Shown: positions 1 through 64,000 of the stretch, one piece after another | How positions within the stretch are numbered: the first letter of the stretch is position 1 | Layout: each line of letters begins with the position of its first letter | Assembly (NCBI GenBank): GCA_018268415.1 | Contig: JAFDWO010000036.1 | Location: forward strand, 1 to 64,000 | Direction: 5' to 3' | From: Actinomycetota bacterium | GTDB lineage: Bacteria; Actinomycetota; Thermoleophilia; Solirubrobacterales; 70-9 | Length of the DNA stretch: 64,000 bases | Made by a program: the position numbers and the translations under genes | The notes under the pieces: generated by a model | Told to the model about the DNA's origin: nothing | The model's database searches: none | What the model saw: only the letters and a program-made list of their open reading frames with translations

Positions 1-130
1 GAACGACACCCCCCTGGCGTCGCTCGGCGTCGACGACTTCGGCCAGTCCGGGGACGTCGAGGACCTCTACCGGCATTTCGGCATCGACGCCGAGACGATC
101 GTCGGCGCGGCCGCCGACCTGATCCCCTGA
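1..130 (+). CDS. Pyruvate dehydrogenase E1 component, C-terminal end (partial)
   Basis: The reading frame is open from the window edge (frame from base 2) and stops at TGA 128-130. The 42 visible residues include DDFGQSG followed by EDLYRHFGID, which is the way the transketolase C-terminal domain of thiamine-dependent E1 enzymes ends. An E2 gene follows 18 bases later, so this is most likely the last part of a single-chain (AceE-like) or fused E1 that decarboxylates pyruvate and passes the acetyl group to the lipoyl domain of E2. Another 2-oxoacid E1 or a transketolase-like protein cannot be excluded from so short a piece. The start lies outside the window. Confidence 0.7.
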   Translation, partial: NDTPLASLGVDDFGQSGDVEDLYRHFGIDAETIVGAAADLIP

Positions 131-148
131 CCTGCACCGAAGGAGACG

Positions 149-1453
149 ATGAGCACCGCTACCGCAACCGTGGTCCTGATGCCGAAGCTGTCGGACTCGA
201 TGGAGGAAGGGACGATCCTCTCCTGGCTGGTCGCGGCCGGAACCGAGGTCATGGCCGGTCAGGACCTGCTCGAGGTCGAGGCCGACAAGGCAAACATGAC
301 GGTGGAGGCGGAAGCCGCGGGCGCCTTGGAGATCCTGGTCGAGGAGGGGGAGACGGTCGCCGTTGGCACGCCGATCGCCCGCATCGGCGGCGACGCGGGC
401 GCGCCCGTGGCCGCTCCGTCGCCGGGCGAGCTCGCGACGGCGAGTAAGGCCCCGGCCGCCCCTGACGCGCCGGTCGCCACTCCCGTCGCGACCCCGACCC
501 CGACCCCGACCAACGGGGCCGGGCCCCTCGGCGACACCCGCCGCAGCACCCCGCTGGCGCGGCGCCTGGCGCAGGTGCACGGGGTCGCGATCGACTTGAT
601 CGCGACCGGCAGCGGCATCGGCGGCCGGGTGGTCAAGGCCGACGTGCTCGCCGCCGCCGGGATCGAGTCGAAGACTGCCCCGGAGCCCACCCCCGCGGCG
701 GCACCGGAACCGGTCTCAGAAGACGCCGGTTCCGGTGCGGCCGCGAGAGTCGAGACGCCGAAGGGGGGATCGGAGACGATTTTCCTGTCCCGCCTCCAGG
801 TGGTGATCGCGCGGCGGATGGCCGAGGCGAAGGCGACCGTCCCGCATTTCCAGGTCGAGACCGAGGTGCGGATGGACGCGGCGATCGCGCTGCGCGGCGA
901 GCTGAAGGCGGTCGCCGGTGACGGCCCGGTGCCGTCGTTCAACGACATGATCGTTCGTGCCGTCGCACTGGCTTTGCGCGAGCACCCGAAAGCCAACGGC
1001 TCCTACATCGACGGCGCCTTCGAGCTGCACGACAAGGTGAATGTGGGGATAGCCGTCGCCGCCGAGGACGCCCTTGTGGTGCCGACGATCTTCGATGCCG
1101 ATCGCAAATCGCTGGGCGAGATCGCACGCGACTCGCGCCGGGTCGCGGCCCGGGTCCGGGAGGGCGCCGTGACCCCACCGGAATTGGCCGGTGGCACCTT
1201 CACCGTCTCCAACCTCGGGATGTTCGGGATGACCGCGATCTGTCCCGTGATCAACCCGCCGCAGGCGGCGATCCTCGGTGTGGGGAAGACCCGCGCGGTG
1301 CTGCAACGGGGTGTCGACGGTGAGATCGAGGACGCCTCGCTGATGACGCTGACCTTGAGCTGCGACCACCGCATCCTCTACGGCGCCGAGGCCGCCGAAT
1401 TCCTCGGCGCGATCCGCGACCTGCTCGAGACGCCCCTGCGGGTGGCGCTATGA
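149..1453 (+). CDS. 2-oxoacid dehydrogenase E2, dihydrolipoamide acyltransferase
   Basis: This is the core subunit of a pyruvate or related 2-oxoacid dehydrogenase complex, moving the acyl group from E1-bound thiamine to CoA. The 434 residues show one lipoyl domain (residues 8-80, lipoylated Lys47 in EADKANM), an Ala/Pro/Thr-rich linker, a peripheral-subunit-binding domain (about 130-165, STPLARRLA) and the catalytic domain (about 205-430). The start is supported by the Shine-Dalgarno sequence GAAGGAG. The catalytic signature, normally HxxxDG, reads HRILYG (His407 to Gly412), so the usual Asp is Tyr411. His407 is kept. The gene sits between an E1 end and a truncated E3, and its stop overlaps the next ORF by 4 bases. 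Confidence 0.93.
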   Translation: MSTATATVVLMPKLSDSMEEGTILSWLVAAGTEVMAGQDLLEVEADKANMTVEAEAAGALEILVEEGETVAVGTPIARIGGDAGAPVAAPSPGELATASKAPAAPDAPVATPVATPTPTPTNGAGPLGDTRRSTPLARRLAQVHGVAIDLIATGSGIGGRVVKADVLAAAGIESKTAPEPTPAAAPEPVSEDAGSGAAARVETPKGGSETIFLSRLQVVIARRMAEAKATVPHFQVETEVRMDAAIALRGELKAVAGDGPVPSFNDMIVRAVALALREHPKANGSYIDGAFELHDKVNVGIAVAAEDALVVPTIFDADRKSLGEIARDSRRVAARVREGAVTPPELAGGTFTVSNLGMFGMTAICPVINPPQAAILGVGKTRAVLQRGVDGEIEDASLMTLTLSCDHRILYGAEAAEFLGAIRDLLETPLRVAL

Positions 1454-1770
1454 CCGGCGCCACGGGAGCCGCGATGGCGCGACCCGACGCGCGGTCTAGG
1501 GAGATCGCCGCGGCGCTGCGCGGAGAGTGGCGGATGATCGGCTCGGTCTCATTGCGGCCCTGCAAGGACGCTGATGGTTTCGAGGCCGCTCTGTGCCTCG
1601 ACCCGATCGTCCTCAAAGGCTCGCTTGAGCAGCAGGGCTATCCGCGGACGGCGGGGGCGGCACAGAAGGTCGAGGCGCGTCGGCTCGCGGAGCTCGATCG
1701 ATGCGTGGAGCGGTTGAATCAGCGATTGCCGGAGGCAGAGCGCATCAAGGCTTTCTCGGTGATCGGCTGA
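1450..1770 (+). CDS. Small hypothetical protein between E2 and E3
   Basis: This 106-residue ORF starts with ATG inside the end of the E2 gene (ATGA overlap) and ends 3 bases before the E3 fragment, so it would be translationally coupled. I do not recognise the whole protein. The last 25 residues (ERLNQRLPEAERIKAF) faintly resemble the C-terminal tail of AMP-forming acyl-CoA ligases, so it may be a gene remnant. No signal peptide, membrane segment or metal motif is visible. Its tight placement argues for a real reading frame, but whether it makes a functional protein is open. Confidence 0.45.
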   Translation: MTGATGAAMARPDARSREIAAALRGEWRMIGSVSLRPCKDADGFEAALCLDPIVLKGSLEQQGYPRTAGAAQKVEARRLAELDRCVERLNQRLPEAERIKAFSVIG

Positions 1771-1773
1771 GCG

Positions 1774-2031
1774 ATGCCAGAGAGCTTCGATGTCATCGTG
1801 GTCGGGGGTGGCCCGGGCGGTTACGTCGCGGCCATCCGAGCCGCCCAGCTGGGCCAGAAGACGGCAGTCGTCGAGCGCGACAAGGCCGGCGGCCGTTGCC
1901 TCAACTACGCCTGCATCCCGGCGAAGACGATCCTCCGCTTGGCGGAGCTCTACGACGAGGTGAGGAACGGCGCCGAGCTCGGCATCACCGGCGACGTGTC
2001 GGTCGACTGGCCGCTCTGCAGGCATCCCTGA
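1774..2031 (+). pseudogene. lpdA: Dihydrolipoamide dehydrogenase (E3), truncated after 85 codons
   Basis: The N-terminus is a textbook E3 start. It has the FAD-binding Rossmann motif GGGPGGYVAAIRAAQLG (residues about 11-27) and the redox-active disulfide pair as CLNYAC, followed by IPAK. Normal E3 proteins are about 460 residues, with NAD-binding, central and dimerisation domains. Here the frame stops after DVSVDWPLCRHP, and from about base 2015 the DNA becomes the 3' part of an integrase gene. The remaining 80% of lpdA is not found elsewhere in the window. The fragment cannot make an active enzyme, so the complex must borrow E3 from another locus. A recombination or deletion event at the integrase remnant is the likely cause. 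Confidence 0.88.
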
Positions 2032-2194
2032 ACGGTCCCGCAACGACGTCGCCAACCTGAGCAACGGGACCATGGGCCTCGCGCTCCGACGGGCCGACGA
2101 GATCCTCGAAGGACGCGACCGGTCTCCGCTCCCAGTGGGCGTCACGCCGCACAAGCTCCGCCACACCTTCGCTTCCGTCCTGATCGCCTGCGGG
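2021..2194 (+). pseudogene. Tyrosine recombinase (integrase), C-terminal remnant
   Basis: In the frame running through base 2072 the translation reads RSRNDVANLSNG, then ALRRADEILEGR, then TPHKLRHTFASVLIACG. The HxLRHTFAS motif is the catalytic box II region (HxxR) of phage-type site-specific recombinases. No start is present, because the frame emerges from the broken lpdA. Homology ends after IACG, before the expected LGH and the catalytic tyrosine, so this is an internal fragment of about 58 codons. It lies just outside the left direct repeat of the downstream island, so it may be the relict of that island's integrase or of an older insertion. Confidence 0.75.
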
Positions 2195-2257
2195 CCGGAG
2201 GAGCGGGCGCGACCGAAGTCCCTCGTGGCGGGCGAGGGACCGCCTCGGAGGCCGAGG

Positions 2258-2494
2258 ATGACCTGGACGGCCAGGAGGAGGCCGCCTGATGGACGCCGCC
2301 TCGGTGATCGGGTCGCGATCCTCGCCCTGGTCGGCCCCTGGCTGCTCGGGGGTGTCGTGATGAGGGTCGGCGGATTTCTCCTGTTCCTGACGGGCGCCGG
2401 GTCCTCTGCGATCGGCGCCGTCGTACCGCTCCTGGCCGGCGCGGGCCCGTGGGCCTGCGGTCGGCTGCATCGCGCCGCCCACCGCCGCGCCTGA
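2258..2494 (+). CDS. Possible small membrane protein
   Basis: This 78-codon ORF begins with ATG after the integrase remnant, in the same frame. Its middle is hydrophobic (about residues 20-60, VAILALVGPWLLGGVV and FLLFLTGAGSSAIGAVV), enough for two membrane segments, and it ends in a basic tail (RLHRAAHRRA). I recognise no family. It may be a chance frame in GC-rich DNA. The stretch 2495-2709 after it holds no convincing gene, only a 10-bp hairpin at 2602-2634. Confidence 0.25.
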   Translation: MTWTARRRPPDGRRLGDRVAILALVGPWLLGGVVMRVGGFLLFLTGAGSSAIGAVVPLLAGAGPWACGRLHRAAHRRA

Positions 2495-2601
2495 GTCGGT
2501 CCGTTTCGTGCGCCTACCCCTCGGTCATTTCGGCCGCGCATGGATGCACGACATGTTCCGAAGCTGGTGCCACCGGCTCGCATCGGCGCATATCGGCGTC
2601 A

Positions 2602-2634
2602 TTTCAGGCACCCGAGCGGCTCAAGTGCCTGAAA
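2602..2634. repeat. 10-bp perfect hairpin outside the left island junction
   Basis: The arms TTTCAGGCAC (2602-2611) and GTGCCTGAAA (2625-2634) are exact reverse complements around a 13-nt loop. A T-run does not follow, so it is a poor intrinsic terminator on the plus strand. Similar hairpins lie at 2873-2896, 21444-21465 and 21490-21524, that is, at both ends of the genomic island. Confidence 0.5.
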
Positions 2635-2709
2635 GAGGCCCTGATCGGTGGCTGCGTGTGGCGGCTAAGGGCCGCCGGAAGGGACCGATTTGCAGGTACT
2701 TCGCGAGAG

Positions 2710-2757
2710 TGGAGCTAGGCGGATTCGAACCGCCGACCTCCTGGGTGCGATACAGGC
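2710..2757 (-). repeat. Left island junction: duplicated 3' half of tRNA-Ala (attachment site)
   Basis: Bases 2710-2757 match 21542-21589 at 47 of 48 positions (single mismatch at 2752/21584). The copy at 21542 is the 3' half of an intact tRNA-Ala gene on the minus strand; here similarity stops in the anticodon stem, so no tRNA can form. A direct repeat of a tRNA 3' end is the usual scar of integration by a tyrosine recombinase. The two copies are 18,832 bases apart and bracket the defence-gene island. Confidence 0.88.
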
Positions 2758-2872
2758 TGTCTTGATCTCCCTGTCTCTGGGAATTTGGCTTTGTGATGCG
2801 GTGTGCGGCCCTACCCAGAAGGGCTCTTGGAATCGCGGATAGGTGTGGATATGCGCCGATATGCGGGGATTC

Positions 2873-2896
2873 GGGCACTCAAACGCATTAGTGCCC
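2873..2896. repeat. 7-bp hairpin just inside the left island junction
   Basis: GGGCACT (2873-2879) pairs with AGTGCCC (2890-2896) around a 10-nt loop. It lies between the left attachment copy and the toxin-antitoxin promoter. It may serve as an accessory recombination site or an insulating hairpin; this is an inference from position only. Confidence 0.4.
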
Positions 2897-2926
2897 AATT
2901 TGTCGGCGGCGGTTTAAACCACAAGC

Positions 2927-2955
2927 TTGCCAATGACATACAACGTGTGTACATT
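2927..2955 (+). promoter_or_regulatory. Promoter with overlapping operator for the toxin-antitoxin pair
   Basis: TTGCCA (2927-2932) and TACATT (2950-2955) are spaced by 17 bp and lie just upstream of the antitoxin ATG at 2962. The inverted repeat TACA-N5-TGTA (2939-2951) overlaps the -10 region. That is where ribbon-helix-helix antitoxins of the DUF1778 family usually bind to repress their own operon. The promoter is recognised by consensus and position only. Confidence 0.55.
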
Positions 2956-2961
2956 GAATCT

Positions 2962-3249
2962 ATGGCTCGTACCACCAAAGAAACCCCGAGAGTCAAAGGT
3001 CAGCGCCTCAGCCTTCGGGTCGAGGACAGGGACCGTGAGCTCTTCGATCGTGCTGCCGACGCGAACCGCGAGACGCTGACGCAGTTCCTGGTCGCCGGCG
3101 GCCGCGAGCGCGCCGAGCGCCTGCTCGCCGATCGCACCCGCTTCCAGCTTGCGCCGGACGCCTGGGACGAACTGGTCGCGATCATGGATCGGGAGGCCAA
3201 GCCGAACCCGAAGCTCGCGAAGCTCTTCTCCCGTCGTTCAGACGCATAG
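2962..3249 (+). CDS. DUF1778 (TacA-like) antitoxin
   Basis: This 95-residue protein starts at ATG 2962; the frame is open further upstream but has no better start. Residues 12-45 (QRLSLRVEDRDRELFDRAA, then LTQFLVAGG) form the ribbon-helix-helix DNA-binding domain of DUF1778 antitoxins. The C-terminal half (FQLAPDAWDELVAIMD) is the toxin-neutralising segment typical of TacA/AtaR partners. The acetyltransferase gene follows 6 bases downstream, the standard order for TacAT modules. The antitoxin should bind the toxin and, with it, repress the promoter at 2927-2955. As the first gene inside the island it may help keep the island from being lost. Confidence 0.87.
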   Translation: MARTTKETPRVKGQRLSLRVEDRDRELFDRAADANRETLTQFLVAGGRERAERLLADRTRFQLAPDAWDELVAIMDREAKPNPKLAKLFSRRSDA

Positions 3250-3255
3250 ATCCAA

Positions 3256-3786
3256 GTGGCAACGCTGAGCGGTCCTAGACCGTTAGAGCGCAAAGACATC
3301 CGCGACGGCTTCAACTGCGGCGTCGCCTCGCTGGACACCTGGCTGACTGAGCACGCGCCGAGCGCCGAGGCCGCCGGCTCGGCCCGCACCTACGTGGTCG
3401 TCGACGACGAGCAGGACCGCATCGTCGGCTACTACGCGTTGACCGTCGCCTCGCTTGAACGTGAGGAAGCGACGAGTCGAGCATCCAAAGGCATGCCCCG
3501 TCATCCGATTCCGGCGATGCTGTTGGCTCGGCTGGCGGTCGACGATTCGGTCCAGGGCGATGGCATCGGGGCGACGCTCCTCGCCGACGCGATGCAACGA
3601 ACGCTCCTGGTCGCCGGGGAGACCGGGATCCGTCTCCTCCTCGTCCACACCGTCAACGAGGACGCCAGGAGCTTCTATCTCCACTACGGCTTCGAAGCGT
3701 CGCCATCCGATCCAATGAATCTGCAACTCCTGATCAAGGACATCAGGGCAACGCTTGGGATCGCCGGAAATGAACCGAGCGACTAG
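3256..3786 (+). CDS. GNAT-family (TacT-like) acetyltransferase toxin
   Basis: This 176-residue protein begins at GTG, 6 bases after the antitoxin stop. It has the GNAT fold. The N-terminal strand and helix are typical of TacT/AtaT toxins (ERKDIRDGFNCGVASLDTWL, about residues 11-30), the acetyl-CoA pyrophosphate loop is SVQGDGIGATLL (about 98-109), and the C-terminal FYLHYGFEASP carries the usual catalytic tyrosine. Members of this family acetylate the amino group of charged aminoacyl-tRNA and stop translation. The tRNA target here is unknown. The gene ends 60 bases before the convergent PLD gene. Confidence 0.87.
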   Translation: MATLSGPRPLERKDIRDGFNCGVASLDTWLTEHAPSAEAAGSARTYVVVDDEQDRIVGYYALTVASLEREEATSRASKGMPRHPIPAMLLARLAVDDSVQGDGIGATLLADAMQRTLLVAGETGIRLLLVHTVNEDARSFYLHYGFEASPSDPMNLQLLIKDIRATLGIAGNEPSD

Positions 3787-3845
3787 AACGGGAGGGGGCT
3801 CCTACCGACGCCCTATCCTCATTCGCCAGCCGCCCCTTTGGGCGC

Positions 3846-5105
3846 CTAGCCCGCCGGGCCGTCAATCTCAAATGGCCAGTCGAGGCTCGCAAGCTGGGTT
3901 GGTTGCAGCTGACCGTTGTCTTGGAACGCGAGCTCCAGGCGCTCGTTCAACCATTCGATTCCGGCAGGTGCCAGGCGCACCGCAGCCGACTGTCGGATCG
4001 ACCTCCGCGGATCGGTATTGCCTGAACCGGACTTGAGATTTTCAGCCGTCGAGGCGAACGCGTGGGGACCGAGTTCATCCATCAGCTCGACCAAGGAGAC
4101 CCCGTCTCCCATCGAGCCGTCGAGGAATTCTCCGTCGTGCACCCTTATGTAGTGCGGCCAGTCCTTCTTCCATGGTCGTCTGGCGAGATCCGCCGGGGAA
4201 GCATCGTCGCGACCCTTCTCGTAGCGCTGCCCGACCGCCCGGCCGAAGATCATCGTGTCGTTCGGACTGTGAACGAGTCTGGACATGAACATCACGGCGC
4301 CGTCTTCGACGGACCGCGGGCGCTTGTTCCTCGGGTAGGTGCACGCCCAATGACAGCCGCCGCTGCTCAGTTCGTCCAGCACGAGGTAGTCCCGAAGCGC
4401 GCGGTTGTCGCTCTTGCCGAAGAACTTCACGAACGCCTGCGGCGGCTCGTCGAACAGGGGAGGGAGCTGCGGAAAATCGAGCGCCCCCACCACAGCGCCC
4501 TCGTCGCCGAGCCCGGCACCTGCCTGGGAGGCGCCGGGGATCGACTGGGCCTCGATTCGTCCATCCCACTCGTCCAACTTCGGGATCGTCAGATTGGGTC
4601 CCGCCCCCTCCCATAGCTGGTCGAAATAGGAGGCACACCGCTTCGGTATTGCTCCGCCTTCCGCGACCACGCCCAACTCATGGTTTTTTCGCAGGCCCGC
4701 TTCGGTCATGTTCGCCGAGGTGATGACGGCCTGTTTAGAGTCGAACAGATAGAGCTTTGCGTGAAGACGCTTTACTCCTCGCACTTCCGCACCACGCTTG
4801 ATCAGACGCCGCAGGGCCGAGGTGTCGGAAACCCCGTCGCGAAAGTTGTCGAGGTTGAATCGCGTAAGAACGCGGACCGACGAGCCCGACCCGGAGAAGA
4901 GCTTCTCTACTGCGCCGTCCTTGATGAAGGGGCTGGCGATCCTCACCTCAGCGACGTCGTCGCCGAGCGCCGCCTCTAACTCCTGCCACCATCCCCCATC
5001 GACCAACCGAACCGTCATTAGCTCGGCTATCCAATCCTCGCTCTGGGCCTCGCCATGGAATTCGAGTACACCATCGGCGTCAGTCCTCTCGTCCGTGATC
5101 CTCAC
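3846..5105 (-). CDS. PLD-family nuclease with C-terminal EVE/PUA-like domain
   Basis: The protein is 419 residues. The N-terminal half is phospholipase D-like: the HKD motif is HAKLYLFD (His115, Lys117, Asp122), followed by TSANMT and an acidic NHELG. Only one HKD is visible, so activity would require a dimer, as in bacterial Nuc and restriction-type PLD enzymes. The second half (about 235-370), with FGRAVGQRY and KDWPHYIRV, resembles EVE/PUA-like domains that read modified bases; this assignment is weaker. It is the last gene of a three-gene minus-strand operon and overlaps the upstream zincin gene by 26 bases. The context suggests a nuclease effector of a defence module. DrmC of DISARM is also a PLD protein, but the other DISARM genes are absent. 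Confidence 0.75.
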   Translation of the reverse strand: MRITDERTDADGVLEFHGEAQSEDWIAELMTVRLVDGGWWQELEAALGDDVAEVRIASPFIKDGAVEKLFSGSGSSVRVLTRFNLDNFRDGVSDTSALRRLIKRGAEVRGVKRLHAKLYLFDSKQAVITSANMTEAGLRKNHELGVVAEGGAIPKRCASYFDQLWEGAGPNLTIPKLDEWDGRIEAQSIPGASQAGAGLGDEGAVVGALDFPQLPPLFDEPPQAFVKFFGKSDNRALRDYLVLDELSSGGCHWACTYPRNKRPRSVEDGAVMFMSRLVHSPNDTMIFGRAVGQRYEKGRDDASPADLARRPWKKDWPHYIRVHDGEFLDGSMGDGVSLVELMDELGPHAFASTAENLKSGSGNTDPRRSIRQSAAVRLAPAGIEWLNERLELAFQDNGQLQPTQLASLDWPFEIDGPAG

Positions 5106-5844
5106 CGAGTGCGGCGGCGGCGGCCATGCCGAGGTATTTGGTCAGCACCGACTCGAAGAATCTGGTGGCGTCGACAGCGCCGGTGGTCGCGTGCGCGGCC
5201 TCATGGAGGAGCGTTCCGCCATAGCTCTCGATCGAAGTCAGCTGATCGCGCTTGATGACGATCGCGCCCAAGTTGGAGTCCCAGACCCCCTGGGTGCTAT
5301 CGAGGCCGACCCGCATCGTCTCCGAGATCAGAACCTCCGGAGAGGAGTCGGTCTCGATTCCGATCAGCTTCATCAGTACGGGCGTCGCGTCAAACACTCT
5401 GCGCTCGTGCGCCGCTAGATCATCGACCCCGACAAACTCATATCGGAAGCTTTCGTTGTACTGCTCGAGGTAGCCCTCAAGCGTCCGCAGCTCGGTGTCG
5501 CCCTCTTCGACTTGCCGTTCGAGCTTCGCCTTCTGAGCGTCATCGACGGCCACCACTTCATAGCCGTCCTGCCGCATGTTGTCGACCACGTCGGGGTGAA
5601 GGCGCATCTCTTCCTCGGTGAGATAGGTCACCTCGGAGCGCGCATGGAGCAGGTTTAGCGCCCGCTGGGAGATCTCGATCCACTGCATCTCATCGCACTG
5701 GTTGCCGCGCGCTCTTGCGGCGACCTGATCAGCCAGCGCCTCGGTGACCGTCTCTGACTGAGCGGATCTCAGAATCGCCTTGACGCGTTCGGCATAGGTC
5801 GTGCGTCCTACGTTGAGGCGCTCCCGATTGAGCCGCTTCTTCAT
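5080..5844 (-). CDS. Zincin-like metallopeptidase domain protein (HEAAH)
   Basis: The product is 254 residues with a zinc-binding HEAAH at 214-218 and a candidate third ligand Glu231 in RFFESVL. The rest is helical and partly charged, without a signal peptide, so it should act in the cytoplasm. Its ATG overlaps the stop of the GHKL ATPase gene by 4 bases. Its N-terminus (MKKRLNRERLNVGRT) reads like the middle of a protein rather than a beginning, as if the two genes once made one ATPase-peptidase polypeptide. It may cleave a toxin or sensor protein in response to the ATPase. Peptidase activity is inferred from the HExxH motif alone. Confidence 0.6.
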   Translation of the reverse strand: MKKRLNRERLNVGRTTYAERVKAILRSAQSETVTEALADQVAARARGNQCDEMQWIEISQRALNLLHARSEVTYLTEEEMRLHPDVVDNMRQDGYEVVAVDDAQKAKLERQVEEGDTELRTLEGYLEQYNESFRYEFVGVDDLAAHERRVFDATPVLMKLIGIETDSSPEVLISETMRVGLDSTQGVWDSNLGAIVIKRDQLTSIESYGGTLLHEAAHATTGAVDATRFFESVLTKYLGMAAAAALGEDHGRED

Positions 5845-6485
5845 CCCTCGGTGAGACTCGTGATGTTGTACGAAAAGAGAAAGTTCTTCTCTTCGCTGGC
5901 CAAGACGCCGCTGATGTAGACCCGGGCATCCCAGGGCCCTTTCCGGAGAACCTCGCCATACGCGGTCCGCTCGATTATCTGCTCACCGGAGAACCGGAGG
6001 AAGAGCGCCTTCGCCTTCGCCACGTCTTCCTGATCGACTCCGTCGAGAAGAACTTCCGTCCCGGCCATGCCGTCGATGCCAGGGGATCGCTCGACGTGAA
6101 GGGTCGTGATCCCCTCGAAGTTGTGCTTGTGGGCCTCGCGCAGCCTGAAGGTCCCGTGCGCGGAAATGATGGTCACACCGACACCCCTGCGGTAGAAGGT
6201 GGCCAAGGCGTCCTTCAGACCTACGCCGAACTTCCCGATCACTCCCTCAGGCGCCTGGAGCTTCTCGACGTTTTCGCTGAGGGTGAAGTGCTCGATCGAC
6301 AGTCCGCGACCGAAATCGCGGACGCGGCAGACAGCCTCGGCGCCCTCGTTGATCTCGACGTCGGCCGTTGAGGTCAGCAGTTGCTCGTCGAGCGCGTTGG
6401 CGATGAGCTCGCGGATGCCGTGCTCTATCTCCCAGTGCTCAAGGACTTCTTCGATGTTCAGGTCAAAGAGCTGGGGCTCCGACAT
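5841..6485 (-). CDS. GHKL-type ATPase (MutL/Hsp90/MORC-like fold)
   Basis: I start this gene at the ATG complementary to 6483-6485 (MSEPQLFDLN). The longer open frame would run into the divergent SIR2 gene. The 214 residues hold the Bergerat ATP-binding fold: N-box ELIANALDE (Asn30), D57-FGRGL, and the lid GKFGVGLKDAL (84-94). No transducer or kinase receiver domain is present, and the protein ends where homologues would be expected to continue. The next gene overlaps it by ATGA and may supply the missing half. GHKL ATPases recur in prokaryotic conflict systems as ATP-driven switches. The 132-bp divergent spacer to the SIR2 gene must carry promoters for both directions. Confidence 0.78.
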   Translation of the reverse strand: MSEPQLFDLNIEEVLEHWEIEHGIRELIANALDEQLLTSTADVEINEGAEAVCRVRDFGRGLSIEHFTLSENVEKLQAPEGVIGKFGVGLKDALATFYRRGVGVTIISAHGTFRLREAHKHNFEGITTLHVERSPGIDGMAGTEVLLDGVDQEDVAKAKALFLRFSGEQIIERTAYGEVLRKGPWDARVYISGVLASEEKNFLFSYNITSLTEG

Positions 6486-6617
6486 GAATGCACTCTTACA
6501 CCAAATCGCTTCACCGAGCCGTTCTTGCTGTCCACTGCAATTTTCACTTAGCATCTGGCAGATGGCTCGGCAGGGCAATCGCAGTCGAATCGATGGTGCG
6601 GGAAAGCTGGCGATCCG

Positions 6618-8168
6618 ATGAGCATCCGCGTCATGGAAGTAGGCCGCCAGAAGACCTTGCTGGCGCATATCGGCGAGGCGGTGAAGCTCAGTGCCGAGGA
6701 GGTCGAGCGGATCGGCCAACTGGCGAAGCAGCTACATGACAAGGCCGTCTTGCCGGTGGTCGGAGCGGGCGCCTCCCATGACTGCGGCGTACGGCTCGCG
6801 AAGGAGATCGCTGGCGACCTGTTCGAGGCCTACAAAGAAATGCTGGCCCCAGAAACTGTCGATCCCAACATTCCTCGCGAGGACTTGGCCCGGATCGCGG
6901 ATGCGATCTACCTGAAGGATGGAACTCAGAGTCGGGTGGTGAAGGAGCTGGGGATACCCGACCCGACCGTATGGCTGCCGGCAGAGGAGATGGGTCCGCA
7001 CTTTTGCGTCTATTCCGTGCTGGCGCGGATGGTGCGGGAGAGGATCTTGGTGGATGCCTTCGGATTCAACTATGACTGTGGCGCCGAGGCTGCTCTCTGC
7101 AGCGAAGGAATCGCGACCGGTGATGTCAAGCCCGGGCAGCAGTGGATAGACCGGGCCCGGATCGTCGCCGACCCTGCAACCAACACTGATTTCGTCATGA
7201 ACAAAGGTTCGTTCACCCTCTTTAAGGCCAACGGCTGCGCCGCGAAATATCGCGAACTGGCAATTCGGGATGAGCCGAGGGCGGCCGAAACGATCGTCGT
7301 CCGAACGGAGCAGATCAACAGCTGGAAGGAATCCGGCTGGAGCCTCAATCAGTTTCGGAGTCGCGCCGAGAACCACATCCTTCTCTTGATCGGATTTGCC
7401 GCCGAGGATCCAAAATTCTCAGTCGAGTTGCGCCAGGTGCTGAAAGGCGTTTACAAAGCGGCTCCAAAGGCCGAGGGGCCTCGCGTGGTGGCGATCGACA
7501 GGGCCAAACAAGCGCTTGAAATCGACGGGCTGATCAGGGACGGGTTGAATGGCTCGCCGCCGGCTGACGGTGTCGTCACCAGGATCCGCACGGAGGGGTC
7601 GACGTCGACCGCCGCTCTGTCGCTGCTGTTGACGGAGATGCTGGCGCTCGCCTTGAGCGATCCGCTGGAGCGCGAAGGGGCGACACTGCCGAGCGAGGTC
7701 GATGCTCGCTTGGCGCTGCTCACGGTGAGCGCGCCGGCCATGCGCAGATGGTCCTACTTGGTGGATTCGGGAAGTGGGAGTCTCATCCAGCGAGCAAATC
7801 AGATCGCGCGGCGCGGCTACGTGCCGTTGACCCACGTCCCGGAGGTGAGCGCGCGCTCGATCGTCGCCCGTCGCGCGGTGCGGCAACGCCTTGGACAGCC
7901 TGAGATCGAGAGCGCCGAGGAAGCCGCGAGGGACCATGGCTTTCTCGTAGACCGACGCTACGGCGTGGCGTACATGCCTATCGGCATTGACCATGACACT
8001 CTCACTGCCACCTGTCGTCCGGGCTCTGAACTCGAAATGGTCAGGTCCACTTTGAGCGACATGTGCCCGCCAAGGCTCGGTTGCATCCTCGTCTCCGGAG
8101 ATGGAAGCGAACTGCGAGGCGTGAACCTGCAGACCGGGAAGGAGGTGAGCGATGGGCAATTTGACTGA
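6618..8168 (+). CDS. SIR2-like domain protein (putative NADase effector)
   Basis: This 516-residue protein has a SIR2-type Rossmann fold. The nucleotide motif is GAGASHDCG (49-57), the FNYD motif contains Asn151, and IGFAAEDP (about 257-264) matches the GFSxxDP signature of defence SIR2 proteins. At the place of the usual KxHG catalytic histidine the sequence is FKANGC, with Asn205. The C-terminal 220 residues are not recognised and may bind its partner. The next gene, an ABC/SMC-type ATPase, overlaps by 17 bases. SIR2 effectors paired with SMC-like ATPases occur in Lamassu-type systems, where NAD depletion kills infected cells. The start codon has no strong Shine-Dalgarno sequence, so it is uncertain by a few codons. 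Confidence 0.75.
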   Translation: MSIRVMEVGRQKTLLAHIGEAVKLSAEEVERIGQLAKQLHDKAVLPVVGAGASHDCGVRLAKEIAGDLFEAYKEMLAPETVDPNIPREDLARIADAIYLKDGTQSRVVKELGIPDPTVWLPAEEMGPHFCVYSVLARMVRERILVDAFGFNYDCGAEAALCSEGIATGDVKPGQQWIDRARIVADPATNTDFVMNKGSFTLFKANGCAAKYRELAIRDEPRAAETIVVRTEQINSWKESGWSLNQFRSRAENHILLLIGFAAEDPKFSVELRQVLKGVYKAAPKAEGPRVVAIDRAKQALEIDGLIRDGLNGSPPADGVVTRIRTEGSTSTAALSLLLTEMLALALSDPLEREGATLPSEVDARLALLTVSAPAMRRWSYLVDSGSGSLIQRANQIARRGYVPLTHVPEVSARSIVARRAVRQRLGQPEIESAEEAARDHGFLVDRRYGVAYMPIGIDHDTLTATCRPGSELEMVRSTLSDMCPPRLGCILVSGDGSELRGVNLQTGKEVSDGQFD

Positions 8169-10716
8169 GCGCGTCTTGCATCATCTGAAGAAATCTGGTT
8201 TCAGCGTGCGTGGGGGCGGTGCGAGGCCCTTCGGGGAGGAACTACCGCTGGTTACCGGAACCGCTTGGGAGAGCGGGACGGCGCAGCTCGCCCTGTTGGC
8301 GGAGGGCCGCGGTGATCTAGATCTGGCGCCGTGGCAACAGTTGCTCTTCGCTGGTTCCGGCATCCGCCACCAGCTGACGGCAGAGGATGTGTCGGCGTAC
8401 GGAACCCCGGTAATCGTTGCGATCGTCGATGAGCAGGCCGCAGGGAGACTTCGCGAGTTGGCCGAGACGCTGGCGGAGGACTACGCCGTGTTCAGCCGGG
8501 TTGACCTGACCATGGTTCTGGAGACCGACATTGGAGTTCCGGAGCGGCTCGATGACGCACTCGCTCCACTGTTGCCTCGCTGCCGGCGAATCCTCAAGAG
8601 CGGAGGCGAAATCTCCCGGAAGGAGGTCCAACGCTTCTGGGGACTGTTGGAAACCGAGGTCAAAAGAGCGGCCGACGAACTCGACCCCGCGTTCGGTGCA
8701 CACCGGGCCACGGCGGGGCGCGACGGCGCGCGCAAATTGGCCGAGGTCAGCCCAGGGGCTTCGGAGCTGCCCTCACCGACTCCGCTGCGAAACATCTCCA
8801 TCAAGCACTTCCGGTCAATCGAGTTGTTGGGAATCGATCTTGCGGACGTAAACGTCGTACACGGACCGAACGGCAGTGGCAAGACGTCATTGGTCGAGGC
8901 CATGGAATTGGCGTGGGCGGGAACCTCCGAGCGTCGCCCGCCCGACGTGGCGTTGGAGGAATATTCGGCCCACCTGCCTCGAGGGGGTAGCGGCAGCTTC
9001 TCGATCGCCGTTGACGGGAAGCAGGTGGAGGCTCCGGTGGACGACCCCCGCGCCGCGCTAAGCCGATGCGTATTGACGCACGAGGCCATGTCGAGCCTTG
9101 CGAGCGAGTCTCCAAAAGATCGCTTCGGTGCTCTGCTTGAGATCACCGGATTGGAGATCCCGGACGTCAAAGCGCGCACGGAATCGCTAATCCGTGAAAG
9201 CAAGCGGAACGCTGATGAGATGCTTTCGAGAGCAGGGTTCGCCAATTTGCGGGCGACCAACGCCGTTGCCCTTAAACACCTCCGAGATGAACTGCGGTCC
9301 GACTTCGCGGAGCGGATGACAGCACTGCCGGACGTAGCGGCCATCGAAGAGGCGCTCGGATCGATTTCCCGAGGGGCCTTCCAAATCAGGAAGTGGAAGG
9401 CCGAACCTCGAGCGTTCAAAGCATTGATAGCTGCAGACGAGGTCGTTTCGCGAACCGCGGATCTTCGCGCGGGAACCTCAGAAATCGCGCCCGTCTTCGA
9501 CGACGCCATCAGTGCAGTGGATGAGTTGTTGGCCGAACGCGAGGCTGCGGCCGCAGCCTCGCGGGCGTTGTTGGAGCAACTCCGAGAGCAATTTCAGGCC
9601 CAGCGCGAGGCGAGCGACCCTGAGGCCGACGTCGCGGGATCCGAGATCGACGCCCGCAAGGCACCGATCGGGGTCGAGGTAGCGGCTCGCTGGTTGGGTC
9701 ATTCCGAATCACTGACTAACGCTGCTAAACAGTTCCGGGCGGACGCAGCAGGCGTCCAGGACGAAAAATGGGCCGAGCTCCTGCGTTCCTACGCGGCCGC
9801 GATCGAGCACGCCGCTCAGCTGGCCCCGGTCGACGGTCTACGTGAGTTAAGCCGACCCGCCCCACCTCAGATCCCGCTGAAGCGGGTGACGGTCGATCCT
9901 GGAGTCCAAGGAGCCGCAGGCTTCAGCACCGATCCGATCGAGGCAGCAACGGTAGGCCCGGTATTGCGCGAGCTGGCGGACGCATTGGACACCCACCTTA
10001 TGGAGCTACGGAGCATCACTCAGCGGCTCGAGCGTCATCCTGCTCGGGAGTTCAGCCAACACGCGGATGCGTTGATGCAGGTGCTGTGTCAATTCGAACT
10101 GGCGCGCACCATCCGGCGTGAGGGACCGATTCTTCAGGCCAGTGAAACCCTGGTCAGCGAACTATTGGACGAGCGCCTGGCGCCCGTGGTCCGGGAGCTT
10201 GTCGCCGCCATCGTTCGCTTCGATTGGTACTTCCAGCCACTGAAGATGTCGAGCGGATCGCGCAAAATCGTGCTCGGGGGTCTGGCGACGGATCGAGAGG
10301 ATCTCGACGCTCGGTTGCTGCTCAATTCGGCCGAGCGGACTGTGTTGGGCTTGTCCTGGTTTTTGGCGCTCCATATGCTTCAGCCGAGTGAGGAGCGTCA
10401 GGTCCTCGTCCTCGACGATCCGACTGCCGTTTTCGACACCAGCAATACGGCCGGATTTGCCAGCACGCTGAGGGCTTTCACCCGGCTGCTGAAACCGAAA
10501 CAGGTCGTGATCGCCACTCACGACGATCAGGTCGCGGCCATGCTGGCCGAGGAACTTGCAGACGTCGACGGCTGGCCGCAATCCGTGGCTCGCATCCGGT
10601 TTCGCCGAAACGCACAAGATTGCAGCGAGGCAATCAAGGAGTGGACGGCCAGCAGCGATCGACGAGTCGACCGGGAGTCGGAGCAGCTCGGGCTTGTGGG
10701 CGAGATCGCAGGCTAG
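8152..10716 (+). CDS. ABC/SMC-like AAA ATPase (RecF/SbcC type), Lamassu LmuB-like partner of SIR2
   Basis: The protein is 854 residues. Residues 1-210 form an unrecognised N-terminal domain. From about 215 (ISIKHFRSIELLGIDL) an SMC/RecF head begins, with Walker A GPNGSGKTS at 238-246. The centre (about 320-640) is helical and probably coiled coil. The C-terminal head has Walker B VLVLDDP (about 751-757) and the switch VVIATHDD (about 785-792). No zinc hook is seen. It is expressed with the SIR2 gene (17-base overlap). In Lamassu/ABC-3C systems such ATPases sense unusual DNA ends and release the effector. The extra N-terminal domain might be a fused middle component; that is speculation. Confidence 0.78.
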   Translation: MGNLTERVLHHLKKSGFSVRGGGARPFGEELPLVTGTAWESGTAQLALLAEGRGDLDLAPWQQLLFAGSGIRHQLTAEDVSAYGTPVIVAIVDEQAAGRLRELAETLAEDYAVFSRVDLTMVLETDIGVPERLDDALAPLLPRCRRILKSGGEISRKEVQRFWGLLETEVKRAADELDPAFGAHRATAGRDGARKLAEVSPGASELPSPTPLRNISIKHFRSIELLGIDLADVNVVHGPNGSGKTSLVEAMELAWAGTSERRPPDVALEEYSAHLPRGGSGSFSIAVDGKQVEAPVDDPRAALSRCVLTHEAMSSLASESPKDRFGALLEITGLEIPDVKARTESLIRESKRNADEMLSRAGFANLRATNAVALKHLRDELRSDFAERMTALPDVAAIEEALGSISRGAFQIRKWKAEPRAFKALIAADEVVSRTADLRAGTSEIAPVFDDAISAVDELLAEREAAAAASRALLEQLREQFQAQREASDPEADVAGSEIDARKAPIGVEVAARWLGHSESLTNAAKQFRADAAGVQDEKWAELLRSYAAAIEHAAQLAPVDGLRELSRPAPPQIPLKRVTVDPGVQGAAGFSTDPIEAATVGPVLRELADALDTHLMELRSITQRLERHPAREFSQHADALMQVLCQFELARTIRREGPILQASETLVSELLDERLAPVVRELVAAIVRFDWYFQPLKMSSGSRKIVLGGLATDREDLDARLLLNSAERTVLGLSWFLALHMLQPSEERQVLVLDDPTAVFDTSNTAGFASTLRAFTRLLKPKQVVIATHDDQVAAMLAEELADVDGWPQSVARIRFRRNAQDCSEAIKEWTASSDRRVDRESEQLGLVGEIAG

Positions 10717-10895
10717 ACGGGCGGCCATCAAGTTCGACCGATCTCCTTACTCCGGAGACTGGCCCATCCGCGAAACGGCAGCGCTCCGTCCGCCGGTCCA
10801 GCCGCCGATCCACACGCTTGGTCGCCGATGAAGCCAGAAGCCATCGCGCAGGACGCCTCCGCAAAGGGAAATTCAGACATGGCGTGTAGGCCTCT

Positions 10896-10919
10896 CCTGA
10901 CGATTACTGTTCGGTCAGG
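10896..10919. promoter_or_regulatory. Inverted repeat upstream of the helicase operon
   Basis: The 223-bp gap 10717-10939 separates the SIR2/ATPase pair from the helicase operon. It contains the inverted repeat CCTGAC (10896-10901) and GTCAGG (10914-10919) with a 12-nt spacer, about 20 bases before the likely start. It could be an operator or a short hairpin. I see no clear -35/-10 pair and nothing else recognisable in the gap. Confidence 0.3.
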
Positions 10920-10939
10920 CACATTCAAATGCCAGATAC

Positions 10940-13900
10940 TTGCCGATCGAAATGTCCTCGTCCTCAGTCCGAGACAAATCCCTTCAGCTCGCTGAATCCG
11001 TAGCCAGGTACCACGCGGGCTGCCTGCGGGTGATCGGAGCCCAGAACGTGGCCCTCCGTGATGTCAGGACGACCAAAAAAGCGGCGCTCTGCGTCGACGT
11101 CGGCCAACTCGCCGAAATAGAGAGCGTCCTTTCGAACGGACAGCAGGTCATCGTTGCCCCCGAGGTCCCCGCGAAGGACGCCAGCGAGGAGGAGATCGCT
11201 GAATACCAGAGCTGCCAGCTCGCATGGGAGCGCCTGCGCGAACTCAGCGCCAAGGCGGCGGTCGAGAGGCACGCGAAAGAGGTCGTCTACGGCGGCCCGC
11301 TGTTGATCGGCTACCTGAACAAAGCGCGGGGCCGCTCGATGGATCCCGTCCTGGCTCCCCTCTTCATGCAGGCCGTCTCCCTGCGGACCGACTCTGACGG
11401 CTCGGTGGTCGTCACCTCGAGCGACGAGCCGCCTCGATTCAACACCGTCCTCTGGAAAGACGGAATAGGAGCGGAAGACGTCACCCAGATCGTCAATCTC
11501 GGGATCGAGGCCCAGGCCGATCTGGCACCGGGCTGGGACCCGGCCCGAGCAGCCGAACTCCTGAAGGCCGTCGCCAGTATCTGGCCGAGCCTGGAAATCG
11601 GGGAACCCGACCAGTCCCTGCACCCGTGGCCCCAGATGGTGCCCGCGGGCGAACGTCCTGATCGTCCCAGCCTCGCTCTCCACGACGGCGGCGTCCTCTT
11701 CCTGGCGAACCGCTCCTCGCCCTATCTGCTCGCCGACCTGGAGTCGATCGCAGCCGATCCCGGGAGTGTTGTCGTCCCGGACAGCCCGCTCTCGGTCCTC
11801 CTCGAGCCTCCGTCGACGGAGGACCGGCCCGAAGCCAGGGCACCTCACGTCGAGGAGGTCGTCTATCCGTTCCCGTCGAACGGCGCACAGCGGCAGGTCG
11901 CTGACGCCCTCGAGAAGAACGACCTCGTCGTCGTGCAAGGCCCCCCGGGCAACGGCAAGAGCCTGACGATCGCCAATCTTGCCTCGCATCTGGTCGCCCA
12001 GGGCAAGAGCGTCCTCGTCTCGAGCCACAAGCCGCAGGCTTTGACTGTCGTACGTGACAAGCTCGACGAAAGCGGCCAGCGGTTCCTCTTCGCCTCGCTG
12101 ATCGGCGATGGTGCTGCGGCAAAGCGGGTCTTGCAGGGGCAGATTGCCGACGTCAAAGCCTTCGCCGCCCAGGCCGATCGTTCATCCCTTTCCCGCCAGC
12201 TCTGGGAGATCGAGGAACGCCGCGCGGCCAAAGGCGACCGCTACCGGGAGCTTCGGGAGCAGTTCATCGGAGCCGCCGAGCCAGACCAGGAGGACGCCGC
12301 GCTCAAATGGGAGGACTTCGGCGGGCTGCCGACGCTGCCCGTCACCGACAAGCCGGTCGACACCGCCAAGCAGCCAGTCGCGGCGGCGGCGCTTCGACGT
12401 CTCGACGAGATCGTCCGCGAACACACGGCGGTCTGGGCTCGACTTCGCGGCTCCGCGGTCGCGGATCTCAAATCCATCGAGGAGCAACGCCAGACCCTCG
12501 GCCAGTTCGTCGACCAGCAGACGGCGCGTGTGGTCGCGGGTACCGATCCGGCGGTGGGAGCCTTGGTGGCCGCCTTCCACCCGGTCGTCGATGCCCAGCC
12601 TTCCGAGTTGGCGGAGGCCCGCAGGGCGTCTGGAGAGATCCGGTCGAGCCTCGTTGTCGTCCTCGGGGCCTCCGAACAGCGAGAGGCGGCAGACAGGCTC
12701 GCGGAGTCTCCGGACCTGCTGAGTGATGTCGAAGGCGGCGCCGACTCGCTCGAGGCCGCTTTCGCCGATGCGAGGGACCTGGCCCCATATCGCGATGACG
12801 TGAGTGCCGAGCCTGTAAGGCGCGGTCAGGTCGTCGCCCAGCATGCCCAGTTGGGTTCGATGCTGAAGCGGCGGGCGGCCCGTCGATGGCTGGACGAGTA
12901 CGCGCCCGGGGCCGCCGGTGTCTCGGAGGAGCAGGTCGGGAAATGGGCGGCGTTCTGGGACTCATGGAGCCGCGTGCGGACGATCACCGACGGTCTCGCC
13001 GGCGGCCTCCGTGCCGAGATTCCCGAGCGGTTCGACCCGGATGCGGTGCAAAGCGTCCTCAGCGCGAGTCGCCGCGCAATTGACCGGGCTAAGGCGATCC
13101 GTGAGGTCCGGGAGGCTGCGCGGACGACGAGGGTTCCGCTCCCGATCGAGGATGCTCTCGAGGCCACGGCGCAAGGAGATCTCGACGATGTCGTCCTCCG
13201 TTGGGAGAGGGCTCTCTCGGCATGCGAGGCCGACCAAGCCGGGAACGCGCTGAAGGAACTCGACTCTCTCTCGTTCCTCGGAGGCGACGCCGTGAAGGTC
13301 GATAATCTGCTGGACCAGGCTGCCTACGCCGAGGCCGACGAGATCCTGGACCGGTTACGGGAAATCCGCTCGGCGCTCCCAGGGTTCCAGGAGCGGCGAA
13401 GCCTCCTTGATGGCGCTCTCGAGAACGTGCCTGGCGCCGCCGACGAAGTCGAGTCATGCGGAGAGGAGTCGGACGCCCCGCCATCCTGGTTCGGCGACAT
13501 CGAGCTCTCGCTCGCTGTGCATCCGTCCGTGGTCAGGTTCGCCGAGGTCTCGGACCAGCCCAGCACCGGTGATCTGGCGTCCGAGCTCTCTGCGTTGGTC
13601 GACGACATCGTCGACGACGCGGGTAGGTATCTCGGGCTGCGCATCCAGGAGCGGATCCTTGACGGCTTCCGAAAGCCCTCGTTCCTGTCCAGCCTCGAAG
13701 GCTTCCGCAAGGCGATCGGGGCCTCGGCCAAGCGCTTCGAGCGCTTCGAGGAGCTCAAAAACTCACCCGACTTCGACATCGACGTCCTCACCGACGTCTT
13801 CCCCTGCTGGATCATGCGCCCGGAGGACGCCTGCCGGGTCTTCCCGTTGAGACCAGACGTCTTCGACGTGTTGATTGTCGATGAGGCCTCGCAGTGCAAC

Positions 13901-16309
13901 CCGGACCAGGCCCTTCCTCTGTTTGCCCGGGCCTCAAGGGTCGTCATCGTCGGCGACGACAAGCAGCTCTCGAACGAGGACCTCCGCCGGACCCTCTCCG
14001 CCACGGCGAATCAGACGCTTCTCCAGCAGGCCAAATTGGACACTCGTGATCCGGCCGGCTATTTCGATCAGACCCGCAACAGTCTGCTCGAGCTTGCGTC
14101 CAGACGCCAGCAGGCATCGGTCCTGCTGAACGAGCATTTCCGCTGCCGGCCGGAGCTGATCGCGTTCTCGAACGCCCGCTTCTACGGGAACAACCTGACT
14201 GTCATGCGCGACCGCATGGACGACCGGGGCCTGGGCTCGCCGCTACTGGTGAGGCAGGTGAGCATCGACGAACCGACTCCTACCGGCCGAGGGGTGAAAG
14301 TGAACTACTCCGAGGCGGAGGCGCTGGTCGAGGATCTACAGCGACGCCTCGACGATCCGCGCTACGATGGGATGACCTTCGGGGTGTTGTCGCTCTTCCG
14401 CGAGCAGGTGGAGTACATCGAGACGCTGATCGAGCGGCGGATAGGGGGAGGCGAGCGCGAGGAAAGAAGGCTGATCTGCTCGACCGTTGACGGCTTTCAG
14501 GGCGACGAGCGGGACGTGATCCTCTACTCATGGCGCTATACGGCGGCTGACCACCCGGCGGTCTTCGCGTTCACGAACGGCGGCGGCGGCGAACAACGGA
14601 TCAATGTTGCCCTCACCCGTGCCCGCCATCAGGCCGTCCATTTCGTGAGCGTGCCGATCGAGGAGTTTCCGATGAGCGCGGCCAACATCACCGGCTACCT
14701 CAGGCACGCGGTCGACCCTGAGGTCCTGCTCGAGCAGGCCGAAGCCCGGGTGCATCGGGAACCGGAGGGTCGAGCCCGTAGGAACTTGGCCGAGGCGCTG
14801 GCCGATGCCGGTCTTAAGAACGCGGAGAACTACGTTGCCTGCGGCGTTAACGCAGACCTTGTCGCAAGCGATGTCTCCTCGTCGAAGAGGGCCGCGGTTC
14901 TCGTCGACGCCGAGCGCGATCCGCACCGCCCGCCGGACACGCCGGAGAGGATCGACCAGCAGGCATTGCTCGAACGCGCTGGCTGGGCCGTGGTCCGGAT
15001 CCCGGCCACCGAGGTGCTCTCGAGCCCGGAAGTCTCAGTGAGGAGGGTGCAGGAGGCCGTGGCCCGGGGGCAGGTGGTCCCCTCGGCGGATTTGACCGAG
15101 GAGAGCAGGACGCTCGTAACCGTCGACGCTGCAGGTCTACCCGTGCCCGAGGACCTGCTCGATCTCGACGTTGAGATTACGCCGGAGGACCGGGCGGATT
15201 ACAACTGGGAGGTTCCGCCGGTCGAGACGCGATTGGCATCGGGGGAGCCGGTATTCATGTCCGACTTTGAGAAGGACCTCTTCTCCGAACTAACCCAGGC
15301 GGGAGGCGCTGACCTGAAGGTCGTCCCGCAGTGGCCGACCCGCAACAAACAGATCGACCTCGTCCTGACCGACAGGCGAGGAGGGAGACTCGCCGTCGAA
15401 GCGGACGGCGCGCAGCATCACAAGACGCCGACCGGCACCTTCATCCCCGAGGACGTCGAGCGCCAGGCCCTACTGGAGGAAGCCGGTTGGGTCTTCTGCC
15501 GGGTTGACCACTCGTCCTTCGCCAAGGATCCGGACTCCGAGGTCCGCAGGATTCTGGAAGCGCTGGCGACGCAGCCAGAGAACGCAGGCCTCGCGGAGTT
15601 GGTCTGGGGAGATGGAGGAGTGGCGGACGCGATGGCTGTCCCGGCGGACGTTGCTCCGGCCGACCTTCCTGATGCGACGCCGCCATCGGTTCCACCGGAC
15701 CCCGTCGAGGCCAGCAGCTCAACGGAATCAGCCGATGGGGAGCCTGGGACGAAACGTTCCGTGGAGCCGACTCGGAAACCTGCAGACCAGGCCCCGAGCC
15801 CATCTGGTGTCGATGCGGAGGAGGAGAACGGTCCCGCGGATCCGGCCTCAGTCACATCGCAGGCGAATGGCGACCGTGGAGAGGCAAGCCTCAGCTTCGA
15901 TGACCTGCCACTGGGTCAGGTCGCACAGCTCGTGACCGGCGTGGTCGAAGCTCTCGGGGAGGTCCCTGACCATCGGCTGCCAGACGCGTTCAGCGAGCAC
16001 GTTGGGGTGCCGCTGAAATTGGGTGAGCGAAGGACGGTCGTCCGGTTCGCCTGGACCGCTAAGGGCAAGAAGTGGCTCCAGCTTGAGGATGAAGTGTGGC
16101 GGCCGGGAGTCGGCCCCGGTGAAGCCGATGAGGCCTGGGGGATCTGGACGATGAGCGCGATCGTCGATCGGGCCCGCCAGCTTGCTTCCCAGGATGCGGA
16201 CCCGTTCGGGCCTCTGCTGGCAGAGGTGTATACGGGCCACCGCACCCCAAAGCTGGCGTTGAGCCTTGTCGGGACTGCTGTCAACAGGGCGAAGAAGGAA
16301 CGCGAGTAG
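10940..16309 (+). CDS. Giant SF1 helicase (UPF1/DNA2-like) with two C-terminal Vsr/DUF559-like nuclease domains
   Basis: The protein is 1789 residues from TTG 10940; ATG 10952 gives an almost identical product. Residues 1-310 are an unknown N-terminal region. Walker A QGPPGNGKS is near 333-341. A helical insertion of about 600 residues follows, then motif II DEASQCNPDQ (near 978), motif III GDDKQLS (near 1006), NEHFRCRPEL, VDGFQGDERD (near 1183) and motif VI NVALTRAR (near 1221). Two repeats of a restriction-endonuclease fold follow. The first (about 1268-1370) is degenerate. The second (about 1438-1545) has IDLVLTD and VEADGAQHH. An acidic Pro/Ser linker leads to a C-terminal domain (about 1650-1780). 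It is the first gene of a four-gene operon. COG1112 helicases with nuclease domains are typical of phage defence. Confidence 0.83.
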   Translation: MPIEMSSSSVRDKSLQLAESVARYHAGCLRVIGAQNVALRDVRTTKKAALCVDVGQLAEIESVLSNGQQVIVAPEVPAKDASEEEIAEYQSCQLAWERLRELSAKAAVERHAKEVVYGGPLLIGYLNKARGRSMDPVLAPLFMQAVSLRTDSDGSVVVTSSDEPPRFNTVLWKDGIGAEDVTQIVNLGIEAQADLAPGWDPARAAELLKAVASIWPSLEIGEPDQSLHPWPQMVPAGERPDRPSLALHDGGVLFLANRSSPYLLADLESIAADPGSVVVPDSPLSVLLEPPSTEDRPEARAPHVEEVVYPFPSNGAQRQVADALEKNDLVVVQGPPGNGKSLTIANLASHLVAQGKSVLVSSHKPQALTVVRDKLDESGQRFLFASLIGDGAAAKRVLQGQIADVKAFAAQADRSSLSRQLWEIEERRAAKGDRYRELREQFIGAAEPDQEDAALKWEDFGGLPTLPVTDKPVDTAKQPVAAAALRRLDEIVREHTAVWARLRGSAVADLKSIEEQRQTLGQFVDQQTARVVAGTDPAVGALVAAFHPVVDAQPSELAEARRASGEIRSSLVVVLGASEQREAADRLAESPDLLSDVEGGADSLEAAFADARDLAPYRDDVSAEPVRRGQVVAQHAQLGSMLKRRAARRWLDEYAPGAAGVSEEQVGKWAAFWDSWSRVRTITDGLAGGLRAEIPERFDPDAVQSVLSASRRAIDRAKAIREVREAARTTRVPLPIEDALEATAQGDLDDVVLRWERALSACEADQAGNALKELDSLSFLGGDAVKVDNLLDQAAYAEADEILDRLREIRSALPGFQERRSLLDGALENVPGAADEVESCGEESDAPPSWFGDIELSLAVHPSVVRFAEVSDQPSTGDLASELSALVDDIVDDAGRYLGLRIQERILDGFRKPSFLSSLEGFRKAIGASAKRFERFEELKNSPDFDIDVLTDVFPCWIMRPEDACRVFPLRPDVFDVLIVDEASQCNPDQALPLFARASRVVIVGDDKQLSNEDLRRTLSATANQTLLQQAKLDTRDPAGYFDQTRNSLLELASRRQQASVLLNEHFRCRPELIAFSNARFYGNNLTVMRDRMDDRGLGSPLLVRQVSIDEPTPTGRGVKVNYSEAEALVEDLQRRLDDPRYDGMTFGVLSLFREQVEYIETLIERRIGGGEREERRLICSTVDGFQGDERDVILYSWRYTAADHPAVFAFTNGGGGEQRINVALTRARHQAVHFVSVPIEEFPMSAANITGYLRHAVDPEVLLEQAEARVHREPEGRARRNLAEALADAGLKNAENYVACGVNADLVASDVSSSKRAAVLVDAERDPHRPPDTPERIDQQALLERAGWAVVRIPATEVLSSPEVSVRRVQEAVARGQVVPSADLTEESRTLVTVDAAGLPVPEDLLDLDVEITPEDRADYNWEVPPVETRLASGEPVFMSDFEKDLFSELTQAGGADLKVVPQWPTRNKQIDLVLTDRRGGRLAVEADGAQHHKTPTGTFIPEDVERQALLEEAGWVFCRVDHSSFAKDPDSEVRRILEALATQPENAGLAELVWGDGGVADAMAVPADVAPADLPDATPPSVPPDPVEASSSTESADGEPGTKRSVEPTRKPADQAPSPSGVDAEEENGPADPASVTSQANGDRGEASLSFDDLPLGQVAQLVTGVVEALGEVPDHRLPDAFSEHVGVPLKLGERRTVVRFAWTAKGKKWLQLEDEVWRPGVGPGEADEAWGIWTMSAIVDRARQLASQDADPFGPLLAEVYTGHRTPKLALSLVGTAVNRAKKERE

Positions 16310-16324
16310 GCGCCGCATATCCCC

Positions 16325-16957
16325 ATGCCTTCCCCCAGCGAAAGAGACGAGAACATCTGGTTCTCCAGATTTGGCGATATTCCAGGCATAAGCTGGAGTT
16401 CCTCGGGCATCGACAGATCACGTCTGCCGGGGCACGACGCGAGACCGGAACCGTCAAGTTACGACGGCTCTGACTGGTGGCCGATGATCGGCAGCGATGA
16501 GGAGGGAGAGACGAGCGCCACTCCCGCCCAGCAGTACAGGGACGGTGACTTCGGCGAGGCCAAGACCGTCGACGAGGTACTCCAGCAGCTCGGTGAGGCA
16601 CTTGAGCTTCCAGGGAACCCGTCCGACTACCACTTCCTGATCGCGGCGGCCCAGGAGCGCCTCTGGAAATTCCGATTCCGGGAACCGAAGGCCCTTGCCG
16701 AGATCGAGCGACTCTGTTTTCTCGACATCGAACTCGTGCGGGCGCGACCAGGGATCATCGCTCCTTACCGGGAGGGAGAGCCGACCCTCCATATGGCCGT
16801 ATTCGAGTCTCTCAACCGGTTGTACTCCAAGGAGGGGTATCTGACTGAGCTCCAGGAAGTGCAGCGGATGGCGGTCGAGGAGTTCGGCCAACGGAAGGGG
16901 CCGCGCCTGGACGAGGTGCAGGAACGCCTGGTCGTGTTGGAGGCCGAGGATGCTTGA
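16325..16957 (+). CDS. Hypothetical 210-residue protein of the helicase operon
   Basis: I do not recognise this protein. The first 85 residues look disordered and polar (Ser, Gly, Asp, Trp-rich, with SDWWPMIGSDEE). Residues about 90-205 are mostly helical, with PSDYHFLIAAAQERLWKF and LHMAVFESLNRLYSKEGY, compatible with an all-alpha adaptor domain. There is no signal peptide, membrane segment or metal motif. It lies 15 bases after the SF1 helicase gene and overlaps the SF2 helicase gene by 8 bases, so all three are translated together. A bridging or regulatory subunit between the two helicases is a reasonable guess. Confidence 0.75.
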   Translation: MPSPSERDENIWFSRFGDIPGISWSSSGIDRSRLPGHDARPEPSSYDGSDWWPMIGSDEEGETSATPAQQYRDGDFGEAKTVDEVLQQLGEALELPGNPSDYHFLIAAAQERLWKFRFREPKALAEIERLCFLDIELVRARPGIIAPYREGEPTLHMAVFESLNRLYSKEGYLTELQEVQRMAVEEFGQRKGPRLDEVQERLVVLEAEDA

Positions 16958-19007
16958 GACTCCTCACACTGGGCTCGGCGCGGACTCCTTCCTCGAGTAC
17001 GCCTTCCTGAGGTGGGTGCTCACGCCGGCGACCCTCCCTCAGATCGTGGCGCGAGTGGAACCGCAGGCCGCGGCCACGATCGGTGAGCGCCACTACCGTC
17101 TCGACTACGAGATCGTCGGCGACGAGCAACGTGTCGCGGTAGAGCTCGACGGGTTCCAGTTCCACTCATCACGTGGAGCGTTCACCTACGACCGGCTGCG
17201 ACAGAATGATCTCCAGGCCAGCGGCAGGTCGATAGTGCGCTTTTCCTACGACGCGATACGGACGGACGTCGGTCGCTGCGTCGCCCAACTGCAGGCGGTG
17301 CTCGCCCTCGACCCTTCGCTGGCCGCTCTCCTTGTCAGCTCACCCGTCCTCGAGACGCCCGAAATGGATCCGGATCCGATCCACGCTCTCGCGCCTCCAC
17401 CGGGCGCAGCCGCCGGTGGAGATCAAGATGACTATTTCGCCTCGGTCGCCGAGCAGCTGAATCAGGCGACCCTCCGGGACTGCCAGTCTGAGGCGTTCGC
17501 GGCGCTCGCCAACTACTACGGCGGTGGCGGGAATCGAGCGGCGTGCGTGATGGCGGTCGGGGCGGGGAAGACCGCGCTCGGCGTTGCCGCGACCCTGGCC
17601 TTTACCCGCCGCCGGGCGATGGTCGTGACGCCCGGCAGCGTGATCCGTGGGACCTTCGACCGGGCCTTCGACCCCGAAGCTCTCGGCAACGTCTTGAATG
17701 GTTTGCCGGGCGGTCCACTGATCCCGGGCCAAGCCCCGCCACGCGTTCTGACCCTCGATCGTAATTTCGGTCCGATCGGGGAGGTCACCCGAGAGGAACT
17801 GCTTGCGAGCGACGTGATTGTCACGAACTTCCACTCCCTGGGAGACGGCGAATCTCCGGGCGACCTACTGGCGAAGATCGATTCCGGAGACGTCGATTTC
17901 ATCGTCGTCGACGAGGCCCACATTGCCGCCGCCGATTCCTACCAGCGGACTTTCGCCCACTTCGCCGACGCGCGCACGCTCCTGATGTCGGCCTGTTTTC
18001 AGCGACTCGACGGCAAACCGATCGACGCAGACGTCGTATACCGGTACCGGTTGATCGACTCGATCGTCGACGGCAACGCCAAGAACCTTCGGGTGCATCG
18101 CTTCGCTCCGGACGTCGCCCAGACGACCTACGAGATGGTCTGGCCCGACGGCAGCCGTGAGGAGATCGTAGGCCGCGACGCGCTCCTCGAGCTCCTCGGG
18201 GACGAGCGGAAGCTTGCGCGGGTGACGGCCAAATCGACCGAGCCGATGCGCCAGGTGATGAGGGTCGTCCGGGACGCGCTCGAGGGTCAGGCGGCTCTGC
18301 TCGCGCCCGTCAAGCCGCGCGTCCTCTTCTCGGCTCTCGGCGAGCTCCATGCCGCCCAGATCGCAGAGGTCGCCAACGAGTTCGGCATCCCAGCGGCACA
18401 TCTGCACCACAGCATGGGGGAGGCCCAGATACGCGAGACGAAGGCTCGCTTCGAATCCGATGCCGGGAATCTGCAGGCACTCGTCCAGCTGAAAATGCTC
18501 GGCCAGGGATACGACTTCCCGGCGATCTGCGTCGTGGTGCCAATGCGTCCGTACGGAAGCTTCAGCGAGTGCTACCAGTTCATCGGCAGGGGAATCCGGG
18601 TGATCCAGGACGTGCGACTCGCTGGTCAGGTGGCCCCCGCGGAACAGATCCTCGACGTTGTCTACCACGCCGAGTTCGGCATCGACGACCACATCGACAC
18701 GATCTATGCGGAGAACGACATGGATCCGCTGATCGAGCAGATTGAGGCCGACGACGAATCCCATGGAGAAGGGGAGGTGGCCGGCGACGGGGGCGCATAT
18801 GGGCAACCACAGGCAGAGGCGTTCGTCCTCTTCGAACATGGCACGGTGGAGGAGCGGATCGTGCACGGGCCTGAACGGATCGAGCAGGCCCGTATTGACC
18901 GCGAACGCCAGGCTCTCGCCCAGCGCTACGCCGACTATGTCCGAAGCACGGAGAGCCCGGTGAGCTTCGAGCAGTACGCCTCGATCATCGGAGCTCTGGG
19001 GTCATGA
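16950..19007 (+). CDS. SF2 helicase with N-terminal DUF559/Vsr-like nuclease domain
   Basis: The protein is 685 residues. The N-terminal 125 residues are a restriction-endonuclease-like domain: YRLDYEIVG and VAVELDGFQFH give the D-x(n)-ExD core with a following His, and the domain ends in IVRFSYDAIRTD. The SF2 motor follows: motif I AVGAGKTAL (about 202-210), motif II VVDEAHIAAAD (about 320), motif III LLMSACF, and motif VI QFIGRGIRV (about 542). This is the layout of type I/III restriction helicases and COG1061 proteins. The nuclease domain is of the same kind as in the SF1 helicase two genes upstream, so both motors carry related nucleases. The stop overlaps the next gene by 4 bases (ATGA). 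Confidence 0.82.
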   Translation: MLETPHTGLGADSFLEYAFLRWVLTPATLPQIVARVEPQAAATIGERHYRLDYEIVGDEQRVAVELDGFQFHSSRGAFTYDRLRQNDLQASGRSIVRFSYDAIRTDVGRCVAQLQAVLALDPSLAALLVSSPVLETPEMDPDPIHALAPPPGAAAGGDQDDYFASVAEQLNQATLRDCQSEAFAALANYYGGGGNRAACVMAVGAGKTALGVAATLAFTRRRAMVVTPGSVIRGTFDRAFDPEALGNVLNGLPGGPLIPGQAPPRVLTLDRNFGPIGEVTREELLASDVIVTNFHSLGDGESPGDLLAKIDSGDVDFIVVDEAHIAAADSYQRTFAHFADARTLLMSACFQRLDGKPIDADVVYRYRLIDSIVDGNAKNLRVHRFAPDVAQTTYEMVWPDGSREEIVGRDALLELLGDERKLARVTAKSTEPMRQVMRVVRDALEGQAALLAPVKPRVLFSALGELHAAQIAEVANEFGIPAAHLHHSMGEAQIRETKARFESDAGNLQALVQLKMLGQGYDFPAICVVVPMRPYGSFSECYQFIGRGIRVIQDVRLAGQVAPAEQILDVVYHAEFGIDDHIDTIYAENDMDPLIEQIEADDESHGEGEVAGDGGAYGQPQAEAFVLFEHGTVEERIVHGPERIEQARIDRERQALAQRYADYVRSTESPVSFEQYASIIGALGS

Positions 19008-21343
19008 GCACCGGCGAGCTGTCATTCGGCCGGAAGTTCCGCGAGGCGGATGGGGTCGATGCCCGACTCGGGCTCGAGCGCGAGGACCAGCGGCGAGGAG
19101 AGCTTGGCGCCGTCGACACGATCCTCGAGAAAGCGCTTGTCCGTGCCTTGGTCGGCGAGCGCGTTGTCAAGCTCGGCGAGCGACAGGACGACGAGGGCGT
19201 CGAGCTCGTCGGGTTCGAGGAGGGCGAGATCGCCACCTTGAACAGCCACTTCGACGTCGAGACGATGGAGAGTCGAGGGGCATGGGCACTCCCCGAGCGG
19301 GAGACCATCGTCGGCGGGACGGTGAACCTCGCGTGGTGGATGGGCCAGGAGGCCCGATTCGTCTCCAGTCTCGCCGGAGACGAACGGCGCAAATCAACCC
19401 TCCGGGAGAACCCCGGTGCTGTTTTTGTCTGGTCGGCACTCGCCCCCGTTTTCGAGGTCCTCGCAATCCCGCACGAACTCCGCTCGGCGAAAGTCGGGAA
19501 GGCCGATGTTGACGCCCAGGAGAAGCGCTGGGCGGAGCTCGACCTTCTACTGGATGCCTGCGAGATGGAAATGACCGACGCGCTGGCGCCGTTCCGCCCT
19601 CGCGGAGGTTGGCCCCACATGTCGGCCTCGGAGCGCACGGCTGCCCGGCTTGGTCTAGTAGCGGCCTGGAAGCAGAACGCAAGCGCCGAGGCGGCCGCGA
19701 GGCTTCGGATGTGGTCAATTGGCGGCCTGGTCGACCGGTTCTATTCGAAGGCAAGAAAGTCGACGCCGAACAGCCGTCAGGTGATGACGAAAGTCCATTG
19801 GCGCCCACTCGTCGCCTACTTCGGTGGTGACTGGTTGTCCTTCCTTCGCTATCTCGGCGAGGAGCCGTCGGCCTCTGAGGAAATTGCCACTTCGCTGCCT
19901 GAGCCGCGGCTCTACGTCGCCGGGGAGGAGCGTGCGAAAGCTGCGGCCGAGGCGGCGGGAGTCGATTCGGCTGAGCTCGAACTGATGCTTTCTTCCTTCT
20001 TCGGCGGGGGCGATCCCAGTTCGCCGGTCGAGCGCAGAGTCGAGGTCCTGAAGAAGACCTGGGCCGAGGTGGATGGCCTGCATGCGGCGCAGGTCCCAGG
20101 TGGGCAGAACATGTGGGGCCTTCTCGACGAGCGAGACGACCCGTTCGACGACCGATGGGATGGCTACGTCTTCGGTCTGCATCGCCAGCTTCTCTCGCCC
20201 GAGTTGAACGAAGAGATCAACGGTCAGTGGGGCACGAGCGTCATCGGGCGGGCGCCCGATCGTCTGGTGACCAGGATTCTCCCCCACGCCGGTGCTCTTG
20301 ATGCATTGGGACCCGCGCTTGCGTTCTGGCACACGATCAGCCTCGCTGCGTTCGGCAACACCGAGGGTCTTACCTATTTCGACTATGGCCTCGTCGACAT
20401 CGCTGGCAAGTACACCGACGAACTCGACGCGATGGAGGCTCTGGGGCATCCGGTGGACCGCGTCTTCTTCAAGGATCTGACGGCCGCCGCGCATCGCCTT
20501 GGAGAGCCGGAGGGAGCCGGGGGCGAGACCACCAGTCATGAGGTCGCGCCGGGGATCTCGATCGAGCTCACCGTTAGCGGAGGGCAGCCGCGAGGGCGAC
20601 GCTCCGGGTTCGAGCAACTCCGAGACGTCGTCACCGGGCATCGTCGCGCATGGGCTGCCGAGCATCTCGATGGCTATCTGAAGGCCCGGTGGGAAGCAGA
20701 TCTACGCGGAGGGGCGGAGGCGTTCAACCGTCGCCTCCAGGCGAAAGGCAAACCTCCGACCGTCAAACAGGTGATCAGCGAGTCGAAGCCAACTATCGAC
20801 CGATGGTTCGGGGGCGATGTAGGAGGGTTCCTGGGTTCGATAGGCCAAAAGGGGCCAGCCGGTAGCCCTACCTACGAACGAATTATGCCCGAGGACGTCT
20901 ACGCATTCGGCGAGGCCGTGCATCGAAATCTCGGACTCGTCGAGGTTCCTGAGGTCAGCGATTGGCAGGACACCGCAGCCGTCAGCGCACACAACGCGGC
21001 GAGACAGCACAACAATTACCGGCATTACGCGGCCGCGAATGCGTACGAGTATGTGCAGAGGTGGGAGGCGCTGGGGCGGAAGCCGGAGATGAAAGAGGTC
21101 CCCGGGGGGAAAGGCGCGATGAAATGGCTCAACGAGAACAACCTGGACGCTGCCTGGCGTCAGTTCGCAAAAGCGATCGACGACGCCATTCACGCCGCTG
21201 AGCCGGTACAGATCCGGAGGGCCGATTCAGCTGGGACGCCAGCGCCGAATTCCGCGACGGAAGCCGAGGATCCGAAATCACTAGATTCGCCGTCGCCGAG
21301 CCAGCCCGGGAAAGGGCTATTCCGCCGACTGCTCGGACGATAG
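19004..21343 (+). CDS. 779-residue protein with homing-nuclease-associated (HNR-like) repeats
   Basis: I recognise no overall family. At least two segments share a pattern: NSRQVMTKVH and YFGGDWLSFLRYLG (about 252-287), and GKPPTVKQV with RWFGGDVGGFLGSIG (about 580-612). A weaker third is LGRKPEMKEV (about 690). The pattern (G-x-P-T, helix, FG-x-W/D, helix, LG) resembles the small HNR DNA-binding repeats found beside HNH and homing nucleases. Between them lie long helical, acidic stretches. The C-terminal 45 residues are a Ser/Pro-rich linker ending in a basic tail (GLFRRLLGR). It starts inside the SF2 helicase stop codon and is the last operon gene, 200 bases before the right island junction. 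It may be the DNA-recognition subunit of the system. Confidence 0.75.
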   Translation: MSTGELSFGRKFREADGVDARLGLEREDQRRGELGAVDTILEKALVRALVGERVVKLGERQDDEGVELVGFEEGEIATLNSHFDVETMESRGAWALPERETIVGGTVNLAWWMGQEARFVSSLAGDERRKSTLRENPGAVFVWSALAPVFEVLAIPHELRSAKVGKADVDAQEKRWAELDLLLDACEMEMTDALAPFRPRGGWPHMSASERTAARLGLVAAWKQNASAEAAARLRMWSIGGLVDRFYSKARKSTPNSRQVMTKVHWRPLVAYFGGDWLSFLRYLGEEPSASEEIATSLPEPRLYVAGEERAKAAAEAAGVDSAELELMLSSFFGGGDPSSPVERRVEVLKKTWAEVDGLHAAQVPGGQNMWGLLDERDDPFDDRWDGYVFGLHRQLLSPELNEEINGQWGTSVIGRAPDRLVTRILPHAGALDALGPALAFWHTISLAAFGNTEGLTYFDYGLVDIAGKYTDELDAMEALGHPVDRVFFKDLTAAAHRLGEPEGAGGETTSHEVAPGISIELTVSGGQPRGRRSGFEQLRDVVTGHRRAWAAEHLDGYLKARWEADLRGGAEAFNRRLQAKGKPPTVKQVISESKPTIDRWFGGDVGGFLGSIGQKGPAGSPTYERIMPEDVYAFGEAVHRNLGLVEVPEVSDWQDTAAVSAHNAARQHNNYRHYAAANAYEYVQRWEALGRKPEMKEVPGGKGAMKWLNENNLDAAWRQFAKAIDDAIHAAEPVQIRRADSAGTPAPNSATEAEDPKSLDSPSPSQPGKGLFRRLLGR

Positions 21344-21443
21344 TTCGTGTTTCGCCAGAGTCCGTGCCAGCTTAGGCGTCGATCGTCGCTGATCCTGCTT
21401 GTCGCGACGACGGGTTCGCTGTAATCGGCATCCATCGTTGGGA

Positions 21444-21465
21444 TTTTGGGCACTACTGCCCAAAA
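21444..21465. repeat. 9-bp hairpin inside the right island junction
   Basis: TTTTGGGCA (21444-21452) and TGCCCAAAA (21457-21465) are perfect complements with a 4-nt loop, about 100 bases after the last operon gene. Because A and T runs form the outer stem, it could act as a bidirectional terminator. Confidence 0.5.
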
Positions 21466-21489
21466 CTGGCGTGAATCAGGGGCGTGGTT

Positions 21490-21524
21490 CAAACGGGCGC
21501 GCCGAAAGCGATTGTGCCCGTTTG
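21490..21524. repeat. 9-bp hairpin adjoining the tRNA 3' end
   Basis: CAAACGGGC (21490-21498) and GCCCGTTTG (21516-21524) pair perfectly around a 17-nt loop, 18 bases before the 3' end of the tRNA-Ala gene. Positioned between island and tRNA, it may be the tRNA transcription terminator or an integrase arm site. Confidence 0.45.
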
Positions 21525-21541
21525 CAGGAGGTTCGAGTCGA

Positions 21542-21589
21542 TGGAGCTAGGCGGATTCGAACCGCCGACCTCCTGGGTGCGATCCAGGC
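21542..21589 (-). repeat. Right island junction (attachment site within tRNA-Ala)
   Basis: This segment of the tRNA gene, from its 3' end to the anticodon stem, is the partner of the direct repeat at 2710-2757. Because the intact tRNA remains here, integration restored a functional gene at this end and left the truncated copy at the other. Confidence 0.85.
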
Positions 21590-21614
21590 GCTCTGCCAGC
21601 TGAGCTATAGCCCC
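21542..21614 (-). tRNA. tRNA-Ala (anticodon CGC)
   Basis: Read on the minus strand from 21614 to 21542, the sequence folds into a 73-nt cloverleaf. The acceptor GGGGCTA pairs with TAGCTCC (one G-T pair), the D arm is GCTC/GAGC, and the anticodon stem CCTGG/CCAGG holds loop ATCGCAC, whose anticodon is CGC (alanine codon GCG). The T arm is GGCGG-TTCGAAT-CCGCC and the discriminator is A. The CCA end is not encoded. The 3' half, bases 21542-21589, is repeated at 2710-2757, marking this gene as the integration target of the island on its 3' side. Confidence 0.93.
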
Positions 21615-21781
21615 GAAATGCCCGATTTGCAGGGAAAAGGTGCTGCGGGTCGGGTCGGTGTAGGGGCGGAGTTTAGCTTGGATGTGCGGGGATGGGCGTG
21701 ATGGGGGATGGCGGGGGAGTGGGGGTGGGACAGATTTGTTTCAGATGGTACAGAGAGTGTCTATCTGCTACACCATTGTGC

Positions 21782-22360
21782 ATGGCTAATGAGGTCGATC
21801 TTTTTGATGCGGTGGCGGGTGCGCTGGCGCGCGAGCCCGGGTCTTCGATGCAGGAGATCGCGGCTGCTGCGGGCGTGAGCCGGACGACGTTGCACCGGGC
21901 GTTTGGCGATCGGGCGACCTTGGTGGAGCGAGTGAGCGAGCACGTGTTGGCTGAGTGCTCACGGCTGTTCGACGAGGCCGGGATCGACGAGGCGCCGGTG
22001 ATGGCGGCCTTCGATCGGTTGATCGAGATGCCGCTGCCGCTTGCCAAGGCATATGCGCTGTTGCTCGCGGAGCCGGGCGCGTACCGGATCGCGAGGCTGG
22101 TCGAGGAGATCAGGACCCAGGACGATCGCTTCGAGCGCTTCTTCGCGCGCGGACAGGCCGACGGGATCTTCCGCCCGGAGCTGCCGCCGCGCTGGCTCGT
22201 CTACTCGTTCGGCGCCCAGCTGACCGCCCTCTGGTGGGCGGTCGACGACGGCTTCGTCGGCACTCGCGATGCGACGCGGCTGCTTCGCGCGACCGTGCTC
22301 ACCGGGATCGCGACAGATGCCGCCGCCGCTCCCGACCCCGGAAGCGAGGGGAAGCCGTGA
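21782..22360 (+). CDS. TetR-family transcriptional regulator
   Basis: This 192-residue protein starts at ATG 21782 (MANEVDLFDAV). The frame is open upstream, but residues before this Met have no helix-turn-helix character. The N-terminal HTH is SMQEIAAAAGVSRTTLHRAFGDRATLVERV (about residues 20-50, cited in parts); the C-terminal ligand domain is helical. The stop overlaps the GTG start of an MFS exporter by 4 bases (GTGA), so the regulator very probably controls its own operon and the pump in response to a toxic compound. A loose inverted repeat, CAGAT-N16-ATCTG (21742-21767), lies 15 bases upstream and could be the operator. No Shine-Dalgarno sequence is obvious. Confidence 0.88.
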   Translation: MANEVDLFDAVAGALAREPGSSMQEIAAAAGVSRTTLHRAFGDRATLVERVSEHVLAECSRLFDEAGIDEAPVMAAFDRLIEMPLPLAKAYALLLAEPGAYRIARLVEEIRTQDDRFERFFARGQADGIFRPELPPRWLVYSFGAQLTALWWAVDDGFVGTRDATRLLRATVLTGIATDAAAAPDPGSEGKP

Positions 22361-23901
22361 GGCCGCTCGCCCGCCCCACCGGACGCTGGACGGTGCTCGC
22401 CGTCATCTGCGCCGCGGTCCTCGTGGTCGTCGTCGACGTCACCGTGCTCCACGTCGCCGCCCCGGCGATGACCGAGGAACTGCAGCCCTCGGCGGTCCAG
22501 CTGCTGTGGATCATCGACGTGTACCCGCTCGTCGTCGCGCCGCTGCTCGTCGCCTCGGGCGCCCTCGGCGATCGGATCGGCCGCGAACGCGTGCTGTTCG
22601 CCGGCCTCGTCGTCTTCGGGGCCGCCTCGGCGCTCGCCGCGTTCGCCTGGTCCCCGCTGGTCCTGATCGGGGCCCGCGCGATCATGGGCGTCGGCGGCGC
22701 GCTGATCCTGCCGGCGACGATGTCGATCATCCGTGACGTCTTCGAGGACCGCGACGAGCGCCGCACCGCGGTCGGCATCTGGAGCGCGACGATGGCCGGC
22801 GGCGCCGCGGTCGGCCCGCTGATCGGCGGCTTCCTCGTCGAGCACTGGTGGTGGGGCGCCGTCTTCCTGATCAACGTCCCGATCGTGTTGATCGTGCTGC
22901 CGATCGCGGTCAAGCTGCTGCCGGAAAGCCGCGCCGCCGATCCGCCGCCGTGGGACATGGGCGGGGTGGTGCTGGCGGGTGCCGGCGTCCTCGGGCTCGC
23001 GTTCGGCTTCCAGGAGGGCGCCCGCAACGGCTTCGTCGACCCGCTCGTGATCGGCGTGATCGTCGCCGCCCTCGCCTCGCTGACGACGTTCGTACGCCAG
23101 CAGCTCGCGCGGCCCGAGCCGCTGCTCGACGTGCGCCTGTTCTACGACCGCGCCGTCGCCGTCGCCGTCGGCTGCGTCCTGCTGTCGATGTTCGGGCTGG
23201 TCGGCCTGGAGCTGTTCTTTGCCCAGTACCTGCAGCTCGTGCTCGGCCTCGAACCGCTCGCCGCCAGCGTCCGCCTGCTGCCGCTGATGATCGCGAGCCT
23301 CGCCGGCGGCCTCGTGGCGGCGCCGATCCTGCGGCGCGCCGGGACCCGCACGACGATCGCCGGCGGGCTGCTGCTCTCGACCGTCGCGCTGGTGCCGATG
23401 CTGGCGCTCGGCGTCGAAGACCGGTACCTGCTGCTGGCGCTGCCGTTCGTCGCCCTCGGCCTCGGCCTGGAGGTCGCGCTCGTCGCCGCCAACGACGTGA
23501 TCATCTCTGCCGTCCCGGCCGACCGGGCCGGCAACGCCGCCTCGATCGAGGAGACGGCCTACGAGCTCGGCGGCGGCCTCGGCGTTGCCGTCCTCGGCTC
23601 GATGCTCGCCGCCGTCTACAGCAATGCCCTGCACCCGGTGCCCGGCGTCGGCGCGGCGGGGATGACCGCCGCCGGCGAGTCGCTCGGCCGTGCCGTCGAC
23701 GTCGCCGCCACCCTCCCCGCCGCGGTCGGCTCCGCCCTGATGGTCGAGGCCAAGGACGCCTTCGTCACCGGCCTCCACCTGGTCCTCCTCGCCAGTATCG
23801 CCCTCCTCGCAACCAGCGCCCTCCTCTCAGCGTTCGCCCTGCGCAGCCGCTCGTCGGCGGAGCGGGCCGGCCGCGCCGCCGCGGCGGACGCGCGGGGGTA
23901 G
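22357..23901 (+). CDS. MFS drug exporter, DHA2 (14-TM) family
   Basis: The 514-residue protein starts at GTG 22357, overlapping the TetR stop. It has the proton-antiporter signatures of the QacA/EmrB/SmvA group: a first TM with VVVDVTVLHVAAP, the motif A loop GALGDRIGRERVLF after TM2, and motif C-like GAAVGPLIGGFL in TM5. About 14 hydrophobic segments fit the DHA2 layout. It should export amphiphilic or cationic toxins from the inner membrane. The C-terminus is short and basic. The long open frame that precedes the GTG in the same phase lies inside the TetR gene and is not expected to be translated. Confidence 0.9.
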   Translation: MRPLARPTGRWTVLAVICAAVLVVVVDVTVLHVAAPAMTEELQPSAVQLLWIIDVYPLVVAPLLVASGALGDRIGRERVLFAGLVVFGAASALAAFAWSPLVLIGARAIMGVGGALILPATMSIIRDVFEDRDERRTAVGIWSATMAGGAAVGPLIGGFLVEHWWWGAVFLINVPIVLIVLPIAVKLLPESRAADPPPWDMGGVVLAGAGVLGLAFGFQEGARNGFVDPLVIGVIVAALASLTTFVRQQLARPEPLLDVRLFYDRAVAVAVGCVLLSMFGLVGLELFFAQYLQLVLGLEPLAASVRLLPLMIASLAGGLVAAPILRRAGTRTTIAGGLLLSTVALVPMLALGVEDRYLLLALPFVALGLGLEVALVAANDVIISAVPADRAGNAASIEETAYELGGGLGVAVLGSMLAAVYSNALHPVPGVGAAGMTAAGESLGRAVDVAATLPAAVGSALMVEAKDAFVTGLHLVLLASIALLATSALLSAFALRSRSSAERAGRAAAADARG

Positions 23902-23993
23902 AGGGCTCGGGGCCGGGGCTGCTGGCCGAGGGTGCCGCGCGGGTCTTGGCCGTCGCGGCCGTCCGAGGTGCGGCCCGGGGTGCGTAGCCGCCC

Positions 23994-24527
23994 GACCCCG
24001 GCCCCCACCCGCCGAGATGCCCCCCGACCCCGGGCCCCGCACCCGTCCGAGATACCCCCGGCCCCGGCCCCCGCACCCGTCCGAGATGCGTCCCGGGCGC
24101 CTCATGGCGGTCCTGGCAGGCTGTGACCGCCATGAGGCGCCCGGGACGGGAGGGGGTCGTGGGGAAGGCGCGTACAGGGACGGGAAGGGGGTCGTGGGGA
24201 AGGCGGGTACAGGGACGGGAAGGGGGTCGTGAAAAAGGCGGGACAGGGATGGGAGGGGGTCGTGAAAAAGACGACACAGGGACGGCACGAGGTCGGACTT
24301 CCGTGACGGGTCCGTGCGGGAGGGGCCACACCTCGCCCCGATCGGTGATGAGGATGCCGGGAACGTCACCCTTTCCGCAACCTTCGGTCCGTTCCCGGGC
24401 CTGGAAGGAGGGCCCGGGAACGCGCTGCGTGTATTTGGCCCCCTATACGGTGGAAAACCCACGCAGGGCGTTCGTGACGGTTGGACAACACGGGAGGAAG
24501 GGTGGAGTTCTCTACGTCTCCGTGACG
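23994..24527 (+). repeat. Composite intergenic repeat, copy 1
   Basis: The 700-bp gap 23902-24602 holds no believable gene. In order it contains three units of about 32 nt (23994-24090, with GCACCCGTCCGAGAT); a 24-bp hairpin (24089-24148); four tandem units of 33-35 nt (24143-24278, each with GGGACGGGAGGGGGTCGTG or close); and a conserved block (24288-24527) with an internal stem-loop around CTATACGG. The block recurs inverted at 34633-34855 and direct at 56544-56782. Reading frames across it are GC-rich noise. The element lies between the convergent 3' ends of the MFS and beta-helix genes. Confidence 0.8.
24089..24148. repeat. 24-bp perfect hairpin with loop CTGGCAGGCTGT
   Basis: Arms 24089-24112 and 24125-24148 pair without a mismatch around the 12-nt loop CTGGCAGGCTGT. 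The same loop, on a stem with a compensated base change, occurs on the other strand at 34863-34916. Its reverse complement, exact or with one change, forms the loops at 56986-56997 and 34581-34592. This is the proposed left end of the composite repeat. Confidence 0.8.
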
Positions 24528-24602
24528 GGTCCCGGATCGGTGACGGTCCCCTCGCCCTCTCGCGGGACTCCCACGAGGGTACCTCCACTCCCCGCCCCGG
24601 CC

Positions 24603-26626
24603 TCAGTGCCCCGATCGCTTCGGGGCCTGGACGACGAACTTGACGCTCGCGGCGCTGCCGTCGGCGAGGTTCGCGGTGAGGGTGTAGCGGCCGGGCTTGA
24701 GTCCGCGTGGAGTCCACGCGAGGGTGTCGCTCCCCGCGGCACCCTCCGTGGATGGCGGGCCGCCCTTGGCGGCGACCGGTCGCAGGCAATGCTTGTGCCC
24801 CTTGGACCTGCCCGGGGCCACGCACTTGTTGCCGGCCTTGATCCCGGGAAGGTCTCGTTGCAGGAGGAACGTCACCGCGGCGCCGGCACTGAGCTGGAAG
24901 CTGACCGTCGCCTTCTTGCCGGTGCGGAGCTTGGCGGGGCTCAGCTTCAGTCCGGAGATCGTCGGTTGCGGCGAAGGACTCGACGGGCCGGGGGTGCTCT
25001 CCGGTGGCACCGGGACCCCGGGCGGTCCCGGTTCGGCCGGCGGCGTCGGCTGCACCTCGAAGGCGCCGATGTCGCAGGGCGTCCCGCGCGGGTCGCCGCG
25101 CTGGTCTTCGGTCAGCGGGGTCCCATCCGCGGCGACGCAGGCCGGTTCGCCGGCGTCGATCGCCGCGCTCCCCGGCAGCAGCGCCATCGTCGCGGTCGGC
25201 CCGCCGTTCGCCGCCAACGGCCCGAGGCCCGGCGCGGTGTTCTGCAGGTCACCGGCCGCGGGCGCGGCGATGCACTGATGGTGTTCCTCGAGGTTGTGGC
25301 CGGCCTGGTCAGTTTTCCGCCGCCGCCGACCAGGCAGTCCTCGGCTCCCGCCTTGGCGGTCCCGGCGCCGACGATCGTGCCGCGGAGGGTGAGCGTCGCG
25401 TTGTAGATGCGGATGTCCCCGCCTTCGCCCTGTGTCTGGGAGCCGGAGGCGCCCGTCCCGCCCGAGAAGACGAGCCCACCCGGCCCCGCGGTGCCGCCCC
25501 CGGCGGTATTGCCGGCGATCGTCACCGACGCGAAGGTGGCGCTCGCTCCGTTGAACAGCGCGACGGCGCCGCCGTCGGCCCCGTAGCCGTTGCCGCCGGT
25601 TCCACCATTCGCACCGGGGACGTCGAAGGCGGCGCCACCCGGGCCGCCGGTGCCTCCGGCCGCGACGTTCCCGGTCATCGTCACGTTGGTGAGTGAAACC
25701 GGGCCGTTGGAGAAGAGCGCGCCACCGTCGGCGGATTCACCGACGCCGCCGACACCCCCGTTCCCGCCGGAGACGCCGGCAAGGCCGCCGCTGCCCCCGG
25801 GCCCGGTGCCGGCGGTGTTGCCGGCGATCAAGCTGTCGGTCGCGATCAACGACGCCTGGCCGGTCGCGATCCCCGCCCCCAGGCCCGCGCCGCCGATGCC
25901 CCCGACGCCACCGTTGCCGATCCCGGTGACAAAGCCTCCCGCCCCGCCCGCGCCGGGCTGGGCCACGTTGTCGATGAGGGCGACCCGGGTCAGGACGTAG
26001 GGGCCGCCGTCGAGCCCGGCCCCGTCGGCGAAGCCGCCACGACCACCGGTACCGCCGGTGCCGTTCCCGGTGACCTGGCCCCCGTTGCCGCCATCTCCCC
26101 CGACGGCGCGATTGCCGCTGACGACCACGTCGGTGAGGGCGACCGGGTCGGTGGCCTCGATGCCGGCCCCGTAGGCGCCTTCGCCGGGGCCGCCCACACC
26201 CCCCGGGACCGAACCGGCCGGCCCCCGTTTGCCCACCACTTCGCCGCCGGTGATGGTGACGCCGCTCATCGTCAGACCGCCTTCGACCCTCATCACCCGC
26301 TGGGCGGCGGTCTGTTCGATCGTCGTCTGGCCGGGGCCGGCCCCGACGATCGTGATCTTCTTGATCAGGACCAGTTCCCCGGCCGCGCCGAGCTTGTAGG
26401 TGCCGGCGCCGAGCTGCACGGTGTCGCCGTTCTGCGCGTCCGCGATCGCGCCACGCAGCGAGCAGCCTTCGGCGGCGAGCGGCGGCGTGCACTGAGTGGC
26501 CCCGCCCGGGTCTTTGAAGGTGTTCGGCGTGAAGGTGGTGGCGGCACCCGCCGATGCCGCGCCGAACAGAGAGAGGCCGACCGCGCAGCCAAGGACCGCG
26601 AAACGTCTGGTCGCCGCGCCCCGCAT
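24603..26626 (-). CDS. Secreted glycine-rich beta-helix (CSLREAI-type) protein, frameshifted
   Basis: Starting at the ATG complementary to 26624-26626, the product has a signal peptide (MRGAATRRFAVLG with a hydrophobic core ending SAGAA), a CSLRGAIADAQ motif near residue 40, and then long Gly-rich right-handed beta-helix repeats (GGNGG, GNTAGTG). The frame breaks near 25310-25318. Downstream of that point the expected ending (DQAGHNLEEHHQC, then LAANGGPTATMALLPGSAAIDAG, cited in parts, and CDIGAFE) is found in another frame and runs to 24603, finishing with a beta-sandwich domain. About 670 residues in all. The break may be a real mutation, phase variation or a sequencing error beside a TTTT/GCC-repeat run. 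The role is probably surface adhesion; the C-terminal sorting signal is unclear. Confidence 0.75.
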
Positions 26627-26750
26627 TGGACGAGGATTCTTCCACATAAGGCGGAGGCGACTTAAGGCGGGAGCGACCGCCGCCTCGGGCACGAAGACGT
26701 GGGAGAACCGTGACGCTCCCGTGCACATCCGCCTACCCCAACACCGGTGA

Positions 26751-26789
26751 GTTCGCACTTTGCCGTAGCCGGTACGGCAAAGTGCGAAC
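26751..26789. repeat. 17-bp perfect hairpin (repeat family, second copy at 34455)
   Basis: GTTCGCACTTTGCCGTA and its exact complement flank the loop GCCGG. A near-identical hairpin lies at 34455-34489. It stands upstream of the beta-helix gene on one side and the DUF1989 operon on the other, so a terminator role is not obvious. Confidence 0.7.
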
Positions 26790-26840
26790 GCGTGGGTGAC
26801 GGCCCGACCGACGGGGACACCTCGTAGACCACAACCCGTT

Positions 26841-26871
26841 GACCTTGGTCACCCACAGGGTGACCAAGGTC
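26841..26871. repeat. 14-bp perfect hairpin
   Basis: GACCTTGGTCACCC (26841-26854) pairs with 26858-26871 across a 3-nt loop. It is the middle of three long hairpins spaced over 170 bases. Confidence 0.65.
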
Positions 26872-26872
26872 T

Positions 26873-26917
26873 ACCCCCTGTCCTTTGTCACCCTCTGGGT
26901 GACAAAGGACAGGGGGT
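26873..26917. repeat. 21-bp perfect hairpin
   Basis: Arms 26873-26893 and 26897-26917 pair without mismatch across the loop TCT, with core TTTGTCACCC. It is immediately next to the 14-bp hairpin, and its core (GTCACCC/GGGTGAC) is shared with it. The stretch 26627-27110 shows no gene, only these hairpins. Confidence 0.65.
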
Positions 26918-27113
26918 TCTGGGGCGGAGGCCGGGATGCCGGCCGAAGGCGCACGGAAGCGTCGCCTCTCTTCCCTTCGGTGACCCTTTCGGCGCATTCG
27001 TGCACCGCATCCGCGGCTTCGCGTCGCTCTCGTCCCTCCGCGCTTCGGGCGCCGGCAGGCGTCACATCTACGCCGTTTCAGGCCCTCCTGAACGGTCCGC
27101 GAGAAAGAAACCC

Positions 27114-27169
27114 TTGACACGGCCAAGGGGGTGTGGGAATGTCGTAAAAACGTTCTCAGAAAACGTTCT
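27114..27169 (+). promoter_or_regulatory. Promoter with two LacI-type operator half-palindromes
   Basis: TTGACA at 27114-27119 is a consensus -35; the -10 is weak (about 27137-27142). Downstream are two copies of AAAACGTTCT (27147-27156 and 27160-27169), each centred on AACGTT, the CG-centred pattern of LacI-family operators, spaced 13 bp. They lie between promoter and start codon, a repressor position. The two LacI regulators at 32257 and 33330 are candidate ligands. Confidence 0.6.
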
Positions 27170-27182
27170 TAGAGGGAAGGGT

Positions 27183-28058
27183 ATGATCGAATACAAGACT
27201 CCGACGGAGTTGCTGGAGACGTCTCCGCAGCTCTGTCCGACGCCTATCGACGATGCGTTCTACGAGGGAGCCGGCGAGGCTCTTGCCGGTGCGGACCGGG
27301 TGAGCAGCGAGGTCCTCGGTGACCTCGAGGGCGCCGCGGTGGAGCTGGATGCGGGCTCGGCCGTGGTGATCACGCTGCTCGAGGGGCCGCAGATCGTGAA
27401 CGTTTGGGCCTACAACCAGGCCGATCCCGACGAGCGGATCTGGCACGAGTCGGTGATCCGGGAAGGGATCTTCCTGCGCCGCCACACGCGGGTGTGGGGG
27501 ACGATGGCCCGCTATCGGCCGCTGCTTACCGTCCTCGAGGACACCGTGGTCGCCGATCCGCAGCTGCCCGCCGGTCAGCACCATCCGTACTACGGCGGCG
27601 GGGGCACTCCCTCCGACTGGCAGTTCGCCGGCGGTGCCGACGGGGTGAAGACGACGTGGGAGCAGTTCCGTGACCTGCTGGTGGCGCGCGGCGTCTCCCC
27701 GGCGGGCCTGAACGAGCACCTCTGCCTCTTCCAGCGCAGCATCGTCGACCGCGATCGCCAGCGGGTGGAGATCCTGCCGTCCAACGCGGTCGCGGGCGAT
27801 CGGATCGCCCTGTTCGCCGAGCAGGACCTCTGCGTCCTGATCGCGCTCAGTCCCTACCTCGACGGCTCGACGCCGATCGCCGAGCTCGGCGTCCCGCAGC
27901 CCCGGCCGGTGCGGATCGAGACCACCGAGCGCCTCGTCGAGCCGCTCCCCTGGCCCTATCCCGGGATCTCCTACCCGGACATGAGCCGGTACCTCGACGA
28001 CTCCGGCACGCGCACCACCGAGCCCGTCCCGACCCCCGGCATCGACTACAGCCTCTGA
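27183..28058 (+). CDS. DUF1989 protein (urea-carboxylase-associated type), first copy
   Basis: The ATG at 27183 follows the strong Shine-Dalgarno GAGGGAAGGG; the frame is open further up but runs into hairpin repeats. The 291-residue product has the DUF1989 core: LDAGSAVVITLLEGPQIVNVWAYN (about residues 58-80, in parts), RRHTRVWGTMARYRPLLTV and CLFQRSI. DUF1989 proteins accompany urea carboxylase/allophanate hydrolase and guanidine or amide catabolism; some act as hydrolases, but most have no proven reaction. It is the first gene of a seven-gene run and is coupled to a divergent second copy (TGATG junction). The promoter just upstream carries LacI-type operators. Confidence 0.82.
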   Translation: MIEYKTPTELLETSPQLCPTPIDDAFYEGAGEALAGADRVSSEVLGDLEGAAVELDAGSAVVITLLEGPQIVNVWAYNQADPDERIWHESVIREGIFLRRHTRVWGTMARYRPLLTVLEDTVVADPQLPAGQHHPYYGGGGTPSDWQFAGGADGVKTTWEQFRDLLVARGVSPAGLNEHLCLFQRSIVDRDRQRVEILPSNAVAGDRIALFAEQDLCVLIALSPYLDGSTPIAELGVPQPRPVRIETTERLVEPLPWPYPGISYPDMSRYLDDSGTRTTEPVPTPGIDYSL

Positions 28059-28858
28059 TGAGCACCTACAGCGACACGCCGAGAAAGGCCACTGACACCG
28101 TGCAGACTCTGCCTCGTGCCACCTACCCGTTCGACCGCGAGTTCTACGAGGGCCTCGTCGCCCGGCGCGCGGACTTCGAGCTCAGCAACAGTCACGAGCT
28201 GACCGAGATCGGGTACGGGTTCGAGATCGCCGCCGGGCAGGCGTTCCGCCTCACCCTGTTGGGCGGCCCGCAGATCCTCGACGTCGGGTTCCTGTCCTCC
28301 GAAGACCCCGAGGAGCACTTCTTCACCGGGGGCCAGATGGCGATCGAAGGCGGCCGCATCAGCCGCTTCACCAGGCTGTGGGGAACGCCACCCCGCAGTC
28401 GGCCACTGGCGACCTGCATCGCCGACAGCCTCGCCTACACGCCGAACGAGCGGCGCACCCGCGATCACTTCAGTTATGGCGCCCACTGCAACGCCCACCT
28501 GTGGCACCTCTACACCGGCGTCCACCACCGCCCGTGTTACGACAACCTCCGCTATGGGTTCGCGATGCTGGGACTGCACCAGCGTTACATCCACGACAAC
28601 GTGAACCTCTTCCAGAGGGGCGGCTACGACCCGTTCAGCGGCGCCCACCTGATCGACGAGAGCGATGCCAGGGTCGGCGATCACATCGAGTTCTACGCGG
28701 AGACCGGACTGTTCGTCTCGGTCTCGATCTGTCCCAACTCCGGCGGCTCGGATGCCTTGCGTGAGTCGTGGAGTGACACCGGACCAAGCGACCCGGTCTA
28801 CCCGATCCTGGTCGAGGTCTTCGACACCGGCGCGAGCCCGCTGGGCTGGCCCTACTAG
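28058..28858 (+). CDS. DUF1989 protein, second copy
   Basis: This 266-residue protein starts at the ATG that shares its A with the stop of the first copy. It has the same core: EIAAGQAFRLTLLGGPQILDVGFL, RFTRLWGTPPRSRPL, then YGAHCNAHLW and NVNLFQRGGYDP, with Cys and His residues possibly binding a metal. The N-terminal 20 residues are extra. Sequence identity to the first copy looks low, so the two may form a heteromer, as the paired UAAP1/UAAP2 proteins of urea amidolyase clusters are presumed to do. No urea carboxylase is present here. A permease follows 19 bases downstream. Confidence 0.82.
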   Translation: MSTYSDTPRKATDTVQTLPRATYPFDREFYEGLVARRADFELSNSHELTEIGYGFEIAAGQAFRLTLLGGPQILDVGFLSSEDPEEHFFTGGQMAIEGGRISRFTRLWGTPPRSRPLATCIADSLAYTPNERRTRDHFSYGAHCNAHLWHLYTGVHHRPCYDNLRYGFAMLGLHQRYIHDNVNLFQRGGYDPFSGAHLIDESDARVGDHIEFYAETGLFVSVSICPNSGGSDALRESWSDTGPSDPVYPILVEVFDTGASPLGWPY

Positions 28859-28877
28859 GGGAAGGAAGGAGCAGGCG

Positions 28878-30500
28878 ATGAGCGAGGTCACCGGTAGCCC
28901 ACAGGCGGAGGTTTCGGTCGGCGAGGGGTTCTACGAGCGCAAGGCGACCGGCCTGGTCCGGTCGATCTCGCTCAAATCCGGCATCTATTTCAACGTCATC
29001 ACCGTCGGGGTGATGTGGTCCGTATTCGCCCTGACCCAGATCGCCGGCGGCTTCGCCGGCGCCAACCCGCTGATCACCGCGATCCTCGCGGTGGTCCTCA
29101 GCATCTTCCCCGTGCTGCTCTACGGGCTCTGGACGGCGACCGTCCCACGGTCGGGAGGTGATTACGTATGGATCGGGCGAACGTTCCACCCCTGGTTAGG
29201 CCTTGCCGCCAACGTCAACGCGACGATCTGGTACACGCTGGGCAACGGGCTGCTCGCCTTCCTCCTCGCCCAGGAAGCACTGCCGACGTTCTTCGGCATC
29301 CTCTCCACGGTCTTCAACAGCACCATGTTCGCCACCTGGGCGACCGACGTGGCGAGCCCCGGCTGGTCCTTCGGCATCGGCCTGGCGGTGTTGATCGCCT
29401 GTGCGCTCCTCACCCAGTTCGTCAGCATGCGCCAGTCGATGAAGGTGGTGTTCGGGTTCTTCCTCGTCACCAGCCTCGGCCTGCTGATCTGCATCTTCGT
29501 CCTGCTGTTCAGCTCCCACTCGTCATTCGAACACGCGGTCAGCTCGGCCGGCGGCTCCTACCAGGGCGTCATCAACGCCGCCCGCGCGGCCGGCAACCAG
29601 GTCGGCGGCTCGATCAACATCTGGGAGTGCGTCCTGGCGATCCCGCCCCTCTACCTGGCACTTGCCTACACCGTGGGTGCCGCCTACACCGGCGGTGAGC
29701 TCCGGCGCCCGCAGGTGACCGGCATCGTCGCCCCGCTCGTCGCGATGCTGCTGGTGGGCGTGATGATCATCATCGCCTTCGCCCTGATCGGCAGCGTGAT
29801 CGGCTTCGACTTCGTCCGCGCCGCGACGCTTCTGCTCGGCGAAGAAAACGCCGCCTACCCGTTCAGCCAGTCCGGGTTCTTCTTCTTCGTCACCACCCTC
29901 ACCTCGTCGAGCCCGGTGCTGATCGCGATCGCAATCGCCTTCCTCGCCGCACCGATCTCGACCATCCTGGCGACCGTACTGTTCGCCACCCGCAACCTCT
30001 TCGCCTGGTCGTTCGACCGGATGCTGCCCGCGCCGGTCTCACAGGTGAACCCACGCACCGGCACCCCGGTGGTGGCCCCGGTGATCGTCACGATCGTCTC
30101 CGCCATCTACCTCGCGTTCCTCGCCTGGGGGAGCCCCACCTTCTCGGAAGCGTTGGGCGCGATCATCCTCGGCACGACGCTCTCGTTCATCGTCACCGCG
30201 CTGGCCGGAATCGTCTTCCCCTGGCGCCGTAAGGACATGTACGAGGCGGCAGGGATGCGGCGCACGATCGGCGGCATCCCGGCGATCTCGGTGATCGCCG
30301 TCGCGGCCCTCGTGGTCTACGGGATCATGTTCTACTCGTTGCTCAGCCAGGACGCTCTCGGGTCCAATACGAGCAGCTCGATCGGTGCGATGATCATCGT
30401 CGTGGTGCTCTCGGCGATCCTGTATCCGCTTGCCTACTTCGCCAACCGCTCGCGCGGTGTCGACGTCAGCCTCGTCGGCCGGGAGCTCCCGCCCGAATGA
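28878..30500 (+). CDS. APC-family amino-acid/polyamine permease
   Basis: The 540-residue membrane protein starts at ATG 28878 after the Shine-Dalgarno GGAAGGAAGGAG. It has about 12 membrane segments. The APC hallmarks are the TM3 region PRSGGDYVWIGRTFHPWLG (the family's PxxGGxYxW) and a TM6-8 region with YTGGELRRPQ. The soluble N-terminus is about 35 residues. It probably imports the nitrogenous substrate, or an amine or amino acid product, handled by the DUF1989 proteins before it. The stop overlaps the next gene by 4 bases (ATGA), so transport and phosphoesterase genes are co-translated. Confidence 0.87.
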   Translation: MSEVTGSPQAEVSVGEGFYERKATGLVRSISLKSGIYFNVITVGVMWSVFALTQIAGGFAGANPLITAILAVVLSIFPVLLYGLWTATVPRSGGDYVWIGRTFHPWLGLAANVNATIWYTLGNGLLAFLLAQEALPTFFGILSTVFNSTMFATWATDVASPGWSFGIGLAVLIACALLTQFVSMRQSMKVVFGFFLVTSLGLLICIFVLLFSSHSSFEHAVSSAGGSYQGVINAARAAGNQVGGSINIWECVLAIPPLYLALAYTVGAAYTGGELRRPQVTGIVAPLVAMLLVGVMIIIAFALIGSVIGFDFVRAATLLLGEENAAYPFSQSGFFFFVTTLTSSSPVLIAIAIAFLAAPISTILATVLFATRNLFAWSFDRMLPAPVSQVNPRTGTPVVAPVIVTIVSAIYLAFLAWGSPTFSEALGAIILGTTLSFIVTALAGIVFPWRRKDMYEAAGMRRTIGGIPAISVIAVAALVVYGIMFYSLLSQDALGSNTSSSIGAMIIVVVLSAILYPLAYFANRSRGVDVSLVGRELPPE

Positions 30501-31474
30501 TCGGCCGACGCAAGAAGGAGCCGAGCCAGACAGTGTTCTTCGCGACCGACATCCACGGCTCGGAGGTGTGCTTCCGCAAGTGGTTGGCGGCGCGCAAAGC
30601 CTACGGGGCCGACGTGCTGGTGTTGGGCGGCGACATGACCGGGAAGGCCCTGATCCCGATCGTCGAGGCCGGTCCCGACCGCTGGACGGCGGTGATCCGC
30701 GGCGAAGAGCGGGTCGCCGCCGGCCAAGAACAGCTGGCGGCGCTGCGCGAGGCGGTCGGGCGGATGGGCTACTACGCGCTCGTCATCTCCCCCGACGAGA
30801 AAGCCGAGCTCGACGCCGACCCGGTGCTGCTGGAGAAGACCTTCCGGCGGGTGATGCGCGAAAGCCTCGAGCACTGGATGCAGCTCGCCGACGAACGCCT
30901 CCCCGAGGGGTTCCCGGCGTTCGCGATGCTCGGCAACGACGACTACCCCGAACTGGCGGAGGTCCTCAGCGCGGGCCGGGCGATCCAGTACGGCGAGGAG
31001 GCGATCGGCGAGCTGCCGGGTGAAATCGAGATCGTCTCGGTCGGGTTCTCCAATCCGACCCCCTGGGACTCGCCGCGGGAGCTCTCCGAGGAGGACCTGG
31101 AAGCGCGGATCGGGGCGGCGGCGGAGAAGCTGCGCTCGCCGGAACGGGCGATCTTCAACCTCCACTGCCCGCCCTTCGACACCAACCTGGACCTCGCCCC
31201 GGCGCTCGACTCGAGCCTGAAGCCGCGCGCCGGGATGGCCGGCGGCGTCGAGCTGGCGCCGGTCGGCTCCACGGCGGTCCGCGGTGCGATCGAGCGCTAC
31301 CAGCCGATGCTCGGGCTCCACGGTCACGTGCACGAGTGCTCGGCGGGCGACAAGCTCGGCCGCACGCTCTGCGTCAATCCCGGTTCCAACTACATGATGG
31401 GCGCGCTCAAGGGTGCGCTGATCGAGGTCGGCCGCTCCGGTGAGGTGCGCGGCTGGCAGATGACCGAGGGGTGA
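30497..31474 (+). CDS. Calcineurin-like metallophosphoesterase
   Basis: The 325-residue protein shows the full set of metal-binding motifs in order: ATDIHGS (about residue 17), GGDMTGK (about 43), GNDDYPE (about 148), NLHCPP (about 217) and HGHVHE (about 274). No signal peptide is seen, so it acts in the cytoplasm, most likely on a phosphodiester or nucleotide. It lies between a permease and a nucleotidyltransferase-like gene, overlapping both by 4 bases, which is unusual for a catabolic operon and suggests nucleotide or modified-protein turnover coupled to the pathway. The substrate cannot be read from the sequence. Confidence 0.85.
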   Translation: MIGRRKKEPSQTVFFATDIHGSEVCFRKWLAARKAYGADVLVLGGDMTGKALIPIVEAGPDRWTAVIRGEERVAAGQEQLAALREAVGRMGYYALVISPDEKAELDADPVLLEKTFRRVMRESLEHWMQLADERLPEGFPAFAMLGNDDYPELAEVLSAGRAIQYGEEAIGELPGEIEIVSVGFSNPTPWDSPRELSEEDLEARIGAAAEKLRSPERAIFNLHCPPFDTNLDLAPALDSSLKPRAGMAGGVELAPVGSTAVRGAIERYQPMLGLHGHVHECSAGDKLGRTLCVNPGSNYMMGALKGALIEVGRSGEVRGWQMTEG

Positions 31475-32205
31475 GTGCGATCGTGACTCCCACCGAGCCG
31501 GATGCAGTCGAGCTGGTCCGCGAAGCCCGACAGTTGGTCGAGTCGGTCTCCGACTCGGTCGGTTCGCTGCGCCTGCTCGGCGGCGTCGCGATCGCGATCC
31601 ACTGTGGGCGCGAAGAGAACCCGCACCGTCAGTTCAGCGACGCCGACACGGTGGTCGGTCGGCGTGACGTGAAGGCCCTGAAGCGGTCGCTCGCCGAGCA
31701 TGGGTACGAGGGTGACGATCGCTTCAACTCCCTCAACGGCGCCGACCGCCTGATCTTCAAGGGCGGTTCGCTCGGCAAGCTCGATGTCTTCATCGACCGT
31801 TTCGAGATGTGCCACGAGATCCCACTCTCCGACCGACTCGAACTCGATCAGCCGACCCTGACGGTCACCGACCTGCTGCTGACAAAGCTGCAGGTGGTGG
31901 AGATGAACGCCAAGGACTTCGAAGACCTGGTGTTGTTGATCGAGACGCATGAGGTGCGCGGTGGCGAGGGGGACCAGATCAACGCGGATTACCTGCGTTC
32001 GCTGCTTGGTCGCGACTGGGGACTGTGGAAGACGGTGACGCTCTCGATCGCGAAGCTGCGCGAGCAGGCGCCGCAGCTCGACGCACGCCTCGACGACCTG
32101 GAGGCGACCACCGAGGGGCCGCGCTCGTTCTCCTGGAAGCTGCGTGCCCGCGTCGGTGAGCGCAGCAAGTGGTACGAAGAGCCCGAAGAAGTCGAAGAGG
32201 GTTGA
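31471..32205 (+). CDS. Nucleotidyltransferase-like (MNT/AbiEii-type) protein
   Basis: This 244-residue protein starts at GTG within the stop of the metallophosphoesterase gene. RLLGGVAIAIHC (about 34-45) followed by FSDADTVVG (about 54-62) resembles the GG-x-A and D-x-D region of the nucleotidyltransferase fold found in AbiEii and related proteins. TVTDLLLTKLQVVEMNAKDFEDL is the usual helix pair that follows. No AbiEi-like antitoxin is adjacent. It may be an enzyme adding or removing a nucleotide, paired with the upstream phosphoesterase. The family call is moderate; the role is unknown. Confidence 0.65.
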   Translation: MSAIVTPTEPDAVELVREARQLVESVSDSVGSLRLLGGVAIAIHCGREENPHRQFSDADTVVGRRDVKALKRSLAEHGYEGDDRFNSLNGADRLIFKGGSLGKLDVFIDRFEMCHEIPLSDRLELDQPTLTVTDLLLTKLQVVEMNAKDFEDLVLLIETHEVRGGEGDQINADYLRSLLGRDWGLWKTVTLSIAKLREQAPQLDARLDDLEATTEGPRSFSWKLRARVGERSKWYEEPEEVEEG

Positions 32206-32256
32206 ACCGCCCGCGGGCGGGGCGGGCTGACCGAACCGACCGCCTAGGATGAGGCG

Positions 32257-33321
32257 GTGAACAGCGTCGAGAAGGAGCAGGGGACCTCCGACAGCCGTGA
32301 GGCGGTCCGGATGTCCGACGTGGCCGAGTTGGCCGAGGTGTCGATCTCCACCGTGTCGCGCTTCCTGCGCGGGGAGAAGGTGCGCGAGCCCGAGCGCATC
32401 GCCGAGGTGATCGCGCAGCTCGGCTATCGGCCGAACGCGGCGGCGCAACACCTGCGCTCCCAGCGCACCCACGCGATCGCCGTGGTCCAACACGACATCA
32501 CGAACCCTCACCTGGCCGGCGTCGTCCGTGGTGTCACCTCGGTCGCGGTCGAGCACGAGTACAGCATCTACCTGGTCGAGGGGATGGTCGACGGTGCCGT
32601 GTCCGGTCAGCCGGAGAGCGCCATCCTCGACCTCAGCTCCCGCGTCGACGGGTTCATCTGTGCCGCCCTCACCGATGAAGACGACACCATGAACGCACTC
32701 AAGGGGTCCCGCCGGCCGGCGATCCTGATCGAGTTCGAGCCGCGCGACCCACAACATGACTTCGACGTGGTGGTGATCGACGAGGAGCCCGCGGCCTCCC
32801 AGGCGGTGAACTACCTGATCGGCCTGGGTCACACCGAGATCGCGGTGATCGCCGGTCCCGACACGACCTCGCCCGGTCGCAACCGGCTCGAAGGCGCGCG
32901 CAAGGCGATGGAGGCCGCCGGGATCGAGCTGCGGCCGGAGTACCTCGAGGTCACCGACTTCACGCTCGAGGGCGGCTACCAGGCGGCCGCGCGGATCATG
33001 GCGAGGTCCCCGGCCCCGACCGCGATCTTCGCCTGCAACAACCTGATGTCGCTCGGTTGTCTCCATTGTCTGCACGACCTGGGGACGAGGATCCCCGCCG
33101 ACGTGTCCTTCGTCAGCTTCGACCCGCTGGTCTCCGGTGACCTCTTCAACCCGCCGCCGACCTTCGTCGACCGTCCCCAGATCGAGCAGGGAGCCCTCGC
33201 GATGCGCCTGCTCGACAACCGGATCATGCGCAAGGCGGAGGGTCCGCCGCGGCGGATCGTGCTCTCCGCCGACCTGGTGGTCCGCGAGTCCTGCGCGCCG
33301 CCGAAGTCGCGGCGCGGCTGA
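32257..33321 (+). CDS. LacI-family transcriptional regulator, first of a tandem pair
   Basis: The 354-residue protein begins at GTG 32257; an internal ATG at codon 19 (MSDVAELAEVS) is the alternative start. The HTH is DVAELAEVSISTVSRFLRG (21-39), followed by the hinge YRPNAAAQHLRS. The periplasmic-binding-like sensor domain begins with IAVVQHDITNPHLAGVVRG and ends with LVVRESC. It should bind CG-centred palindromes such as those at 27147-27169, 35034-35045 and 42863-42876 and release DNA on binding a pathway metabolite. The 51-bp gap before it has a GCCCGCGGGC palindrome only. A close relative follows 8 bases downstream. Confidence 0.92.
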   Translation: MNSVEKEQGTSDSREAVRMSDVAELAEVSISTVSRFLRGEKVREPERIAEVIAQLGYRPNAAAQHLRSQRTHAIAVVQHDITNPHLAGVVRGVTSVAVEHEYSIYLVEGMVDGAVSGQPESAILDLSSRVDGFICAALTDEDDTMNALKGSRRPAILIEFEPRDPQHDFDVVVIDEEPAASQAVNYLIGLGHTEIAVIAGPDTTSPGRNRLEGARKAMEAAGIELRPEYLEVTDFTLEGGYQAAARIMARSPAPTAIFACNNLMSLGCLHCLHDLGTRIPADVSFVSFDPLVSGDLFNPPPTFVDRPQIEQGALAMRLLDNRIMRKAEGPPRRIVLSADLVVRESCAPPKSRRG

Positions 33322-33329
33322 GCCGCCCG

Positions 33330-34415
33330 ATGAGCGGCGACGAGGCAGGCGCGATCGGTCACCCGGCCGAGGGCGAGGCGACGATGGCCGACGTGGCGGC
33401 GCTCGCCGAAGTGTCGCCGGCGACCGTCTCGCGTTACCTGCAGGGCAAGCGGGTGCGTGATGCCGAGCGGGTGGCGGCCGCGGTCGAGCAGCTGCAGTAC
33501 CGGCCGAATCAGGCGGCACGGGGCCTGCGCTCCCGCACCACCGGGGCGGTGGCGGTGGTCGTCCGTGATATCGGCAATCCCTACGCCGCCTCGCTCGTCG
33601 CCGGCATCCAGTCGGTGGCCGGCGACCTCGGCTTCCCGCTCTACCTGGCGGGCGGCGTGGACCACCTCGACGAGATCGTCGACAACATCAGCCCCCGGGT
33701 CGACGCGATCGTCTGTGCGGCGACGCTCGACCGGGCGGTTCTCGACGCGCTGCGCCGGGCCCGCAAACCGACCGTGCTGGTCGAGTTCGAGCCGGCCGGG
33801 GAGGAGCACGAGTTCGACGTCGTCGTGGTCGACAACGCGGCCGGGGCAGAAGCGGCGGTGGGCGCCCTGATCGACCTCGGCCACCGCTCGATCGGTGTCG
33901 TTGCCGGGCCGGACGGGGTCTCCGTTGCCCGCGAGCGCCTCGAAGGGGCCGAAGCCGCGGTGGAGAAGGCGCGCGAGGGGGTCACCCTGGCGGTCGAGCG
34001 GACCGACTTCAGCTTCGCCGGGGGCCGCGTGGCGACCGGGCGGCTGCTCGATCGCGAGGAGCCGCCGACGGCGATCTTCGCCTGCAACAACCTGACCGCG
34101 ATCGGCACGCTGCAGTGCATCCAGGACCGCCGGATCCCGGTCCCCGAGCAGCTCTCGTTCATCGGCTTCGACCCCTTCGCCCACCCGGACCTCGTCTGCC
34201 CGGCGCCGCCGTCGACCGTGGACCGTCCCGAGGAGGCCCAGGGCGCCCTCGCCATGCGCCTCCTCGAGGGCCGCATGAGCGGTCGCGGCGCGGCCCGGCC
34301 GCGGCGGATCGTCCTCGAGACGACGCTCGTCCTGCGCGGCTCCACCGGCGCGCCGCCCGATCGCCGAGCCGATCACGCTGGAGCAGCTCGCCGAAGACAT
34401 CACCTAGATGGCTGA
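33330..34415 (+). CDS. LacI-family transcriptional regulator, second of the pair
   Basis: The 361-residue protein is a paralogue of the upstream regulator: HTH DVAALAEVSPATVSRYLQG (21-39), hinge YRPNQAARGLRS, sensor domain with VVVRDIGNPYAASLVAG and IFACNNLTAIGTL. It uses two different recognition-helix residues (PATVSRY against ISTVSRF), so the two may read related but distinct operators, which would fit the different palindrome centres at the three predicted promoters. The last 20 residues are basic (RRADHAGAARRRHH), an unusual tail. It closes the first plus-strand run. A 9-bp hairpin (34422-34445) follows the stop. Confidence 0.92.
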   Translation: MSGDEAGAIGHPAEGEATMADVAALAEVSPATVSRYLQGKRVRDAERVAAAVEQLQYRPNQAARGLRSRTTGAVAVVVRDIGNPYAASLVAGIQSVAGDLGFPLYLAGGVDHLDEIVDNISPRVDAIVCAATLDRAVLDALRRARKPTVLVEFEPAGEEHEFDVVVVDNAAGAEAAVGALIDLGHRSIGVVAGPDGVSVARERLEGAEAAVEKAREGVTLAVERTDFSFAGGRVATGRLLDREEPPTAIFACNNLTAIGTLQCIQDRRIPVPEQLSFIGFDPFAHPDLVCPAPPSTVDRPEEAQGALAMRLLEGRMSGRGAARPRRIVLETTLVLRGSTGAPPDRRADHAGAARRRHHLDG

Positions 34416-34421
34416 TTTCTA

Positions 34422-34445
34422 CGGGCCGGCCGTAGAGCCGGCCCG
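34422..34445. terminator. Hairpin after the LacI pair
   Basis: CGGGCCGGC (34422-34430) pairs perfectly with GCCGGCCCG (34437-34445) over a 6-nt loop, 7 bases after the second LacI stop. There is no T-run, so it would be an atypical terminator. Confidence 0.4.
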
Positions 34446-34454
34446 CCGGCGCGT

Positions 34455-34489
34455 TCGCACTTTGCCGTACCTGGTACGGCAAAGTGCGA
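34455..34489. repeat. 16-bp perfect hairpin (second copy of the 26751 hairpin)
   Basis: TCGCACTTTGCCGTAC and its complement enclose the loop CTG. The arm and the downstream bases (GAGTGACGGGCC) match the hairpin at 26751-26789 and its flank. Confidence 0.65.
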
Positions 34490-34560
34490 GCGCGGAGTGA
34501 CGGGCCGGGGCCCGGGGAGGGATGGAGCCCCCTCAAGCTGTCGTCCGAAGGAAAGGGACG

Positions 34561-34612
34561 CGGCCGTCCCGTCCACGGCCCGGGCAGGCTGTGGCCGTGG
34601 CCGGGACGGCCG
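34561..34612. repeat. 20-bp hairpin with loop CGGGCAGGCTGT (one mismatch in stem)
   Basis: Arms 34561-34580 and 34593-34612 pair with one mismatch. The 12-nt loop differs by one base from CTGGCAGGCTGT. In the orientation of the element this is the distal hairpin, with a loop that is the near reverse complement of the proximal one. Confidence 0.7.
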
Positions 34613-34862
34613 AGGGTGCGGGGGGTGCCGTGGGAAGTCCACACTTCCTCCCGTGCTGTCCAACCGTCACGGACGCCCTGCGTGCCTTTTCCACCCCATA
34701 CGGTGGAAAAGGCACGCAGCGCGTCCCCGGCCCTTCCTCTCGGACCCGGGGACGGACGAAAGGATCAGGGAAGGTGACGTTCCCGGCTTCTTCGTCACGG
34801 ATCGGGCGGAGGCGTGGCCTCTCTCGCGCGGGACCGTGACGGGAGTCCTGCCTCCCTACCGT

Positions 34863-34916
34863 CCCGGGCGCCTCATGGCGCTCACAGCCTGCCAGGAGCG
34901 CCATGAGGCGCCCGGG
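34863..34916. repeat. 21-bp perfect hairpin with loop ACAGCCTGCCAG
   Basis: Arms 34863-34883 and 34896-34916 pair perfectly. The stem equals that at 24092-24145 except for one compensated base pair (GCTC/GAGC against GGTC/GACC). The loop is the reverse complement, as expected for an inverted copy. Confidence 0.78.
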
Positions 34917-35033
34917 GCCATCTCGGACGGGTGCGGGGGCCGGGGTCACGGCCGTCCGAGTCCGGCGGCGTTCGCGGAATCAATCATCTCGCGCCCGCCC
35001 AGCCTGGCGGCCCGACTTTCTTCTGCTGTAACT

Positions 35034-35045
35034 GAAATCGATTTC
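35034..35045. promoter_or_regulatory. Palindromic operator GAAATCGATTTC before the SDR/E1 operon
   Basis: A perfect 12-bp palindrome with a central CG lies 15 bases before the ATG at 35061. The form fits a LacI-family operator, and two LacI genes end 650 bases upstream. The adjacent TTATCGTTTCGA may extend the site. Confidence 0.5.
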
Positions 35046-35060
35046 TGTTATCGTTTCGAC

Positions 35061-35900
35061 ATGGCTGCAGAGGAGGTCTTCGAGCTGACCGATACGCCGC
35101 TCGCGGGGCGGGTTGCGCTGATCACCGGTGGGGCTCGGGGGCAGGGCCTCTCGCACGCGCTTGCGTTTGCGCGGGCCGGGGCCGACGTGTCGATCTGCGA
35201 TGTCGTCAGTCCGTTGCCGACCGTGCCGTACGCACTTGCCGAGCCGGCCGAGCTCGACCAGGCCGTCGCCGCGGTGGAGGCGCTGGGCGCCCGTTGTATC
35301 GGCGAGCGGGCCGACGTTCGGGACCTCGAGGCGATGGAGCGCTTCGCCGAGGCCACCGCCGCCGAGCTCGGCGGCATCGACATCGTCGTCGGCAACGCCG
35401 GCATTTACAGCTTCGCCGCCAGCTCCTGGGAGCTCAGCGCGGAGCAGTGGCAGGTGATGATCGACGTCAACCTCACCGGCGTCTGGAACACGTGCCGGGC
35501 GGCGATCCCCTTCATGCGCGAAAGGGAGGGGGACCGCAGCATCACCCTGATCTCCTCCGTCAACGGCTTCGAGGGCGTGCCGGGCACCGCCCACTACTGC
35601 GCCGCCAAGCACGGCCTCGTGGGCCTGATGCGGACGCTGGCGATCGAGCTCGCCCAGGACGGGATCCGCGTCAACACCCTGCACCCGACCGCCGTCGACA
35701 CCAAGCTCGTCGACAACGACGCCACCCCGAAGGCGCTCGAGTCGGCCGAACGGTACGGCAAGGACATGACCAACCTGCTGCCGGTCGAACTGATGGATCC
35801 GGTCGACGTCAGCGCCGCCCTGGTCTGGATCTCCTCGCCGTCCTCGCGCTACGTCACCGGGATCACGTTGCCCATCGACGCCGGGTTCTCGGTCAAGTGA
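35061..35900 (+). CDS. SDR oxidoreductase, mycofactocin-coupled-like, first copy
   Basis: The 279-residue protein starts at ATG 35061. The NAD motif is TGGARGQGLSHALAFARAGAD (in parts, about residues 19-39), then NAGI, the catalytic Ser in LISSVNG and YxxxK as YCAAKHG. The long insert after beta-2 (ICDVVSPLPTVPYALAEP) and VEALGARCIGERADVRD are typical of the mycofactocin-coupled SDR subfamily, whose bound NAD is re-oxidised by the mycofactocin system. No mycofactocin genes are in the window. It probably oxidises an alcohol in the pathway. It starts the second catabolic run and overlaps E1 alpha by 4 bases. Confidence 0.87.
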   Translation: MAAEEVFELTDTPLAGRVALITGGARGQGLSHALAFARAGADVSICDVVSPLPTVPYALAEPAELDQAVAAVEALGARCIGERADVRDLEAMERFAEATAAELGGIDIVVGNAGIYSFAASSWELSAEQWQVMIDVNLTGVWNTCRAAIPFMREREGDRSITLISSVNGFEGVPGTAHYCAAKHGLVGLMRTLAIELAQDGIRVNTLHPTAVDTKLVDNDATPKALESAERYGKDMTNLLPVELMDPVDVSAALVWISSPSSRYVTGITLPIDAGFSVK

Positions 35901-36940
35901 CGCCGCCGACTCCCCACGCCGAGATCCACCGGACGATGGTCCGGGTCCGCGCTTTCGAGCTCGGGCTGCGGGAGCTCTTCCGCGAGATCCGCCGCGCCGC
36001 CGCCGCAAGCGGCAAAGGCCGCCTGCTCGCCTACGAGTACGGCGACCCCGACGCGGGCCCGGAGCTGCAGGGCAACCTCGAGCTGGCGCTGGGGCAGGAG
36101 CCGACCTGCGCCGCGATCGTCGACCTGCGCCCCAGCGATTACCTGGCCGGCTCCCACCGCGCCCACCACATGGCGGTCGCCAAGGGCGTCGCGATGCGGC
36201 CGATGGTCGCCGAGCTGCTCGGCCGCCGCACCGGCCTCTGCCGCGGTCGCTCCGGGGACTTCACGCTCCACGACGTCTCGGTCAACTTCGAGAACTCGCC
36301 GATCGTCGGCCAGCTCCTCCCGGTCGCGACCGGGCACGCGCTGGCGGCGAAGCTCGCCGGCCGTGACGAGGTCGCCGTCGTCTGCGTCGGCGACGGCGCC
36401 TTCAACCAGGGCGTCTTCCACGAGTCCGCGAACCTGGCCGGGCTCTGGCGGCTGCCGGTGATCTTCCTGTTCGAGAACAACAGCTACGCGATCTCGACCC
36501 GGGTCGAGGTGAGCTCCGCGGTCCTGCCCCTGGCCGAGCGGGTCGCCGGGTACGGGATCGAGGCCGCCCGTGTCCCCGACAACGATCCCGAGGGCGTCCA
36601 CGCGGCGATGACCGCCGCGGTCGAGCGCGCGCGCTCGGGCGGCGGCCCGGGCTTCATCGAGGTCGTCACCGACCGCCAGGCCGGCGCCTTCGAGGGCGAC
36701 AAGCAGCTCTATCGCCCGGCGGGCGAACTCGAGGAGCTCGAGGCGCGCGACGCGCTGCGGCGCTACGAGGGCTCGCTGGTGGCGCGTGGGATCCTCTCCG
36801 AGGAGGACCTGGCGACGGTCTGGGACGAGGCCCGCGCCGAGTTCGACGACGCGCTCGCCTACGCCCGCGACGGCGAGCTCCCCGACCCCGCCGAAGCCTT
36901 CGAGAACGTCTTCGCCGAGCCGCGGGCGGTGTCCGCATGA
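35897..36940 (+). CDS. Thiamine-dependent dehydrogenase E1, alpha subunit
   Basis: The 347-residue protein starts at GTG 35897, overlapping the SDR stop. ATG 35936 is an alternative start. The thiamine diphosphate motif GDGAFNQG with ENNSY 26 residues on is intact. SHRAHH and GRSGDFTL match the substrate region of E1 alpha from acetoin or branched-chain complexes. An insert near residues 35-55 (ASGKGRLLAYEYGDPDAG) is unusual. It pairs with the E1 beta gene, which begins within its last codons. No E2 or E3 gene is in this operon. A 2-oxoacid or acetoin-like substrate is likely. Confidence 0.87.
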   Translation: MTPPTPHAEIHRTMVRVRAFELGLRELFREIRRAAAASGKGRLLAYEYGDPDAGPELQGNLELALGQEPTCAAIVDLRPSDYLAGSHRAHHMAVAKGVAMRPMVAELLGRRTGLCRGRSGDFTLHDVSVNFENSPIVGQLLPVATGHALAAKLAGRDEVAVVCVGDGAFNQGVFHESANLAGLWRLPVIFLFENNSYAISTRVEVSSAVLPLAERVAGYGIEAARVPDNDPEGVHAAMTAAVERARSGGGPGFIEVVTDRQAGAFEGDKQLYRPAGELEELEARDALRRYEGSLVARGILSEEDLATVWDEARAEFDDALAYARDGELPDPAEAFENVFAEPRAVSA

Positions 36941-37986
36941 GCGCCGCCGAGCGGCCGTCCACCTACGCGGACGGCATCGCCGAGGCGCTCGGGGACGCGC
37001 TGGCGAGCGATCCGTCGGTCTTCATCATGGGCGAGGACGTCGCCGCGATGGAAGGCATCCACGGCCACATGCGCGGCCTCGCCGAGCGCTTCGGCGCTGA
37101 GCGCGTGCGTGATGCGCCGATCTCGGAGGCCGGCTTCATCGGCGCCGCCGCCGGCGCCGCGGCGGAGGGATTCCGGCCGGTGGTCGAGCTGATGACGATC
37201 GATTTCTTCGGCGTCGCGATGGACCAGATCTACAACCACCTGGCCAAGCTCCATTACGCCTCGGCCGGGGAGCGCCGCGCGCCGGTGACGATCATCGCCT
37301 CGACCGGCAACCCGCTGCGCCAGGGCGTCACCCACGCGCAGACCCTGCACGGCACCTTCGCCCACCTGCCCGGCCTGAAAGTGGTGCTGCCCGCCTCGCC
37401 CGCCGACGCCAAGGGGCTGCTCAGCTCCGCGATCGCCGACGACAGCCCGGTCGTCTACCTCTTCCACCGCGCGCTCCTGCCGCTGCGGACGTTGTCCGGC
37501 CCCGACGGCGACGCAGTCCCCGCCGGCCCGCACGCGGTGCCGCTGGGGGAGGCGGTGGTCCGCCGTCCGGGAAGTGACGTGACGATCGTCGCCACCTCGT
37601 TCATGGTGAGCGAGGCGCTGCGCGCCATCCCGCTGCTGGAAGCGGAGGGCATCGACGCCGAGATCCTCGACCTGCGGACGCTGGTGCCACTCGACCTCGA
37701 GGCCATCCTCGGGTCGCTGAGCCGCACCCGGCGCCTGCTCGTGCTCGACGAGGACTACCGCAGCTTCGGCGCCAGCGGCGAGCTGATCGCCCTGGTCGCG
37801 GAACGGATGCACGGCGAGCTCCTGGCGCCGCCCGCGCGCATCGCGCGCGCCGACACCCCGGTCCCCTACAGCCGGGTGCTGGAGGACGCCGTCGCGCCGA
37901 CCCCGCAGAAGCTCGTCGAGGCCTGCGGGCGACTCGTCGAAGGACGACCCGGTCCCACCGGAGTCGGTCTGGGGACAGCCAAATGA
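36937..37986 (+). CDS. Thiamine-dependent dehydrogenase E1, beta subunit
   Basis: The 349-residue protein overlaps E1 alpha by 4 bases. Recognisable parts are FIMGEDVAAMEGIHG (about 29-43), the thiamine-contacting DAPISEAGFIGAAAGAA (about 64-80), MTIDFFGVAMDQIYNHLAK, and the transketolase C-terminal domain from about 205 (GSDVTIVATSFMVSEAL and LDLRTLVPLD). With the alpha subunit it forms the E1 heterotetramer that decarboxylates a 2-oxoacid. Like its partner it lacks a local E2. An alternative is a stand-alone decarboxylase/ligase role. Confidence 0.87.
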   Translation: MSAAERPSTYADGIAEALGDALASDPSVFIMGEDVAAMEGIHGHMRGLAERFGAERVRDAPISEAGFIGAAAGAAAEGFRPVVELMTIDFFGVAMDQIYNHLAKLHYASAGERRAPVTIIASTGNPLRQGVTHAQTLHGTFAHLPGLKVVLPASPADAKGLLSSAIADDSPVVYLFHRALLPLRTLSGPDGDAVPAGPHAVPLGEAVVRRPGSDVTIVATSFMVSEALRAIPLLEAEGIDAEILDLRTLVPLDLEAILGSLSRTRRLLVLDEDYRSFGASGELIALVAERMHGELLAPPARIARADTPVPYSRVLEDAVAPTPQKLVEACGRLVEGRPGPTGVGLGTAK

Positions 37987-38007
37987 ACACGGAGGAGGGA
38001 TTCGAAC

Positions 38008-38931
38008 ATGGGACGTCTTGAGGGCAAGGTGGCCTTGATCACCGGCGGCGCGCGCGGCCAGGGCCGCGCGATGGCGCTGCGATTCGCGACCGAGGGGGCC
38101 GACATCGCCTTCCTCGACGCCGCCCAGGGCAAATTCGCCACGATCCCCTACGAGATCTCGCGCGAGGAGGACGTCGAGCGCACCAAGGCCGACGTCGAGG
38201 CGCTCGGGGCGGGCTGCATCGCCGAAGTCGGCGACGTCCGCAACCAGGCCGACCTCGATCGCCTCGTCGCCAATGCGGTCGCCGAGTTCGGCCACCTGGA
38301 CATCGCTTGCGCCAGCGCCGGCGTGCACAGCTTCGCGCCGCTCTGGGAGATGACCGACGAGATGTGGTCGGAGCTGATCGACATCAACCTGACCGGCGTC
38401 TGGCGGACCGCCAAAGCGGTGGCGCCGCAGATGATCAAGCAGCGCAGCGGCGTGATCATCTCGACCTCCTCGGTGATGGGCCGTGAGACCGGCCCCGACC
38501 TCGCCCACTACACCGCCGCCAAGCACGGCGTGATCGGCCTGACGAAAAGCTTCGCCTACGAGCTCGGGCCGCACGGGATCCGCGCCAACGTGCTGCTGCC
38601 GAGCGTCGTCCACGACCTGATGGGGGACAACCCGCCGACCCGCAAATGGGTCTTCGGTCGCGACGACGCGACGACCGAGGATTACGTCGAGGCGACCCGC
38701 CACTGGCACCTCCTGCGCGGCCACGCGGCGCTGCCCGCCGTCGCCGTTGCCAACGCGGCGCTGTACCTCGCCTCCGACGAGGCGATGCACATCAGCGGCG
38801 CCGAAATCGTCGTCGACTCCGGCCACACGGTGCTGCCGGGCTACAACACGGCGCCGATCGTCGACCCCGAGGTCGCCGTCGGCCCCTACGAGAACGACGG
38901 GGTCGTCCTCCCCGTCGCCGACCGGGACTGA
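38008..38931 (+). CDS. SDR oxidoreductase, mycofactocin-coupled-like, second copy
   Basis: The 307-residue protein starts at ATG 38008 after GGAGGAGGG. The NAD motif is TGGARGQGRAMALRFATEGA; the catalytic parts are ISTSSVMG and YTAAKHG. The insert after beta-2 (LDAAQGKFATIPYEIS) and VEALGAGCIAEVGDVRN place it in the same subfamily as the SDR at 35061, but a longer loop near residues 205-235 (NPPTRKWVFGRDDATTED) suggests another substrate. It lies between E1 beta and the hydantoinase gene (6-base gap), so it should act on an intermediate common to these. Confidence 0.86.
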   Translation: MGRLEGKVALITGGARGQGRAMALRFATEGADIAFLDAAQGKFATIPYEISREEDVERTKADVEALGAGCIAEVGDVRNQADLDRLVANAVAEFGHLDIACASAGVHSFAPLWEMTDEMWSELIDINLTGVWRTAKAVAPQMIKQRSGVIISTSSVMGRETGPDLAHYTAAKHGVIGLTKSFAYELGPHGIRANVLLPSVVHDLMGDNPPTRKWVFGRDDATTEDYVEATRHWHLLRGHAALPAVAVANAALYLASDEAMHISGAEIVVDSGHTVLPGYNTAPIVDPEVAVGPYENDGVVLPVADRD

Positions 38932-38937
38932 CCGGCC

Positions 38938-40326
38938 ATGTTGGCGATCCGGGGCGGCAAGGTGGTCGGGCCCGCCGGGTCCTTCGACGCCGACGTCTTC
39001 GTCGAGGGGGAGCGGATCGCCGCCGTGGGTGTCGACCTGCCGATCACGGTCGAGCGCGAGATCGATGCGGCCGGGTGTTACGTGTTGCCCGGCTGCATCG
39101 ATCCACACACCCACATGGACATGCCCTTCGGGGACACCCACACCTGTGACGACTTCACCTCCGGCTCGATCGCGGCGGCGTTCGGTGGCACCACCTGTCA
39201 CGTCGACTTCTGTATGCAGCAGCCGGGCGACACACCGAAGCAGTCGCTGGAGCGCTGGTTCCAGAAACTGGAGGACGGCCCACCGCTGATCGACGTCGGG
39301 TTCCACCTCGCGGTCACCGACCTCTCCGATCCGAGCTCACTGGCGGAGCTGCGTGATCTGCCCGGCCAGGGTGTCACCAGCTTCAAGTTGTTCATGGCCT
39401 ACCGCGGCAGCTTCATGGTCGAGGACGACGTGATGTTCCAGACGATGGAGGTGGCCGCCGAGCACGGGGCGCTGACCATGGTCCACGCCGAGAACGGTCA
39501 CGTCATCGACGTGCTGGTCAAGCGGGCGCTGGCGGAAGGGAAGACCGGGACCGAGTACCACGGGGCGACGCGGCCGCCGGTCACCGAGTCCGAGGCGACG
39601 GCGCGGGCGATCGCCATCGCCGGCCTCGCCGGGGCGCCGCTCTACGTCGTCCACGTGTCCTGTCACGAGGCCTTGAAGGCGGTCGAGGACGGCCTCGCCG
39701 CCGGCGCCCGCGTGCGCGCCGAGACCTGCACCCATTACTTCGTCACCGAGGAGGCCGACCTCGCCCGGCCCGACTTCGAGGGCGGCAAGTACATCTTCAC
39801 GCCGCCGCCGCGCGACCCGGCCGAGCACGAGGCGCTCTGGGAGGGGGTCGGGCGCGGCAGCCTCTGCGTGGTGTCCTCCGACCATGCGCCGTTCCGCTGG
39901 GCCGACCAGAAGTCGCTCGGTCGCGACGACTTCTCGGCGATCCCGAACGGCGCCCCGGGCATCGAGGAGCGCCTGCTCGCCGTCCACCAGCTCGGCGTCG
40001 TCGAGGGCCGGATCACGCTGGAGCGCATGGTCGAGCTGCTGGCGGCCGAACCGGCGAGGCTCTTCGGCCTCTACCCGCGCAAGGGCGTGATTGCCCCCGG
40101 TAGCGACGCCGACCTGGTCGTCTTCGACCCGGAGGCCGAGCGCGTCCTCGGCGTCGACAACCTGCACTCGAAGGTCGACTACACGCTGTTCGAGGGGTTC
40201 GGCGTGAAGGGGCTGCCGCGCGACGTCCTGGTGCGCGGGACCGAGGTGATCAGCGACGGGCGGCTGGTCGGGAAGCCGGGGCACGGTCGCTTCGTCGAAC
40301 GCGGACCGACCTCGCTCGCCGCATGA
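38938..40326 (+). CDS. D-hydantoinase / dihydropyrimidinase
   Basis: The 462-residue amidohydrolase has the full dinuclear metal set: DPHTHMDMPFG (about 58), the carboxylated lysine in TSFKLFMAY (about 148), MVHAENG (about 181), VVHVSCHEA (about 238) and SSDHAPF (about 313). It hydrolyses a cyclic imide (hydantoin, dihydropyrimidine or allantoin type) to the N-carbamoyl amino acid. The next gene, an M20 amidohydrolase overlapping by 4 bases, would remove the carbamoyl group. It is about the usual family length, with no signal peptide. The substrate range cannot be read from sequence. Confidence 0.9.
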   Translation: MLAIRGGKVVGPAGSFDADVFVEGERIAAVGVDLPITVEREIDAAGCYVLPGCIDPHTHMDMPFGDTHTCDDFTSGSIAAAFGGTTCHVDFCMQQPGDTPKQSLERWFQKLEDGPPLIDVGFHLAVTDLSDPSSLAELRDLPGQGVTSFKLFMAYRGSFMVEDDVMFQTMEVAAEHGALTMVHAENGHVIDVLVKRALAEGKTGTEYHGATRPPVTESEATARAIAIAGLAGAPLYVVHVSCHEALKAVEDGLAAGARVRAETCTHYFVTEEADLARPDFEGGKYIFTPPPRDPAEHEALWEGVGRGSLCVVSSDHAPFRWADQKSLGRDDFSAIPNGAPGIEERLLAVHQLGVVEGRITLERMVELLAAEPARLFGLYPRKGVIAPGSDADLVVFDPEAERVLGVDNLHSKVDYTLFEGFGVKGLPRDVLVRGTEVISDGRLVGKPGHGRFVERGPTSLAA

Positions 40327-41567
40327 AGATCGACAGGAGCCGTAGCACGGCCCGCATCGAGGCCGACGTGGAGCTGCTCGGGACCGCTCCGTACACCGAC
40401 TCGGCGACCGCGATCTGCCGTTACGCCTACACGCCCACCTACGCGCGGACCCTTGCCTTCTTCGAGGAGCGGCTCGGCGAGCTGGGCTTCACCGTGGAGC
40501 TCGACCCGGTGGGCAACCTCCTTGCCCGCAACCGGCCGCCCGGCGAGCCGGTCTTCGGGATCGGCTCGCACTGTGACTCCAACCGCAACGGCGGCAAATA
40601 CGACGGCACGCTGGGCGTCGTCACCGCGCTCGAGATCTGCCGCCTGAACGCCGAGCTGGGGCTCGACCTGCCGCTGCAGGTGATCTCCTTCCTCGAGGAG
40701 GAGGGATCGGGCTTCGGTCAGGTCCTGCTCGGCAGCCGGATCATGGCCGGGACGATCGGCGCGGAGGAGCTGGCGGCGGTCACCGCGCTCGACGATGGCC
40801 GCTCCTGGTTCGACCATGCCCGCGAGGCGGGCCGTGACCCCGACCATTGGCGCGACTGTGGCCGGGCGCTCGCCGACCTGAGCGGCTGGATCGAGGTCCA
40901 CATCGAGCAGGGCCGCGTCCTCCAGGACACCGGCAAGCGGATCGGGATCGTCTCGGCGATCGCCGGTTACGCCCACGGCGACATCACTTTTGCCGGGCGC
41001 GCCGACCACGCCGGCGCGACGCCGATGGACTTCCGCGCCGACGCCCTCGCGGCGGCAGCCGAGGTCGTGCTCGCGGTGGAGCGCCTGGCCGCAGCGGCCG
41101 GCTCGGGCACGGTCGGCACCGTCGGCGAGCTGGAGGTCGATCCCGGCCTCATCAACGTGGTCCCGGGCCGCGCCCGCGCCTCCCTCGACGTGCGCGGCGT
41201 CGACGATTCCCTCGTCCGCCGCGTCGTCGACGGTGCGGTCGAGGTGGCCCGCGATGCCGGCGCCCGGCGCGGCGTCGAGGTCACCTGCGCGGAGCGCACC
41301 TCGATCTCCGCGACCCCGATGGACGCCACCATCCTCGCCGCCCTCCGCCGCGCGGCCGAGGAGACCGGCGAGCCCTTCACCGACCTCCCCTCGGGCGCCG
41401 CCCACGACACCATGTCGGTTGCCGTCCACCGCCCGACCGCGATGGTCTTCGTCCCCTGCCTCGACGGCATCAGCCACTCGCCCGCCGAGCGCTCCGACCC
41501 TGCCGACGCCGCCCTGGCAGCCGAGCTGACCCTCAGCGCGATCGCCGAGCTCGTCGCCCTCCGGTGA
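40323..41567 (+). CDS. M20-family N-carbamoyl-amino-acid / allantoate amidohydrolase
   Basis: The 414-residue protein overlaps the hydantoinase by 4 bases (ATGA). The two-metal centre is visible in GSHCDSNRNGGKYDG (about 80-94), EEEGSGF (about 125-131), VHIEQG (about 195) and GAAHDTM near the C-terminus (about 360). The dimerisation insert starts near 215 (IAGYAHGDITFAGRADHAGATPMD, in parts). It belongs to the HyuC/AllC group, which cleaves N-carbamoyl-L-amino acids or allantoate to ammonia, CO2 and the amino acid. Together with the hydantoinase it forms a classic two-step route. It ends the second run and faces the solute-binding protein gene. Confidence 0.9.
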   Translation: MKIDRSRSTARIEADVELLGTAPYTDSATAICRYAYTPTYARTLAFFEERLGELGFTVELDPVGNLLARNRPPGEPVFGIGSHCDSNRNGGKYDGTLGVVTALEICRLNAELGLDLPLQVISFLEEEGSGFGQVLLGSRIMAGTIGAEELAAVTALDDGRSWFDHAREAGRDPDHWRDCGRALADLSGWIEVHIEQGRVLQDTGKRIGIVSAIAGYAHGDITFAGRADHAGATPMDFRADALAAAAEVVLAVERLAAAAGSGTVGTVGELEVDPGLINVVPGRARASLDVRGVDDSLVRRVVDGAVEVARDAGARRGVEVTCAERTSISATPMDATILAALRRAAEETGEPFTDLPSGAAHDTMSVAVHRPTAMVFVPCLDGISHSPAERSDPADAALAAELTLSAIAELVALR

Positions 41568-41575
41568 GCGGGCGC

Positions 41576-41603
41576 AAAAAGGGCGGCACGAGGCCGCCCC
41601 TTT
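41576..41603 (-). terminator. Rho-independent terminator of the solute-binding protein gene
   Basis: On the minus strand, GGGCGGC-CTCGT-GCCGCCC is followed by TTTTTGC, 20 bases after the stop of the gene at 41623. This is one of the few classical terminators in the window. On the plus strand it may also stop the M20 gene. Confidence 0.75.
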
Positions 41604-41622
41604 GCTCGGATGAGTCCTCTGG

Positions 41623-42777
41623 CTACTTGCCCCAGAGTTTCTTGAACTGTTCTTCGAAGCCTTCGGCTCCCGCGTAGGCTTCGCCGATCTGTTCGATGTT
41701 TTCGCCGGTGACCATCACGGTGGTGACCGGGGTGCTCGGTTCCAGTTCTTCGCCGTTGATGACCCGGGCGGCGGCGTCCGCGGCTACCCAGCCCGGTTCG
41801 GTGGTTCCTGAGGTGACGTCGAACTTCTGGATTTCTTCGTTGCGGATCATTTCCAGGTTCGGGCCGTTGGCGTCGAAGCCGCCGACCTGGATCTGTTCGG
41901 TCTTGCCCGCCTGGCGGATCGCTTCAGCGGCCGCCAGGGAGACGGCGTCGAAGGTGCCGACCATGTATTCGATTTCGGTGTTCGACTGGAGCTCGGCCTG
42001 GAGCTGCTGGGGCAGCGAGGACTGCATCGTCGCGATCGAGAAGGTCAGCGTGCTGGCGTTGCATTCGCTGCAGGCTTTCATCCGGGTCATGAAGCCTTCC
42101 TGGCGCTGCTTGTTACAGGTGTAGGTCTGGGTGCCGACGAAGACGACGTTGCCCTTGCCTTCGCTGTTGGCGATCACCCAGTTGGCGGCGGCTTCGCCCT
42201 CTTCCGGGCAGGTTTCCCCGGCGACCTCGGTGGCCACCCCTTCGGCGCCCGGCGGATCGCCGGTGAACATGCCGACGATCGGGATGCCCGCCTTCTTCGC
42301 CGCGGCGAAGCCTTCACCGGCGCCTTCGATGCCGATCCCGTTGGGGATGATCACGTCGGGGTGCGCGTTCACCGCGTTTTTGAAGCAGGACGAGATCGTT
42401 TCCGGCGACGAGCCGCCGTTGCACTGTTCGTACTTGAACCCGATCGCTTCGACCGCCGACTTCAGGCCCTTGGCCTGGTTGGCGCAGCCTTCCAGCGAGA
42501 GATCACAGGCGACGTGGAAGACGGTCGACCCCGCTTTCGGCGTCACCGGCGTGGTCGCCAGGATTTCGGTCGGGATCGTTTCCGCTTCTTTGGTGGCCGA
42601 CTGTGCTTCCGACACGATCGACGAGCCGGAGGCTTCGCCGCCGCCGGATTCGCTTTCGCTTTCCTGCGTTGAACCGCCACCGCTCCCGGTGGTGTTGTCG
42701 CTGCTGCTGCCGCACCCGGTGACGACCGCACCGGCGACGAGAAGCAGAGCGATCCAGAGGACGCTGAGCTTTTTCAT
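41623..42777 (-). CDS. ABC transporter solute-binding lipoprotein (RbsB-like)
   Basis: The 384-residue lipoprotein starts after GGAAGGAGAG. The signal peptide MKKLSVLWIALLLVAGAVVTGC ends in a lipobox (VTGC, Cys22), followed by a Ser/Glu-rich linker. The rest is a periplasmic-binding-protein type 1 fold (VFHVACDLSLEGC, PDVIIPNGIGIEG, GIPIVGMFTGDPP, VGGFDANGPNLEMI). Several cysteines are conserved in the mature part. It is divergent from the ATPase and permease genes, 143 bases away, and shares their control region. It uses GAA and TTC more than neighbouring genes, consistent with high expression. The ligand could be a sugar, a purine-like ring or the cyclic amide itself. Confidence 0.9.
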   Translation of the reverse strand: MKKLSVLWIALLLVAGAVVTGCGSSSDNTTGSGGGSTQESESESGGGEASGSSIVSEAQSATKEAETIPTEILATTPVTPKAGSTVFHVACDLSLEGCANQAKGLKSAVEAIGFKYEQCNGGSSPETISSCFKNAVNAHPDVIIPNGIGIEGAGEGFAAAKKAGIPIVGMFTGDPPGAEGVATEVAGETCPEEGEAAANWVIANSEGKGNVVFVGTQTYTCNKQRQEGFMTRMKACSECNASTLTFSIATMQSSLPQQLQAELQSNTEIEYMVGTFDAVSLAAAEAIRQAGKTEQIQVGGFDANGPNLEMIRNEEIQKFDVTSGTTEPGWVAADAAARVINGEELEPSTPVTTVMVTGENIEQIGEAYAGAEGFEEQFKKLWGK

Positions 42778-42862
42778 TCTCTCTCCTTCCCCGTACCCCG
42801 GGGTTAGTTCCGGGGGCGAGTCTGCGCGCGGGCGCGACGCTCGCGAAGCGGATTCTCTGGAG

Positions 42863-42876
42863 CGAAAGCGCTTGGC
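42863..42876. promoter_or_regulatory. LacI-type operator between divergent transporter genes
   Basis: CGAAAGCGCTTGGC contains the perfect 8-bp palindrome AAGCGCTT (42866-42873), the classic centre of LacI-family sites. It lies between the solute-binding protein gene (minus) and the ATPase gene (plus), 45 bases before the latter, so one site could control both directions. Confidence 0.55.
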
Positions 42877-42920
42877 TCATCCGTGCCTGGCGAGCAGGAT
42901 GCCGCGCCATGGAGGGATTG

Positions 42921-44435
42921 ATGTCGGTCACCGACGTCTCGAAGACTTTCGTCAGCACGCGGGCGCTGGATCGCGTCGACTTCGACGTGCGCGCGGGCGA
43001 GGTGCACGCGCTGATCGGCCACAACGGCTCCGGCAAGTCGACCTTGGTCAAGGTGCTCGCCGGCTTCCACAAGCCGGACGCCGATTCGGGCCCCTTCACC
43101 GTCGAGGGCAAGAAGCTTCCCTATGGCGACCCGGAGGCGGTGCACCGCGCCGGCCTCCGCTTCATCCACCAGGAGCTCGGCCTGCTCGACGAGCTGAGCC
43201 TGCTGGAGAACCTGCGGCTCGGTGACCGCTATCTGACCGGACGCGGCTGGCGGGTGCGCTGGGGGGCCGAGCGCCGCCGCGCCGCCGCGGCCCTGGCAAT
43301 CGTCGGCCTCGACCTCGATCCCGACGTCAAGGTCGCCGACCTGACCCCGATCGAGCGCACCCAGGTGGCGGTCGCGCGGGCGATGCAGGATGAGGACGCG
43401 GTCCGCCTCGTCCTCCTCGACGAGCCGACCGCGACGTTGCCTTCCTCCGAGGTGACCAAGCTCTTCGAGCTGATCCGGCGGATGACCGCCCATGGCGTCG
43501 GCATCGTCTACGTCTCCCATCGCCTCGAGGAGATCGAGGAGATCGCCGACCGGGTCACCGTTCTGCGTGAGGGACGGGTGGTCGGGACCGGGCCGCGCTC
43601 GGAGTTCGACAACGCCCGCCTGGTCTCCCTGATCGTCGGCTCGACCGCCGGCGAAGCCCTCCCGGCCGCCGCCCGCGAAGCCACCCAGGTCCACGGCGAG
43701 GCCAGCCTGCTCGACTTCCAGGCCGTCACCGCGGGCGAGCTGCGCCAGGCCGACTTCGTGATCCGGACCGGGGAGATCGTCGGCGTCGCCGGGCTCGCCG
43801 GGTCGGGCGTCCACGACATCCCCGGCGTGCTGCTCGGGCGGGTCCCGGTCGAGTCCGGCCACGTGGTCGTCGCGGGCCGCGTGATCGACGATCCCGACCC
43901 GGCGAAGCTGCGCCCGCTCGGCGCCGCGGTGCTGCCCTCGCCGCGCCACCTCAAGGGCATCCCCGAGCTGACGATCCGCGAGAACGTCACCCTCGCCGAC
44001 CTGCGGCCGCTGACCCGCGGCTGGAACCTCGACCTCCGCCGCGAGCGCCGCGAGGCGGCCGCGATCGTCGAGCGCTTCGACGTCAAGCCGCGCGAGCCGG
44101 AGAAGCCGCTCGCCGAGCTCTCGGGCGGCAACCAGCAGAAGGTCGCGGTGGCCAAGTGGCTGCGGATCGAACCTGATCTGCTGGTGCTCGACGAGCCGAC
44201 CCAGGGGGTCGACGTCGGCGCCAAGGCGGAAATCCTCGACCTCGTCGCCTCGGCCGCCGCCGAAGGGCTCGCCGTCGTCCTCTGCTCGTCGGACCTCGAC
44301 GATCTCGAGGCGGTCTGCAGCCGCGTCCTGGTGATCCGCGGCGGGCGCGTCGCCACCGAGCTGACCGGTGAGCAAATCAATCGCAAGACGATCACCGAGG
44401 AGTGCTATCGGTCGGAGAAAGCGAGGGTCTCGTGA
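42921..44435 (+). CDS. ABC transporter ATPase, double domain (RbsA-like)
   Basis: I place the start at ATG 42921 because GGAGGG lies 5 bases before it; ATG 42909 is the longer alternative. The 504 residues form two ABC domains. The first has Walker A GHNGSGKST and Walker B VLLDEPTA with a weak signature (LTPIERTQ). The second lacks a true Walker A (AGLAGSGVHD), as is normal for this family, and keeps LSGGNQQKV and LLVLDEPTQGVD. It powers import with the permease that follows (4-base overlap) and the divergent binding protein. Confidence 0.9.
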   Translation: MSVTDVSKTFVSTRALDRVDFDVRAGEVHALIGHNGSGKSTLVKVLAGFHKPDADSGPFTVEGKKLPYGDPEAVHRAGLRFIHQELGLLDELSLLENLRLGDRYLTGRGWRVRWGAERRRAAAALAIVGLDLDPDVKVADLTPIERTQVAVARAMQDEDAVRLVLLDEPTATLPSSEVTKLFELIRRMTAHGVGIVYVSHRLEEIEEIADRVTVLREGRVVGTGPRSEFDNARLVSLIVGSTAGEALPAAAREATQVHGEASLLDFQAVTAGELRQADFVIRTGEIVGVAGLAGSGVHDIPGVLLGRVPVESGHVVVAGRVIDDPDPAKLRPLGAAVLPSPRHLKGIPELTIRENVTLADLRPLTRGWNLDLRRERREAAAIVERFDVKPREPEKPLAELSGGNQQKVAVAKWLRIEPDLLVLDEPTQGVDVGAKAEILDLVASAAAEGLAVVLCSSDLDDLEAVCSRVLVIRGGRVATELTGEQINRKTITEECYRSEKARVS

Positions 44436-45445
44436 GTGAGCGGAAGCGCAGCGCGTCGTTCTTCGAGCGCTATGGGGGAGTGGTGCTGCTGGCCGGGATG
44501 ATCGTCCTGTTCGCCGTCACGCTGCCGGGCAAGTTCCTCACCTACGACAACCTGATCGGCGTCGTCAGCAACCAGACGATCGGCGGCATCGTCGCCCTCG
44601 GCTTGCTGCTGCCGCTCGCCGCCGGCGTCTTCGACATCTCGATCGGCGGCGTGATGACGCTGGCCGTCGTGCTCGTCACCTGGCTTTTCCAGACCACCGG
44701 CGGCGACATGCCGATCCCGCTCGCGATCCTGATCACGCTGCTCGCCGGGCTCGCCGCCGGCGGCGTCAACGCGGTGCTGGTGGTGGTCGCCAAGGTCGAC
44801 CCGTTCATCGCCACCATCGGTACCAGCTCGGTCTTCCTCGGCCTCTCCGAGGTGATCGCCAACGGCGAAACGATCGCCAAGAACATCCCCCACGCCTTCA
44901 CCTCGATCGGCCGCACCGAAATCTTCGAAGTGCCGATCACCACCGTCTACCTGATCGTCCTCGCGCTGATCGTCTGGTACGTGCTCGACCACACCCCGTT
45001 CGGCCGCAACCTCTACGCGACCGGCGCCGGCCGCGAAGCGGCGCGCCTCTCCGGTGTGCCGACCAGCCGGGTCATCTTCATCACCTTCCTCGTCTCCGCC
45101 CTGTTCGCGACGATCGCCGGCGTCGTCTACGGCGCCCGGCTTGGCTCCGGCCCGCCCAACACCGGCGCCAGCTACCTGCTGCCCGCCTACGCCTCGGCCT
45201 TCCTCGGCTCGACCATGATCAAACCCGGGCGCTTCAACGTGCCGGGGCTGATCGTCGCGCTCTTCATCGTCGCCGTCGGGATCAACGGGCTGCAGCTCTA
45301 CGGCATCCCCTTCTGGGTGGTCGACACCTACCAGGGCCTGGTCCTGATCGTCGCCGTCGTCCTCGCCCGGACCAAAACCCGCAAGGCGAAGAGGGGCAAG
45401 GCGACGACTCCCGGCGCGGCGCAGGCCGAGGGGGTCCCGGCCTGA
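44432..45445 (+). CDS. ABC transporter permease (RbsC/BPD_transp_2-like)
   Basis: The start is GTG 44432 inside the ATPase stop (GTGA); the earlier in-frame start lies in the ATPase gene. The 337 residues form about 9-10 membrane segments. Conserved family segments are FDISIGGVMTLAVV, VDPFIATIGTSSVFLGL and GRNLYATGAGREAARLSGVP (in parts), the last being the EAA-like loop that docks on the ATPase. It ends in a basic tail. Only one permease gene is present, so a homodimer is expected. HyuA begins 1 base after its stop. Confidence 0.9.
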   Translation: MSERKRSASFFERYGGVVLLAGMIVLFAVTLPGKFLTYDNLIGVVSNQTIGGIVALGLLLPLAAGVFDISIGGVMTLAVVLVTWLFQTTGGDMPIPLAILITLLAGLAAGGVNAVLVVVAKVDPFIATIGTSSVFLGLSEVIANGETIAKNIPHAFTSIGRTEIFEVPITTVYLIVLALIVWYVLDHTPFGRNLYATGAGREAARLSGVPTSRVIFITFLVSALFATIAGVVYGARLGSGPPNTGASYLLPAYASAFLGSTMIKPGRFNVPGLIVALFIVAVGINGLQLYGIPFWVVDTYQGLVLIVAVVLARTKTRKAKRGKATTPGAAQAEGVPA

Positions 45446-45446
45446 C

Positions 45447-47540
45447 ATGCGGCTCGGCATCGACATCGGCGGCACCTTCACCGACGTCGTCCTGCAGGAC
45501 GACGAGGGGCTCCTGCGCAGCTGGAAGACCCCCTCGACCCCGCCCGACTTCCAGCGCGGCGTCTTCGACGGGATCGAGCTGGCGGCGAGGGCGCTGGGGC
45601 TCTCCCCCGGTGACCTCCTCGGGCGGGTCGACGAGTTCCTGCACGCGACCACGGTCACCACGAACGTCGTCCTCACCCGGGCGGGCTCGCGGGTGGCGCT
45701 GCTGACCACGCGCGGGTTCGGCGACCTCTACCAGCTCGCCCGCATGTACCGGAACCAGGAGCGCGATCCGGCCAAGGTGACCCACCCGACGCCGCTGGTG
45801 CCGCGCGGCGACGTGATCGAGGTGCTGGAGCGGGTCGACTATCAGGGGCGCGTGGTCGTCCCGCTCGACGAGGAGGCGATGCGCCGCGCGGTGGCGGCGG
45901 CGCTCGCCGAAGGCATCGACTCCTTCGCGGTCTGCTTCCTCTGGTCGTTCCGCAACCCCGCCCACGAGGAGCTCGCCAAGCGGGTGATCGGAGAGCTGGC
46001 GCCGGAGGCGTTCGTCGCCACCTCGGTCGAGGCCGCCCCGGTGATCGGCGAGTACGAGCGGATGAGCACCACGGTGATCACCGCCTTCGCCGGGCCGGAG
46101 CTGCGCCGTTACAGCGACAAGCTGCTGCAGGGCCTGCGCGAGCGCGGCTTCGCCGGGCAGCTGCTGCTGATGAAGTCCGACGGCGGGCTCGGCAACATCG
46201 AGGGGACGGTCGCCTCCGCCGGGCAGACGATCTACTCCGGGCCGGTGGCCGGGGCGATGGCCTCGCGGGCGTTGGGCGAGGAACGCGCCGAACGGCACCT
46301 GATCACCTTCGACATGGGCGGGACCAGCACCGACGTCGCCCTGATCGAGGACGGCGAGATGCGCATCACCTCGCTGCAGTTCCTCGACCGCCAGGCGCTG
46401 GCGACGACGATGGTCGACGTGACCACGGTCGGCGCGGGCGGCGGCTCGCTGGCGACGATCGGCCCCGACGGCAGCCTGCGGGTCGGCCCGGAGAGCGCCG
46501 GCGCCCGTCCCGGCCCCGCCTGTTACGGCAACGGCGGCACGCAGCCGACGGTCACCGACGCGAACCTGGTCCTCGGCCTGCTCGACCCCGATTATTTCCT
46601 CGGCGGCGAGATGAAGCTCGACCGCGACGCGGGCGAACGGGCGATCACCGAACTGGCCGGGCGCCTCGGCCTCGACCCGATCACCGCCGCGGCGGGCGTC
46701 TTCCGCATCGTCAACGCGACGATGGCCGACGCGGTGCGACTGCGGACCGTCTTCGCCGGGCTCGACCCGCGCGAGTTCTCGCTCGTCTCCTTCGGCGGCG
46801 CGGGCGGGCTGCACTGCGCCGCCGTCGCCCGGGAGCTCGGGATCCGCCGCGTCGTCGTGCCCGGCTTCGCCTCGGTCTTCTCCGCCTCGGGGCTGATCTC
46901 GACCGACATCTCCTACAGCGCCAACCGCTCCACCCGGCGCCGGCTCGGGCCGGGGGGGACGGTCGAGCAGAACGAGCTGGCCGAGCTGCGCGAGCTCTTC
47001 GCCACGCTCGACTCGCAGGTGGCGAGCTCGCTCGCCCTGCACGAGCTGGGCATCGAGCGGACCGACCTGCGGCGCTCGGTCGAGGTCGCCTACGGCGGCC
47101 AGATCCTCAACTTCGAGGTCGAGCTGCAGGCCGACGGTCCGCTCGACCAGCATGATCTGGCGCTGGCCGTCGCCGACTTCGACAGCCGCTATGCGGCCAC
47201 CTACGGGACCGGCGCCGCCGCCCCGGAGGCCGGCTACGACGTGAAGACGTGCCGGGTGATCGGGATCGGCCGGGTGCCGCGGCCGGAAGCGCACGGCGCC
47301 TTCGGCGGCAACGGCGATGGTGGGGCGGCGACGCCGATCGGCACCCGCGCGGCGCTCGCCGACGATCGCGCCACGGAGCTGACCGAGGTCCCGGTCTACC
47401 GGGCTGCCGACCTGCGGCCGGGCCCGGCGCTCTCGGGACCGGCGCTGGTCGAGTACGCGGACTCGACGATCCTCGTCCCCAGCCGCGCCGAGGCGACGAT
47501 CGACCTCGCCCGCAACCTGACGATCGAGGTGTACTCGTGA
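45447..47540 (+). CDS. hyuA: Hydantoinase/oxoprolinase subunit A (HyuA-like)
   Basis: The 697-residue protein begins one base after the permease stop. The actin/Hsp70-like ATPase signatures are DIGGTFTDVVL (residues 5-15), HATTVTTN (about 70), FDMGGTSTDVALI (about 288) and GAGGGSLATI (about 330), ending with the RVPVYR-type C-terminal strand region. It works with the B subunit next to it to open a cyclic amide using ATP, as in N-methylhydantoinase, 5-oxoprolinase and caprolactamase. Because a zinc hydantoinase is encoded nearby, this pair probably handles a different ring or bond. The stop overlaps the B subunit by 4 bases. Confidence 0.9.
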   Translation: MRLGIDIGGTFTDVVLQDDEGLLRSWKTPSTPPDFQRGVFDGIELAARALGLSPGDLLGRVDEFLHATTVTTNVVLTRAGSRVALLTTRGFGDLYQLARMYRNQERDPAKVTHPTPLVPRGDVIEVLERVDYQGRVVVPLDEEAMRRAVAAALAEGIDSFAVCFLWSFRNPAHEELAKRVIGELAPEAFVATSVEAAPVIGEYERMSTTVITAFAGPELRRYSDKLLQGLRERGFAGQLLLMKSDGGLGNIEGTVASAGQTIYSGPVAGAMASRALGEERAERHLITFDMGGTSTDVALIEDGEMRITSLQFLDRQALATTMVDVTTVGAGGGSLATIGPDGSLRVGPESAGARPGPACYGNGGTQPTVTDANLVLGLLDPDYFLGGEMKLDRDAGERAITELAGRLGLDPITAAAGVFRIVNATMADAVRLRTVFAGLDPREFSLVSFGGAGGLHCAAVARELGIRRVVVPGFASVFSASGLISTDISYSANRSTRRRLGPGGTVEQNELAELRELFATLDSQVASSLALHELGIERTDLRRSVEVAYGGQILNFEVELQADGPLDQHDLALAVADFDSRYAATYGTGAAAPEAGYDVKTCRVIGIGRVPRPEAHGAFGGNGDGGAATPIGTRAALADDRATELTEVPVYRAADLRPGPALSGPALVEYADSTILVPSRAEATIDLARNLTIEVYS

Positions 47541-49765
47541 ACGGGCGCGGCAACGGCGGCGATTGGGATCCCGTCCTCTCGGAGATCCTCTACAACTACG
47601 AGCTGACGATGAACCGGGAGATGGGGCGCGCCCTCGTCAACCTCTCCGGCTCCTTCCTCTTCGTCTCCGCCTCCGACTTCGCCTGCGGCTGCCTCGACGC
47701 CGAAGGCAACATCCTGACGACGATCTCGTGGTCGCTGCAGATGGGCTACGCGATCTCGAACACGGTGCGGCACTCGCTCGAGCGCTTCGCCGGGGACCTG
47801 CGGCCGGGCGACGTGATCTTCGCCAACGATCCCTACGAGGGCGGCGGCCTGCACTCCCACGACGTGGTCGTCGTCGCCCCCGTGTTCGACGGCGAGGAGA
47901 TCCTGATGTGGGTGGGGGTGAGCGCCCACGTCACCGACGTCGGCGGCGCGGTGCCGGGCGGCTACTCGGTCGAACACTCCGAAGTCTTCGGCGAGAACGT
48001 CCGCTTCACCCCGGTCAAGTTCTACGACGCGGGCAAGTTCCGCCAGGACATCCTCGACGCGTTCCTCACCAACACGCGCCTGCCGGAGGCGACCGAGATC
48101 GACCTGAAGGCGATCACCGGCGCGGTCTGGATGGGCAAGGAGCGTTGTGCCGCGATGATCGAGCAGCACGGCGGCGAGAAGGTCCGCAAGATCCACGCGG
48201 CGCAGATCGTCAACGCCGCCACGGCGTTCCGCGAACGGCTGTCCCAGTTGCCCGACGGTGCCTACGCCGGCGCCGCCCACATGGAGCACGACGGCGAGGA
48301 CGACAAGATCTACACGATCCGCGCGACCCTGATCAAGGAGGGCTCGCAACTGACCGTCGACTACACCGGCACCGACGAGCAGGCGCCCGGGGTGCTGAAC
48401 GGGACCGCGGTGGGGGCGATCGGCGATGCGATGGCGGCGCTCGGGACCGTCTACGCGCCGGAGCTGCCGTTCAACGAGGGGTTGCTGGAGCCGGTCACCG
48501 TGATCGCCCCGGCCGGGACCCTGGTCAACGCGCGCAAGCCGGCGCCGATCTCCGGCGCCACCGTCTACGCGAGCTGGTTCGGCACCGACGCGATTCTCGA
48601 GGCCTCCAACTACATGCTGGCCGGCGACCCTGCCGCGGCGGCGCGGCGCAGCGGGCCTTGGGGGAGCTGGACCTTCGCCTGGCTGCAGGGACCCAACCAG
48701 TACGGGGACCCGTGGTTCTGGAACGTCTTCAGCGGCGGCTCCGGCGGGGCGAGCGCGGTCGAGGCGCGCGACGGCGAGAACGCGATGATGGGCATCCAGA
48801 CGATCGACGCCTTCATCCCCAACGTCGAGGAGTACGAGATCCAGAGCCCGGTGCTCTTCCTCGACACCCGCTTCGCGCCGGACACCGGCGGCGCCGGGCG
48901 CAACCGCGGCGGGCTGGCGCTGGAATCGCTCTGCACCCCCTACGACACCGAGCGCTGGGACGTCGTCGTCTTCCACAACCGCCTGACGGCGCCGTCCTCG
49001 GCGGTCTCCGGCGGCCAGCCGGGCGCGGGCGCGGCGATCCGCTTCGCCCACGGGGCGATGGAGTCGGTGCGCGAGCATTGGGAGCGGCGCGAGGAGCTCC
49101 CCGTGCACGAGTACGCGGCGGCGGCCGAGCAGCCGCCGGCCCGCGGGCGCGGCTACTCGGTGACCCCCGCGGACGCCTACTACATCCGCGCGACCGGGGG
49201 CCCGGGCTTCGGCGATCCGTTGGTGCGCGAGGCCGCCCAAGTGGTCGAGGACATCGTCCGGGGATACGTCGGCCCGGTCGCCGCCGAGCGCGTCTACGGC
49301 GTCGTCCTCGACTCCGCGGGGGCGCTCGACGAGGAGGCCACGGCGGCGCTGCGCGAGGAACTTCGGGCGGCGCGCCGGGCGCTGCCCCCGGGCCACGAGG
49401 TGCTGCCGATCGGCGACGGGTCGGGCGGCGAGCCGACCCCGGCCGAGCCGGTCCCGGGCAAGCCGCAGGTGCTCGGCGAGAGCCTCGCGATCGACGCCGC
49501 CGGCCGTTATCGCTGCCGCCACTGCGAGCACGATCTCGGCGCCAACTCGACCAACTGGAAGTGGTGGGCGGCGACCGCTCAGGCACCGGTGTCGGCGGAC
49601 TCGATCGGCGCGCCGATCCTGGAGCGGCCCCAGCACGACCTCGTGTTCCGCCGTTATTGCTGCCCCGGTTGCGGTGTCCAGGTCGACACCGAGGTGGCGC
49701 CCGCGGCCGAGGCGCCGCGCTGGAACTTCCGGCCGCTCGCCGTGTACCGCGGGTCGGAGCGATGA
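47537..49765 (+). CDS. hyuB: Hydantoinase/oxoprolinase subunit B fused to acetone-carboxylase-gamma-like zinc domain
   Basis: The start is GTG 47537 inside the HyuA stop. Residues 1-600 are a HyuB domain (DPVLSEILYNYE, FANDPYEGGGLHSHDV, VDYTGTDEQAPG, SGGQPGAG). From about 640 a second module has CRHCEHDLG (Cys660, Cys663) and CCPGCG (Cys709, Cys712) with a WK-rich middle. This resembles the small gamma subunit of acetone carboxylase, which uses related A and B subunits. Total 742 residues, longer than usual HyuB (about 580). The fusion suggests the enzyme may be an ATP-dependent carboxylase or a carboxyphosphate-using variant. The stop overlaps an acyl-CoA dehydrogenase gene by 4 bases. Confidence 0.88.
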   Translation: MNGRGNGGDWDPVLSEILYNYELTMNREMGRALVNLSGSFLFVSASDFACGCLDAEGNILTTISWSLQMGYAISNTVRHSLERFAGDLRPGDVIFANDPYEGGGLHSHDVVVVAPVFDGEEILMWVGVSAHVTDVGGAVPGGYSVEHSEVFGENVRFTPVKFYDAGKFRQDILDAFLTNTRLPEATEIDLKAITGAVWMGKERCAAMIEQHGGEKVRKIHAAQIVNAATAFRERLSQLPDGAYAGAAHMEHDGEDDKIYTIRATLIKEGSQLTVDYTGTDEQAPGVLNGTAVGAIGDAMAALGTVYAPELPFNEGLLEPVTVIAPAGTLVNARKPAPISGATVYASWFGTDAILEASNYMLAGDPAAAARRSGPWGSWTFAWLQGPNQYGDPWFWNVFSGGSGGASAVEARDGENAMMGIQTIDAFIPNVEEYEIQSPVLFLDTRFAPDTGGAGRNRGGLALESLCTPYDTERWDVVVFHNRLTAPSSAVSGGQPGAGAAIRFAHGAMESVREHWERREELPVHEYAAAAEQPPARGRGYSVTPADAYYIRATGGPGFGDPLVREAAQVVEDIVRGYVGPVAAERVYGVVLDSAGALDEEATAALREELRAARRALPPGHEVLPIGDGSGGEPTPAEPVPGKPQVLGESLAIDAAGRYRCRHCEHDLGANSTNWKWWAATAQAPVSADSIGAPILERPQHDLVFRRYCCPGCGVQVDTEVAPAAEAPRWNFRPLAVYRGSER

Positions 49766-50964
49766 GGCTCGGGCCGGTCGCCGGGCTCGACTCCTTCCGC
49801 GCCGAGGTGCGCGGGTTCCTCGCCGCCGAGGCGCCGTCGATCCCGGAGCGGGCGGGCTTCCGCAGCCCCGAGGATGCCGAGGAGGACCGGGTGCGACGCG
49901 CCTGGCGGGCGCGGCTGTACGAGGTCGGCTACCTCGGCGCCGACTGGCCGGAGCGCTTCGGCGGCGGCGGGCGGGAGTGGAGCCGGGTGCACGACCTGAT
50001 CGTCAGCGAAGAGGTGGCCCGCGCCGGGCTGCCGCCGCTCACCGACCAGACCCACCTCGCCGCCTTCGCCCTGCTGCGCTTCGGCTCGGCCGAGCAGCAG
50101 GAGCGTTATCTGCCGGCGATCCGTGACGGACGCGAGACCTGGTGCCAGCTCTTCAGCGAGCCCGACGCGGGGTCCGACCTGGCGGCGATGCGCACCGTGG
50201 CGGAGCCGCTGGCCGGCGGCGGTTACCGGGTCGAGGGCCAGAAGGTGTGGTCGAGCAACGCCGCCTGGGCGGAGTTCGGCTTCCTCCTCGCCCGCACCGA
50301 CGCCGACGCCGAGCGCCACCGCGGCATCTCCGCCTTCGTCGTGCCGATGGACGCGCCGGGCCTGGAGATCCGGCCGCTGCGGGAGATCACCGGCACCGAG
50401 GACTTCAGCGAGGTCTTCATGGAGGGCGTCGAGCTCGGTCCCGAGGCACTGCTCGGCGGCCGTGAGGACGGCTGGCGGGTGGCGATGGAGAGCCTCGGCG
50501 CGGAGCGCGCCGGGATCGGCGCCGGGGGCACCCGGCTACGCAAGATGCTCGACTCGATGGTCGCGCTCGCCCGGATCGAGGGCGACGACGGTGCCCGGCC
50601 CGCCGACTCGGAGGAGGTGCGCGACCGGATCGCCGGGTTCGCCGCGGAGATCGAGATCAACAACCTGCTCGTCCAACAACGGCTGGCGCGCGAGGTGCGC
50701 GGCGCCGAACGGCCCTCCGACCTGCCGATCGGCAAGCTCGTCTTCAGCGAGCTGAACCTGGCGATGGCGGAATATGGCATGCGCCTGCAGGGATCGCGTT
50801 CGGTCCTCACCGAGGGGGACCCGGAAGCGCTGCAGTCCGGTCGCTGGCAGGACGAGTACCTCTACGCCCGCACCTTCACGGTCGCCGGCGGAGCTTCGGA
50901 GATCATGCGGAACATCGTCGCCGAGCGCGCCCTGGGGATGCCCAGGGAGCGGCGGGGCGGCTGA
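49762..50964 (+). CDS. Acyl-CoA dehydrogenase, first (alpha-like) subunit
   Basis: The start is ATG 49762 at the ATGA junction with HyuB. The 400-residue flavoprotein has the N-terminal helical domain, QLFSEPDAGSDLA and VEGQKVWSSNAAWAEFG (FAD-contacting, about 130-165), and the C-terminal VAGGASEIMRNIVAERALGMPR. It oxidises an acyl-CoA to the enoyl-CoA with electrons going to ETF. A second, shorter acyl-CoA dehydrogenase is encoded two genes later, so the two may form an alpha2-beta2 enzyme like the FadE26/27 type. Substrate length is unknown. Confidence 0.88.
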   Translation: MRLGPVAGLDSFRAEVRGFLAAEAPSIPERAGFRSPEDAEEDRVRRAWRARLYEVGYLGADWPERFGGGGREWSRVHDLIVSEEVARAGLPPLTDQTHLAAFALLRFGSAEQQERYLPAIRDGRETWCQLFSEPDAGSDLAAMRTVAEPLAGGGYRVEGQKVWSSNAAWAEFGFLLARTDADAERHRGISAFVVPMDAPGLEIRPLREITGTEDFSEVFMEGVELGPEALLGGREDGWRVAMESLGAERAGIGAGGTRLRKMLDSMVALARIEGDDGARPADSEEVRDRIAGFAAEIEINNLLVQQRLAREVRGAERPSDLPIGKLVFSELNLAMAEYGMRLQGSRSVLTEGDPEALQSGRWQDEYLYARTFTVAGGASEIMRNIVAERALGMPRERRGG

Positions 50965-50975
50965 AAGGGGAAGGC

Positions 50976-51743
50976 GTGCCAGGACCATTCGACCTCAGCG
51001 GACAGGCAGCGCTGGTGACCGGCGGCAACGGCGGCATCGGCCTCGGGATCGCGCTGGCGCTCGCCGAAGCGGGCGCCGACGTGGCGATCTGGGGGACCGA
51101 CGCGGGCAAGAACGAGCGGGCCGTCGAGGAGCTGCGCGGTGCCGGCGGCAAGGTCCACGCCGCCGTCTGCGATGTCGCCGACGAGGCGGCGGTCGCGGCG
51201 GCGATGGCGGAGACGGTGGCGGCCCTCGGGGGGCTGCACTCGTGCTTCGCCAACGCCGGGACGCCCGCCCGGCCCACTCCTTTCGAGCGGACCGAGCTCG
51301 ACGAATGGCGGCGGGTCGAGGCGGTCAACCTCGACGGCGTCTTCCTCACCCTGCGGGCCGCCGCCGCGGCGATGATCGAGGCGGGCACGCCCGGCAGTCT
51401 CGTCGCCACCTCTTCGCTGACCGCGATCGAGGGTGCGCCGCGCTCGGCCGCCTACGCGGCGACCAAGGGGGCGCTGGTGTCGCTGGTCCGCACGCTCGCG
51501 GTCGAGCTCGCCCGCAAGGGCATCCGCGCCAACGCGATCATGCCCGGCTGGATCGACACCGAGCTGACCCACTCGATGCTCGCCGACGAGCGCTTCGCCG
51601 GGGCCGTGATGCCGCGGGTGCCGGCGCGGCGGTGGGGCCTGCCCGCCGACCTCGGGCCCGCCGCCGTCTACCTCGCCTCCCCGGCGACGGCGTACCACAC
51701 CGGCGACGTCCTGCGGATCGATGGCGCGTACAGCATCAGCTGA
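50976..51743 (+). CDS. SDR oxidoreductase (FabG/3-hydroxyacyl-CoA dehydrogenase-like)
   Basis: The 255-residue protein starts at GTG 50976 after AGGGGAAGG. It has the cofactor motif TGGNGGIGLGIALALAEAGA (about 13-32), NAG at about 92, the Ser in SSLTA and the YAATKGA catalytic motif, and the C-terminal YHTGDVLRIDG. It could oxidise the 3-hydroxyacyl-CoA made by the hydratase encoded four genes downstream, or reduce a ketone. It differs from the mycofactocin-type SDRs upstream, lacking their insert. It overlaps the second acyl-CoA dehydrogenase by 23 bases. Confidence 0.87.
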   Translation: MPGPFDLSGQAALVTGGNGGIGLGIALALAEAGADVAIWGTDAGKNERAVEELRGAGGKVHAAVCDVADEAAVAAAMAETVAALGGLHSCFANAGTPARPTPFERTELDEWRRVEAVNLDGVFLTLRAAAAAMIEAGTPGSLVATSSLTAIEGAPRSAAYAATKGALVSLVRTLAVELARKGIRANAIMPGWIDTELTHSMLADERFAGAVMPRVPARRWGLPADLGPAAVYLASPATAYHTGDVLRIDGAYSIS

Positions 51744-52896
51744 GCCGGCCCCGGAGCTGCCGCTGGAGCTCGACCTCGACGACGAGCAGCGCCAGCTCGC
51801 CGAGGCGACCCGCGGCTTCCTCGCCCACCACTACCCGCTCGCCGACGCCCGCGCGGTGCTGGAGGCCGAGCGGCTCTCCGATCCCGAGGGCTGGCGGCGC
51901 GCCGCCGAGATGGGCTGGGCGGCGGTCCTCGCCGGGGAGGAGCTGAGCGGCCTCACGGCGGGCCCGCCGGAGGCGACGGTGCTGGCCGAAGAGCTCGGCC
52001 GGGCGGTCAACTGGGCCCCGTTCCTCGGCAACGCGCTGGCCACCGCGGCCCTCGCGGGGTTGGGCGGGAGCGGCGGGCCGGCACCCGGATCGTCGGCCGC
52101 CGAGCTGCTCGGGCGGATCGTGGCCGGCGAGGCCTCGGGCGCCTGGGCCGGGCCGGAGCCGCGCGGCGAGGTGTGGGGCGCGGCGAGCGTCCGGACCGAG
52201 GCGCGGCGGGCGGGTGGGGGCTTCGTCCTCGACGGTGTCAAGCGGCTCGTCGCCGACGCCGACCTGGCCGGCGACCTGGTCGTCACCGCGCGCCTCGACG
52301 GCCGCCTCACCGACTTCGTGGTGCCGGTGGCGACCCCGGGTCTGACGCTCGAGCCGGCCCGCACGCTCGACCTCACCCGCCGCTTTCCCACGGTGCGGCT
52401 GGAGGGGGTGGAGCTCGGCGCCGGGGCCGAGGTCGTGCGCGCGGGCGGCGGCTCCGAGTACGACGCGGTGCTCGACCTCGCCGCGCTCCTGGTCGCGGCC
52501 GACTCGGTCGGCGCGGGCGGGCGGCTGCTCGAGCTGACGGTCGAGTACGCGCTCGACCGGATCGCGTTCGGGCGGCCGATCGGCAGCTACCAGGCGGTGA
52601 AGCACTTCTGCGCCGACATGCTGCTGCGGGTGGAGGCGGCGCGGGCGGCGGTGCGTTATGGCGCCCTCCTGCTCGGTGCCGGCGATCCCGGCGCGGCCCG
52701 CGCGGTGGCCGTCGGCGCCTCCTACGCCGCCGACGCGACCACCTGGATCGCCGGCACCGCGCTGCAGGTCCACGGCGGCATCGGCTTCACCTGGGAGCAC
52801 GACCTTCATCTGTTCCTGCGCCGGATCGAGGCCGACGCGGCGCTCTTCGGCAGCGCCCGCGAGCAGCGCCGGCGGCTGGCGGAGATGGTCTTGTGA
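51721..52896 (+). CDS. Acyl-CoA dehydrogenase, second (beta-like) subunit
   Basis: The 391-residue protein starts at ATG 51721, inside the end of the SDR gene. The C-terminal half is clear: DRIAFGRPIGSYQAVKHFCAD (in parts) and LQVHGGIGFTWEHDLHLFLRR. The central FAD-binding part is diverged, with no SEPxAGSD motif. This is typical of the partner subunit in heteromeric acyl-CoA dehydrogenases acting on bulky acyl groups. It probably pairs with the protein at 49762. The stop overlaps the acyl-CoA ligase start by 4 bases. Confidence 0.86.
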   Translation: MARTASAEPAPELPLELDLDDEQRQLAEATRGFLAHHYPLADARAVLEAERLSDPEGWRRAAEMGWAAVLAGEELSGLTAGPPEATVLAEELGRAVNWAPFLGNALATAALAGLGGSGGPAPGSSAAELLGRIVAGEASGAWAGPEPRGEVWGAASVRTEARRAGGGFVLDGVKRLVADADLAGDLVVTARLDGRLTDFVVPVATPGLTLEPARTLDLTRRFPTVRLEGVELGAGAEVVRAGGGSEYDAVLDLAALLVAADSVGAGGRLLELTVEYALDRIAFGRPIGSYQAVKHFCADMLLRVEAARAAVRYGALLLGAGDPGAARAVAVGASYAADATTWIAGTALQVHGGIGFTWEHDLHLFLRRIEADAALFGSAREQRRRLAEMVL

Positions 52897-54557
52897 GCGA
52901 GGACGAGGCGCGGATCGGCGCGGTCGACCCGCGCGCGCTGCTGCCCGAGGAGATCCGGTCGCTGCGCGCGGCGATGGAGGCCGAGTGGCGTCGGCTCGGG
53001 CTGCACCGGGGCGAAACCCTGGGCGAGGCGGTCCGGCGGGGCGCGGAGCTGTTCCCCGACACCGAGCTCGTCTTCCACTCCGCGGTCCGCCCGGCGACGC
53101 TCACCCTGGCCGGGCTGCTCGCCCGTGCCGAGCGGATCGCCGGCGCCTGGCACCGGCTGGGGCTGCGGGAGGGGGACGTGATCGCGATCCAGATGCCGAA
53201 CTGGGCGGAGACGGCGCTCGCCTACGCCGCGGCCGGGCTCCTCGGCGCCGTCTTCGTCCCGATCGTGCAGATCTACGGCCCGGTCGAGGTCGGCTTCGTC
53301 CTGCGCCAGTCGCGGGCCCGCGCGCTGCTGGTCCCGACCCGCTTCCGCCGGCTCGACTACGGCGAGGGGCTCACGGGGCTCGGCGAGCTGCCCGACCTCG
53401 ACTTCCTCTTCACCGTCGGCGAGGGGGCCCCGGCGGGGGCGATCGACTGGGGCGAGCTCGAGGGGGGCGCCGACGGGGCCTGCCCGGCGTCGACCCGCGG
53501 CGCCGCCGACATCGCGACCGTCATCTACACGTCAGGCACCACGGCCGAGCCGAAGGGCGTCCAGCACAGCTCCGATTCGCTCGTCGCCGAGCTGCACGGC
53601 AGCCCGACCCCGCCGCCCGGGGTGCCGGGGACCGTGTCCCTGCAGCCGTTCCCCGCCGGGCACACCGCCGGGCTCTGCGCGATGCTCGGCCCCTTCGCCC
53701 ACGGCTACAAGACGGTGATGGTCGACAGCTGGGACGCCGAGGTGGGCGTGCGCCTCGTGGAAGAGCACGGGGTGACGGCGATGGCCGGCACGCCGTTCTT
53801 CATCGACACCATCCTCGACGCCGCGGCGGCGGGCGGCGGCGACATCTCCTCGCTGCGCCACGGGATCACCGGCGGGGCCGGGGTGCCGCCGTCGTTGATC
53901 GAGCGCGCCGACCGGATCGGCTGGCGGGTGGCGCGCTGCTACGGGGCCACCGAGGGACCGTCGATGACGGCCTCGGAGTCCGGCGACGATCTCGACCACC
54001 GGGCCCGCTCCGACGGCCGGCCGCTGGCGGGCAACCGCCTGCGGATCCTCGATGAGGCGGGGGCCGAGGTGCCCGCGGGCGAGGTGGGGGAAATCGTCGC
54101 GATCGGCCCCGAGCACTTCGTCTCCTACAGCGATCCGGCCTTCAACCTCGACGCCTTCACCGCCGACGGCTGGCTGCGCACCGGGGACATCGGGCGGGTC
54201 GACGCCGACGGCTACCTGACGATCACCGACCGCCGCAAGGACATCATCATCCGTGGCGGCGAGAACATCTCCTCGAAGGAGGTGGAGGACGTGCTGATCA
54301 CGCACCCTGCGGTCCGTGAGGGTGCCGTGACCGGGGCGCCCGACCCGCGTTATGGGGAGGTCGTCTGCGCCTTCGTCGTGGTCGAGCCGGGGGCGCGCAT
54401 CGACCTCGACGCGGTCCGCGAGCACTTCTTTGCCACCGGGATCGCCCGGCAGAAGACGCCCGAGCGGCTGGTCGAGGTCCGTGAGCTGCCGCGGACCGCG
54501 GCGGGCAAGGTGAAAAAGCACGAGCTGCGCGCGGCGCTGGCGGCGGCGGACGGCTGA
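52893..54557 (+). CDS. AMP-forming acyl-CoA ligase
   Basis: The start is GTG 52893 inside the stop of the acyl-CoA dehydrogenase gene. The 554 residues show the adenylate-forming signatures: P-loop YTSGTTAEPKGV (about 210-221), YGATEGPS (about 350), TGDIGRVDADGYLTITDRRKD (in parts) and IRGGENISSKEVE, and the catalytic lysine in AAGKVKKHEL. It activates an acid to its CoA thioester, most likely the acid freed by the hydantoinase/HyuAB steps. The next gene shares the A of TGATG. Confidence 0.9.
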   Translation: MSEDEARIGAVDPRALLPEEIRSLRAAMEAEWRRLGLHRGETLGEAVRRGAELFPDTELVFHSAVRPATLTLAGLLARAERIAGAWHRLGLREGDVIAIQMPNWAETALAYAAAGLLGAVFVPIVQIYGPVEVGFVLRQSRARALLVPTRFRRLDYGEGLTGLGELPDLDFLFTVGEGAPAGAIDWGELEGGADGACPASTRGAADIATVIYTSGTTAEPKGVQHSSDSLVAELHGSPTPPPGVPGTVSLQPFPAGHTAGLCAMLGPFAHGYKTVMVDSWDAEVGVRLVEEHGVTAMAGTPFFIDTILDAAAAGGGDISSLRHGITGGAGVPPSLIERADRIGWRVARCYGATEGPSMTASESGDDLDHRARSDGRPLAGNRLRILDEAGAEVPAGEVGEIVAIGPEHFVSYSDPAFNLDAFTADGWLRTGDIGRVDADGYLTITDRRKDIIIRGGENISSKEVEDVLITHPAVREGAVTGAPDPRYGEVVCAFVVVEPGARIDLDAVREHFFATGIARQKTPERLVEVRELPRTAAGKVKKHELRAALAAADG

Positions 54558-55303
54558 TGTTGGAGCGGGAGGTCCGCGATGGCGTCGCCTGGCTGCGGAT
54601 CGAGCGGCCCGAGCGCCGGGGCGCGCTCCCGGCGGCGTTCTGGGGTCGGCTGCGCGAGGTGACCGCGGAGCTGGCCGGCGACGAGCGGGTGGGGGCGGTG
54701 GTCCTGCACGGAGCGGGGGACTGCTTCTCGGTCGGCGCCGACCTCGCCGACTTTCCGGACGCCGGCGACCTCGGCGCCCGTCGCCGCTTCCTCGCCGAGG
54801 CGACGATGGCGCTGGAGGAGCTGGCGGCGTTGCCGAAGCCGACGGTGGCCGCGGTCCACGGCCACTGCATCGGCGGCGGCCTCGAGCTGACCCTCGCCTG
54901 CGATGTGGTCCTCTGCGACGCGACCGCGCGCTTCTCGGCACCGGAGGCGCGCGTCGGCCTCGTCCCCGGTGTCCTCCTCGCCTGGGGCCGGGAGCGGATC
55001 GGCGACAACTGGCTGCGTTATCTGGCGCTGAGCGGCGAGCCCCTCGACGCCGAGGAGGCGCGACTGGCCGGGCTGGTCAACTTCGTCGTCCCGGCGGGCG
55101 AGCACCTCGACCGGGCCGCGGAGCTCGCCGGGAAGCTCGCGGCGGGCGCCCCGCTGGCGGCGGCGACGGTGAAGTCGGCGCTGGGCCGCCCGGGGCTCGC
55201 GAGCGCGGTAGATTCCGGCGCGCTGCTGCAGGGGAGCGAGGACTTCGCCGAGGGCACCGCCGCCTTCCGCGAGCGGCGCCCGCCCCGGTTTCGCGGCCGC
55301 TGA
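54557..55303 (+). CDS. Enoyl-CoA hydratase/isomerase
   Basis: The 248-residue crotonase-family protein has the oxyanion-hole segments FSVGADLADFP (about 57) and HGHCIGGGLELTLACDVVLC (in parts, about 98-117), and APEARVGLVPG. In the position of the first catalytic glutamate after IGGG it has ELTLACD, but the second Glu (usually in GLVxxV) is not obvious, so hydratase versus isomerase or hydrolase activity is open. It would act after the acyl-CoA dehydrogenases. It ends the third run; no thiolase follows. Confidence 0.86.
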   Translation: MLEREVRDGVAWLRIERPERRGALPAAFWGRLREVTAELAGDERVGAVVLHGAGDCFSVGADLADFPDAGDLGARRRFLAEATMALEELAALPKPTVAAVHGHCIGGGLELTLACDVVLCDATARFSAPEARVGLVPGVLLAWGRERIGDNWLRYLALSGEPLDAEEARLAGLVNFVVPAGEHLDRAAELAGKLAAGAPLAAATVKSALGRPGLASAVDSGALLQGSEDFAEGTAAFRERRPPRFRGR

Positions 55304-55352
55304 GGGCGCGGCGCGAGAGGGGCCCGGGGCGCGGGAGGGCCCGCGGCGTGGG

Positions 55353-56324
55353 TCAGGGTGCGGTGAGGGCGGGGACGAGCTCGGTGGCGAGGAGCTCGAC
55401 GTGGCGATCGACGAGGTCGTCGTCCATCCCCGCGATCGAGCCCCAGAAGTACACGTGGCGGGCCGGCATCTGCGCCAGCCAGGGGCGCAGGCGCTCGACG
55501 GCCCGGGCCGGGGTGACGACGTCGAAGCGGGGGAGGAGCGGCGGGCCCTCGCGGAGGCGGAGGCGGTCCGGGTCGGCGGTCGCGGGCTCGGCGTCGGGGA
55601 TCCCCTCGACCGCGTAATCGAAGTAGGTCTCCCACTGGAACTCCAGGTGGGGGCGGATGCGGGCCCAGGCGGCCTCCGGGTCGTCGGCGAGGATCAGGTT
55701 CGCGCAGCCGCCCATCGCCGCCGTCTCGGGGTCGTGGCCGGCGGCGGCGAGCGCCTCGCGGTAGGTCGGTAGCAGCTCCGGCTTCAGCGCCAGCAGGCCC
55801 TCGCCGAGGCGGCCGGCGATCCGCGCCCCGCGTGGGCCCTCGCCGCCGATCCAGATCGGCACCCGCTCCTGGACCGGGGCCGGGGTGGCGCCGCCGTCCT
55901 CCCAGAGCCGGCGGATCGCCGCCGCGCGCTCCTCCAGCACCTCGTAGCGCCGGCTGCCGTCGGCGCCGAACGCCTCCCACTCGGGCACCCGGTAGCCGGC
56001 GCCGAGGCCGAGCTCGAGGCGGCCGCCGCTGATGATGTCGACGAGGGCGCCCTGCTCGGCAAGGTCGATCGCCGGGCGCAGCGGCGCCTGCACGATCGCG
56101 GTGCCGATCCGCAGCCGCTCGGTTCGGGCCGCGATCGCCGCCGCCAGGGTCAGCGGCTGCGGCAGGTAGCCATCGTCGAACAGATGGTGCTCGGTCAGCC
56201 ACACCGCCCCGATCCCGATCCGCTCGGCCCAGCCAAGCCGCTCGAGCCACCCCTCGTACAGCGCGGTCGCCTCGCGCCGCCAAGGACCCGGGTTGCGCAT
56301 GTCGAGAAAGAGCCCGACCTTCAC
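55353..56324 (-). CDS. LLM-class flavin-dependent oxidoreductase (F420/FMN)
   Basis: The 323-residue protein is a luciferase-like TIM barrel: VGLFLDMRNPGPW at the start, AVWLTEHHLFDDGYLP (about 42-57), RLRIGTAIVQAPLRPAIDLAEQ (in parts), ISGGRLELGLGAGYRVPEWEAFG (in parts) and PVQERVPIWIGGEGPRGARIAG (in parts). Such enzymes use F420 or FMNH2 to oxidise or open ring compounds. It is convergent with the catabolic operon, 49 bases from the hydratase, so it may add a step but is separately transcribed, with its promoter in the repeat-rich gap to the right. Confidence 0.87.
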   Translation of the reverse strand: MKVGLFLDMRNPGPWRREATALYEGWLERLGWAERIGIGAVWLTEHHLFDDGYLPQPLTLAAAIAARTERLRIGTAIVQAPLRPAIDLAEQGALVDIISGGRLELGLGAGYRVPEWEAFGADGSRRYEVLEERAAAIRRLWEDGGATPAPVQERVPIWIGGEGPRGARIAGRLGEGLLALKPELLPTYREALAAAGHDPETAAMGGCANLILADDPEAAWARIRPHLEFQWETYFDYAVEGIPDAEPATADPDRLRLREGPPLLPRFDVVTPARAVERLRPWLAQMPARHVYFWGSIAGMDDDLVDRHVELLATELVPALTAP

Positions 56325-56968
56325 ATCCTCAAGCTAGGCGCCCCGTCCCCCTCCGGCACGCCCTTTCTGTCAAGAAAACCGCTTGGCCCCAAGCCCGCGT
56401 CGCCCCGCGGTCGCCCTTTGTGCCGACTATCGGACGTCAAGACGACCGCGGGACGGGAGGGGGTCGTGGGGAGGACGACACAGGGACGGGAGGGGGTCGT
56501 GAAAAAGGCGGGACAGGGACAGGGGGAGACGCAGGAACCGAGGGAGGTCGGACTTCCGTGACGGGTCCGTGCGGGAGGGGCCACACCCCGCCCCGATCGG
56601 TCACGAAGACGCCGGGAACGTCACTTTCCCGGGAAACTTCGGTCCCTTTCCGGGCCGGAGAAGGGGGCCCGGGAACGCGCTGCGTGTTTTGGCCCCCCTA
56701 TACGGTGGAAAATCCACGCAGCGCGTCCGTGAGCGTTGGACAACACGGGAGGAGGCGTGGAGTTCCCTACGTCTTCGTGACGAGGTCCCCCTTCCGTGAC
56801 GGTCCCGTGACGGATCGGTCGCACCTCCCGGCCCCCGGGGTCGGGATCGGGGGTCCGTGGGACGCTCGTCCCGGATCCGTGGGAGCGCCGTGTCCCTCGC
56901 GTGAGGGATCCGCCCGCACCCTCCCGGGGGCCTTCCGTGCTTCCGCCGCCCGCTCCCCGCACCCTCGG

Positions 56969-57014
56969 CCGTCTCGGCCACGGCCACAGCCTGCCAGGGC
57001 CGTGGACGAGACGG
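56969..57014. repeat. Hairpin with conserved 12-nt loop
   Basis: CCGTCTCG and CCACGGCC, separated by one base, pair with GGCCGTGG and CGAGACGG around ACAGCCTGCCAG (56986-56997). The stem sequence is unrelated to that at 24089-24148, yet the loop is its exact reverse complement. Confidence 0.72.
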
Positions 57015-57032
57015 CCGCATCCCTTTCCTCTC

Positions 57033-57290
57033 GGGCGACAGCTTCATGCGGCCGCGTGCCTTTCCCCGCGGGCGGCAGCTCGAGGGGGCCGGGGTCCTCT
57101 CCCTTGGGCGACAGCTCGAGGGGGCCGGGGGCCCTTTCCGCCGTGGGCGACAGCTTCAGGGGGCCGGGGCCCTTTCCGCTGTGGGCGACAGCTTCAGGGG
57201 GCCGGATCCTTTCCCGCCGGGCGACAGCTTCAGGGGGACCGGGGCCCTTTCCCCTGTGGGCGACAGCTTCAGGGGGCCGGGGCCTTCCCC
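57033..57290 (+). repeat. Tandem array of seven 36-39-nt units
   Basis: Units begin at 57033, 57070, 57106, 57145, 57183, 57219 and 57258, with consensus GGGCGACAGCTTCAGGGGG followed by CCGGGGCCCTTTCC. There are no unique spacers and no nearby cas genes. A single inverted unit occurs at about 34520-34550. Confidence 0.8.
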
Positions 57291-57504
57291 GGACGTCAGC
57301 CTCCTCCGGCCTCATCCTCCCCGGACCCCCCGGCCACGCGGTCGTCCCTACCCACCTATAGCGCCGGTTAGGACGACCGCACCCGGGGGGCTCATCCTTC
57401 CCGGGGCGCCGGCCTGAGGGCGTGTGGTCTTTCCCGGGCCCCGGGTTCGAGGGGCTGGGGCCTTTAGTCCCGGGGCCGGCCTCTCCCGTGGAGTGTCGAT
57501 CGAC

Positions 57505-58629
57505 TCAGTGCGGCGGGTGGGGCGTCAGGACGAGCCTGACGTTCACCGCCGTGTCGCGCGGGCGGATCGCGCCGGGCGCGGGGAACTGCCTGACGACCCT
57601 CGCCGTCTGGCGCCGCGTCCCGGTGATGCGGCCGAGGCGACATCCCGCTCGCGCGAGGTGGCGGCGGGCGGTCACCAGGTGGTCGCCGATCAGGCGCGGG
57701 ACGACGCAGCCGGGGACGGGCGTGGGGAGAGGCGAGGACGGTGGCGGGGGTGCGGGAGGGGCCGGCGGGGCGGTGTAGGTGAACTGACCGGCGGAGGTCG
57801 CCCGGCTCGTCCCGGCCGCGGTGGTGACCGTGACGTCGACGGGTCCGGTTCCCGGCGAGGGCGGGGCGGTCGCCGTGATCAGCTCTTCGGAATCGACCGT
57901 GAAGGCGCTCGCCGCCACCCCGCCGAAGGAAACGCCGGTGACGCCGCCGAAGTTCCGCCCGGCGATCTTCACGGTGGTCCCGCCGGTCGAGGACCCCGCC
58001 GACGGCGTGACGAGGACGATGCGGGGGGCCGCTTCGACATCGGCGTCGAAGGTGGGCTGTGCGGCCGTGAGGGACTGGTCGGGCGCCCGCGTTTCGCCGT
58101 CGAAGAGGTCCGGTTTGAACCAGGTGATCGCTTCCGCGCCCGCCAGACCGGCCGCCGCCACGCTCGGACTGGGAGTGCCGGCGAGGATGTCCAACCCGAT
58201 CAGGTCGCCCGCCTGGATCGGCAGTCCGGTCGCGTAGGTGAGGGTGAAGGCGGGATTGGCGCCGACGCTCTGGCTCGTCGCCGTCGCCGTGTAGGAGCCG
58301 TTACCGGTGGGGCGGAGGACGCGGAGGGCATAGAGCCCGCCGGGGTTCGGCTGCGGGGCCAGGCGCCAGCGCCGGATCACGCCATCGACGGGGGAGACGA
58401 AGTCGCTCTTCAGTTCGGTCGCGGAGGCCGGTTCGCCCGTGATCGGGACGGCGATCGTCGTCGGGCCGGAGAAGGCGACCGTCACCGTGTCCCGCTGGGT
58501 CATCTGCGCACCGATCGTCACCGTTCCGGCAGTGGCCGCGGCGGGCACAGGCAGGGCGACCGCGAGCGCCACGAGGGCCGCGAGCGCGCCTCCGGGGCGT
58601 CCCCGTCGTGGCGTTCGGCCCACGGTCAT
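57505..58629 (-). CDS. Secreted protein with IPT/TIG and PASTA-like domains
   Basis: The 374-residue product has a signal peptide (MTVGRTPRRGRPGG, then a hydrophobic stretch to PAAATAG). A beta-rich domain covers about 35-190 (TVTIGAQMTQRDTVTVAF). An IPT/TIG domain covers about 205-285 (VTPSAGSSTGGTTVKIAGRNFG, in parts). A Pro-rich linker follows, then a PASTA-like tail (VPRLIGDHLVTARRHLARAGC and VVRQFPAPGA). It is probably surface-exposed or released and may bind cell-wall muropeptide through PASTA. No sortase signal or membrane anchor is seen. It is transcribed alone on the minus strand. Confidence 0.82.
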   Translation of the reverse strand: MTVGRTPRRGRPGGALAALVALAVALPVPAAATAGTVTIGAQMTQRDTVTVAFSGPTTIAVPITGEPASATELKSDFVSPVDGVIRRWRLAPQPNPGGLYALRVLRPTGNGSYTATATSQSVGANPAFTLTYATGLPIQAGDLIGLDILAGTPSPSVAAAGLAGAEAITWFKPDLFDGETRAPDQSLTAAQPTFDADVEAAPRIVLVTPSAGSSTGGTTVKIAGRNFGGVTGVSFGGVAASAFTVDSEELITATAPPSPGTGPVDVTVTTAAGTSRATSAGQFTYTAPPAPPAPPPPSSPLPTPVPGCVVPRLIGDHLVTARRHLARAGCRLGRITGTRRQTARVVRQFPAPGAIRPRDTAVNVRLVLTPHPPH

Positions 58630-58732
58630 GGGAGCAGACTAGAAGATTGATCCAACGGCGCGCCCGAACCGGACGAAAGGCCGGCGGGCCGCCGGGACCG
58701 CCGGACGAAAGGCCGCCGGGACCGCGGTCGGC

Positions 58733-60820
58733 TCAGGCCGGGCTCGACTTCACCTCCGGCACCCCGAGCGCCGGCCCGACCCGCTCGTGGAGCCGGCGCA
58801 GGGGCCGCGGCGACCACCAGTTGGCACCGCCGAGAAGCTTCATCAGGGACGGCACCAAGAGCGCCCGGACGACGAAGGCGTCGAGGAGGACCGCAGCGCC
58901 GGCGCCGAGGCCGAGCTCTTTGAGGAAGACCATGCCGGAGGTGACGAAGGCACCGAGGGCGATCGCCAGGAGGATGGCGGCGGCGGAGACGACCCCGCCG
59001 GTGTGCTCGAGCCCCGCGGCGATCGCCTCCTCGTCGGACGCACCGCGATCGCGGGATTCCTTGATCCGGGTGAGGAGGAAGACGCCGTAATCGGTCGAGA
59101 GGCCGAAGACGATCGCCGCCATCACCAGATAGTCGGTCTGCTCGATGCCGCCCTGGGCTTCGGCACCGAAGAGGCCCGCCAGATTGCCTTCCTGGAAGAC
59201 GAAGACGACGATGCCGGTCGCCGCCGCCAGGGTGAGGAAGTTCATGATCAGGGCCTTGATCGGGAGCACCACCGAGCCGGTCATCAGCCAGAGCGCGGTG
59301 CAGGTGAGGAGGACCAGGAGCACGATCGCGAGGCCGACCGAGTTGGTCACCGCCGCCTGGGAGTCCTTCAGTTCGGCGGCGGATCCCCCGATCAGCGCCG
59401 GGAACGGGGCGGGCACCGCGCGAAGGTCGGTGATCACCCGCTGCACCGAGTCCGAGCTCGGCGCGCCGGGCACGCCGGCTTCGACCCGCCAGACGCCATC
59501 TCCCAGGTAGGTCGGCCCGCCCGCGCCCTCGACGCCGGGGACTTCGCCGAGCTGCCGCGAGTAGCTCGTCACCTGGGCCCCTTCACCTTGGGCGGCGTCG
59601 ACGGCGACGAAGACCGGGCTCGCGTCCGCGTTCGGGAATTCGCGCTGTTGGGTTTCGAAGACCGTCCGCGCGCTCTGGCCCTGCGGTAGCGAGGTCGCGT
59701 CGACGCCGGTCCAGTTGAGCCCCAGCGTCGGCGCCGCCAGCACGAACATGATCGCCGCGGCGCCGATCGCGGTCACCACGGGCCGCCGCATCACCCATTT
59801 CGACAGCCCGTACCAGCGGCCGGTGCCCTCGGGCTTCGGCGTCACCTTGCCGAGCCGCGGGGCCATCAGGATCAGCAGCGGCGGCAGGACGAGGAAGGTT
59901 GCGGCCGCCGCGACCAGCGCCACGACGATGCCGCCGATTCCCATCGAGACGAGGAAGCGCTGCGGGAAGACGCAGAGGCAGGCGAGCGCCGCCGCCACCG
60001 TGATCGCGCTGAAGAGCACGGTGTGGCCGGCGTTGCGGAGCGTCGCCAGCAGTGCCTGCGGCGGATCGACGCCGCGGCCCATCTCCTCGCGGAACCGGGA
60101 CACCGAGAGCAGGCTGTAGTCGACCGCCAGCCCGAGCCCCATCCCGATCACCAGGTTGAGCGCGAAGGGCGAGATCGCCAGCGCCTCGTTGACCGCGCGC
60201 AGCACGGCGAAGGCGCCGAGGACGGTCGTCCCCCCGACCGCCAGGGGCAGCAGCGCCGCGACCCCACGGAAGAAGAGGAAGGTGAGCAGGGCGAGCAGCG
60301 GGAAGGCGATCAGCTCCGCCGTCGCCAGGTCGGTGGTCGCCTGTTCGGAGACCTGGGTCTGGGCGACGGCGTTGCCGCCGAGTTCGACCCCCGCCTGGCC
60401 ATCGAAGTCGTTGATCAGCCGTTCGGCGACGGCGGTTTCCTTGGCCGCGGAGTCGAGGGTCGCGGTGACCATGCTCTTGCGGCCGTCGGCGGAGACGAGC
60501 GGCGAGCCCGGCGTCGGGCGGGTGACCCGGGCGACGCCCGGATCGGCTTCGAGCGTCTTCGCCGCCGCGGCGACCTTGGCGCTCCCCGGTGCGCCGTCCA
60601 CCAGCGCCACCACCGCCGGTTCGGCGGTCTGCCCGCTCGCCGCTTCGATCTGGTCGCGGGCGTGGGTCGAGTCCGACCCGGGGTCGACGAAGGCGCGCGG
60701 GACGTCGAAGCTCCCCGGCGCGGCGCTGCCGATCACGGCGACCACGATGAAGGTCACCAGCGCGACGAGGCCGAAGCGCCTGGGGTGGGAGGTTGCGATG
60801 CTTGCGAGGCGCTGGGACAT
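58733..60820 (-). CDS. MMPL/RND-family transporter
   Basis: The start is taken at the ATG complementary to 60818-60820 (MSQRLASIATSHPRR), preceded by GGAGAGGAG; the frame runs further up but overlaps the TetR gene. The 695 residues have the MMPL layout of 12 membrane segments with two external loops (about 40-160 and 390-500). Signatures include GMGLGLAVDYSLLSVSRFREE (in parts) in the first half and FGLSTDYGVFLLTRIKE in the second. Such proteins export lipids, siderophores or drugs. It is divergent from a TetR regulator whose operator lies between them. Confidence 0.9.
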   Translation of the reverse strand: MSQRLASIATSHPRRFGLVALVTFIVVAVIGSAAPGSFDVPRAFVDPGSDSTHARDQIEAASGQTAEPAVVALVDGAPGSAKVAAAAKTLEADPGVARVTRPTPGSPLVSADGRKSMVTATLDSAAKETAVAERLINDFDGQAGVELGGNAVAQTQVSEQATTDLATAELIAFPLLALLTFLFFRGVAALLPLAVGGTTVLGAFAVLRAVNEALAISPFALNLVIGMGLGLAVDYSLLSVSRFREEMGRGVDPPQALLATLRNAGHTVLFSAITVAAALACLCVFPQRFLVSMGIGGIVVALVAAAATFLVLPPLLILMAPRLGKVTPKPEGTGRWYGLSKWVMRRPVVTAIGAAAIMFVLAAPTLGLNWTGVDATSLPQGQSARTVFETQQREFPNADASPVFVAVDAAQGEGAQVTSYSRQLGEVPGVEGAGGPTYLGDGVWRVEAGVPGAPSSDSVQRVITDLRAVPAPFPALIGGSAAELKDSQAAVTNSVGLAIVLLVLLTCTALWLMTGSVVLPIKALIMNFLTLAAATGIVVFVFQEGNLAGLFGAEAQGGIEQTDYLVMAAIVFGLSTDYGVFLLTRIKESRDRGASDEEAIAAGLEHTGGVVSAAAILLAIALGAFVTSGMVFLKELGLGAGAAVLLDAFVVRALLVPSLMKLLGGANWWSPRPLRRLHERVGPALGVPEVKSSPA

Positions 60821-60840
60821 GGAGGGGCTCCTCTCCAGCT

Positions 60841-60873
60841 GTTCCTTTTGGTCCCCAGGGGACCAAAAGGAAC
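60841..60873. repeat. Near-perfect 33-bp palindrome between divergent genes
   Basis: GTTCCTTTTGGTCCCC, one A, then the exact complement. As a hairpin it would close with a tight loop of about 5 nt. It lies in the leader of the MMPL gene, just before its Shine-Dalgarno sequence, and resembles in form the hairpins at 26841-26917. Confidence 0.6.
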
Positions 60874-60905
60874 AGCGCTTGCTGTCGACCGTTCCGGAAG
60901 GTAGG

Positions 60906-60918
60906 TTTACACTGTAAA
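60906..60918. promoter_or_regulatory. TetR operator TTTACACTGTAAA overlapping the TetR start
   Basis: A perfect 6-1-6 palindrome whose last base is the A of the TetR ATG. TetR-family repressors of this kind commonly bind TTTACA-N-TGTAAA sites. Its position implies leaderless or near-leaderless transcription of the regulator and control of both divergent genes. Confidence 0.65.
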
Positions 60919-61523
60919 TGAACGATGTCAACCGAGATGTGAAGATCCGGGGACGGAACGCGCGCGGCGAGGGCGATCGGCTGCGGGCGACGCTGCTCGA
61001 GGCCGCCACCGCGCTCCTCGCCGAGAGCGAGGATCCGGAGAACGTCTCGGTGCGCGCGGTCACCCGCCGCGCCGGGGTGAGCCCGACCGCCCTCTACCTC
61101 CACTTCGAGAATCGCGAGGAGCTCTTCCGTGCGGTCAGCGAAGAATGCTTCGCCGAGCTCGGCGCGGCGATGTGCGGGGCGGGCGAAGCGGCCGGCCCCG
61201 AGCCCCGCGACCAGCTCGTTGCGATGGGCCACGCCTACCTGCGCTTTGCCCGCGAGCGCCCCGGCCACTATGCGGTCCTCTTCCAGCGCCACATCACGCC
61301 GAAGCCCGAGGACGACGAGACGAAGATCGGCATCGAAGTCTTCGAGAGCCTGGTCGAGGTGGTCCGCCGTTGCGGCGTCCCCGAGGAGGATGCCTTCGAC
61401 TACGGAGTCCTGCTCTGGATGAACCTCCACGGACGCGCCGCGGTGGCCTCGGCGATGCCCGGCTTCCCCTTCCCGGACGAGGATCGCTACGTCGAGTTGC
61501 TGACCGAGCGCGTGCTCGGCTGA
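60918..61523 (+). CDS. TetR-family regulator (WHG-type C-terminal domain)
   Basis: The 201-residue protein starts at ATG 60918. The HTH is VSVRAVTRRAGVSPTALYLHFENREELFRAV (about 42-72, in parts). The C-terminal domain (GHAYLRFARERPGHYAVLF, LLWMNLHGRAA) is of the WHG type, with ligand pocket residues near the end. It is divergent from the MMPL transporter, and a perfect palindrome overlaps its own start, so it most likely represses both itself and the pump until an exported compound binds. There is no Shine-Dalgarno sequence, as expected if the mRNA begins near the ATG. Confidence 0.9.
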   Translation: MNDVNRDVKIRGRNARGEGDRLRATLLEAATALLAESEDPENVSVRAVTRRAGVSPTALYLHFENREELFRAVSEECFAELGAAMCGAGEAAGPEPRDQLVAMGHAYLRFARERPGHYAVLFQRHITPKPEDDETKIGIEVFESLVEVVRRCGVPEEDAFDYGVLLWMNLHGRAAVASAMPGFPFPDEDRYVELLTERVLG

Positions 61524-61645
61524 GCGCGCAGGGGGCCCAGGTCCCCTGCCCGAGGCCCCTGAATACACTTGCCGGCCGGACGGTCCGCGTGGGAGGTTAA
61601 GCGGTCGATCCGCCCACCAATCCACCGACGTCTCAAAGGAGTCAA

Positions 61646-62656
61646 ATGTCTCAACCGCGCTGGTTTGGCGCTGCCCTGCTCGCTGCGCTCGTAGCTGTCG
61701 TGTCCTTCGCCGCCGTCACCGCGAGCGGCGCCGCCGGGCCGCCCCTGCCGAAGGCCTCCAACGGCAACCCCGTGGAAGTCGTCGGCACCGGTGTCCCGAC
61801 CCCGACCGCCTTCGCCTTCACCGGCTCGACCGTGTTCGCCGGCTCCGGCCCGAACGAGCAGAGCGGTGGTCCCGGCGGCCTCTTCACCGTCGCCGACGGC
61901 AAGGCGACCAAAGTCCCGAAGACGCCGCCGATCGTCTTCGGCCTCGCCTGGAAGTCGAACAAGCTGTACGTCTCGACCGGGCCGTCGATCGTCGCCCTGA
62001 GCGGCTGGAACGGCACCACGTTCGCCTCCGAAAAGACGGTCTACGCGAGCAAGAAGAAGGGCTTCCCCGGCTTCAACGGCCTCGCCTTCGGCCCCGACGG
62101 CCGCCTCTACGCGGGCCTCGCGCTGAACCCGAAGTACGACCACAGCGCCGACCCCTTCAAGCCGTCCCAGGCCGTCGTCTCGATGACCGCCGCCGGCAAG
62201 GGCTTCAAGGTCGTCGCCGAAGGGCTGCGCCAGCCGTTCCAGCTGGCCTTCCCGAAGGGCTCGAAGTACCCCTACGTGACCGTCCTCGGCCAGGACAAGG
62301 GCACGGCGCCGAACGACGAGATCGTCGTCGCCAAGCCGGGTCAGAACTACGGCTTCCCGACCTGCACCTGGATCCTGCCGAAGCAGAAGAAGCAGTGCGA
62401 AGGGTTCGACGAACCGGCGATCTACCTGCCGCCGCACTCCTCGCCGATGGGCATCGGCGCGATCGGCAACACCCTCTACGTCTCGCTCTTCGGCGGGACC
62501 GGCAAAGGTCCGGAAGTCGTCGAAATGTCGACCAAGGGTCAGCCCCAGCCGCTGCTCACCGGCTTCGCCGCCCCGGTGATCGCCCTGGGCGTGAACAACG
62601 GCAGCATCTACGTCGGTGATCTGACCGGCAGCATCTACAAGGTCGCTGCCAAGTAG
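61646..62656 (+). CDS. Secreted glucose/sorbosone-dehydrogenase-like beta-propeller protein
   Basis: The 336-residue protein starts at ATG 61646 after AAAGGAG. A signal peptide (MSQPRWFGAALLAALVAVVSF, in parts, to TASGAAG) is followed by repeated propeller blades: FNGLAFGPDGRLYAGLA, LRQPFQLAFPKGS, ILPKQKKQCEGFDEP and PHSSPMGIGAIGNTLYVSLFGG (in parts). The blade pattern and the HSSPxG motif resemble soluble PQQ/GSDH-type enzymes and related scaffold proteins. It lacks enough of the PQQ site to claim catalysis. It stands alone, with a hairpin terminator after it. Confidence 0.78.
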   Translation: MSQPRWFGAALLAALVAVVSFAAVTASGAAGPPLPKASNGNPVEVVGTGVPTPTAFAFTGSTVFAGSGPNEQSGGPGGLFTVADGKATKVPKTPPIVFGLAWKSNKLYVSTGPSIVALSGWNGTTFASEKTVYASKKKGFPGFNGLAFGPDGRLYAGLALNPKYDHSADPFKPSQAVVSMTAAGKGFKVVAEGLRQPFQLAFPKGSKYPYVTVLGQDKGTAPNDEIVVAKPGQNYGFPTCTWILPKQKKQCEGFDEPAIYLPPHSSPMGIGAIGNTLYVSLFGGTGKGPEVVEMSTKGQPQPLLTGFAAPVIALGVNNGSIYVGDLTGSIYKVAAK

Positions 62657-62672
62657 CGACCTCCGTCAGGCG

Positions 62673-62701
62673 GGCGGTCGGGGGTGGGGACCCCGGCCGC
62701 C
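62673..62701 (+). terminator. Hairpin terminator after the beta-propeller gene
   Basis: GGCGGTCGGGG (62673-62683) pairs with CCCCGGCCGCC (62691-62701, one G-T pair) over a 7-nt loop, 17 bases after the stop. Only two T residues follow. Confidence 0.5.
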
Positions 62702-62776
62702 TTCCGGCAACCTTGAGGCTCCCACCGTTTTTAAAGACTGCTCAAGGGGTTTCCATCCGATGACGAAGTCAATATC

Positions 62777-63061
62777 GTGTCCATGATGACCACCGCAGCA
62801 CCGCCCAGCCCGGAGGCAGCCACTCGTGACGGTGCCCAGGCCGCCTCGGCCGATTTTGCCGAGAAGGTGCGCGAGGCCGAAGCGGCCATCCGCGCGTATG
62901 TAGGTGAGCGACCGGGGCGCCAGTGGACGCTGCGGGAGCTTCGCGAGGCGACCACCGAAGGTCGCAGCTCCTCGGTGATGACCACCGCGCTGTTCAACAT
63001 GGACGATCGCGGTGAGCTGGTGGTCGACTACGTGGCCTCGACGGTCACCGCAAACGTCTGA
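62777..63061 (+). CDS. Small winged-helix-like protein
   Basis: The 94-residue product starts at GTG 62777 or at ATG 62783. The first 30 residues are polar; the rest (VREAEAAIRAYVGERPGRQWTLRELREATTEG, in parts, then SSVMTTALFNMDDRGELVVDYVASTV) looks like a helix-turn-helix followed by a two-stranded wing. It may be a small DNA-binding regulator. It ends 30 bases before the dGTPase-like gene and could be co-transcribed. I recognise no named family. Confidence 0.65.
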   Translation: MSMMTTAAPPSPEAATRDGAQAASADFAEKVREAEAAIRAYVGERPGRQWTLRELREATTEGRSSSVMTTALFNMDDRGELVVDYVASTVTANV

Positions 63062-63091
63062 GCAAGACCTTCCTGGCAGCGGCGACCTGCG

Positions 63092-64000
63092 TTGATCGAG
63101 TCGCTGACGATCCCCGCCGACGAGGTTGCCGCGACGCTGTCGAAGCGTCGGATCGACGAGCGGCCGCCGAGCATCCGCTCCGAGGCGCAGCGCGATCGCG
63201 ATCGCATCCTCTACTCCTCGGCCTTCCTGCGCCTCGGTCACGTGACCCAGGTGGCCTCGCCCGAGGCCGGCCACATCTTCCACAGCCGGTTGACCCACTC
63301 GATCAAAGTCGGGCAGGTGGCGCGTGGGCTGGCCCAGCGCCTCAAGGTGCTCGCCGAGCGGGAGGAGCTGGACGGGGCGGCGAGCCGGCTGGTCGCCCTG
63401 CTCGACGAAGACGCCACGGAGGCCGCCGCGCTCGCCCACGACCTCGGTCATCCGCCGTTCGGCCACCTCGCCGAGAAGGTGCTCGAGCGGATGGCGGGCG
63501 CGGCGTCGTTCGAGGGCAACGCGCAATCGTTCCGGATCGTGACGCGGCTGGCGCTGCGGACCGACAGCATCACCGAGGACGGCGCGCCGATCGGCCTCAA
63601 CCTGACGCGGCGCACGCAGAACGGGTTGCTCAAGTACCCCTGGCTCCGTGGTGAGGAGGAGGGCCGCGCGGAGAAGTGGGGCGCCTACAACGACAGCGAT
63701 CGCAAGGCGTTCGAGTGGACGCGGACGGGCTACCCGGACGGCGAGCGCACCCTCGAGGCGTGCCTCATGGACTGGGCCGACGACGTGACCTATGCCGTGC
63801 ACGACATGGACGACTTCTACCGCGCGGGCCTGATCCCGCTGGAGCGGCTGGGCGCACCGCAATCGACCGAGCTCGGGCGCTTCAAGGCCTACCTCGAGGG
63901 GCGGGCGGAGACCGGGCCCGATGCCGCGCGCCTGGTCGAGGCCGCCGACCGCCTCTTCGCCGAGGGCCTGATCTCCCTCGACCTCCCGTTCGGCGGCCTC
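63092..64000 (+). CDS. dgt: dGTPase-like HD-domain triphosphohydrolase, N-terminal part (partial)
   Basis: The frame is open from the previous stop; TTG 63092 (IESLTIPADEV) is the likely start. The 303 visible residues run off the window. The HD metal site is present: RLGHVTQV, HSRLTHSIKVGQVARGLA (His and the SLKVAQ-like segment), HDLGHPPFGH (His116-Asp117), NAQSFRIVTRLALR, and MDWADDVTYAVHDMDDF carrying the last Asp. This is the pattern of bacterial deoxyguanosinetriphosphate triphosphohydrolases, which convert dNTPs to nucleosides and tripolyphosphate, keep dNTP pools in check and can limit phage growth. Confidence 0.9.
   Translation, partial: MIESLTIPADEVAATLSKRRIDERPPSIRSEAQRDRDRILYSSAFLRLGHVTQVASPEAGHIFHSRLTHSIKVGQVARGLAQRLKVLAEREELDGAASRLVALLDEDATEAAALAHDLGHPPFGHLAEKVLERMAGAASFEGNAQSFRIVTRLALRTDSITEDGAPIGLNLTRRTQNGLLKYPWLRGEEEGRAEKWGAYNDSDRKAFEWTRTGYPDGERTLEACLMDWADDVTYAVHDMDDFYRAGLIPLERLGAPQSTELGRFKAYLEGRAETGPDAARLVEAADRLFAEGLISLDLPFGGL

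Follow-up and report, generated by a model that had tools for sequence, protein, structure and literature searches.

A candidate DNA-degrading defence module on a tRNA-Ala island, with a two-gene core that recurs beside different DNA-processing partners

Gabija, DISARM and SIR2-HerA are multi-gene defence systems that combine a helicase or ATPase with a nuclease. Type I, III and IV restriction enzymes pair an SF2 translocase with a nuclease, and the single-gene defence models Hhe, ProA and PDC-S37 contain a split SF1 helicase core with an adjoining nuclease region. In archaea, NurA-HerA and Mre11-Rad50 act in DNA end resection (PMC5715905, PMC4351679). A connection of Ter (TerY-P) modules with systems for DNA restriction and processing has been described (Anantharaman et al. 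2012, cited by PMC11090510). We analysed a 64-kb stretch of DNA (the window), in which four co-directional open reading frames on the + strand form a cluster, A to D:

10940 to 16309, + strand: gene A, 1789 aa; SF1 helicase with one degenerate and one intact Vsr/DUF559-type nuclease; a local addition
16325 to 16957, + strand: gene B, 210 aa; TPR-like helical protein; adjoins D in the loci inspected
16950 to 16957, + strand: overlap of B and C, 8 bases (translational coupling)
16950 to 19007, + strand: gene C, 685 aa; N-terminal Vsr/DUF559-type nuclease and SF2 helicase
19004 to 19007, + strand: overlap of C and D, 4 bases (ATGA)
19004 to 21343, + strand: gene D, 779 aa; predominantly helical protein without a family match

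The four genes lie where an earlier note on this DNA put them, and the two overlaps that it gave were exact. A known named system was rejected as the identity of the cluster: PADLOC, NCBIfam, Pfam and PHROGs reached no further than the helicase and nuclease regions of A and C, and no named system covered the four genes. Relatives of parts of Gabija, DISARM and SIR2-HerA are present in the same islands; however, none of these systems has homology to B or D or covers all four genes, and the DISARM core genes drmA and drmB had no match among the island genes scanned (for the SMC-like gene, among the best 25 of 103 matches). Gene C is, as the note described it, an SF2 helicase with an N-terminal nuclease of the kind found in A. 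A DUF559/MTES_1575 domain is followed by ResIII/Helicase_C, with intact helicase motifs (VGAGKT-203, DEAH-321 and GRGIR-546) and an intact nuclease ExD (VELDG at 64). Although C shares the translocase-nuclease pairing of restriction enzymes and weakly matches the mREase_IV and restriction-subunit R models, its nuclease is of the DUF559/Vsr kind, and its partners B and D are missing from those systems. The mREase_IV model matched only residues 311-553 of C (E=3.5e-10), which falls short of the motor and modified-base reader of type IV restriction. A methyltransferase domain, as in type I/III restriction-modification, was absent among the island genes scanned, and the window island has no recognisable specificity subunit.

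This mobile island is an 18.8-kb low-GC segment that holds A-B-C-D; at each border stands one copy of an exact 42-bp repeat, in direct orientation, of the 3' end of tRNA-Ala(CGC):

2710 to 2751, - strand: left att footprint, identical to the last 42 nt (3' end) of tRNA-Ala
2752 to 2930, no strand assigned: non-coding island end that is conserved and, in other members of the family, adjoins 3' fragments of tRNA-Ala
21542 to 21614, - strand: intact tRNA-Ala (CGC), the 3' 42 nt of which (21542-21583) are the right att copy

The GC content is 64.0% in the island and 71.3% in the rest of the window. Besides the cluster, the island contains genes for a TacA-type antitoxin and an adjacent candidate GNAT-type toxin, for DrmC-type PLD and GHKL proteins, and for a SIR2 protein paired with an SMC-like ATPase; no integrase was recognised in it. 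The earlier note was right about the tRNA island and about its SIR2/ATPase and GHKL/PLD modules, and the exact repeat sharpens the bounds.

We searched 84,980 species genomes for C and identified three close relatives (L011, L012 and L013). Nine loci with D were inspected (the window, L011, L012, L013, L015, L016, L026, L027 and L031). B and D are immediate neighbours in every one of the nine, and the partner of the B-D pair is C in six, Mre11-Rad50 in one, NurA-HerA-Mre11-Rad50 in one and no obvious gene in one. Gene orders outside the window include the following:

L011, Polyangiaceae UTPRO1 (Myxococcota): B directly upstream of C, D directly downstream
L012, actinobacterial MAG AC_59, same genus as the window: B directly upstream of C, D directly downstream
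L013, Micromonospora endolithica: B directly upstream of C, D directly downstream
G246: NurA-HerA-Mre11-Rad50-B-D, without C
G607: B-D-Mre11-Rad50, without C
G290: B-D without an adjacent motor, converging on a PLD-domain gene

The arrangements in G246 and G607 emerged from searches with D. The B-C-D order without A is found in Polyangiaceae, the same-genus MAG and Micromonospora endolithica, and also on Streptomyces plasmids. The D gene of Streptomyces NBC_01230 has an interrupted reading frame in the N-terminal part, and in Nonomuraea B adjoins a fragment of C. A-B-C-D as one conserved unit was ruled out, as A is missing from the other five B-C-D loci. The idea that the four genes might recur as a unit in other genomes therefore failed: B-C-D recurs without A, and the fixed unit is B-D. 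For the same reason, one motor of each helicase superfamily, which had been put forward as what sets the cluster apart from named systems, does not define it, even though no named system covers the set.

Where relatives of C have B and D as neighbours (Myxococcota, Micromonospora and Streptomyces), they are 62-66% identical. When four loci were compared pair by pair, both within the genus and between phyla, C identity was 63.7-65.6% throughout; B and D are far less conserved among those loci, with ~30-42% identity for B and 32-37% for D. Because C is ~65% identical in every pair, even within the genus, we conclude that it has spread horizontally; such uniform identity does not look like vertical inheritance. 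The faster change of B and D is compatible with a recognition role, without proving one. A phage origin was rejected: D had no match among 50,697 phage records and none in IMG/VR, and the phage matches to C were generic helicases with 25-26% identity among the matches listed.

In G246, where HerA-NurA together with Mre11-Rad50 is the operon partner of B-D, the stop codon of Rad50 overlaps the start codon of B. HerA matches PDB entry 7f6d, a solved bacterial HerA-NurA complex, with E=6.5e-101, and NurA matches chain 7f6d_H with E=3.6e-12; Mre11 and Rad50 were identified by Pfam. The window has DUF559 helicase-nucleases in the place of this machinery. Translational coupling of B-D to a complete NurA-HerA-Mre11-Rad50 operon, along with the presence of B-D beside Mre11-Rad50 alone in G607, would be expected if B-D were an accessory of double-strand-break repair by end resection, with C and A as alternative resection helicase-nucleases. 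We grant a repair role a minor share of probability because Mre11-Rad50 and NurA-HerA are repair enzymes; yet the module is rare and patchily distributed (of 232 genomes in the window's order, 4 gave strong D-profile matches, E<1e-80), has spread horizontally, is located on an att-bounded island and on plasmids, and has defence-type neighbours, all of which make such a role unlikely. Other B-D loci adjoin Gabija-like, GmrSD-like, PD-Lambda-3/Aga_HEPN-like and PLD genes. To our knowledge, none of the HerA-NurA operons described so far includes homologues of B or D. A literature search found none, and it found no matching TerD, SbcCD, HerA or DUF559 defence operon.

The window copies of B and D had no match in Pfam, PADLOC, NCBIfam or PHROGs, which bears out the description of B as a 210-aa protein of no family. 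Based on alignments built without plasmid-derived rows, AlphaFold2 predicted a C-terminal TPR-like helical bundle in B (pLDDT 77.1), which also has weak TPR and PPR matches, and a predominantly helical structure for D (mean pLDDT 75.5). The D model matched nothing in PDB or BFVD at E<=0.001. Within D there is a weak internal repeat, ~205-300 against ~535-625 (hhalign E=2e-5, probability 77%). D had been described as a 779-aa protein with HNR-like repeats; the length is correct. PF18780 (HNR) matched one of nine D homologues, below its cut-off (18.9 bits vs 26, E=0.0019), and the other eight gave no match, which does not confirm the repeats. Candidate D matches in G142, G107 and G777 were dismissed as short (80-130 residues) and weak, and the N terminus of the G142 open reading frame looks like an unrelated oxidoreductase.

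The D proteins differ at their C-terminal ends. A short basic tail recurs, as KGLFRRLLGR in the window, KGPLNRLLGR in G607 and GVLGRLLGRR in Micromonospora, and the Micromonospora protein ends in DUF2510. In G607, an in-frame TGA precedes the conserved tail by a short distance (L031 8900-9016, - strand); a sequencing error, a recent nonsense mutation and read-through are all options. In both Streptomyces D proteins (L026 and L027) the C terminus is a TerD domain (E=1.1e-23 and 5.3e-24). Together with the link between Ter (TerY-P) modules and DNA restriction and processing cited in PMC11090510, this domain might indicate a TerD-linked response to chemical or envelope stress with a DNA-processing arm. 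We regard this as highly improbable, given that TerD occurs in only two of nine D proteins and is absent from D and the rest of the cluster in the window, and that further ter genes are not annotated in the Streptomyces neighbourhood read.

The recurrence of the B-D pair with different DNA-cutting machines suggests an undescribed modular anti-phage or anti-plasmid system. We consider it probable that the A-D cluster is a DNA-targeting, DNA-degrading defence module on a site-specifically inserted island, with B-D as its fixed core. The reading as an undescribed defence system in the earlier note thus agrees with the lack of a named match, the presence of B-C-D across phyla and the defence-island contexts; its four-gene grouping does not survive. 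Because B-D is invariant and the motor-nuclease is exchangeable, recognition and coupling would likely be the task of B-D, and DNA destruction that of the partner. As neither B nor D has a homologue of known function or a significant fold match, the roles that we propose for them draw on linkage and inference. Most likely, D would recognise either a phage-dependent state or DNA that is foreign or abnormal; B would be a TPR-like adaptor that couples D to the DNA-processing motor. In the window, C would be the effector, with its SF2 motor translocating and its N-terminal Vsr/DUF559-type nuclease cutting DNA, and in other genomes Mre11-Rad50, alone or with NurA-HerA, would take its slot. From this exchange we infer a shared outcome, in which DNA is processed or degraded from ends or forks: Mre11-Rad50 and NurA-HerA are end-resection machines, and among solved structures A is nearest to UPF1, SEN1 and Dna2, so the partners appear to share this kind of processing.

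More tentatively, with a little less than an even chance of being right, B-D may be the portable recognition and coupling core of an undescribed immune family, plugging into unrelated end-processing machines (DUF559 helicase-nucleases, Mre11-Rad50 and NurA-HerA); a single sensor would then turn repair-type motors on invading DNA. Helicase-nuclease defence is of a known kind; the core proteins and the exchange of partners are new to every library searched. If this proposal is true, the conserved part of the family would be a two-protein core without recognisable relatives and not an enzyme, and bacteria would redirect the end-resection machinery of Mre11-Rad50 and NurA-HerA to immunity via a shared adaptor. 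It would also make it possible to test how a nuclease-motor comes to attack foreign instead of host DNA, and two protein families would have been wholly missed by the defence annotation libraries searched.

Gene A contains AAA_11/AAA_12 (SF1) and REase_MTES_1575/DUF559 domains; it is a UPF1/SEN1/Dna2-type SF1 helicase, with PDB matches to SEN1, UPF1 and DNA2. Its helicase motifs are intact (GPPGNGKS-334, DEAS-981, GDDKQL-1005 and ALTRA-1224), and a long insertion splits the catalytic halves (Walker A at 334, DEAS at 981). The helicase and the C-terminal Vsr/DUF559 nucleases had been described correctly, but only one nuclease copy is intact: copy 1 (~1286-1385) has lost the ExD glutamate (VDA in place of ExD), whereas copy 2 (1443-1542) retains ExD (VEADG at 1486). 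The helicase core scored 227 bits with PDC-S37, 262.6 bits with ProA and 148.2 bits with Hhe, and A shares the split SF1 core and adjoining nuclease region of these single-gene models. However, the whole-protein NCBIfam cut-offs are far higher (262.6 vs 1500 for ProA and 148.2 vs 2000 for Hhe). In addition, the copy at the canonical Hhe/ProA nuclease position is ExD-degenerate in A, an extra intact copy lies ~150 residues downstream, and A sits upstream of B-C-D.

Among the nine D loci, A is present in the window alone, and no A-like gene was found within ~9 kb upstream of B-C-D in L011, L012 and L013. Because B-C-D recurs without it, A, a relative of Hhe/ProA/PDC-S37, was added locally. The gene starts with a TTG codon (an in-frame ATG is at 10952), is probably co-transcribed with B-C-D and is probably an added Hhe/ProA-like effector; it might serve as an accessory effector or form an independent system in a shared operon. 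The chances seem evenly balanced that A is a stand-alone system of the Hhe/ProA/PDC-S37 type and B-C-D a three-gene system of its own, functionally unconnected with A, an explanation that concerns only the place of A and fits the best explanation for B-C-D. Such independence would agree with the other B-C-D loci, which lack A and begin with B, with a helicase core closest to single-gene defence models, and with a spacing of 15 bases between A and B instead of an overlap. On the other hand, A and B share a strand across this short gap, in which inspection found no convincing terminator, and the nucleases of A and C are of the same family. Furthermore, no stand-alone orthologue of A was found, as its first ~280 residues had no match in 121 genomes of the order (query, N-terminal 520 residues). 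A also had no match in IMG/VR.

The other island genes form groups of their own. Just inside the left att footprint (2803-3786) are a TacA1-type antitoxin and a partner that is a GNAT-type toxin by position; in G727 (L106 7967-8774) an almost identical pair adjoins an att footprint, as if it belonged to the element backbone. The DrmC-type PLD gene (3846-5105, - strand; PADLOC E=8.9e-114) is downstream of a gene for a 254-aa hypothetical protein and a GHKL-ATPase gene (5080-5844 and 5841-6719, both - strand), and the three genes are possibly a separate module. At 6618-10716, a gene for a SIR2-like protein (516 aa) overlaps one for an SMC/RecF-like ATPase (854 aa); the ATPase partially matches mad3 and LmuB, and the two-gene module has no named-system match.

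Exact 42-bp footprints of the tRNA-Ala 3' end were also found in genomes of the genus and family (L079, L085, L094, L098, L100, L101, L104-L107 and L109), usually followed by the conserved ~150-bp non-coding end, with about four within 45 kb of G727. The pattern resembles that of islands being added in tandem at a single tRNA family. In relatives G727 and G286, cargo at the same footprints includes SIR2-HerA, a C-5 cytosine methylase, E2-E1-JAB-patatin and a ResIII helicase, and toxin-antitoxin genes are also among the cargo beside such footprints. The G286 locus (L109 1510-6083) encodes a 1140-aa fusion of Prok-E2_A, ThiF (E1), JAB and patatin, preceded by a gene for a 384-aa hypothetical protein, and may represent ubiquitin-conjugation-like defence cargo. 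The same att footprint and island end are present in G1029 with no A-D cargo in the 15 kb read. A search of relatives for an empty site recovered the left flank of the window but no clean site joining both flanks. Beside this left flank, at 1774-2031, is an 85-aa open reading frame that resembles the start of dihydrolipoamide dehydrogenase, and DNA 97% identical to this region is found at G000:C149:6622-6873.
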